Assembly: GCA_016703765.1 (NCBI GenBank)
Contig: JADJBL010000035.1
Span: 1-31,569, forward strand
DNA: 31,569 nucleotides
Source of the DNA: Saprospirales bacterium
Lineage (GTDB): Bacteria > Bacteroidota > Bacteroidia > Chitinophagales > Saprospiraceae
Direction of reading: 5' to 3'
Part shown: piece after piece, positions 1 through 31,569 of the stretch
How the letters are laid out: every line of letters starts with the position of its first letter
How positions within the stretch are numbered: position 1 is the stretch's first letter
Program-made: the position numbers and the translations under genes
Notes under the pieces: model-generated
Seen by the model: the letters and a program-made list of their open reading frames with translations, nothing else
The model's database searches: none
Told to the model about the DNA's origin: nothing

Positions 1-590
1 AAGCGGACTATAGGCAACGGTAGAAAACAATCTAATTCACGGCATTCTTTCATGTTTTGCATTATTCGTCCCTTTGTCCAGATGCGCAGACCCGACTGGA
101 CTTCGCAGAAATGGGATGAACAGCATGGCCCTTTAAGGTTCGCCTTTAACTTCCGGAAAGGCCGATATAACTGACTTTCCCTCTCTTTGACAAGTTCTAG
201 CCATGGCGCCTACGGTTTCCTCGATAGGTGCTTTGGGGTGCGACCCTGTAGTAGAAATACAAGTTAATGGTATCGATGCCCAACCTTTTTAAGCTGGTCT
301 TCGCAGGCTTGTTTATTATATTATTCCGGTTTACTCGTTGATGCCCGAAAATCTTACCATTGGTCCCGCATATTTGCAAATTTTGTTGCAAGGGTTATCG
401 CGTCAACTTTTGCCTTTTAATGCCTTGCCGAGCAATCTTCATTATGCCCGCTGCCGTACATATCGGCGGTATCAAAGAAATCGACACCCAACTCACCGCT
501 TTGTGAATGGTAAAGATTGATTGTTCCTCATTGGTTTCCATAAAGTCGGACATCCCCATTGTTCCTAACCCGATTGGGAAAACTTGAAAC
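1..590 (-). pseudogene. Aldo/keto reductase remnant (YakC/AKR13-like), runs off window start
   Basis: Translation of the minus strand in shifting frames recovers successive segments of an aldo/keto reductase: an N-terminal GLGTMGMSDF-like strand near 560, a FFDTADMYGSGHNE active-site segment (catalytic Asp and Tyr region) near 440-470, SLKRLGIDTINLY near 260-300, and a degraded VKEGKVRYIGLS-like segment near 170. These are in the order expected for the NADP-dependent (alpha/beta)8 barrel of the YakC/AKR13 type. At least four frame changes and several stops separate them, and no intact start or full frame exists. The gene continues beyond base 1, so its C-terminus is not visible. It lies in tandem with a second AKR remnant and an AraC-type regulator remnant, a common regulator-reductase arrangement. 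Function is taken to be lost; sequencing error alone is unlikely to explain this many disruptions. Confidence 0.72.
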
Positions 591-631
591 TATGTTTCCT
601 ATTTTTCTTTTTCATTGATTTTAAATTGGTA

Positions 632-1540
632 TTATTTGAGAATTGGGGCTGCTTCCATCGGATTGAGTCCATTAGCCGCCCATGCAATTGGCTGATTTTG
701 GTTTAGCTGGTTCAAACGTTCCATATCACTGCTGGGAATTTCGAAACCAAATACATTAAAATTTTCACGAATGCGGGCCACGCTTCTTGTCAAACACATA
801 CCCGTGCAACCCACCTCAATAACAATTTGGCTTCCGATACTCTAAGTTTAGCGGCAATCTCTTTAGTAACTAATTGGCATTCTTTTTTATATCGGAAAGA
901 ACTTCACCGCCTTGACCTTCCTCAGCTCGCCAGGTCGAGAGAGGAGCAAGTGAGCTATAGGCTATGGGAGCGCAATTGAATTTTCTTTCATGTAACGGGT
1001 AAACCAACCTGCGCGCAAATGGGATGAATTCGACCTGGTTTGCCTCAGGTTTAGGAAGGCCGGCATCGATCATCTCTTTAATTCTCTCTTCATTATAGTT
1101 GGAGACTCCAATATGCCTGGTCAGCCCCATTTTTTTTAGTTCTACCTACCAAGCCCCACTGTTCCAGCCTGAGTTCTGCCAGTGGAGCATGTATAAGTAA
1201 AGTCACCATAGTCAAGCTGAAGTTGTTGGAGCTGATTTTACAAGTTTCAATGGTCTGATCGTAGTTTTTCCGGTGCCCCACTGGTTTAAATCCAGGAAAA
1301 AGTTTTGTGGTTACAAAAAATTTTCCTCCCCGGGCAACTCCGGCTGCCTTTATGCCTTTCCCGGCCCTTCTTCTATTATTATAGCCCCCGGCTGAATCAA
1401 TATGTCTAAATCCTACTTTAAGTGCCTCTATTACAGACAATTCGGCCTGTCATCGATAACTGGTATGTGCCAAATCCCACGAGAGGCATGCCTATGCCAT
1501 TTCTTGAGGTCTGTGTTTTTTCCGTCAATTGTTTTCCCTT
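632..1540 (-). pseudogene. Aldo/keto reductase remnant (2,5-diketogluconate reductase-like subgroup)
   Basis: Three consecutive open segments on the minus strand, in different frames, together make an AKR. Near 1450-1540 is NGIGMPLVGFGTYQL, the first barrel strand. At 1440-1370 is VIEALKVGFRHIDSAGGYNN, which carries the catalytic Asp and Tyr positions. Around 1130-870 are IGVSNYNEERIKEM and the NQVEF segment that forms the cofactor/substrate pocket, and 814-632 gives the C-terminal FGFEIPSSDMERL segment with a natural stop. The subgroup differs from the neighbouring AKR remnant, so this is not a simple tandem duplicate. Frame changes occur at about 1440, 1150 and 850. The whole family-length protein (about 290 residues) can be pieced together, so decay is fairly recent or partly due to assembly indels. 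Confidence 0.75.
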
Positions 1541-1585
1541 TGCTTTGTGTTTTAAAAGTTATAATACAAAGCTGAGGTAGCAGAG

Positions 1586-2550
1586 TCATCCTACAACCTC
1601 AATCAAACGAGAAATGACCAATTTCAAAGGTTCATTAACTATGCTTACTCGATTTCCTAAAGGTACTGACTGGGGTAAGATGGGTATGCTTTTTGAAAAA
1701 ACGGCTAAAATGGTTGGTTCGCTAAAGCCCAATTTATAGGCTATTTCCTTTGAGGAGTAGGAGGTGCTATTAAAAGGGATTTGGAAACCAAAGACCGTAC
1801 GTTTGAAATCCAATCATTCACCGTTTTGCCGGTTTTACTTTTTATTACCGAGTTCAAATAATTAGATGCAAATTCAATTTTTCGGCAAAAAGACTGAACT
1901 TACAATTTATTATCGTTTTGCTTCCTTTCCACAACTTTCTTAGACTCCGATTCCAATAACTGCTTGAATGAGGTAACAATTTGAGAGTTCCTGTTTCCTT
2001 CGTCAATCGGATTATAGTTGAACCAAAATTTTTCCTTTATTTTTAAAAGCAAAATCAGAAAAAGATTTCCTATAATTTTGTTTTTGCATTTAGAATCTTT
2101 GCTGAATTCGCTAATATTTGCTTATAAAGAAATAAGAAATTCTTCGAAATCACCTTGAGATGGTTTTATTGAGGGGCTATTTCAGCCAACAGGAAAGGAA
2201 ATTCCCCGAAAATTTCCCGGATGTACGTTTCTCCGCAGAAAATTTTCGTTCAAGGTTATGATGAAAGCCTCTTTTGATTCATTTAATTCGTAAGATTTAA
2301 TATGCCCCGGATTCGTAAAGTAAATAGTACCGGAACCGAAAGGAAAATTTGTTGTCATCGAGATAATAAACCCCTGAGCCTTCTATTGTTAAAATGAAAG
2401 AGAAGTAGTCTGCCCTTAAATTGGGCGATTTATACGGGATTTGAGGATGGATATCGGGAATACTAAGAATAGTAAAATCTATTTCTTTTTCAAAGGATAA
2501 TCCGAGGGTTTTATATAGTCAGAAATGCTATGATGTATAATGATTTCCAT
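1586..2550 (-). pseudogene. AraC-family transcriptional regulator, frameshifted remnant
   Basis: The minus strand from an ATG at 2550 gives MEIIIHHSISDY, then after a frame change a long segment (DFTILSIPDIHPQIPYKSP, then GTIYFTNPGHIKSYEL) typical of the N-terminal cupin-like domain of Bacteroidota AraC regulators. Stops interrupt it near 2180. Between about 1850 and 1590 the C-terminal helix-turn-helix survives as SSKEIAYKLGFSEPTILAVF followed by a degraded KxxxxxPxQ-like motif, matching the second HTH of AraC proteins (KEIAYELGFSDPSYFSRFFK). About 300 residues would be expected and about 320 codons are available. Its position upstream of, and co-directional with, two AKR remnants suggests it once regulated them. 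At least three frame disruptions are present, so it is called non-functional. Confidence 0.75.
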
Positions 2551-2640
2551 ATTTTATCGAATATCGTAAATAGTGGAGTTGTCGCTATGGCACAAACGTT
2601 TTCATAGAAGTACGTCAGCCAAATATATTGCCAACTGATG

Positions 2641-3375
2641 TTAGCGGTAGTTTTTCTTTCCGTATTGTCGTAACAATTTCAATGTATGTTCTAATGAGTT
2701 ATTATTTGTCCAGTCCTGATGTCCAGGAATTACAAGTTGGTTTGCCAAATTTTTTCTTTATGGTTTTAATTGTTTTTGTCCATTGTTTTGTGTCTGCGTC
2801 ACCAAGATAACCAAGGTCAGCAGCTTCAATACTTTCACTAAACAACCACCATAAAGAAGTTTGTCCTTAGCAAACCATAAAACAATGTTGTCAGGTGCGT
2901 GCCCTGCTCCGCCATAATAAGTTTGAAATGAATATTGTCCAACTGTAAAACGGTGTCTTTAAGTATTAAAAATGCTGCTTGTTTTTCATTTCTTTCTTTA
3001 CAAATAAGGTCAGTTTGTTTAGTGGTAAATGTTTTAATCCCTTTTTCTTTGTAATAGTCAAGTCCGCCCGTCCTGTCCTCGTGTGAATGTGTCGCAATGC
3101 ACAACACAACATTTTTGTTATGCTTAACTTTGATACTGTCAAGTAAAGGTTGGAATTGTGTCGTGTCCCAAGGGGTGTCAACCATTACAACGCCATTGTC
3201 AGTTACAAAATAAAGTCCGTTAGCAGGAAAAGGTGTTCCTTTGAATTCTCTATAAGTTGTAAATACATAAAAGTCACCCGCTAAATGAGTTATTTCTAAG
3301 TTTTCTCTTTTCTGTCTGCCCCAGGAGCGCAGCCGATAATAAAAGTCCAAATATAAATGTCGTATATGCTTTCAC
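2641..3375 (-). pseudogene. Subclass B1 metallo-beta-lactamase, zinc ligands retained but frame broken
   Basis: Reconstructed from four or five frame segments, the product is a periplasmic, probably beta-lactam-hydrolysing B1 metallo-beta-lactamase of about 245 aa, the normal family length. A GTG at 3375 begins a signal peptide (KAYTTFIFGLLLSAALLGQ). All B1 zinc-ligand motifs are encoded: THSHED near 3080 (His116, His118, Asp120), GGAGHAPDN near 2900 (His196), YGGC near 2860 (Cys221) and IPGHQDW near 2725 (His263), ending at TAA 2641-2643. Frame changes fall near 3315, 2912, 2848 and 2735; those at 2912 and 2848 look like single bases lost from short homopolymers (CC to C, AAAA to AAA). The upstream DUF1801 gene ends 45 bp away inside a short palindromic element. 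VIM and IMP are B1 enzymes carried on integron cassettes, which makes the context notable. Whether it is active depends on whether the indels are real. Confidence 0.85.
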
Positions 3376-3396
3376 TGTATCGTTGTTGAAACTATC

Positions 3397-3425
3397 GCTA
3401 ACGTTGGGCAAATGTGCTGTTATGC
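3397..3425 (-). repeat. Short, arm-less member of the palindromic element family
   Basis: On the minus strand this reads GCATAAC-A-GCACATTTGC-CCAAC-GTTAGC. It is the conserved ends of the larger elements (TAAC-A-GC and GC-NNAAC-GTTA) fused with no long arms or loop. It contains the stop codon of the DUF1801 gene (TAA, 3420-3422) and sits just before the beta-lactamase start. The 1-versus-5-nt asymmetric bulge next to the outer stem matches the full-size copies at 22.8-25.8 kb. Confidence 0.6.
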
Positions 3426-3866
3426 ATAGCTTTTTTTATTCGATTTTCCATATTTTGATTCTAAAAAATTTATAGTTTCCTTGATTAGATTTTTCAGTTC
3501 ATTTTGGTCTATGTCTGAAAGTTTTTTAACGTAAATGCAGGCTTTGCCCATTTTAAACTTCCGAGGTTTTTTAGTAAATGCTCGTGTTGATCACTTCCTG
3601 TGTATACGTAAAGTGAAATGGCTGCTTTGCGAGGCGAAAAGCCAACAAGTGGCCAGTCTCCTTCCTGCCTGCTTCTATCGGACTTGTAGTGATAGCTTCC
3701 AAATCCGATCATGGTCGGTCCCCACATTTTGGGCTCATGACCTGTTAAATCCTGCATTAGCGTCAGTAATTCAAAACTATCCTTGCGTTTTTGTTCGGTA
3801 TCGGCAAAGGAGTTGATAAATTCGCGAACGTCTACGTTAGTTTGTTTTGTTTTTTATTTCTGCCAT
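3420..3866 (-). CDS. DUF1801 family protein (YdhG-like), interrupted by frameshifts
   Basis: From ATG 3866 (MAEIKNK) the frame must shift near 3835 to continue as TNVDVREFINSFADTEQKRK. It then runs through MQDLTGHEPKMWGPTMIGFG and HYKSDRSRQEGDWPLVGFSPRK, the diagnostic core of DUF1801 proteins (EPKMWGP, GFGSYHY, GFSPRK). A second shift near 3558, apparently one A missing from an A-run, restores the C-terminus MGKACIYVKKLSDIDQNELK and a Lys-rich end, stopping at 3420. Reconstructed length is about 148 aa, normal for the family. The biochemical function of DUF1801 is not established; it is a small soluble protein, probably cytoplasmic. The stop codon lies inside a short palindromic element, as cassette genes often show, and the beta-lactamase follows directly. 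Confidence 0.75.
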
Positions 3867-3920
3867 GATTGTTAAATTTTTAAATCAGGTAATGTTGTTT
3901 AAAGTTACAATTAATTTGGA

Positions 3921-4031
3921 GCTACCAGTAGCCGTTGGCGCATCTTCATACGAAGATAATACGGAAGCGGGAAGGAGTCAAGTCCTTTTTGCCAAGTAGC
4001 GGACCTCGGCCCGCCAATGGGCGGGTAGCTA
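3921..4031 (-). repeat. Palindromic gene-associated element (divergent subtype)
   Basis: Arms AGCTACCAGTAGCCGTTGGC (3920-3939) and the region CCGCCAATGGGCGGGTAGCT (4011-4030) are imperfect inverted repeats. The loop contains CTTCATACGAAG, then a GTCAAGTCCT...CAAGTAGCGG segment that is also found in the element at 29.07-29.20 kb. It lies between the lipoprotein gene (stop 4038) and DUF1801 (start 3866). The outer TAAC/GTTA stem of the main subtype is not well preserved here. Confidence 0.6.
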
Positions 4032-4037
4032 GTATCT

Positions 4038-5278
4038 TTATTTAGGCTTCCCTTCTGCGTCAGTATGTAGTATCAGGGGCCAGTAGTAATGTTCAAAATT
4101 TTGCAACTTTCCAGAGTAACCACAAATGATAAAATCATCTTCATCTGTTTTTATAATATCTAGTCCTACGTCATTTAGAATCGTACTACCATATTTTTCA
4201 TCCATTTTACTTCTCCTAACGGGTTGGTCCGAATTAATATGATGTCCACAATTTCAGCTCCAATTATTGGTTCATCGAGATGCTTTCGAGTTTCACCAAG
4301 GATCACATAGTCGCCATTATTTGCCTGGATAATAGAATGATTTAAGTCTTCTTCATCGGAACCTAATACTGCAGTCCAATCGAGATTCCCTTCTTCATCC
4401 ACCTTGAACAATAAAATATTATAATATGCTTCGTCTGCAAGACTCGTCGCCGTGATGGCAAACCCACCCTCATTTGACGTTATTATTTTATTGTAATATC
4501 CGCTTAATATGGAACCAAATGATTTTGACCATAGCACATCTCCATCATTATTAATTTTAACCAATAACAATTCGGCTTCACTATTACTACCGGTGCTATT
4601 TGAAGAAGTTCCTAATACGACAAATCCTTCGTCGACGACTTCCACAATCGACCAACCCCAATTATCCCCGGGAAGCTCAATTACTTTAGACCAACTTTCA
4701 ATTCCGGATCCATTGACTTTTGCAATAAAAAGATCACTTTGTGAATCTGGGTCGTTTTGGGTGATACCTCCCGTCAAGAGATATCCATTATCAGAGGTCG
4801 GGATGAAGGTTGTTATATGCTCGTCGTCAAGTGTTGTTCCTATGTAATTTTCCCATTCCTTTTCTCCATTGACATCGGTTTTCCATAAAAACCCATCATG
4901 ATTTAAAGATCCTCCGTGACTTTTAGCGCCAGCCAAAATATATCCACCATCCATAGATTCTAACACCTGTCTGGTCATTCCTTCGATATCTTGCATCCAT
5001 TCTAAATAAAAGAATTTATTTAGTTTTAGTAAAGTATAAGACGTAGATGGGTAATAAAATCCGGTCAAGATAAAACTATTATCCTGGAGTTTTTTGATAG
5101 AAGTTAATTCTGAAACATCTGCGTCAATGTAGTTAAATGAGTGCTCTGAAAAAGAAGCATTAAATTCAGGAGAAACACCCCATTTAATAGGAGGCGAGGG
5201 GTCGGTTTTTTCAACTTTTTCGCAACCCGACAAAATGTAAAGGGTTGCCAGCGAAAAGAAAAAAAATTTTGTTTTCAT
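4038..5278 (-). CDS. Secreted lipoprotein with beta-propeller-like repeats (one frameshift)
   Basis: Start ATG at 5278 gives MKTKFFFFSLATLYILSGC, a lipoprotein signal with lipobox LSGC, so the protein is probably anchored in the outer membrane. The mature part consists of repeats of about 50 residues, with GGYILAG-, GFLWKTDVNGEKEW- and DLFIAKVNGSGIESW-like units (aromatic Trp-G endings, DxDG turns). This pattern is common in Bacteroidota surface proteins and consistent with a beta-propeller. The frame closes early near 4175, but in the next frame a continuous extension (KKYGSTILNDVGLDIIKTDE, then ending AEGKPK) reaches TAA at 4038. An A-run near 4192 appears to lack one base, so about 413 aa is the likely full length. 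The first 150 bp are duplicated at 8.43-8.58 kb. Function unknown; binding or adhesion is a guess. Confidence 0.75.
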
Positions 5279-5280
5279 GT
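5131..5280. repeat. Copy 1 of a 150-bp direct repeat
   Basis: This stretch encodes the signal peptide and first ~45 residues of the lipoprotein that starts at 5278. It recurs at 8427-8576 in the same orientation with four substitutions and no gaps by eye (differences near 5135, 5150 and two adjacent bases near 5214). Confidence 0.9.
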
Positions 5281-5364
5281 TTTTTATCATTTTTTGTAAC
5301 TTTTGCACTCCCGCCCGTGCCGCCCTGCATTGGGTTTACGGGTTTGGGATTGGGGAATGTCGGA

Positions 5365-6127
5365 CTACTCTTTTAGAATACGCTTCACCAACGTTTGATT
5401 ATTCCAGTGCAGGCAGATAAAATACATCCCTTTTAATAGCTCCGACATATCTATCTGGCGGGCATGGACATCACCTTTTTTCACTATTCTGCCGATTGCG
5501 TCCAGCACGACGAAAGTACCATGCTCCATATCATGGCCTGTTATTTCGAGTATCCCTTTGGTGGGATTGGGGTAGATTGCCGCCTCCTCGCTTTCAACCA
5601 CACCTACAGGCACTAAACATGCACTCTCCACCTCTTCCCTGGTCGCACATCCAGTGGCATTGCCCCAAATAACAGCAAGATTAAGCGGAATAGCCAGATA
5701 ATCACAAATGCTCTGCACATCAGCAGGTGGAGAGCAAACCCGAGTTTTGTATGTACAAGTAGGTTATTGCGGTAGGGTCTATATTGTCCAAACCCGAGAG
5801 GGACGTCAAGGCAGCATTGAAATCAATGGAAACTTCTCCGGCGACAGTGGTGAGATTGTCCAATCCCGCGAGGGAGGTCAATGCATCGTTGTAACTAATT
5901 TCAAGGTCTGCCGCGATGGATGTGATTTGAGACAAGCCATCCAGGTTTGTAATATCCGCTCCCTGAATGACAACCCAATAAGGTAATTGTGTGCAAGCTG
6001 GGAAACTGGTAGGGAATTCATCAATTTGTGCTTGCGTACTAAAATGAATAGTTATTGGGCATTGGGCGCTTGTTTCCAGGGAGGTTAGGAAAGTGACCGT
6101 GGAGAGTAGAAGAAAATACTTTTTCAT
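5365..6127 (-). CDS. Secreted leucine-rich-repeat protein with T9SS sorting domain (one frameshift)
   Basis: ATG 6127 starts MKKYFLLLSTVTFLTSLETSAQ, a signal peptide ending at an SAQ-type cleavage site. It is followed by CPITIHF and receptor-L/LRR-like units (ITNLDGLSQITSIAADLEIS, ALTSLAGLDNLTTV, ALTSLSGLDNI). The frame breaks near 5718 at TGC-TGA; removing one T gives continuous coding (DVQSICDYLAIPLNLAVIWG). The C-terminus, IYPNPTKGILEITGHDMEHG with a final VKRILKE, is a type A T9SS sorting domain of about 75 residues. The product is therefore predicted to be exported by PorU-type secretion and fixed at the cell surface or released. Reconstructed length is about 254 aa. An alternative ATG lies at 6163 but would put 12 residues before the signal peptide. 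Confidence 0.78.
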
Positions 6128-6167
6128 TGAGGGTTGTTTTAATTGTATGGTTAAAATTCTCAATGCG

Positions 6168-6184
6168 GTTAGCGGTTAGGCGTT
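6168..6184 (-). repeat. Half-copy of the palindromic element
   Basis: GGTTAGCGGTTAGGCGTT on the plus strand is nearly identical to the gene-proximal end of the element at 25.09-25.11 kb (GTTAGCGGTTAGGCGTTC). It lies directly after the DUF4386 gene stop. No matching distal half is visible before the next gene. Confidence 0.5.
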
Positions 6185-6186
6185 TT

Positions 6187-6842
6187 TTATGCTTTTGGTT
6201 TTCCTCCTTTTATTATCAACCATATTGCAAGTCCAAGCTCTCCAAGTGCCATCGGTAGAGCAAGTACATTGTTCAATGTTCCAGTAAATTCTGATAATTG
6301 CGGGAGCATTGATTTTAAAATATGAACCACAACATAAGAAATCCCTGCTATTAGTGTCAAAATCCAAAGTACTTTTGGGATATTTCTATGAATCTTCATA
6401 AGTATTCCTACGGCTAATAAATGTAAGCCAAATACAATCAACCCAAAAGCCCATACCGTTTCAAATGAATTAAAATTGCTGTTTAATAATTCGTTATTGC
6501 TCTCTTGCCCTAGATTCGCGATCAAAAATAAGTGGCTACTCCAAAAATAGCGGTATAGAATATTCTCAGAATAAAAGATATTATGGCAATTTTCTTGTTG
6601 TCGGCTTTAAAAAACTGATAAATAGTCCACGAAACCAAAATGTCTAAAATGATTATCAAGACAATTCCAATCAGCATCGAAAGGTAAAGTTGCAAGTTCC
6701 CTGACAAATTGCTATGTGTGTTCTCAAGCTGATTTACATCAAAGAATTTTGGGAAAGCGTAACCAATAGAAAATCCTGCTACTACAGCCATCAGGATAAG
6801 TAAGTATCCTGTCAATGTCGCATTTTTTCTTTGTCTGTTCAT
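6187..6842 (-). CDS. DUF4386-type integral membrane protein (one frameshift)
   Basis: ATG 6842 begins MNRQRKNATLTGYLLILMAV; the N-terminal part contains transmembrane segments GYLLILMAVVAGFSIGYAF, LSMLIGIVLIIILDILVSW and ISFILRIFYTAIF. The frame stops at 6522 after ATYF, while the next frame continues LIANLGQESNNELLNSNF with three more membrane segments (WAFGLIVFGLHLLAVGILM, VLWILTLIAGISYVVVHIL, LGELGLAIWLIIKGG). One T missing from a T-run near 6526 (TATTTTTG) explains the split. Reconstructed length is about 218 aa with six helices, matching the family of small uncharacterised membrane proteins often found in Bacteroidota and Firmicutes. Cellular role unknown. Confidence 0.75.
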
Positions 6843-6996
6843 TTTATCACGAATTTGTTTTACTTGTCTGATGTGGGTTGCTATATACTAATATATTCAG
6901 GTGCAGTCCGATTATTGTTGCCCTAATCCAATTTTCATTTCTTGAACAGCTCAACTGTATATCCTACAAAAGGTTGGTTAAAGATACAAAACTTTA

Positions 6997-7178
6997 TTAC
7001 TGGTAAGTGCTATTAACGGTTCGTTGTATTGCCGCTTCAAGGATATCAATGTTTATATCTTTCAGCGTTTTGAACCTGATGCAATACCCGCTTACACTCG
7101 CCTTGCCTAGGTTTTTCCCATACGTTTGGGTTCAGGTTGGCGAGTAATATACTCCTTGATTTGTTCTTGTACGTTCAT
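6997..7178 (-). pseudogene. Internally deleted DUF1801 remnant
   Basis: ATG 7178 gives MNVQEQIKEYITRQPEPKR, the standard N-terminus of a second type of DUF1801 protein. After a frame change it continues directly as GKASVSGYCIRFKTLKDIN and LEAAIQ, the standard C-terminus, ending at TAA 6997. About 60-70 central residues, including the KLWF/NPNIGYG-like core, are missing. It sits between the AHSA1 gene and DUF4386 and explains most of the 385-bp stretch (6843-7227) that otherwise holds no gene. The C-terminal end runs into GTGCTATTAACGG, which resembles a palindromic-element end. Confidence 0.75.
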
Positions 7179-7227
7179 ACTTATTCCAATTCTTTGCGGT
7201 GAAATTTGTGAACATTTTGTAATCCGG

Positions 7228-7728
7228 TCATTTTTTAGAGATAGTTGTCAATAGATTTTCCAGGTTGCTCATGCTCATAGTGAATCCTTCTTTGAAGCCC
7301 ATTTCAACCATCTTCTCCAAACGGGCAAGAGATTCATTATAAATGGTAATACGCACTGTTGTCTTTCCGTTCTGTTCGCTAAAAGTGTAATCCCAATCAG
7401 AACCCGGTAATTCAGGGTTTTCATCTTTGTCCGCAAAAGCATTAAACATTTTAAAATTCGTCTTTGGAGTAATGGACGTGTATTCCTGAATTGACCAACG
7501 CTCTTGTCCTTCCGGGCTTACCATCGCATAGAATCTTCGTCCACCAACCCTGAAGTCCATAAATTTTGTCTTTGACGCCCATGGCTTAGGCGCCACCCAT
7601 TGGTCAAGAATTTCTGGTTTGGTAAAAGCATCCCATACCAGTGAAAGGTCGGCAGCAAATTCTCTGGTTATGTATACCGTTTTGGCTGCTTTGTCAATAG
7701 TAAAATCAAATAGCAAATTATTTTTCAT
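7228..7728 (-). CDS. SRPBCC/AHSA1 family protein
   Basis: A 166-aa intact protein with the START/Bet v1-like AHSA1 fold: [20 protein letters not shown] near residues 20-38, the WVAPKPW motif near 45, [17 protein letters not shown] near 65-82, and the C-terminal helix [19 protein letters not shown] at about 140-158. Such proteins bind small hydrophobic ligands; the true ligand here is unknown. Its start overlaps the end of the ArsR gene by 11 bp, so the two are translationally coupled, a very frequent pairing in which the ArsR protein controls expression of the AHSA1 protein. Coding is complete, unlike many neighbours. Confidence 0.9.
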
Positions 7729-8050
7729 TTTCCTGGTTTTTTAGTGTTAATAACACTTTGTCGAGTTGAGTGAACTGAGTTTCCAAAATCTTTTTGAATT
7801 GCTTAACCCAGTTATCTATCTCATCTATCTTATTTACATTAATGTGATAATATATTTCTCTTCCTTTTTGCTCTTGCTTTACAAGTTGGCATTCAGTCAA
7901 AATTTGAATATGCTTTGAAATAGTCTGTCTGGAGGAATCAAAGTTTTCCGCAATGGCGCCCGGTGTCATTGCTTGAATAGCTAATAAACTCAAAATAGCC
8001 CTCCGTGTCGGGTCGGCAATTGCTTGAAATATGTCTCTGCGAGCTTCCAT
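7718..8050 (-). CDS. ArsR-family winged-helix transcriptional repressor
   Basis: A 110-aa protein starting [20 protein letters not shown]. It has the canonical ArsR winged helix: [13 protein letters not shown] (residues 12-24), the recognition helix region [19 protein letters not shown] (about 39-57), and the wing [14 protein letters not shown]. No cysteine metal-binding motif (CxC) is present on the alpha-3 helix, so it belongs to the non-metal group often coupled to AHSA1 genes. The stop overlaps the AHSA1 start. Two TGCAGT-N6-ACTGCR operators directly upstream indicate autorepression. Confidence 0.92.
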
Positions 8051-8053
8051 TTA

Positions 8054-8096
8054 TGCAGTTAAGTGACTGCAAATGTAATGCAGTTATTTGACTGCG
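8054..8096 (-). promoter_or_regulatory. Promoter with two tandem ArsR operators
   Basis: TGCAGTTAAGTGACTGCA (8054-8071) is a perfect 6-bp inverted repeat with 6-bp spacer, and TGCAGTTATTTGACTGCG (8079-8096) is a second copy with one changed base; centres are 25 bp apart. On the minus strand a Bacteroidota -7 box TACATTTG (8070-8077) lies between them, with TTTTG about 19 bp further upstream fitting the -33 box. One operator therefore overlaps the -33/-7 spacer and the other lies just downstream of the -7 box, 4 bp before the ArsR start codon. Confidence 0.85.
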
Positions 8097-8177
8097 CAAA
8101 ATTTATTTTCAAATATTTTGAAAGGTCTGGGAAGTCAGGGGAGTGGTCTGCTGTTTCACTTTCGGCCAACAATGACC

Positions 8178-8209
8178 GCTAAGGGTTTGCAGTCACCTGC
8201 AGGTGGCGA
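8178..8209 (-). repeat. Half-copy of the palindromic element
   Basis: CGCTAAGGGTTTGCAGTCAC followed by CTGCAGGTGGCGA parallels the distal half at 21631 (GCTAACGTTTTGCAGCTACC, then CAAAGGTGGCGA). No complementary arm is seen nearby. The rest of 8097-8232 shows no gene or other feature I can support. Confidence 0.45.
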
Positions 8210-8232
8210 CCTCGAAGCGCTGCTCCTTGCAG

Positions 8233-8574
8233 TCAATAATTGTCAAAATTGATATCTGATGGCAAGTAAAACGTGCCGTTAAAATTGTTCCCGGTCCTAT
8301 CTATTGCCCCGTCAAAATTGATATTGCCTTGGTAAGCGTATACATATCCCGGACTAGCTTTTGTTTTGGTTTCCAGTTTAAAGGAAAGTTCTATATGACA
8401 TATGACAACCTATATCCGTTCAGTATAGTTGAATGAGTGCTCTGAGAAAGAAGCATTAAATTCAGGAGAAACACCCCATTTAATAGGAGGCGAGGGGTCA
8501 TTTTTTTCAACTTTTTCGCAACCCGACAAAATGTAAAGGGTTGCCAGCGAAAAGAAAAAAAATTTTGTTTTCAT
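8233..8574 (-). pseudogene. Truncated duplicate of a lipoprotein 5' end joined to an unrelated C-terminal fragment
   Basis: ATG 8574 gives the same lipoprotein signal as the gene at 5278 (MKTKFFFFSLATLYILSGC), continuing to about residue 50 and then meeting TAG at 8410-8412. Reading on in the same frame gives about 58 further residues ending GNNFNGTFYLPSDINFDNY and TGA at 8233. The downstream piece does not match the parent lipoprotein and includes two INFD-type segments. The structure looks like a rearrangement that fused a duplicated promoter/signal region to another gene's end. A 54-aa lipoprotein could in principle be made from the first part. Confidence 0.65.
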
Positions 8575-8576
8575 GT
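8427..8576. repeat. Copy 2 of the 150-bp direct repeat
   Basis: Matches 5131-5280 at about 146 of 150 positions by eye, same orientation. The copy ends two bases upstream of the start codon, so regulatory sequence was barely included. Confidence 0.9.
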
Positions 8577-8634
8577 CAGTTCAATAGGGCAAAGAAAGGA
8601 TTTATATGGCATTGCCTGCCGCCTGGGGCTTTTC

Positions 8635-8667
8635 GCTAAGGGTTGCGGGCTTGGCATTGCTGGGCTT
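8635..8667 (-). repeat. Half-copy of the palindromic element encoding a gene's end
   Basis: GCTAAGGGTTGCGGGCTTGG parallels the distal half of the element at 24216 (GCTAACGGTTTTCGGGCTTG). The stop codon and last codons (AQQCQARNP) of the thioesterase fragment are read from this half-element. Confidence 0.5.
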
Positions 8668-8956
8668 TTGAAACCGTAAACTGTCCGCCTACTAACACAA
8701 AACCCGTGTTCATGCCAGACTGAATTACCTCACCAACTGCTATTAACCTCGTCGTATTACCAGGCTTTAGGAAGTTAATTTTAAACTCTACCGTCAATAC
8801 GTCTTTGTCGGCCGGCACAAGCGTCAAAGCAGCATAACCGCAGGCGCTGTACACAATACTTGTGATTACACCTGCGTGAAAGAAATTATGTTGCTGCGAT
8901 AAATTGTCGCTGAACTTGCTTGAAATTTGAACGAGTCCATCTTCAACTTTGTCCAA
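8636..8956 (-). pseudogene. PaaI-type hotdog-fold thioesterase fragment, truncated at both ends
   Basis: The core DKVEDGLVQISSKFSDNLSQ, QQHNFFHAGVITSIVYSACG and DVLTVEFKINFLKPG is that of hotdog-fold acyl-CoA thioesterases (PaaI/YdiI type; FFHAGV is the HGG-like substrate loop). Family members have about 30 more residues before this point, ending in a helix, but here there is no ATG and upstream sequence becomes GC-rich and unrelated at about 8956. At the other end the last strand (GEVIQSG...) is replaced by codons read from a half-copy of the palindromic element. The fragment therefore marks the edge of the GC-rich block. A TTG at 8954-8956 is the only start-like codon, so translation is doubtful. 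Confidence 0.7.
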
Positions 8957-9047
8957 CGAATCGGTATAAAGATACGGAAAATCTCGGGAGGCGGCCCCGG
9001 CCCTGTCGACCCCAGGGGCAAAGAGCGCGTTTTAAAAGCAGATTTAC

Positions 9048-9055
9048 TATATTTG
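9048..9055 (+). promoter_or_regulatory. Bacteroidota -7 promoter element (TATATTTG)
   Basis: TATATTTG fits the TAnnTTTG -7 consensus and lies 60 bp upstream of the ATG at 9116. The -33 region (around 9026-9033, GCGTTTTA) is weak. It supports starting the T9SS protein at 9116 rather than at the in-frame ATG at 8927. Confidence 0.55.
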
Positions 9056-9115
9056 CTCCAACCGACCTTTTCCTCAAACTCCGAACCAATTTTTTCAATC
9101 AAAAAATCATTTTCT

Positions 9116-10210
9116 ATGAAAAAAAACTTACTCCTTGCCACAACACTGTCCCTGTTCACTATCCAGCTTTTCTCCCAGGCCACTTTCAGCACGGGAGCGA
9201 TCACGGTCGAAATAAGTGAATACGCCTCCCTTCAACTGTTTACCCCCGACGACGTCTTCCAGTTGGATCGCGCTTCGATCCTGGTGGGAACCGGCTCTGC
9301 CAGTGTGTTCGATTACTGGAATGACGCCGATGTCGAAGAACCGACCGCACTGGTCGGAAACCCTGAACATAGCGACTTCGAGGTTTACGGCTCGATCAAC
9401 AACGCTTTTTCCGGCGCAGCCCCGGATGTGATCGTTTCCTTGAATGCCTACGGATGGAACAATGGCGGGTATGTCCTTCTCAAGTTCAATATTAAAAACA
9501 ACGAGGCGACTCCCATAGACGCCCTTGCAGGATTGGACATTATCCCATATATCAACCAGGAATACGGGTTTGACAGTGTCTCCTACAACGTCGCAGATGA
9601 AGTCATCCGCTTTCACAGAGGGGCGCAGACCAATATGGGTTTGAAACTGCTCTCGGCCCCACTGGCGTCTCTTTATTCCTTTGAATGGTTTTCGGACTAC
9701 ACTGTTGATACGAGCTACTGGAACTGGATGAACTATGGTTCGCTCCAGCCCCTCTATGCTTCGACCACAGTTGACGGACCGGTGACCATCACCGCGCAGG
9801 CGCCTGTAACGCTGAACCCGGCCGAGTCTTTCGACGTCTATTACGCCTTCGCCCTCGGCGCAGACGAACAAACCATGCTGGCCAATATCGAAGAAGCCGC
9901 GTTAAAATACAATGGACTCGTCTCCTCCGTCCGCGATCTTCCCGTCGCTGGCCTCAAGCTCGGCCAAAATCAGCCCAACCCCTTCGCACAGGCTACGACG
10001 ATTTCGTACCAATTGCCCCAAAAAGGCCAGGTTTCTCTGAAGGTTTACGACATGGTCGGGAACGAAATAGCCGTCCTCGCAGAAGCAATCCAGGAAGCAG
10101 GTCCACACGCGGTGGAGTTCAACGCCGCTAACCTTCCCGCCGGGTTCTACTATTACACCCTCAGGTATGAGGATGTGATGAAAACCGGAAAAATGACCCT
10201 TGTAAAATAA
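9116..10210 (+). CDS. Secreted protein with C-terminal T9SS type A sorting domain
   Basis: A 364-aa protein beginning MKKNLLLATTLSLFTIQLFSQ, a signal peptide that fixes the start here; an in-frame ATG at 8927 would add 63 implausible residues upstream of it. Residues 22-275 are a beta-rich secreted domain with no motif I can name. The last ~80 residues (LKLGQNQPNPFAQATTISYQ, KVYDMVGNEIAVL, GFYYYTLRYE, final KMTLVK) are a classical type A sorting domain recognised by the type IX secretion system. It is the only plus-strand gene of the window, converges on the cyanophycinase/SusCD operon and shares its terminator. Its GC content and intact frame match that operon. Function unknown. Confidence 0.88.
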   Translation: MKKNLLLATTLSLFTIQLFSQATFSTGAITVEISEYASLQLFTPDDVFQLDRASILVGTGSASVFDYWNDADVEEPTALVGNPEHSDFEVYGSINNAFSGAAPDVIVSLNAYGWNNGGYVLLKFNIKNNEATPIDALAGLDIIPYINQEYGFDSVSYNVADEVIRFHRGAQTNMGLKLLSAPLASLYSFEWFSDYTVDTSYWNWMNYGSLQPLYASTTVDGPVTITAQAPVTLNPAESFDVYYAFALGADEQTMLANIEEAALKYNGLVSSVRDLPVAGLKLGQNQPNPFAQATTISYQLPQKGQVSLKVYDMVGNEIAVLAEAIQEAGPHAVEFNAANLPAGFYYYTLRYEDVMKTGKMTLVK

Positions 10211-10213
10211 AAC

Positions 10214-10255
10214 TAAAAGAGGGGTTGCCAGCTACAGGCGGCAACCCCTCTTTTA
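10214..10255. terminator. Bidirectional rho-independent terminator
   Basis: A perfect 16-bp inverted repeat: TAAAAGAGGGGTTGCC (10214-10229) and GGCAACCCCTCTTTTA (10240-10255), with a 10-nt loop. A-rich and T-rich flanks on both sides let it end the plus-strand T9SS gene (stop 10210) and the minus-strand operon (last stop 10288). Confidence 0.93.
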
Positions 10256-10287
10256 AACCTTCTCACCACCACATGCAGGCGATGTCC

Positions 10288-11478
10288 TTAAAGCTTGATC
10301 CAGGCGATGGTCATCGCATGCGGGCTCACCCCGGTAATCCAATCCTCCGGACCCGTCCCGTCCATATTGGCCCGGATGATCTTTCCGTCCGGATCAGCGT
10401 TGGAGATCTTGTGCCCCCAGAATAATTTGTTGCGCTGGTAATCGATGGTGATGCCCCATGTGGCCTTTGTGCCGTAATCGCCGATCTTGGTCAGTCCGCT
10501 GCCGTTCAGGTTGCAGAGGTAAATGCCGTTTTCCGGCGCTACCGTACCTGCCGATCCGTACAGGACGAGGTAGGCTTTGCCGTTCGTGAAATCCATCTCC
10601 AGGGCTGTCCCGTCCACATCGGGAATGATCTCCGTAAGGCCGGAGCCATCGAAATTGACGGACCAGAAGCCCCCGCTGTAGTCGGTCTTGTCGTTGACCA
10701 GGTAGATCTTTTCTGTTGCGGGATCATACTGCATGTCGATGGGATATTCCGGCGGATTGCCTCCCGTATTGATGAATACCTCCGGTTCGCTTCCGTCCAG
10801 ATTGCACCGGTAGATTCCCCCCGTCCGGCCCCAATAGAGCTTGTCGCCTAGCACGAAAAGGGCCTGAGCGTCGCCGACGATCTCCTGCCCCGGCACGCTG
10901 GCGTCGAGGATCTTCTCCGGGTTTTTGCCATCGGGGTCGAAGCGGTAAATGATCTGGTTGGAATAATCGGCGACGTAGACTTTCCTGTGGGTTGTATCAA
11001 CTGTTATGCCGTATGGTCGGTCCATGTCGAGCGGCACAAAATCCTGCACCAGCGGGGGGCCGTCGTCCAAAATGACCGTATGACCGTTTCCGGGGACGCC
11101 ACGCGAGGTAAAATACAAAACCTGCGTTGCGCCGGCATTCGTATCCTTGACGTTGATGACCAGGGTTTTGACAAGTTGATTATAGTACACTTCGTTTGCC
11201 GGTGTACAGGTCAGCCTGACCACGTAAAGCCCCGCCGCAGAATAAGTGACCACGGGGTTTTCATCCGCGGAGGTCTGGCCGTTTCCGAAATCCCAAAGGT
11301 AACCCTTGGCGTTCAGCGAGAGGTTCGTAAAGGTGACCTCACACGGCGCATATCCATCGTTGCTGAGAGTATATTCGAAGTTGGCGACCGTGCTGGCGGC
11401 CGGCGTACCCAAATCTTTTTTCTTGCACCCGATCAGGGAGGAGATGATTAGGATAATTATTGCCAAATTTCTTTTCAT
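10288..11478 (-). CDS. PKD-domain / six-bladed propeller surface lipoprotein
   Basis: Starting at ATG 11478, MKRNLAIIILIISSLIGCKK is a lipoprotein signal (lipobox LIGC); an ATG four codons earlier (11490) is possible. Residues ~30-110 form a PKD domain (YLWDFGNGQTSADENPVVTY, then GLYVVRL). The remaining ~280 residues are a YWTD/NHL-like propeller with repeats such as YGITVDTTHRKVYVADYSN, GDKLYWGRTGGIYRCNLDG and WGITIDYQRNKLFWGHKI. It is the last gene of the operon, 24 bp after SusD, where SusCD loci typically encode surface glycan- or peptide-binding lipoproteins. I infer a substrate-binding role at the cell surface. No catalytic motif is seen, so it is unlikely to be an enzyme. Confidence 0.85.
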   Translation of the reverse strand: MKRNLAIIILIISSLIGCKKKDLGTPAASTVANFEYTLSNDGYAPCEVTFTNLSLNAKGYLWDFGNGQTSADENPVVTYSAAGLYVVRLTCTPANEVYYNQLVKTLVINVKDTNAGATQVLYFTSRGVPGNGHTVILDDGPPLVQDFVPLDMDRPYGITVDTTHRKVYVADYSNQIIYRFDPDGKNPEKILDASVPGQEIVGDAQALFVLGDKLYWGRTGGIYRCNLDGSEPEVFINTGGNPPEYPIDMQYDPATEKIYLVNDKTDYSGGFWSVNFDGSGLTEIIPDVDGTALEMDFTNGKAYLVLYGSAGTVAPENGIYLCNLNGSGLTKIGDYGTKATWGITIDYQRNKLFWGHKISNADPDGKIIRANMDGTGPEDWITGVSPHAMTIAWIKL

Positions 11479-11502
11479 ATCCAATTGCATTTAAAAAAGT
11501 CA

Positions 11503-12846
11503 TTAATATCCTTCATTTTGCTTCATCAACGTATTCGTCTGCATTTCGCTCAAAGGTATGGGAAAGAGGGTGAATTTCTCGTCGATCCCGAGGAGGACGG
11601 CGGCCCGTTTGGTCCTGACCAGATCGCTCCAACGATGGCCCTCAAAGGCAAATTCGTGCCTGCGTTCATTTTCAATCGCAAGCTTCAATTCGGGGATGCT
11701 GGCTGCGACGGTGGGGTCAAGGCCGGCGCGCGCTCTGATCGTATTAATATCGGATTGGATATCATCGATATTCCCGTCGGTATAGGCCAGCGCTTCGGCG
11801 CGGATCAGGTACATTTCGGCGAGCCTCAGCACGTAGACCCTGTCTGATCCCGAAACGATATCCCTGTATTTGTAGGCATAAGGCTGGGTGTTTTCATCGA
11901 AGGCCACGGAGGAGGCAAAGCGAAGGGTGTCGGAGGACTGGAATTCCAACACGAAATCAGCGGCTGGCGAAACCTCGCCTCGGCCCGTCAGACTGACCGG
12001 CAGGAAATATTGCGCCAGGCGGTTGTAGTTCTGCGCGTCGAAGATCACTTCGAAAATCGATTCGGTCACATTCCCTGCGAAAAGATCCTCATAGGCCGTT
12101 GCAAGGGCATATTTCCCGTCCCCGATCACCTTGCCGGCCTTTTCGACGGCCAGGGCGGCAAATGCGGGGTCGCCGGCCGAATGGAAACGCGACAGATAAA
12201 CCCGTGCCAGCAGAGCCGTTGCGCTGTATGAACTGGCCCATCCGAGCGCCCTGGTTTCCGGCAGGAGACTCTCGGCCTCGAGCAGGTCGCCTACGATCTG
12301 TTCGTACACTTCCGCCGCGCTGTTGCGCGCCTGGTTGATGGAGCTGAGATCGGTTGTCGGCCTGGTCTTGATGGGCACTCCGCCGTAGAAGGACAACAGG
12401 TTGAAATGGGACAATGCGCGGAGGAACAGGGCATCGCCTGTAAAGGTATTGCGATCTCCCTCCGTCATCTCGATGCCTTCGATACGGTCCAGGACGTTGT
12501 TGACCCGGTTGATGCAATCGTAGTTGGAAGCCCAGATGCCTTCGATGATCCCGTTGTCGGCCGCGATCAGGTTTTCGCCTACCTGCTGGTAGTCGCGGGT
12601 CGTGCCGGTCCAATCCAGATTGTCGGCGGCCAGGTCACCGGCGATCACGCGGTTGCGGCCATAGTTGCCCACATCGTGCAATGAATAATAGGCCCCCGTG
12701 ATGGCCTTTTCCACCCCTTCCTTGTCTTTGATGGCCTGTTCGGTGGAGATCGATTGAGCGGGTTGGACATCCAGCAACTTGGTGCAGGAGATGGCGAGCA
12801 GGCTCAATAGCGGAATATATAACAGCTTTATCATGGTGTTCGCCAT
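11503..12846 (-). CDS. SusD/RagB-family outer-membrane nutrient-binding lipoprotein
   Basis: A 447-aa protein with a lipoprotein signal (LLYIPLLSLLAISC; the start at 12846 or MIK at 12834 both fit). N-terminal SusD-like region: LLDVQPAQSISTEQAI, EKAITGAYYSLHD, NRVIAGDLAADNLDW. TPR-like core: ALFLRALSHFNLLSFYGGVP, PTTDLSSINQARNSAAEVYE, YSATALLARVYL. C-terminal SusD/RagB domain: YVLRLAEMYLIRAEALAY and ENERRHEFAFEGHRWSDLVR, both highly typical of the family. It caps the adjacent SusC transporter and captures oligomers for import. Only 6 bp separate it from the SusC stop, and the PKD/propeller lipoprotein follows. Frame intact. Confidence 0.96.
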   Translation of the reverse strand: MANTMIKLLYIPLLSLLAISCTKLLDVQPAQSISTEQAIKDKEGVEKAITGAYYSLHDVGNYGRNRVIAGDLAADNLDWTGTTRDYQQVGENLIAADNGIIEGIWASNYDCINRVNNVLDRIEGIEMTEGDRNTFTGDALFLRALSHFNLLSFYGGVPIKTRPTTDLSSINQARNSAAEVYEQIVGDLLEAESLLPETRALGWASSYSATALLARVYLSRFHSAGDPAFAALAVEKAGKVIGDGKYALATAYEDLFAGNVTESIFEVIFDAQNYNRLAQYFLPVSLTGRGEVSPAADFVLEFQSSDTLRFASSVAFDENTQPYAYKYRDIVSGSDRVYVLRLAEMYLIRAEALAYTDGNIDDIQSDINTIRARAGLDPTVAASIPELKLAIENERRHEFAFEGHRWSDLVRTKRAAVLLGIDEKFTLFPIPLSEMQTNTLMKQNEGY

Positions 12847-12852
12847 TTTAGA

Positions 12853-15762
12853 TTAAAAAAGGAAATTTAAACCAAGCAGATACGTACGCGATTGGGGATA
12901 AGTGAAGAAATCGGTTCCGATGATGAGATTGCTGGAACCGCCGTAGTAGTTGACCTCGGGGTCCATCCCGGAGTAGTTGGTAAAGGTATACAGGTTCTGC
13001 ACCGTGGCGTAGATCCTTGCCGATTTCATGCCGGCCTTTCCGATCCAGTCCTTGCCGAAATCATAACTCAGCGTGATATTCCTAATCCGCAGGAAGGACC
13101 CGTCTTCGATGAACCTGGAAGATATGAAGGTATCGCCTACCCTTGGAAACTGCGTAATGTCGCCGGGTTTTTTCCAGCGGCCGACCATTCGTTTGGTCTG
13201 GTTGTCTTCGCCGGATCCCGACTCGAGATAGATCAGGGTGCCGTTAAAGATTTCGTTTCCATATACCCCCTGGAGGAAAATGGATAGCTCGAAATTCTTG
13301 TAACTGAACGCATTGGTAAATCCTGCGGTGAAATCCGGGTTGGGATTTCCGATCTTGATGCGGTCGTCGGAGGTGATCGTGCCGTCGCCGTTGACGTCGT
13401 CATAAACCAGGTTACCGGTGGTGGGATCGACCCCCAGGCAATCATATCCGTAGAAAATGCCGATGGGTTCGCCCACTTCCACGCGGTTCCCGCCGCGCCC
13501 CAGGTCGTCGATCGGCTGATCTTCGTACAGGCTGAGCACTTTGTTGCGGTTCATCGCGTAGGTCAGGGCGGAGGTCCAGCTAAAGTCCCCGTCGAAGTTC
13601 AAGGTGTTCAAAACCACTTCGAGCCCTTTGTTTTCCAGCTGCCCGATGTTGGACGAAATGGAATAGAATCCCGAGGAGGAGGGAATCGGCCGCTCCAACA
13701 GCAGGTCTCTGGTATGGTTGTAATACACGTCGACATTCAGGCTGACCCTGTTGTTGAACGTCGCCAGGTCGAAGCCCAGGCCGGTTTGCGTCGAGGTTTC
13801 CCATTTGAGGTCCGGGTTGGGCAATTGGCTCGGGGCGATCCCGGAGTTTCCTCCATAATTATAACCCGCCCCGTAAAGACCGAGGGAAGCAAAGTCGCCG
13901 ATGCCGTCGTTCCCCGTCAGGCCAAAACTGGCCCTGAGCTTCAACTCGTCGATCCAGGAGACGTTGTTCATAAAGGGCTCTTCCGATATCCGCCAGGCAA
14001 CCGAAGCAGCCGGGAAATACCCGTAGTGGTTGTTTTCGCCGAATTTGGAAGACCCGTCAGCCCGCGCCGTCAGGGTAAAGATGTATTTGTATTCGTAAGA
14101 ATATTTGAACTGCCCGAACCAGGAGTTCAGCACCCTGTCGAGAGCGTAAGAGGAAGCCGCCCGGATCGTACCGGCGGAAGCGATATACTGAAGCTCATCG
14201 CTGGGGAAGTTGATCCCCTCTATATAGGTGCTCCGGTTGGAATATTTCTCAAAACCCTGGCCGGCCAGCATGTCGAAATTGTGTTTTTCTCCTAAATTCC
14301 GGGTGTACTGCAGCACGAGGTTGGTGGTCAGATTGCTGGCATAGTTGGTTCCCTCGATCCCCAGGCCGTTGTACTTCTTTCCCTGTCGGGTGGAGGTGGG
14401 ATCATAACTGTGCTCCCGGAGATTGTAGATGTCTATCCCGACCTTCGAAGAAAAGGTAAATCCTTCGAGGAATTTGTACTCCAGGTATGCATTGCCGGTG
14501 TTGCGGTTGGTAAAGGCCAGGTTGACCGCATTGTCGGCAATGGCCACCGGATTGGCGTAAAACATGCTTTCGTCGTAGTTCCCATTTTCATCATACACTG
14601 GGTAAATAGCCGGTATGGACATGGCGTTGGGCAAAGGACCGTTGAGGGTGGCGTCCCCTTCCACGCGGGCGTTTCGGGAGTAGGTAATTCCCATATTGCC
14701 GCCAATGGTCAAGCTGGGAAGGATCTTGTAATCCGCGTTGAGACGGCCGTTGTAGCGCTGGTAATTGGTGCCCGCCACCACGCCGTCCTGATCGTAGTAG
14801 TTGCCCGAGAGAAACAACCTGAACTTGTCGTTGCCGCTGCTCACCGACAATTCCGGAGTTGGCTGTCGGCGCCGTGACCAATATCTCGTCCATCCAGTCG
14901 GTATTGATCCCTTGCACATTGGTCCCCTTGTATTCGTTCCACTCCTCGGCGTTCATCATGGGAATGAGCCGTTCCCTGGGAAGGGTCTGCAGGCCGTAGC
15001 CCATGTTCAGGGACACATCGGTCTTCCCGCGGTTGCCTTTTTTGGTCGTAATGAGGATAACCCCGTTGGATGCCCTGGCGCCGTAAATCGAAGTGGCGGA
15101 TGCATCCTTCAGGATGGTCATCGATTCAATGTCGTTGGGGTTGATGTCTGTCAGGGCATTGAGCTCCTGTCCGCTCATCGCCATCTGCGAATATTCACCC
15201 GTGATGACGGGTATCCCGTCGATAACGATGAGCGGTTGGTTGCTGGCGTTGATCGAACTCCCCCGCGGAGCCGGATCATGTTCTGGCCCCCCGGTGTGCC
15301 CGACTGCGTACTGACCACCATGCCGGCGGTCTGCCCCAGCAACACCCCGTCGATGGTGCGGACAGGGATATTCTTGATCTCTTCTTCACTCACCAGCTCG
15401 ATCGATCCTGAAATCAGTTTCTTGCTGGCTGTACTGTATCCCACCACGACCAGCTCTCCAAGCGCAATGGCCAGGTCGCTCATCTTCACATCGATCACTT
15501 TTCGCCCCTCGATGGCGATCTCCCGGGTTTGCATGCCGACATAGGAAAAAACCAGCACCCCGTCCGCAGGGGCGGGGATGGCGTACGTACCGTCGATATC
15601 GGAAGTGGTTCCCTGGGTCGTTCCCTTGATGACCACCGTGGCGCCGATCAGCGGAGAACCATCTTCTGCCGAGACAATGGTTCCTCGGACGCTGATTTCC
15701 TGCGCGGCGAGCTGCCAGGAACATAGGCCAAATAATAATAACAGGTAGAAATGCTTTTGCAT
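12853..15762 (-). CDS. SusC/RagA-family TonB-dependent outer-membrane transporter (two compensating frameshifts)
   Basis: ATG 15762 gives [21 protein letters not shown], a signal peptide. A carboxypeptidase-D-like plug extension follows ([40 protein letters not shown]), then the SusC plug ([47 protein letters not shown]) and a long beta-barrel ending [11 protein letters not shown]. The frame changes twice: near 15262 a G-run appears one base short (CGCGGGGGAG), and near 14862 one G appears extra (TCCGGAATTG). The two cancel, giving a normal 969-aa protein. This balance and the perfect conservation elsewhere argue that the gene is functional and the indels are assembly errors. With SusD it forms the TonB-driven importer of the operon. 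Confidence 0.93.
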
Positions 15763-15800
15763 TGCTTTTTGTTTTGGGTATAAAGTATTGGAAAGTGTTA

Positions 15801-17108
15801 TTATCGAAATTTATTCAATGGCATGGATTTGATCCTCACCGGGATCAAGTCCATGCTCAATCCCGAAACGGTGTACTGCCTTTCATCGCGGCTTGTTCCG
15901 GAAAAAAAGCCCCGGCTGGTCTTTTCCTTCCGGAGAATGAGGTTCACGCCGGTATCCTGGCTGATGAGGTTGAGGGCCTGAACGGATCTATTCCGGGAAT
16001 TGTCCATGAGATATCGGGTGTACAGGTCCCTGAAGGAGTAATAATCCAGTGACAACAGTCCGACTTGGTTGGTAAAGGGCTCGGAAAAAGCCTCCATTCC
16101 CTCGATGGCTTTCCTGTCGGAAGAAGGCGTGACGATACGGGTTTCGGGATCAAAGGAGTCTCCTGCTTCCAGATAACTGACCGAAAGGTTCTCCCACTTC
16201 GTCCGTTTCTGTACACGGGAGATTCGGGCATTTTTTGCATCGAGGACGGTAACCCCGCCCGCACCGGCGACCTGGATCTTTTTTGAAGCGGCATCGTAGA
16301 TCAGCGCGGTGTTTTCATCCACGCCAAAACCCATCGTAAAGGTATCGCTCGTTTCTCCCACGACCACCGCCAGCCTCCCGATCCGCGAGCGCTGGTTGAA
16401 ATGTTGGTCGACCACCCCATGGGGGAAAAAACCCAGCCCGCGGACCACCAGCACACCCGAATCCGCAGGGAAATCATCCCCGCTGTATTCGCGGACCACG
16501 CCGCGGTCCAGGGCGGCAAGGCTCGTACCGCCGCCGATCATCATTTCGCTCATGATCGCCGCTCCTGCGCTGGACCCTCCCACTACGCCGCCGGCGCGGT
16601 AGACATCCCATACCGCCTCTAGCACAGCGGTCTGGCTGCCATCCGCGTTGATCAAGGTCCGGGTCGTCCGCATCTGGTCTCCGCCGGTAAACCACACGGC
16701 CGTACATTTGCGGACCAATGCCGCCAGACCTTCATCGTTGCCGTTGTCCTTCCATTCCGACTCATCCACCGTCAGGGTGCTGTCGTCGTCGATCATGGCC
16801 ACGGGGATCAGGTATACGTTTTCCGGATTAATCCCATACGAACCCAATTCGCTTCTGAAGTAGGCAAACGATTGGACCGGCGCCCCGCCCGCCGAAGGGA
16901 TCACAGCAAATTTCGCTGCTTCGGCCCCCCCCGCCAGGTCGATCAATTCTTGAAAAACGCCCTTATTATTGCTCTCCAGGCCACCGCCGACGATCACCAG
17001 GCTCCCCTTAACAGGACTCTGAGCGCCAGCCTGCATGGAGAGGAGCAAAAAGAATGGGATGAAAAGGAAAATTCCCCCATTCCGCCCGATAAACCTGTAT
17101 GGTGTCAT
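15801..17108 (-). CDS. Exported cyanophycinase-family serine peptidase (S51)
   Basis: The ATG at 17108 is preferred because it places a signal peptide (GIFLFIPFFLLLSMQAGAQ) at the N-terminus; upstream ATG 17144 and TTG 17159 would bury it. The 435-aa product contains the cyanophycinase hallmarks: KGSLVIVGGGLE (~34-45), WFTGGDQ (~139-145), GGVVGGSSAGAAIMSEMM with the nucleophile Ser180 in GSSAGA, and LGFFPHGVVDQHFNQRSRIG, followed by GVDENTALIYD. Cyanophycinases cut the multi-L-arginyl-poly-L-aspartate storage polymer into beta-Asp-Arg dipeptides; exported versions attack polymer released by other cells. About 120 additional C-terminal residues lack a recognised motif. It lies between an M14 carboxypeptidase and SusC. 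Related S51 exopeptidases are the main alternative. Confidence 0.88.
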   Translation of the reverse strand: MTPYRFIGRNGGIFLFIPFFLLLSMQAGAQSPVKGSLVIVGGGLESNNKGVFQELIDLAGGAEAAKFAVIPSAGGAPVQSFAYFRSELGSYGINPENVYLIPVAMIDDDSTLTVDESEWKDNGNDEGLAALVRKCTAVWFTGGDQMRTTRTLINADGSQTAVLEAVWDVYRAGGVVGGSSAGAAIMSEMMIGGGTSLAALDRGVVREYSGDDFPADSGVLVVRGLGFFPHGVVDQHFNQRSRIGRLAVVVGETSDTFTMGFGVDENTALIYDAASKKIQVAGAGGVTVLDAKNARISRVQKRTKWENLSVSYLEAGDSFDPETRIVTPSSDRKAIEGMEAFSEPFTNQVGLLSLDYYSFRDLYTRYLMDNSRNRSVQALNLISQDTGVNLILRKEKTSRGFFSGTSRDERQYTVSGLSMDLIPVRIKSMPLNKFR

Positions 17109-17213
17109 GCACGAAAATAAAAAAAATCCCAATCTTCGGCCCATGATTACACTTTTCAAAAAACAGAGGGAAAGGAGTATCGATCTTTTGCCGGCATGTC
17201 TAAACGCCCAAAG

Positions 17214-18740
17214 CTATTTGGCCCTATCGGCAGGTTTTTTCACTACTCTCAACACCGGAAATTCTTTTCCGGCTTCCAGCAAGTGCGCAAACTGTTTGTA
17301 GGTGACAAGCCCCAGCATCGATTTGGGTTCGAGCGCCAGGACCAGTAGGTTGCCTTTCAACTGGTTTGTGGGAATGAAAATGTAGCCCTCCCGGAGGGAT
17401 TGCTTTTTTAGTTCCACCACCCTCAGTGCCGGGTCGACAATCATGCCGCCTTCGAAATCGATAGAATCGACCGCGCCGACGAGGTATTGTTCGATCCGGA
17501 ACCTGGAAAGCTTTTTCAGCGGCTCCTGCCTAAACCCTTGCCTGGATGCCCACTCCGTCAGGATGGCGCTTTCTTCCGGAATCAGGTATCCCGCGGGTTT
17601 CATCACGTCGAACAAGGACCTCACCACCGGGCGGTAATCGGTTACATTTACGACCGTGTCCTGTCCGGTGGCATAGGAAAGCAGCGGAAGCGCCAGGACG
17701 CTGCCGTCCGGCACGTGTTCCGACTGGATGGACACCGTTTGTCCGACCGGGGGCGACAGCAGTTTCTCCTGCTCGGCTGCGACCAGGGATTTGATTTTCT
17801 CCTTGTTTTCGCAGGCAAATTCGAGCAGGGCCCGCATGCCGGTCATTTGCCCTTCGGCCCGGCGCTTGAGGTTATCCACAAACGCGTCCTGTCCGTTCAT
17901 GCCCTCCTGGATAAATGAAAGAGCGTGCTGGATGCCCAGGCTTTGGCGGCCGTCGTTGATATCGAAAGTGCTGTGCCTGACAAAGGCCTCCCCCGGAGGC
18001 CCGCCGGGACAATAAGTGAACGAGGAGAACCCCCGGTCCGCCAGGTATTGTCTGGCAAATGGCAGGTAAGCCCCGTTCGACAGCTTGCGAATGCGCTCCG
18101 ATACATTGCTATTGGTGGTGGACCCTATGGCGACCTCCGTGTTTTTTCGGTATCCGTACTCCTTCCAGGATTCGTCGTACGGGTAATATTCGTGCACATC
18201 GAGGGTGACCTCGAACAGGTATTGGTCGAAAAACCCATGGAGGGCCGAGGTTTCAGGTTCCGTGAGGATGACGTGGTTTCGGTTTAGGTCGAAGCCGTTG
18301 GCGTTCTGCCGCTTGTTAAGCTCCGCGCCATCGGGGTTGACCTGCGGGATCAGGGCTAGGTCGATGCGGTCGAAGAGGTAGCGGTTTTCCGGTTTTAACA
18401 GTTCGGCGGCCAGGAGCAGGACGCCTTCTTTGCCCGATTGTTCATTCCCATGCTGTTGTGCGAAGATGAGCACCCGGATCTTCGAGGGGTCTTTGCCAAA
18501 ACCGGTGGAAGAGAACTTCAGCGCATAGAGGTTGCGGCCCTGCACCGAACGGCCGATCACTTCGGCCGCCGCTATTCCCGATGACGCCCCCATGGATTCG
18601 GCGAAAGCGAACAACTCCTCATAAGGTGTCGCCTTTGAAAATTGGTTGAGGATCGGCGGGGGGATCGCGACTTGGGAATGCATTACAGATAGCGGGGATT
18701 GAAGCAGGAGCAATGCGAGAATGGCATTTTTTATGTGCAT
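17214..18740 (-). CDS. Secreted M14-family zinc carboxypeptidase
   Basis: A 508-aa intact protein starting MHIKNAILALLLLQSPLSVM, a signal peptide ending near HSQ. The M14 catalytic domain follows: QQHGNEQSGKEG with zinc ligands His97 and Glu100, NPDG (135-138), the substrate-binding DLNRNH (151-156), and DVHEY with the third ligand His183. FVRHSTFDIND, near residue 265, may lie near the active site, but the catalytic Glu could not be assigned with confidence. The ~200-residue C-terminal part has no recognised fold by eye. It is the first gene of the operon; cyanophycinase follows after about 105 bp. It probably trims C-terminal residues from periplasmic or extracellular peptides, complementing the cyanophycinase. 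M14 members also act on peptidoglycan peptides, the main alternative. Confidence 0.9.
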   Translation of the reverse strand: MHIKNAILALLLLQSPLSVMHSQVAIPPPILNQFSKATPYEELFAFAESMGASSGIAAAEVIGRSVQGRNLYALKFSSTGFGKDPSKIRVLIFAQQHGNEQSGKEGVLLLAAELLKPENRYLFDRIDLALIPQVNPDGAELNKRQNANGFDLNRNHVILTEPETSALHGFFDQYLFEVTLDVHEYYPYDESWKEYGYRKNTEVAIGSTTNSNVSERIRKLSNGAYLPFARQYLADRGFSSFTYCPGGPPGEAFVRHSTFDINDGRQSLGIQHALSFIQEGMNGQDAFVDNLKRRAEGQMTGMRALLEFACENKEKIKSLVAAEQEKLLSPPVGQTVSIQSEHVPDGSVLALPLLSYATGQDTVVNVTDYRPVVRSLFDVMKPAGYLIPEESAILTEWASRQGFRQEPLKKLSRFRIEQYLVGAVDSIDFEGGMIVDPALRVVELKKQSLREGYIFIPTNQLKGNLLVLALEPKSMLGLVTYKQFAHLLEAGKEFPVLRVVKKPADRAK

Positions 18741-18776
18741 ATTGGCCTATAGTTTGTAATTTAAGTCGGTTTTGGT

Positions 18777-19349
18777 CTACTGCTTATCCACTGTGTAATT
18801 CAGTTCAGTTACCCCGCAAGTAAATTGTTGGGTAGTCAATAGTTTTAGTTTTATTTTGTCTTTGATGTCTACAAACAATGGAATGCCTTGTCCAAGAATA
18901 ATTGGATTAACAAATAGCCAGTAGCCGTCAATTAAGTTTTGTTGAATAAGTGAATGTGTTGCTGTCGGGCTGCCAAAAAGCAAGATGTCTTTACCTGCCT
19001 GTTGTTTTATTTCATTTATTCTGTCTGAAAGGTTGTCGCTAATAATTGTAGTGTTCGTCAAGTCCGCGTCTTTCATTGTTTTTGATAAAACAACCTTGTG
19101 AACTTTGCTATACCACTTTGAATGTTCAATGTCGTGCTTGGAGGCTGTTGGCTTGTCTCCAGCGGTAGGCCAGTAATTTTCCATCATCTGAAAAGTAACT
19201 CGTCCATATAATGCAGTGTCGCCTTCGCTTATCCGCTTACCGACAAAATCAAATATTTCTTCATCAACCTTAACCCAGTCCAACTCTCCGTTCAGCCCTG
19301 CTACAAAACCGTCAAGCGATATGTGCATAAATGAAATAATTTTTCTCAT
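18777..19349 (-). CDS. Dihydrofolate-reductase-like / RibD C-terminal domain protein
   Basis: A 190-aa complete protein: MRKIISFMHISLDGFVAG (the MxSLDGFxAG cofactor-loop motif), DTALYGRVTFQMMENYWP, HKVVLSKTMKD, KDILLFGSPTATHSLIQQNL and YWLFVNPIILGQGIPLF. These are the standard blocks of the YyaP/YwjB group within the RibD_C superfamily. Most members have no proven reaction; NADPH-dependent reduction is inferred from the fold. It lies 13 bp downstream of the VOC gene, probably in one transcript. It is the last AT-rich gene before the GC-rich operon; the M14 gene begins 36 bp further on. Confidence 0.9.
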   Translation of the reverse strand: MRKIISFMHISLDGFVAGLNGELDWVKVDEEIFDFVGKRISEGDTALYGRVTFQMMENYWPTAGDKPTASKHDIEHSKWYSKVHKVVLSKTMKDADLTNTTIISDNLSDRINEIKQQAGKDILLFGSPTATHSLIQQNLIDGYWLFVNPIILGQGIPLFVDIKDKIKLKLLTTQQFTCGVTELNYTVDKQ

Positions 19350-19362
19350 GTAGCGCTATTTT

Positions 19363-19731
19363 TTATTTCTTTGAGTGTAGTGCTATTTTATTTCCTTCCG
19401 TGTCGGCAATGTGGGCCATAAAGCCATTTGCACCAATCGAAGTTTTTGGCAAAAGAATTTTGCCACCTGCTGCCTCCACTTTAGAAAGAGGAACACTTAA
19501 ATCATCGCCACCGTTGAGATAAATTAAAGCTCCTGTCATGGAAGGTTGAAAACCTTCGCCTTCTACGATACCACCTGTTACACCGTTTTGCATGTCACCT
19601 GGCAAGATGCCATACTTGTATACAGGGTGCGGCATTTCCTGAATATCTGCACCTAATAGCGCTGCATAAAATGCTTTTGCTCTGTTGAAGTTATTCACTG
19701 GAATTTCAAACCAATTGATTGAATTTGTCAT
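19363..19731 (-). CDS. VOC (glyoxalase/bleomycin-resistance-like) superfamily protein
   Basis: A complete 122-aa protein with two beta-alpha-beta-beta-beta half-modules: INWFEIPVNNFNRAKAFYAA (N-terminal module, residues 5-24), GALIYLNGGDD (~67), VEAAGGKILLPKTSIGANGF and AHIADTEGNKIALHS (C-terminal module). This is the PhnB/YaeR-like subgroup of Bacteroidota; metal-binding residues cannot be assigned safely. It precedes the DHFR-like gene by 13 bp. Substrate unknown. Confidence 0.9.
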   Translation of the reverse strand: MTNSINWFEIPVNNFNRAKAFYAALLGADIQEMPHPVYKYGILPGDMQNGVTGGIVEGEGFQPSMTGALIYLNGGDDLSVPLSKVEAAGGKILLPKTSIGANGFMAHIADTEGNKIALHSKK

Positions 19732-19761
19732 GTCGTTTGTGTTGATTGTTTATTGATGAAA

Positions 19762-19842
19762 TTATTTTTTCTTCTTTTTTGATGACTTGGCTTTGCTGTT
19801 GAACATCAAACAAAGATTTATCCAGTAGTCAAATTCCTTATT
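19762..19842 (-). pseudogene. Short C-terminal coding remnant with lysine-rich tail
   Basis: In one frame the minus strand reads NKEFDYWINLCLMFNSKAK and a Lys-rich end before TAA at 19762, with no start codon. It looks like the tail of a small protein whose body has been lost, lying between DUF1569 and VOC. No family could be recognised. Confidence 0.35.
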
Positions 19843-19847
19843 GGGGA

Positions 19848-20314
19848 TTATAGTGCAAAGTCATCTACCTGCCTGCTTATGCCCCAAATCTGAACCTCAT
19901 CCATTCTTCACGATTCATTTTTCCAATTGCGGGATGTAAATCAGAAAGCTGACTCGCATTCAATAAATCTGAAAAACTCTTTTTCAAATTTACTTTTTCC
20001 GTTTCGAAATCTTCAACTGTGATGTTTGACTTTACAATATTTAATTCCGGAATGGCTGGGACCATTCTCATTTTACTAAACAAAGTTGGCAGCGGCATCC
20101 GTCCCTTAATCACCATTTTGAAAGCCCATTCTGTGAAAAAGTTTGAATGGTCTTTACCGCTGTATTTTCCTAATGCAAGGTCGTTTTCTAACTGCAAATG
20201 TTTGAGCATTTGAGCAGGTTTCATAATTCCCCAATTAGGTTTGGTATCTGCTTGCAAAAATTCAAGTCGCTGTAAAATCTTTTCGCTTGTTTCCGGGTCG
20301 AAGAATTTGTCCAT
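19848..20314 (-). CDS. DUF1569 (DinB-like) family protein, probably one frameshift near its end
   Basis: From ATG 20314: MDKFFDPETSEKILQRLEFL, then WGIMKPAQMLKHLQLENDLA, the family's MNAAQMLxHL-type helix, PTLFSKMRMVPAIPEL, and HPAIGKMNREEWMRF, the conserved HPxFGxMtxEEW block. The frame reaches TAA at 19877 after FGA, but in the next frame ISRQVDDFAL (resembling the family's HLxHHLxQF end) continues to TAA at 19848, so one base is probably missing near 19882. DUF1569 proteins are four-helix DinB-like proteins with no established reaction. A Bacteroidota -7 box TACCTTTG (20382-20389, minus strand) lies 68 bp upstream, next to a palindromic element. Confidence 0.8.
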
Positions 20315-20394
20315 GTTGTTCTTGTATTACTTTTTTATGCCGCTAATTTAATACTTGTTTGTCAATATTTGGAGCGGCTCTCAAAGGTACCGTA

Positions 20395-20485
20395 TAACGT
20401 TTGGCAGCTACACGCAGGCAGGGCTTTTTAGCACTGAACTTCCTACGAAGCACGAAACCCCGCCTATAGCAAATGTGCTATTAGC
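20395..20485 (-). repeat. Palindromic gene-associated element
   Basis: Gene-strand reading: GCTAAT-A-GCACATTTGC, then GGCGGGG, loop GTGCTTCGTAGGAAGTTCAG, then GTAGCTGC-CAAAC-GTTA. It follows the propeller lipoprotein at 20497. The ends and loop match other copies, but the two arms pair poorly with one another outside CCCYGCC, as if two different elements had been combined. Confidence 0.7.
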
Positions 20486-20496
20486 AACAGTTGTTT

Positions 20497-21609
20497 TTAC
20501 TTCGTCCAAGGTTCTTTGTCTTTAGCGTTCATGAAATTATTTCCGTCATAAATACTTATTCCTTGCCAGGTGCCGAACCAAAGTTGACCTTTCTTATCCT
20601 CAAGTATACTTTGAACCACGTTTGTGGTTAATCCGTTTTCAGTTGTGAATTGGGTGAAATTTGCTCCATCGTATCGGTAAACTCCATAACCTTCAGCCGT
20701 AAACCAAATATTTCCTTGGCTGTCTTCATAAAAATTGTAAGTTTCTTCACCTGCAATAATACCATCCTTAGTGAAGTTAGTGTATGTTTTACCATCATAT
20801 TTACTCACACCACCATTAAAAGTACCAATCCAAATATTTCCTTGCTTGTCTTCTAAAATATCCGCGACATTATTGTCGGTAAGTCCATTTTTAGATGTTA
20901 AATGAATGAATTCGCCGCTTTTGTATTTGAAAATTCCATTTCCATCGGTAGCAAACCACATCGTTCCATTTCTATCTTCCAAAAATTTAAAAACCAATTT
21001 ATCAGAAAGCATAGGTTTGGGGTTTTCGACCTTTGTATCTGGCAATAAAAATGGTGTAAACTTTTTTCCATCAAAATGACTAACTCCGCCTATTGAACCA
21101 ACCCAAATGAGTCCACTTTTGTCAATGGTTAAACCCCAAATTTCCTCATCCTCACCTTGCAATCCTTCTTTTTTTGAAAATTTTGTAAATTTTTTACCAT
21201 CGTATTGTATGAGTCCTTCGGATGTTCCGAACCATAAATTACCTGCTTTATCTTCTACAATCTCTAAAACCCTAAAATGAGGACTGACATCTGCAATTGT
21301 CATTTTTTCAAGTGCTTGCCCATCGTAGCGGATAATCCCATTTCCATTTGTCCCAAACCAATAGTTCCCTTTTTTGTCTTGATACATTGTCCTTACAAAC
21401 TCCCTCACCATTCCATTTAAATTAGTGTGAATTTGCGGAAAGGTCGTGCTTTGATTTAAAATGGGTGGTTGGGTGTTTACTTCATTTTCTTTTTTATCAT
21501 TACCAGAGTTTTCGCTCACTTGTCCTGTGCAAGACGAGATTTGAAGTGTTAGAATAATTAAAATTAGATTTCTTGCGATGAATACTTTCTTACTTTCAAT
21601 GTTTGACAT
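20497..21609 (-). CDS. Stand-alone two-component-regulator-propeller lipoprotein A
   Basis: A 370-aa intact protein with lipoprotein signal ILIILTLQISSC. After a low-complexity linker it consists entirely of Reg_prop blades of about 42 residues: YQDKKGNYWFGTNGNGIIRY, VEDKAGNLWFGTSEGLIQYD, LEDRNGTMWFATDGNGIFKY, LEDKQGNIWIGTFNGGVSKY and LEDKKGQLWFGTWQGISIYD. In hybrid two-component systems such propellers form periplasmic sensor domains, but here there is no transmembrane histidine kinase or DNA-binding part. A role as a surface-anchored binding protein is inferred. It is followed and preceded by palindromic elements and is one of five paralogues within 11 kb. Confidence 0.9.
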   Translation of the reverse strand: MSNIESKKVFIARNLILIILTLQISSCTGQVSENSGNDKKENEVNTQPPILNQSTTFPQIHTNLNGMVREFVRTMYQDKKGNYWFGTNGNGIIRYDGQALEKMTIADVSPHFRVLEIVEDKAGNLWFGTSEGLIQYDGKKFTKFSKKEGLQGEDEEIWGLTIDKSGLIWVGSIGGVSHFDGKKFTPFLLPDTKVENPKPMLSDKLVFKFLEDRNGTMWFATDGNGIFKYKSGEFIHLTSKNGLTDNNVADILEDKQGNIWIGTFNGGVSKYDGKTYTNFTKDGIIAGEETYNFYEDSQGNIWFTAEGYGVYRYDGANFTQFTTENGLTTNVVQSILEDKKGQLWFGTWQGISIYDGNNFMNAKDKEPWTK

Positions 21610-21630
21610 ATTGTTGGGTTTTTAATTGTT

Positions 21631-21698
21631 GCTAACGTTTTGCAGCTACCCAAAGGTGGCGATTTTTTTTTATAGGTAAGTTGCCGCCACACAGGTAG
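21631..21698 (-). repeat. Palindromic element lacking its gene-proximal outer stem
   Basis: Plus strand: GCTAACGTTTTGCAGCTACC-CAAAGGTGGCG, a short T-rich loop, then GCCGCCACACAGGTAGA. The outer GTTA partner is absent and the element abuts the stop codon of propeller B (21701), suggesting a shortened copy. Confidence 0.65.
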
Positions 21699-21700
21699 AT

Positions 21701-22792
21701 TTAATTCCAAGGTCCATTCCGTGAAACATTGATGATTGAATCTCCTTGAAGTCGAAAAAGTCCTCCTGATAATCCTAACCACAGATTTCCTTTTTTGTCT
21801 TCCAGAATGCTTTGTATGCCATAACCATAAGGCATCAAGTCTGCTCGGTCTGTTTTACTGAATAAGGTAAAATCTTTTCCGTCATAGCGATATACCCCCA
21901 CGCCATTTGCGCCAATCCATATATTCCCTTTACTATCTTCATATATGGCATAGACCTCGTTTTTGCTGAGACCTTTAATTTCGGGAAAGTGAGTAAATGA
22001 TTTTCCGTCAAATTTGCTCAGACCACCATCTCCCGTTCTACCTGTTTTATCAGGATTGTCTCTTTCGACCACCCTGGAACCAAACCAAATATTCCCTTTC
22101 TTGTCTTCCTCGATCTCCTGAATGTTATTTGAAACAAGACCATCTTTCTTGGTGTATAGGGTAAATGATTGTCCATTGTATTTACAAACTCCATAGCCAT
22201 CTCGGCTAAACCAAATATTCCCCTGCTTGTCTTCAATGATTTCAGAAACCCAATGCATTGTTGATTGATAAGGCATTAATTCAACGTCAGGATTTGGAAG
22301 TGTGAAGGTTGAAAAAGTTGTCCCATTAAATTTGGAAACTCCATTCCAGGTTCCAACCCAAAGAATACCTTTTTTATCAATTAGCAACTCGGAAACCGTG
22401 TTGTTAACGAGCCCGTTTTTATCAGTAAAATTGATAAATGTTTTCCCGTCAAATTTTGAAAGCCCGTTGTGTGTGCCAAGCCAGATATTCCCCTGTTTGT
22501 CTTCGGCAAAACTTGTCACGGTATTTCCGATCAGTCCGTTTTCTGTTGTGAGATAGGTAAGGGCTTTTCCGTCAAATTTTGCCGCGCCATTATTTATTGT
22601 CCCAAACCACAAGTTTTTTTTTGAATCTTCAAATATCTCAACGACATATTCGTCAATCTGAGGAGCTTTTGTTTGACTTTGTTGTTCGATCTTTTTATTC
22701 TTCATGTTTGTCTTTGAATGACAAGAGGAAATCGTGGCAACAACCGACACTAAAAGTAGAGCACCTATTATTCTTAAATTGTAAACATCCAT
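21701..22792 (-). CDS. Stand-alone two-component-regulator-propeller lipoprotein B
   Basis: A 363-aa intact protein. MDVYNLRIIGALLLVSVVAT then ISSC forms the lipoprotein signal. Propeller blades follow in series: FEDSKKNLWFGTINNGAAKF, AEDKQGNIWLGTHNGLSKFD, LIDKKGILWVGTWNGVSKFN, IEDKQGNIWFSRDGYGVCKY, YEDSKGNIWIGANGVGVYRY and LEDKKGNLWLGLSGGLFRLQ, each with a DGKxFtxF(t) spacer. The blade sequences are close to paralogue A, suggesting tandem duplication followed by divergence. No kinase or effector domain is present. Location is probably the outer leaflet or periplasm. Confidence 0.9.
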   Translation of the reverse strand: MDVYNLRIIGALLLVSVVATISSCHSKTNMKNKKIEQQSQTKAPQIDEYVVEIFEDSKKNLWFGTINNGAAKFDGKALTYLTTENGLIGNTVTSFAEDKQGNIWLGTHNGLSKFDGKTFINFTDKNGLVNNTVSELLIDKKGILWVGTWNGVSKFNGTTFSTFTLPNPDVELMPYQSTMHWVSEIIEDKQGNIWFSRDGYGVCKYNGQSFTLYTKKDGLVSNNIQEIEEDKKGNIWFGSRVVERDNPDKTGRTGDGGLSKFDGKSFTHFPEIKGLSKNEVYAIYEDSKGNIWIGANGVGVYRYDGKDFTLFSKTDRADLMPYGYGIQSILEDKKGNLWLGLSGGLFRLQGDSIINVSRNGPWN

Positions 22793-22843
22793 TTAATTAG
22801 TCTTTTCTTTTTTATTAGTCGGTCTGTCTGCAGCAATTACCTG

Positions 22844-22960
22844 TAACGGTTTGCGACTTTGCGTTGTGGGGGATTTTTAGCACTAATGTTCATACGTAGC
22901 ACAAAGCACAAATGTTTCTACGAAGAACGTCCGCCCCCATAACGCAAAACCGCTGTTAGC
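22844..22960 (-). repeat. Palindromic gene-associated element
   Basis: Arms TTTGCGACTTTGCGTTGTGG and the reverse complement of CCATAACGCAAAACCGC pair over about 20 bp with few mismatches. Gene-strand ends are GCTAAC-A-GCGG and GTCGC-AAACC-GTTA. The loop carries ACGTTCTTCGTAGAAACATT and TTAGTGCTAAAAA. It follows propeller C and precedes propeller B. Confidence 0.8.
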
Positions 22961-23000
22961 TGCTGCCATATTTTTTGTTTGGTAGTATGTGGCTTTGGAT

Positions 23001-24149
23001 TTAATTGTCATATTGAGAAAATGTCGTAAAAGTTTTACCGTCAAACCGACTTAGTCCAAACCATTTTGTTCCAAACCACAAATTGCCGTTTTTATCTTTC
23101 AGAACACTCATCACTGCATTATTTACAAGTCCATCATTTTCTGTAAAGTTTTTAAATGTTTTGCCATCATAAAACCAAACTCCGATATCAGCAGTCGTAA
23201 TCCAAAAATTGTTTTTGTTGTCTTGCAGTATTGCCATTGCCCCACCACTGTTAAATCCTTCATTTCTTCCGATGCTTGTAAATGTTTTTCCGTTATAGCG
23301 GCAAATGCCGTGGTTTCTTGTCGCAAACCAAATATTTCCTAAATTATCTTCCGTCATTGAAAAAATCATATCGTCTGTGATATGGTCTTGCAATGGAGAA
23401 TAGGTGGTGCTTGGACTAATTTCGAAAGTACTCTGTGGATTGTTGAAGTTTCTTTTGTCTTGGTTTGCTTTATAATAGTCAGCAGAAGGAAGGAAGTTTT
23501 TAAAATTAATTCCGTCAAATCTCCATACGCCACCGCCATTCCAAGAGCTAAACCATAAATTTCCATTCTTATCTTGCAAAATGTCAAGGATAAGCTGATT
23601 ATTTTCTCCAAGATTGTATTCTTGTTTATTGCTGTTCAGAAAATTATCCAATGTTTTTCCATTGTAGCGATAAATTCCTTTACCCATTGTACCGAACCAT
23701 AGGTTTTCATCTTTGTCTTCTAACATACAAGTAATACTCAATGTGTCGGGAACAGGGAATTTTGTAAATGATTTACCGTCATATTTACATATTCCGTTGT
23801 TTGTCCCAATTAAAATATTTCCTGATTTGTCTTGAATTATTGCACTTACATTATTGCTGCATAAACCGTTTTTGGTAGTGAAGTTGGTAAATATTTTTCC
23901 ATCATAACGATAAGCTCCTTCTCCACTAATGCTAAACCACAAATTGCCGTCTTTGTCAAGAAGCTGGCAACCTACAACCTCGCTCTGTGTTCCCTGAGTC
24001 CGAACAATTTTTGGATGTTGTTCAGTTGTATCGGTTGAATTTATATTGTTTGTGGTCTTGCTTGTTGAAGTCTGTCCGTTACAAGAAGTAAAAAATATGA
24101 ACACTAACAGTAAAGAAATGATTGGGTTTTTGATTTTATACGTTGTCAT
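23001..24149 (-). CDS. Stand-alone two-component-regulator-propeller lipoprotein C
   Basis: A 382-aa intact protein; MTTYKIKNPIISLLLVFIFF then TSC is the lipoprotein signal. At least eight blades can be seen, including LLDKDGNLWFSISGEGAYRY, IQDKSGNILIGTNNGICKYD, LEDKDENLWFGTMGKGIYRY, LQDKNGNLWFSSWNGGGVWR, TEDNLGNIWFATRNHGICRY and LKDKNGNLWFGTKWFGLSRF. A roughly 45-residue insertion between the fifth and sixth blades (PSADYYKANQDKRNFNNPQ and following) distinguishes it from A and B. It lies between two complete palindromic elements, so gene plus element forms a compact unit of about 1.3 kb. Confidence 0.9.
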   Translation of the reverse strand: MTTYKIKNPIISLLLVFIFFTSCNGQTSTSKTTNNINSTDTTEQHPKIVRTQGTQSEVVGCQLLDKDGNLWFSISGEGAYRYDGKIFTNFTTKNGLCSNNVSAIIQDKSGNILIGTNNGICKYDGKSFTKFPVPDTLSITCMLEDKDENLWFGTMGKGIYRYNGKTLDNFLNSNKQEYNLGENNQLILDILQDKNGNLWFSSWNGGGVWRFDGINFKNFLPSADYYKANQDKRNFNNPQSTFEISPSTTYSPLQDHITDDMIFSMTEDNLGNIWFATRNHGICRYNGKTFTSIGRNEGFNSGGAMAILQDNKNNFWITTADIGVWFYDGKTFKNFTENDGLVNNAVMSVLKDKNGNLWFGTKWFGLSRFDGKTFTTFSQYDN

Positions 24150-24212
24150 TTGTCTGAATATTTTTGTTAGAGTTTTAAATTGTGTCTGGTTTGCAGGTGG
24201 TCGCTGATGGTT

Positions 24213-24335
24213 GCAGCTAACGGTTTTCGGGCTTGCCGTAGGCGGGGTTTAAGACCTACGGCTTGTCGCCAAGCACAAAGGTAAGTAGAAAAGTTCCATC
24301 GTCAACCCCGCTTAGGGCAAGCCGATGTTAGCTGC
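24213..24335 (-). repeat. Palindromic gene-associated element (best-paired copy)
   Basis: Plus strand begins GCAGCTAACGGTTTTCGGGC and ends GCAAGCCGATGTTAGCTGC. GGCTTGCCGTAGGCGGGG pairs with CCCCGCTTAGGGCAAGCC (16 of 18), and the outer GCAGCTAAC/GTTAGCTGC is perfect over 9 bp. The stop codon of the upstream lipoprotein gene lies in the proximal arm (24312-24314). TACCTTTG on the minus strand (24276-24283) in the loop fits a -7 promoter box. Confidence 0.85.
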
Positions 24336-24941
24336 CGTTTTTCTCATTTTGTCCGATGTGATTGTATACTGAAATCTGTCGTTTTCATATTCTTTAGCTT
24401 TTGTCAACTCAAAAACCTCTACATAGTCAACCTTGTCAATTTTGTAATAGCCTGTTGTCTTTAGTGATTTAACTACCTCGTCATTTTTTAGTTGTTTAAT
24501 GTCCTTGCTCAGAAGTCGTAGAAAGTTGTCAACTGCTGATGCGCTATCCTCTAAAGTAAAAAGCACTGAACAACTAAATGTTATGATTAGATTTTTGTCG
24601 GTCTCAATGTATAATGCGGACAGCCAGTCCTCCTCATTGTAATTAATAAACGGCTCGCCTAAATATTGAAAAACGTCTTTACCTGTAGAGTCAATTTTAT
24701 CGTCATCGTCAGCCATTCCAGCCCAACGCCAATCAATAATTTTATCACTTATCTTATAGTGTTGTCCGAGTGAGATTTTGTAAGTGTCGCTTTTGTAGTC
24801 AACCAGTGTTGGTTTTATTGTTGATGTCAGACTAACGGTTTTATGTCCGCCAGTTTCATTTGTTGTCTGTTCTTCTGTCTGTCCACAAGAGGTCAAAACA
24901 GTGAGGATAAAAGTTGTCCATATGAGTGAAAATTCTGTCAT
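24312..24941 (-). CDS. Uncharacterised lipoprotein ending inside a palindromic element
   Basis: A 209-aa protein starting MTEFSLIWTTFILTVLTSC, with lipobox LTSC and a Thr/Glu/Gln-rich linker. The mature part has no family I recognise: DYKSDTYKISLGQHYKISDK, an acidic WRWAGMADDDDKIDSTGKD stretch, ADDDDK-type loop, and a C-terminal KEYENDRFQYTITSDKM. A mixed alpha/beta fold is likely. The last codons (AANIGLP) and stop are read from the palindromic element, so the coding sequence has been joined to, or has evolved into, the element. This is the arrangement often seen for integron cassette genes. A single-gene unit between two elements. Confidence 0.8.
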   Translation of the reverse strand: MTEFSLIWTTFILTVLTSCGQTEEQTTNETGGHKTVSLTSTIKPTLVDYKSDTYKISLGQHYKISDKIIDWRWAGMADDDDKIDSTGKDVFQYLGEPFINYNEEDWLSALYIETDKNLIITFSCSVLFTLEDSASAVDNFLRLLSKDIKQLKNDEVVKSLKTTGYYKIDKVDYVEVFELTKAKEYENDRFQYTITSDKMRKTAANIGLP

Positions 24942-24961
24942 CAGTTGGTGTGTTTTAAATG

Positions 24962-25105
24962 GCAGCTAACGTTTTGCAGCTACCCGCAGATAGGGGCGAA
25001 TTAAAAAAGACACCTGCGAATCGTTATATTTTAGCATTAGAATATTTTATCCCACGAAAGGCAAACCCCCTATTTGAGGGTAGGTGCTGTTAGCGGTTAG
25101 GCGTT
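24962..25105 (-). repeat. Palindromic gene-associated element
   Basis: Arms GCAGCTACCCGCAGATAGGG and the reverse complement of CCCTATTTGAGGGTAGGTGC pair well. Gene-strand ends: CGCTAAC-A-GCACC and AGCTGC-AAAAC-GTTAGC. An extra GAACGCCTAACC lies outside the proximal end, resembling the GCCTAAC core of canonical attC sites. Its loop (about 95 nt) is AT-rich and least like the other copies. Confidence 0.8.
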
Positions 25106-25148
25106 CATTGCTTTTGCTGTTCATTTGTGTCAATTAGGTTTTGTTATT

Positions 25149-25586
25149 CTACTTTTTAAGCGTCCATAACCAAGCGTCACCAATTTCTTCGTCTTGAACA
25201 ATTTCTGTAAAAACAAAACCGTTTTTCTCTAATATTTTTGTCGAAGCGTTATGCTCAGGTGCAGTTTTCGCAGTAATAATTATGGTTGGGTCGTATTGTT
25301 GAGAAATTAAGACAAGTTCTTTACACGAAAACGAAGCAATTCCTTGTCCTTCGTATTCTTTGAATGTCCAATATGCTATTTCAACTTTTCCTTTTTTTGG
25401 TTGCCCTGTAAAACCACATGAGCCAACAATTTGATTATTTCTTATAACAAAATATCCTACCCAAGGCAAGTTATAACCGATTTTTGGATAATATTCCTCA
25501 TAGGACTTCAATAATAATTGGCAGTCATCTGAACTAAAAAAATTATTCGTCTTATCTAAATTTATTTCAATTACTTTCAATTCCAT
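25149..25586 (-). CDS. GNAT-family N-acetyltransferase
   Basis: A complete 145-aa protein. The acetyl-CoA-binding core is visible: VGYFVIRNNQIVGSCGFTGQ (beta strands 2-4, residues ~43-62), KGKVEIAYWTFKEYEGQGIA with the pyrophosphate-binding QGIA motif (variant of Q/RxxGxG/A), KELVLISQQY, and the motif-B region ILEKNGFVFTEIV. The closest group is RimJ/RimL-like or YjaB-like acetyltransferases; substrate unknown. It is a single-gene unit between two palindromic elements, and acetyltransferases are among the commonest cassette genes in integrons. Confidence 0.9.
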   Translation of the reverse strand: MELKVIEINLDKTNNFFSSDDCQLLLKSYEEYYPKIGYNLPWVGYFVIRNNQIVGSCGFTGQPKKGKVEIAYWTFKEYEGQGIASFSCKELVLISQQYDPTIIITAKTAPEHNASTKILEKNGFVFTEIVQDEEIGDAWLWTLKK

Positions 25587-25645
25587 TTTTTCAATTACTT
25601 TCTTGTCTGTTTATTTATGTCAGTGTAGTTCGCTACGCTTACCTA

Positions 25646-25779
25646 TAACGGTTTGCAGATTTGCGATGGGCGGGATTTTTACCACAAATGTTTATACGAA
25701 GAACGAATGTTTGATTAACCACAAAACTGTCATACGAAGCACTGAACCGCCAATTTCTTGAAGGTGCTGTTATGCGTTC
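25646..25779 (-). repeat. Palindromic gene-associated element, apparently hybrid
   Basis: The gene-proximal half (AACGCATAACAGCACC, TTCAAGAAATTGGCGGTTC) is almost identical to the element at 30.37-30.50 kb, but the distal arm (GCAGATTTGCGATGGGCGGG) does not pair with it. The loop contains ATACGAAGAACGAATGTTTG and CATACGAAGCACTGAAC, shared with the 30.4-kb copy. The ends keep TAAC-A-GC and GC-AAACC-GTTA. Confidence 0.75.
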
Positions 25780-25786
25780 GTATTTT

Positions 25787-26834
25787 TCACCAAGGTCCAT
25801 TCTTTGTAACATTTATAAATTTTTCATTTTCAAATCGATATGCTCCTTCAAACCCCACAAACCAAAGTCGTTTTTGCTGGTCTTCGTAAATTTGAAAAGT
25901 CAGCGGACCATAAATTTCCTTTTTCTATTCGATATTCAGTGAGTTTCTCACCACTTAATCTATATATACTACGTGAGCAATTAAACCAAATATCACCCTT
26001 ATAATCCACAATTATACTGCCTGTTCCTTTACTTTCTTCAAAATGCATTTCTGAAATATTGGTAAGGATATTCTCTTTGAGATGAAAAAGTCCTTTTGAA
26101 GTCGAAACCCAGAATCCACCTTTTTTGTCTTCAACTATTTTGCTAATAAAATTTGTTGGAACACCTACTTCGTCAGAAATATTTTTTAACTTTTTGTTTG
26201 TATATGAAAATAGACCCGCATTAGTACTGAACCAGATTGTTCCCTTACTATCTTCAAGAATACTATGAACCATTTTTGTACTTGATATAGCAAGTGTTGT
26301 ATCTTTCTTTCCTTCGGGTAGGTCAAATTTAGTGAACCTTTGTCCATCAAATATACAAGTTCCTTCTATTGTCCCAATCCAAACATTCCCATTGACATCC
26401 GTCTCTATACACCAAGTGCTATTACTTATTAAGCCATCTGATTCGTAATAATTGGTCACTGAACTACCATTAATACTGCTAATACCATGATGATGCGCAA
26501 ACCAAATTCTCCCAGCTTTATCTTCTGCAATGTCTTCTATGGTGATACCTTGGCCTGATTCACTTTTAAAACCATCAATATGAAGTAAAGAGTCCTCAGA
26601 TAATTTAAACACACCATTTTGAGTTCCAAACCAAATATTGCCCCTACTGTCTTGCAATATGGCAGGTATAACTCCACTTATCTGTTCCTTTAAGTTTGGA
26701 AATTGAATTGTTTGTTTTATTACGTTTTGTTTATCACCATTATTCGCTTGCCTATTGCAAGATGTCATAATAATACAAAGCGCAATTCCTGTAAACAATT
26801 TTATTCCGTGAAATGGTGTTTTCTCTTTTTTCAT
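25787..26834 (-). CDS. Stand-alone two-component-regulator-propeller lipoprotein D (one frameshift)
   Basis: ATG 26834: MKKEKTPFHGIKLFTGIALC then IIMTSC, a lipoprotein signal. Blades include LQDSRGNIWFGTQNGVFKLS, AEDKAGRIWFAHHHGISSIN, ETDVNGNVWIGTIEGTCIFD, LEDSKGTIWFSTNAGLFSYT and VEDKKGGFWVSTSKGLFHLK. The frame breaks near 25915 where one T seems extra (AATTTATGG versus AATTATGG in paralogue E). Reading on gives YGPLTFQIYEDQQKRLWFVG and a terminal NGPW with TGA at 25787, about 348 aa. It is closest to paralogue E at the window end, with similar 5' flank as well as coding sequence, so gene and flank were duplicated together. The downstream element begins 8 bp after the stop. Confidence 0.87.
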
Positions 26835-26858
26835 CGGGTTCTTATTTTATATGACGCA

Positions 26859-26988
26859 TAACGGTCAAGTATAAAAGCAGTAGCGAATTTACATGCACTT
26901 ACCTTTCCGAAAGCAAGATACTTAATTAAACACAAAAACGGGTTGAGTTCGCACCCAAACCGTTATTGCTTTTATACAATGTTGTAGC
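26859..26988 (-). repeat. Palindromic gene-associated element
   Basis: Outer arm GTATAAAAGCAGTAGCGAA (26869-26887) pairs with the reverse complement of the TTGCTTTTATAC segment near 26966-26977. Gene-strand ends are GCTACAAC-A-TTGTATAAAAG and TATACTTG-ACC-GTTATGCG. An AT-rich arm here replaces the GC-rich arms of most copies. It lies 7 bp after the NTF2-like gene stop. Confidence 0.7.
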
Positions 26989-26995
26989 GAGTTTT

Positions 26996-27496
26996 TTATT
27001 TTCTCGGCTCTGTCTTGTTAAACATATATCGGGCAATTTTCCATTCATTGTTCACTTCTTCAAAGACAAAGAGCTCTCTATTTGCCTCAGGAATTGTATC
27101 GCCCGTTGCATGAATAAGTGTAGTTCCTTTTGAACTTGTTACGGCAAATGCCATGTTTCCTTCCACCTGAATCTCTTCAATGAAGAATTCAATGCTTAGT
27201 TGAATTTGAGAAAAGACATATTCGTAAGATTTCAAGATGCCTTCAGAACCAATTCCTGATGGTGCTTCTGTTGGCATGAAAATCCCATCCTTTGTGTAAA
27301 GGGATTGAGCCAATGTTGCATCAGAGGTATTCAGTGACTTTTGATATTCACTTAGTAGTGCTTCTATTTTTTGTTTTTCTTGCTTTTCCATGATTTCTGA
27401 GTTTTCTTTTGAGTTGGTATTTGATTCTGTATCCTCTTTTTGATTGCATGAAACCATTATTCCAATGACCAATGCAGCTATAATAAATCGTTTCAT
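26996..27496 (-). CDS. NTF2/SnoaL-like (DUF4440-type) lipoprotein
   Basis: A 166-aa protein: MKRFIIAALVIGIMVSC is a lipoprotein signal, followed by an Asn/Glu/Lys-rich linker. The domain EALLSEYQKSLNTSDATLAQ, LYTKDGIFMPTEAP, SIEFFIEEIQVEGNMAFAVT and EANRELFVFEEVNNEWKIAR has the cone-shaped NTF2-like pattern, with W-KIARYMFN closing it. Members bind or isomerise small hydrophobic molecules; no catalytic dyad can be assigned. It starts 1 bp after the NmrA-like gene, so the two are co-transcribed, possibly serving a shared redox or stress response. Confidence 0.85.
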   Translation of the reverse strand: MKRFIIAALVIGIMVSCNQKEDTESNTNSKENSEIMEKQEKQKIEALLSEYQKSLNTSDATLAQSLYTKDGIFMPTEAPSGIGSEGILKSYEYVFSQIQLSIEFFIEEIQVEGNMAFAVTSSKGTTLIHATGDTIPEANRELFVFEEVNNEWKIARYMFNKTEPRK

Positions 27497-27497
27497 A

Positions 27498-28379
27498 TTA
27501 GTTTACGTTTTGTTTAATCCAATCATTCAGTGTGACGAAGTCTTCCGTTGCAATTTCCTTAGCTAATTGTATTCGCTCGTCAGCATTCTCCCCCATGTAT
27601 GTATGTGCCTCAAAATATGCTAACATCTGGGCAATTTCACTTGCTCCTTCAAAAAAGTTGGAGAACACTTCAGTAGGGACCTGGTTGAAGCTGTATGCCT
27701 TACCATTTGCCTTAAAAACTTCCAAGACATCATTGAAGCTGTTCAATTCGGTGGCCAATGATAAATAGCTTCCATTACTCACCTTTGCAGGATTTAGAAA
27801 CGCGCCTGCCACTACTTTGCCTAAGTCGCTAATGTCTGCCATGTGGATTACTTTCTTACTAGGGTCGATAGGTAATGTCCAACCATTAGAACCGTCTTGT
27901 TGTGTTTGTGGTCCCATTTGTCCTGTAAGATTTTGGAAATAGAAGGGAGGCTGAACAAACGTATAGTTTGCGAAACCCGCATTTTTCACCAATTCATCAA
28001 CTTTTGCTTTTCCCGTAAAATGAGGAACATCAAATTGTCCATTACTAATTTTCTCTACGTTTGGCAGTGTTGACCAAACGAAGTGATTCACATTTGCTTT
28101 TTTTGCAGCCTCAACAGCAATTTTTCCTTGTGCCAATTCATCTGCTCCTTCCCAAAAATTGGTTACCACAAATACACCATGAGCGTCTTTTAAGGCATTG
28201 GTTAATGATTCAAGGTCTGTTAAATCTCCTTGTACCACCTCATTAGCGCTGCCAACATATTTATCAGGGTTTCGTGTAATGGCTCTGACTTTAAAAGAAC
28301 CTGCTTTTATTAAGGCGTTAACTACGCCTTTACCCTGTAAACCAGTCGCACCAACAACCGCAATTATTTTCTTTTCCAT
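27498..28379 (-). CDS. NmrA-like NAD(P)-binding Rossmann-fold protein
   Basis: A complete 293-aa protein with N-terminal IIAVVGATGLQGKGVVNALI, the GxxGxxG dinucleotide-binding motif of NmrA/TMR-type atypical short-chain dehydrogenases. Next come FKVRAITRNPDK, VVQGDLTDLESL, HGVFVVTNFWEG and NVNHFVWSTLPN. The canonical Tyr-Lys catalytic pair is not evident, as in NmrA redox sensors, so a sensing or quinone-reductase-like role is more likely than a classical dehydrogenase. It is downstream of a Crp-like regulator and directly upstream of the NTF2-like lipoprotein. Frame intact. Confidence 0.9.
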   Translation of the reverse strand: MEKKIIAVVGATGLQGKGVVNALIKAGSFKVRAITRNPDKYVGSANEVVQGDLTDLESLTNALKDAHGVFVVTNFWEGADELAQGKIAVEAAKKANVNHFVWSTLPNVEKISNGQFDVPHFTGKAKVDELVKNAGFANYTFVQPPFYFQNLTGQMGPQTQQDGSNGWTLPIDPSKKVIHMADISDLGKVVAGAFLNPAKVSNGSYLSLATELNSFNDVLEVFKANGKAYSFNQVPTEVFSNFFEGASEIAQMLAYFEAHTYMGENADERIQLAKEIATEDFVTLNDWIKQNVN

Positions 28380-28473
28380 CTTTTATGTTTTTAAAGTTTA
28401 ATAACAGCACAAAGATGGAGGTGCTGAACGGCATTTACCTATAAGGTAGTTTAAGAAAGAACCTTAATGTAGA

Positions 28474-29055
28474 TTAAGATTTGGAGATATTCTTTCGGAT
28501 GGTGCTCAGAAACTCTGGGGTTACGCCTATATAGGAGGCAATTTGAACATTAGAGATTCGATTAAACAATTGTGGGTACTTTTTTGAAAATTCTAAATAT
28601 CGTTCTTCTGCGGTTGAGCTAATATTTTGAAGTATGCGATTCTGTAAGCTTACCATGGCATTTTCGGCAAGAACTCTAAAGATTCTATTGAATTTTGGAT
28701 AATCTACAAACAGTTTCCACTGATCTTCTTTTTTGATTTGGAGAATAACTGAGTTCTCAATAGCTTCTACGTTAAGTCGACTTGGTTATGCAGAATGGAA
28801 ACTGCCTATATCTCCGATCCACCAATTATCAATTGCAAACTGAAGGTTGTGTTCTTTCCCATTTGGATCTACCATGTACATTTTGAAACAACCTTCTACA
28901 ACAAAGGTGTTGTGTTTACACACATCTCCTTCCTGAAGAATAAATTGCCTGCGTTTAACTTTTCGCTCTTTGAAAACTTCTTCCACTACAGATTTTTCTC
29001 CCTCATCTAAAGGAAGAAAATTATTGAAATAGTCTATTAGTGGTTTTGTCGTCAT
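28474..29055 (-). pseudogene. Crp/Fnr-family regulator with an in-frame stop
   Basis: ATG 29055 begins MTTKPLIDYFNNFLPLDEGE; the cyclic-nucleotide-binding beta roll follows (RRQFILQEGDVCKHNTFVVE, GKEHNLQFAIDNWWIGDIGS). After FHSA a TAA (28786-28788) interrupts, then in the same frame PSRLNVEAIENSVILQIKKE, the dimer helix and the HTH end (NVQIASYIGVTPEFLSTIRK) complete a 193-codon gene. Relatives have HSGKPS here, so a Lys codon has probably become TAA, a substitution rather than an indel. The protein would lack its DNA-binding domain. Such Bacteroidota regulators often sit next to NmrA-like genes, as here. An internal restart at 28656 is possible but weak. Confidence 0.85.
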
Positions 29056-29070
29056 TTTTCAAATTCGCTA

Positions 29071-29195
29071 CAACGGTTGGCTACCCGCCGTTGGCGCGTT
29101 TTCGTACGAAACTTAAGGCAGAAGCAGGAATGTTTGGTCAAGTCCTATTTTTCAAGTAGCGGCCAGGTCCGCCAATGACAGCTAGCTGATGTTGC
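29071..29195 (-). repeat. Palindromic gene-associated element (subtype of the 3.9-kb copy)
   Basis: Distal end CAACGGTTGGCTACCCGCCG TTGGCGCG; proximal arm CGCCAATGACAGCTAGCTGA. The loop has GTTTTCGTACGAAAC and GTCAAGTCCTATTTTTCAAG TAGCGG, shared with 3921-4031. It lies after a small ORF and before the Crp-like gene. Confidence 0.65.
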
Positions 29196-29206
29196 TGTTT
29201 TTTTTC

Positions 29207-29404
29207 TTATTCCCTTAAAAGATTTTCGACTTGATAAATGACTAATTTTTTTTTGTCATGTCTCTTCCTTGTTTCTTTAAAAATTGCTTGACCGCTTTTT
29301 GTTATTTTAATTTCAATTTCATAATCCTTACCTTTCTCTTTTACAATTGATCTTTCAAACGGATTCCGATACACTTTAATAGTTAGCAAAATCCTTTCCA
29401 ACAC
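29207..29404 (-). CDS. Small orphan ORF (65 aa), possibly a fragment
   Basis: The frame from TTG 29404 (or GTG 29407) reads LERILLTIKVYRNPFERSIV then a charged Lys/Glu-rich domain EKGKDYEIEIKITKSGQAIF and a helical end VIYQVENLLRE. It is bounded on both sides by element-like sequences (29.07-29.20 and 29.79-29.87 kb). There is no ATG and no recognisable family; a stop lies just upstream of the start, so either it is a very small cassette gene or the remaining end of a larger one. Confidence 0.4.
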   Translation of the reverse strand: MLERILLTIKVYRNPFERSIVKEKGKDYEIEIKITKSGQAIFKETRKRHDKKKLVIYQVENLLRE

Positions 29405-29612
29405 TTACTGCTAGAACTTGCTGAAGGAATTAAGTCTGTTTTAAAAGTCGATCGTTTCCAAAAAATACTTTTACATATCACTTGGTCAAGCTTTGTTTCA
29501 AATTGAACCTACCGTTTGAAATTTTTCTCGACTTTGACAAATCTAGAGTTGATTGTCAAATATTATTTGCATTAAATCATTATGACTAGCCAGGAGAACC
29601 ATTTAAGTATCT

Positions 29613-29765
29613 TCAAGACCGGTATTTCGTCAGTGTCAAATTAACACTGTTGTCAACGTATCCGTGGAAAGCAACCGTAGGACCCATTTCATTAACATCT
29701 ATTTCGTTTGCACTTAAACCTCCCCAATTATTAAAAATACCATTAAAGAATAAGTGAACACCATT
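29613..29765 (-). pseudogene. Coding remnant without a start
   Basis: One minus-strand frame is open for about 50 codons, GVHLFFNGIFNNWGGLSANE, IDVNEMGPTVAFHGYVDN and a TLTKYRS end at TGA 29613. The sequence looks protein-like but no family is recognised and it has no start codon. The rest of 29405-29790 shows no other coding signal. Confidence 0.35.
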
Positions 29766-29790
29766 TTAGTTATTTCCAGGCAACGATAAG

Positions 29791-29874
29791 CTATGCCAAC
29801 GTGCGACAAATTCGCCAGAGCGTGAGCTATACAGCTTGGATAGCTGGCATGTGTGTGTTAGATTGTTGGCATAG
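29791..29874 (-). repeat. Short palindromic element with perfect ends
   Basis: CTATGCCAAC (29791-29800) and GTTGGCATAG (29865-29874) are a perfect 10-bp inverted repeat. Inside, GCGACAAATTCGCC and GAGCTATACAGCTTGGATAG CT suggest a secondary stem. It follows the orphan ORF stop by about 5 bp. The ends are like attC R boxes (GCCAAC/GTTGGC) but the arms differ from the main family. Confidence 0.6.
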
Positions 29875-29879
29875 TATTC

Positions 29880-30353
29880 TTATCTAAGCCGTCTGACTTT
29901 TGCAGTTCCCCAACCAATACCAAATTGAATCATTTGCATTTGCATTGTAAATCCGGACGCATTTTTACCAGTTGAGGCCGCCTTTATCTTTGTTTGTCTT
30001 CTTATCAAAAGTTGATGAACTAAGTCGATAATTTTTTGAGGGACATTCCGTCCTTGTTGACAACTGAAAACAATTATTTCAAGTGCCCGCCCCAATTTCT
30101 TGTTACTTTCTGATGAAACTCCAAATTGAATTAACATTATAATGTTGTCGAGTTGCATCTTCTGATAATATAACTCCATTAATTTTGCTTTGTAATGGAT
30201 TAGGTGTCACTTTGGCAGTTCCAATGAAATATTAGCGCCTTGTACTTGTCCAGAGTCCAAAACACCAATGAATTTGTGTCGATAAAGCAAATTAGTCCAA
30301 AAATTGCTGTTTAAAACAAAGAGAACTTCATTAAGATTCTTAACATTTTTCAT
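29880..30353 (-). CDS. Orphan cassette-like gene with an internal in-frame TGA
   Basis: From ATG 30353 the frame reads MKNVKNLNEVLFVLNSNFWT, then RHKFIGVLDSGQVQGAN to ISLELPK and TGA at 30207-30209. It stays open in the same frame to TGA/TAA-equivalent stop at 29880, via MELYYQKMQLDNIIMLIQFG, GRALEIIVFSCQQGRNVPQK and IIDLVHQLLIRRQTK. The second part (99 aa from ATG 30179) is mostly helical and basic at the end. Whether this is one broken 157-codon gene or two small genes is unclear. It is flanked tightly by a palindromic element on each side, which fits a gene-plus-element unit. No family recognised. Confidence 0.45.
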
Positions 30354-30370
30354 TTTGTTTTAATTGCTTA

Positions 30371-30503
30371 CAACGGTTTGCAGCTACAAGAAGTTGGCGA
30401 TTTCCACCACTAAACTTCATGCCAAGGACGAATGTTTGATACAACCACAAAGTTTCATCGAAGCACTGAACCGCCAATTTCTTGTAGGTGCTGTTATGCG
30501 TTC
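30371..30503 (-). repeat. Palindromic gene-associated element
   Basis: GCAGCTACAAGAAGTTGGCG (30381-30400) and CGCCAATTTCTTGTAGGTGC (30472-30491) pair over 20 bp with about 2 mismatches. Gene-strand ends: AACGCATAAC-A-GCACC and AGCTGC-AAACC-GTTG. The loop holds GTGCTTCGATGAAACTTTGT. It starts 7 bp after the stop of propeller E. Confidence 0.85.
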
Positions 30504-30509
30504 GTTTTT

Positions 30510-31553
30510 TTACCAGGGCCCATTACGTTTAATATTAATAAACCTGCTATTTTCATAACGATATGCTCCACCATATCCCACAAACCAAAGTCGACTATGC
30601 TGGTCTTCGTAAATTTGAAAAGTCAGCGGACCATAATTTCCTTCTGCTATTCGATACTCTGAGAGTTTTTCACCATTTAATCTGTATATGCTGCGAGAAC
30701 AAGTGAACCAAACATCAGCTTTCGAATCAACAATTATACTTCCTGTTCCTTTACTTTCTTTAAAATGCAATTCCGAAATGTTGGTAAGACTATTCCCTGG
30801 AGATGAAAGAAGGCCCTTTGAAGTAGAAATCCAGAAACCACCTTTTTTGTCTTCAATTATTTTGCTAATAAAATTATTTATAATCCCCAATTCAGCAGAT
30901 ATGTTTTTTAACTCTTTATTTGTATATGAGAATAACCCTGCATTAGTGCATAACCAAATTGTACCCATACTATCTTTAAGTATACTATGAATCATTTTTG
31001 TACTTGATATACCAACTGTTGTATCTTTCCTCCCTTCGGGCAGTGCGAATTTAGTGAAACCTTGTCCATTAAATATGCAAACTCCTTCTATTGTCCCGAT
31101 CCAAACATTCCCTTTAATATCAGTTTCAATGCACCAAACATCATTGCTGATCAAGCCATCTGATTTGTAATAATTGGTCACTGATGTGCCATCAATACTA
31201 CTAATTCCATCACTATGCCCAAACCAAATTCTCCCATCTTTATCTTCTGCAATGTCTTTATCTTGACGCCTTTCCTGATTCACTTTTAATGCTATCAATA
31301 TGAATTAATGAATCGCCAGTTAGTTTAAACGCACCATTTTGTGTGCCAAACCAAATATTACCTTTACTGTCGTGGAATATTGTTCTTACTACATCACTAA
31401 TCTGATTGTTAAAATTCGGAAGTTGAATTGTTCCTTTCTGTTATTATGTTTTTATCTCCATTATTCGCTTGCCCATTACACGAAGTCAGAATAAAACAGA
31501 GCGCAATTTCTGTAAATAATTTTATTCCGTGAAATGGTGTTTTCTTTTTTCAT
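30510..31553 (-). CDS. Stand-alone two-component-regulator-propeller lipoprotein E (three disruptions near its start)
   Basis: The start ATG at 31553 aligns with paralogue D, but the frame is broken three times: about two bases missing near 31540, one extra A near 31433 (GGAACAATT), and one G missing near 31278. Stitched together the N-terminus is a lipoprotein signal (HGIKLFTEIALCFILTSC) followed by FHDSKGNIWFGTQNGAFKLT. From 31298 the frame is continuous: AEDKDGRIWFGHSDGISSID, ETDIKGNVWIGTIEGVCIFN, LKDSMGTIWLCTNAGLFSYT, IEDKKGGFWISTSKGLLSSP and YEDQHSRLWFVGYGGAYRYE, ending RNGPW. Length would be about 347 aa. The 5' flank resembles that of D. The window ends 16 bp upstream. Confidence 0.82.
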
Positions 31554-31569
31554 TGAGTTCTTATTTTAT

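Follow-up and report, generated by a model that had tools for sequence, protein, structure and literature searches.

Gene units and palindromes of the window

The window, the whole stretch of 31,569 nucleotides (31.6 kb) analysed here, contains nine related palindromes at 20395–30496, each closing a gene unit; all nine copies lie on the + strand and the genes on the − strand (Table 1). The observation of these gene-closing palindromes, made in an earlier note, is confirmed. Five copies were among the 72 rows from which our covariance model R1 was built, so their match to it is given by design; the four outside the training set match independently. The further claim that nearly every gene is closed by an element goes too far: no element separates the three genes at 18777–20314, and about three genes share the unit 26985–29070.

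Table 1. attC-like sites and cassette genes in the window.
Feature	Position	Strand	Evidence
attC-like site	20395..20483	+	R1 42.3 bits, outside training set
Cassette gene, Reg_prop beta-propeller protein	20497..21609	−	Pfam PF07494 1.4e-38
attC-like site	21633..21689	+	R1 19.3 bits, E 0.013, outside training set
Cassette gene, 363 aa, beta-propeller-like by eye	21701..22792	−	ORF list
attC-like site	22844..22958	+	R1 100.2 bits, training-set member
Cassette gene, Reg_prop beta-propeller protein	23001..24149	−	PF07494 3.4e-34
attC-like site	24218..24330	+	R1 61.2 bits, training-set member
Cassette gene, 209 aa	24312..24941	−	ORF list
attC-like site	24967..25092	+	R1 73.9 bits, training-set member
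Cassette gene, GNAT acetyltransferase	25149..25586	−	PF13302 2.1e-12
attC-like site	25646..25772	+	R1 98.3 bits, training-set member
Cassette gene	25848..26834	−	ORF list
attC-like site ending GTTG	26859..26984	+	R1 31.3 bits (match at 26872), outside training set
Multi-gene cassette, DUF4440/SnoaL-like + NmrA-like	26996..29055	−	PF14534 2.3e-8, PF05368 1.2e-60
attC-like site ending GTTG	29071..29194	+	R1 31.5 bits, outside training set
attC-like site	30371..30496	+	R1 119.4 bits, training-set member
Cassette gene, Reg_prop beta-propeller protein	30510..31298	−	PF07494 1.6e-20

The site at 20395 belongs to the cassette of the first gene in Table 1 and ends in ATTA, where other sites end in GTTA; its right flank, GCAACA, is complementary to the next site's left flank. 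The right half of site 21633 is degenerate or deleted, and its left end, GCTAACGTTTTGCAGCTACC, is intact. Site 25646 is chimera-like, its arms matching each other poorly. In site 26859, GTTG-TAGCGA is complementary to TCGCTA-CAAC of the next site. The 209-aa gene, which had no match at 1e-3 in a Pfam scan, has its stop codon within its own site. The cassette of gene 25848–26834 is a duplicate (81.5% identical) of the cassette at 30364–31569, whose gene is the last in Table 1 and which extends beyond the window end. One region of the multi-gene cassette resembles, by eye, a broken cyclic-nucleotide-binding regulator.

The word AACGGTTTGC occurs ten times in the window at no more than one mismatch, where 2.9 occurrences are expected and none of 100 shuffles gives ten; two of the ten lie far outside the nine copies. 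Two weak − strand R1 matches are echoes of palindromes 30371 and 22844. Further weak matches at 3399 (E 0.75) and 8637 (E 0.31) are not claimed as elements. A tblastn search of the 31.6 kb with one recombinase as the query found no recombinase. Thus, the description of the array as integrase-less stands for the stretch seen but not for related genomes, where a tyrosine recombinase and an attI-like site are found at the array start.

Fold and distribution of the element family

A covariance model, as proposed for a check, was built from 72 copies (alignment A1), and it covaries strongly. In the alignment, 93.5% of the cells are paired, compared with 71.0% in shuffled and 33–52% in slid controls, and 14 of the 16 pairs in the inner stem vary in both partners. 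The search pattern left 12 pairs (columns 19–31) free and the outermost pairs not free. In the L stem, columns 16/132 and 17/131 remain unpaired, and in the R stem agreement at position 7 is 7%. Folded attC strands of IntI integrons have two extrahelical bases on one side, and the geometry of the present elements may differ from this. The predicted fold of the elements, about 126 nt long, is shown by this covariation. The copies in the window show the noted spacing of 5 nt versus 1 nt inside TAAC/GTTA. The search pattern imposed this spacing on the remaining 67 rows of A1, and these rows are not independent support.

In a sample of the phylum Bacteroidota, 123 of 247 genomes have R1 matches, and elements occur in 147/198 genomes of a sample of one class; the system looks common in the phylum, judged from these matches. 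The elements of a locus lie on a single strand in all 53 loci with at least three of them (some loci overlap). The canonical core GTTRRRY fits 29 of 316 sites, which is no more than the chance level (1 in 8), where a site was counted only if YAAC and GTTR ends were present. The departure from textbook attC sites is therefore supported, with GTT at the crossover kept.

Cassette limits, linked recombinase and probable insertion site

The flank triplets of the sites are complementary within the unit in 227 of 316 cases and within the element in 33 (shuffled mean 21.7, maximum 41 in 10,000 shuffles). After homologous units are dropped, the values are 192 and 28 of 252; without the largest array, they are 103 and 19 of 149. 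Bases outside the palindrome therefore pair across the gene, which is the pattern of cassette ends meeting in a circle. The R of GTTR agrees at 0.89 within units, 0.66 within elements and 0.60 when shuffled, which argues for exchange 5' of R. For the window, the automatic unit list holds five units, with an agreeing triplet in two, and misses sites 20395, 21633 and 26859. When flanks were read by eye, at least five of six bases agreed in five of the seven testable neighbour pairs (20395/21633, 22844/24218, 24218/24967, 25646/26859 and 26859/29071); complementarity is absent in 24967/25646 and 29071/30371, and 21633/22844 is untestable.

These flanks bear on the alternative that genes end in ordinary intrinsic terminators or mRNA 3' stabilisers by coincidence, which we consider very improbable. 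The elements do stand directly after stop codons, their hairpin folds, and covariation suits RNA as well as DNA. However, such a role predicts neither pairing of bases outside the hairpin across the gene, nor genes that change place together with their hairpin and keep exact ends, nor a linked recombinase or attI-like junction. The elements may still have a side role in termination.

The largest array spans about 507 kb with 249 detected sites, all on one strand. The chromosome that carries it is metagenome-assembled and shows N runs and indel-type differences; of the 248 gaps in the array, 24 are longer than 4 kb. In this array, each of the 61 duplicate-cassette pairs keeps its own site, none having a different one, and both neighbours differ in 48. 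The earlier note had counted absence of gain or loss of units against mobility; the cassettes have been duplicated and relocated singly. Its VCR-like cassette array is likewise borne out, with units that move as gene plus own site and end in YAAC/GTTR. Single-cassette duplication with exact ends, as well as the unit limits, is shown by these comparisons.

The suggested search for a linked recombinase identified a distinct tyrosine recombinase of Bacteroidota type, here called BactInt, that co-occurs with the elements in related genomes. At a cut-off of 1e-50, 74 of the 83 BactInt-positive genomes carry elements and nine do not, compared with 49 of the 164 negative genomes (Fisher 5.6e-20). The cut-off is also passed by 5/149 genomes of another phylum (best 2.7e-70), where R1 matches occur in 2/149. 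An element is present at 38 of the 42 mapped recombinase loci (absent from L205, L206, L216 and L217), and in 37 of the 38 the recombinase lies on the 5' side of the cassette genes; in L210 it is on the wrong side. Among the arrays with a recombinase are those of the cultured Kaistella palustris (L150) and Flavobacterium lotistagni (L160). The spacing from GKGxKDR to HxLRH is 58 residues in 75/75 measurable among 120 listed BactInts and 59–61 in 3/3 measurable of 31 locus BactInts, compared with 100 (one 98) in 117/117 measurable of 120 IntI. By this spacing, the IntI-specific insertion is absent from BactInt, which scores 187 bits against TIGR02249, under the cut-off of 265. BactInt often carries an extra N-terminal domain, HARP/DUF5710-like. 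In the tree, 20 BactInt rows (94/96) and seven IntI rows (98/98) form separate clades, and the data neither establish nor reject a clade that joins the two (p-AU 0.463). By structure, the integron integrase 2a3v is closest in Foldseek by E-value, and XerA 5hxy has the best Z in VIA-align (22.9, rmsd 13.8, 254 aligned).

The elements could instead belong to ordinary IntI integrons with merely divergent sites, BactInt being a bystander. The GTT crossover and cassette logic are identical, the Foldseek match points the same way, and IntI is found in a few relatives (G057, G272). However, in the class sample, IntI exceeds its cut-off in one of 198 genomes, whereas 147 of them carry elements, and it is BactInt, a clade apart and lacking the insertion, that sits at the array ends. 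We give this alternative very little weight.

Towards the recombinase, 34 of 37 loci contain a sequence complementary to the flank of the first site (at most one mismatch in seven), with 3.5 expected from shuffled flanks and no match in L207, L224 and L230. The match lies 776–3787 nt from the recombinase in L122, L213, L214, L220 and L222 and inside the recombinase open frame in L226; these six could be attC sites that were overlooked, or something unrelated. In L218, L219 and L225 the match is without the attI core, AACTNNTTTATA. Among hand-selected attI sites (25 of the 34), 24 read AACT, compared with AACG of attC. An attI-like site joining the recombinase to cassette 1 is shown by these junctions.

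REP/MITE-like repeats that lie between genes by chance and owe their spread to a transposase acting in trans, the least probable alternative, would suit the many dispersed copies of MITE-like size and the rve-type transposase ORFs in 7/82 scanned cassettes of the largest array, but not genes that move with their own element in every duplicate pair, the single element direction in all 53 loci with at least three elements or an Rfam scan in which no family reached its gathering score.

We conclude, with a probability of roughly nine in ten, that the window shows a section of a sedentary cassette array of integron type with a Bacteroidota-type tyrosine recombinase system, because flanks pair across the gene, duplicates keep their own site, the recombinase co-occurs and an attI-like junction is present. 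On this sequence evidence, the palindromes are the putative ends of mobile cassettes in an integron-like system for gene capture that has a recombinase and an insertion site of its own. A unit is one gene, sometimes a short operon, with its own downstream site of about 126 nt, reading TTR-XYZ ... gene ... X'Y'Z'-YAAC-A-GC ... GC-AAAMC-G on the gene strand. One strand of the site, the choice of strand being a prediction, would fold into an imperfect hairpin; BactInt would bind its L and R stems, cross over within GTT as the presumed catalyst and excise cassettes as putative circles, which could be reinserted at attI beside the BactInt gene or at other attC sites. The genome of the window probably has or had a recombinase, and the array start is predicted to lie beyond position 31569.

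More tentatively, Bacteroidota may have an integron of their own that arose separately from IntI, an idea that we consider less likely than not. Folded-hairpin cassettes would have been taken over by a Xer-type recombinase lacking the IntI clamp, helped in many members by the added N-terminal domain, perhaps a junction or single-strand binder. The system would be one of the main routes of gene capture in the phylum, its arrays reaching half a megabase, and tools would miss it through differences in integrase profile and attC consensus.

Comparison with known integron systems

Reviews name Bacteroidota among integron-bearing phyla (PMC8618304, PMC9668308), and complete integrons are described as rare there: at first only In0 was reported, and a later addition is that of Salinibacter ruber M1, apart from those of Chlorobi and Ignavibacteriae (PMC9024848). 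The elements described here occur in 123/247 and 147/198 genomes of the two samples, and standard integron definitions do not recognise the system; our literature search found no description of it. If the integron-type reading is true, it adds many mobile genes, most of them without a known function. The specific insertion has been called essential for integron function (PMC8138268), and use of folded attC-like sites by a tyrosine recombinase without it would become testable.

As a site cluster without a recombinase, the window resembles a CALIN, the term for attC clusters that lack an integron integrase, as do the recombinase-negative genomes that carry elements, although the sites here lack the published core consensus. 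BactInts may be members of the integron-like tyrosine recombinase subgroup, some of whose conservation of the integron-specific insertion is incomplete (PMC8138268); the available text of that paper assigns no cassette array, attC or attI to insertion-less members. BactInt shares core-binding and catalytic domains with archaeal XerA/Xer. XerA/Xer recombinases act on dif-type sites and are not known to have cassette arrays.

Compared with IntI integrons, BactInt forms a separate clade without the insertion and often has the extra domain, the site core is GTTR-NNN, the spacer is 1 nt versus 5 nt, the conserved unpaired positions may differ, and attI core and site length are as given above. The IntI additional domain, IntI-clade membership and full RYYYAAC/GTTRRRY attC ends are lacking; what is found by sequence is an imperfect palindrome, a gene with its own attC and G^TT crossover, attI joined to cassette 1, uniform site orientation and a recombinase at the array 5' end. 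In integrons, cassette ends are complementary to each other. The Vibrio superintegron (VCR attC, IntI) shares this feature with the system described here, together with unidirectional arrays of gene plus hairpin site, the GTT crossover and attI beside a tyrosine recombinase. The largest array here, at about 507 kb and 249 detected sites, is longer than the Vibrio paradigm, the V. cholerae N16961 integron of 126 kb and 179 cassettes (PMC11551772).

Sites and cassettes in the window

Nine related palindromes, the attC-like sites, occupy one strand of the window, each directly 3′ of a minus-strand gene or short operon. Read on the plus strand, an intact site has the form YAACG-KTTT-GC...GC-N-GTTR. 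By Pfam, the cassette products are Reg_prop β-propeller proteins, a GNAT acetyltransferase, SnoaL-like and NmrA-like proteins and unknowns. An origin in Bacteroidota is indicated by SusD, TonB-dependent receptor and Por-sorting domains in other parts of the window. Two cassettes with 81.5% identity over 1.2 kb are an older duplication. One site has mismatched arms, yet its right half resembles another site. A further palindrome looks by eye like a third (GCCGTTGGCGC...GCCAATGGGCGGGTAGC) and was not reached when the window was searched with the covariance model R1. The window appears to be a recombinase-free piece of an integron-type array, the start of which, judging from the gene strand, would lie beyond position 31569.

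Coordinates of the sites, cassettes and arrays discussed
Feature	Sequence	Coordinates	Strand
Nine related palindromes	Window	20395-30496	+
No long gene evident in the ORF list	Window	29195-30370	
Duplicated cassette	Window	25640-26858	
Duplicated cassette	Window	30364-31569	
Site with mismatched arms	Window	25646	+
Site resembled by its right half	Window	30371	+
Further palindrome	Window	3920-4040	
Site like the further palindrome	Window	29071	+
Array of 249 detected sites (~507 kb)	Chromosome behind L054 (G012, Bacteroidota bacterium SSA2)	3,475,742-3,982,497	249 on one, 0 on the other
Single element match	Genome outside the phylum sample	G530:C1:2151595-2151720	

R1 and its alignment, A1, were built from 67 non-redundant copies from other loci and five from the window. 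The inner stem shows covariation in A1: both sides vary in 14 of its 16 pairs, and 93.5% of its cells are paired versus 71.0% when shuffled and 33–52% when slid. The site ends and first stem bases were set by the search pattern, and 12 pairs at columns 19–31 were free. This pattern, derived from the window sites, permitted 98–128 nt, and 126 of 128 matches measured 125–128 nt, its upper limit. Over 599 detected sites the length quartiles are 125, 126 and 127 nt (range 106–142).

Probable cassette movement and the cassette signature

The strand split in the ~507-kb array implies that false site matches must be few. Of its 248 intersite gaps, 24 exceed 4 kb, and in 201 of 220 cassettes the largest ORF runs antisense to the strand of the site. 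In all 61 near-identical cassette pairs (≥94%), the two copies share their own site (≥85%), and in 48 both neighbours differ; this level of site identity occurs in 12 of 200 quasi-random site pairs. Upstream, 39 of the 61 pairs stop matching within the next site, 5–12 nt after its YAACG begins. Identity extends ≥20 nt in 22 of 61, compared with 641 of 2000 random site pairs, so the upstream sites of duplicates are no more alike than chance. On the other side, 10 of 12 inspected pairs lose identity at YAAC. Copies of single cassettes with ends of this kind are what would be expected after site-specific excision and reinsertion.

Among 82 scanned cassette ORFs of this array (L124–L149, L121), 33 Pfam families were matched: rve in seven, and every other family, including glyoxalase, GNAT, HepT, ParE, Imm42 and MerC, in at most five. 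Records L093, L115 and L117 have the same 20-nt cassette start (TCCTACCATTGGCTATAACG, site strand) beside different sites, which suggests one cassette shared between genomes. The V. cholerae superintegron is given as 126 kb with 179 cassettes in a passage of PMC11551772.

When an integron cassette is a circle, its first bases pair with the start of its own attC, and in an array the two ends of one attC derive from different cassettes. This logic predicts a signature, which we examined at the triplet next to GTTR/YAAC in 316 distinct units (gene plus own site). The triplet shows complementarity within the unit in 227 cases and within the element in 33; 10,000 shuffles gave a mean of 21.7 and a maximum of 41. 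Removing homologous units leaves 192 versus 28 (n = 252), and omitting the largest array 103 versus 19 (n = 149). Within-unit flank agreement is raised at positions 1–6 and 8–11 and fails at position 7 (0.07); in a circular cassette the R stem would thus be longer and carry a single conserved mismatch. The R in GTTR tracks the unit (agreement 0.89 within units, 0.66 within elements, 0.60 shuffled), which places the exchange within GTT, on the 5′ side of R.

Distribution across genomes and viral contigs

The window-derived pattern matched at least 120 stretches of the genome collection; among the matches listed, 80 carry titles (73 Bacteroidota, three Ignavibacteria and four others: L008, L023, L052 and L072). 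The earlier note had proposed a covariance-model search for the palindrome in other Bacteroidota. R1 matched 123 of 247 genomes in the G012 phylum sample and 147 of 198 in a class within it, but two of 149 in another phylum, each sample including its own seed genome, already known to carry the element. These counts are lower bounds, since searches over 40 genomes use stricter filters and score few candidates; the group names of some sampled genomes were assigned by inference. Beyond the phylum sample, two genomes have matches, G530 with one and G270 with four, which may reflect transfer or contamination.

Canonical IntI (TIGR02249 above cut-off) occurs in one of the 198 genomes of the element-rich class. 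L231 (G057) and L232 (G272) are canonical IntI integrases; G057, from the Bacteroidota samples, gave no R1 match in the 247-genome search, and G272 also carries the element (L047). Genome G011 has about a dozen recombinase matches beside elements (L154–L156 and other places), mostly in frames of ≤224 residues; at L155 the frame is broken into pieces that overlap (profile 81–167 and 163–363). These copies may represent IS-like multiplication of a recombinase-carrying unit.

The pattern also occurs in at least 120 IMG/VR contig stretches (L242–L361). Of the 120 listed, 51 hold at least two elements and 23 hold three to seven (for example L257, L302, within a 362-kb contig, and L312), and four (L252, L279, L312, L341) encode a relative of BactInt, the array-linked recombinase. 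These may be phage-borne arrays or misfiled host DNA. A short class of site in viral contigs, present at six loci (L255, L261, L265, L270, L273, L320) with almost the same inner sequence, has a length of 98 nt in the scan, the minimum that the pattern allows.

The attI-like junction and comparison with integrons

Had cassette 1 been inserted next to the recombinase gene, the complement of its site's flank would have to be found there too. That is the case for 34 of 37 loci (≤1 mismatch of 7), with 3.5 expected from shuffled flanks. Among the 31 codirectional loci that have a match, 18 have it 70–125 nt from the recombinase frame end; five matches lie 776–3787 nt away and one is inside the frame. 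Twenty-five hand-selected attI-like sites share the core YAACT(C)(G)TTTATA...GC, and the base after AAC is T in 24 of them, compared with G in attC. Beyond YAAC/GTTR, attI and attC have little in common.

The whole case for an integron-type system is built on sequence comparison. The Bacteroidota system resembles integrons in its recombinase, attI, gene-plus-attC cassettes, exchange in GTT and one-way arrays. However, its recombinase is without the IntI-specific domain and falls outside the IntI clade, and GTTRRRY fits 29 of 316 core sites. The system appears to work like an integron but is not a member as integrons are defined. We therefore regard it as a second integron lineage, for which an independent origin would be the bolder reading.
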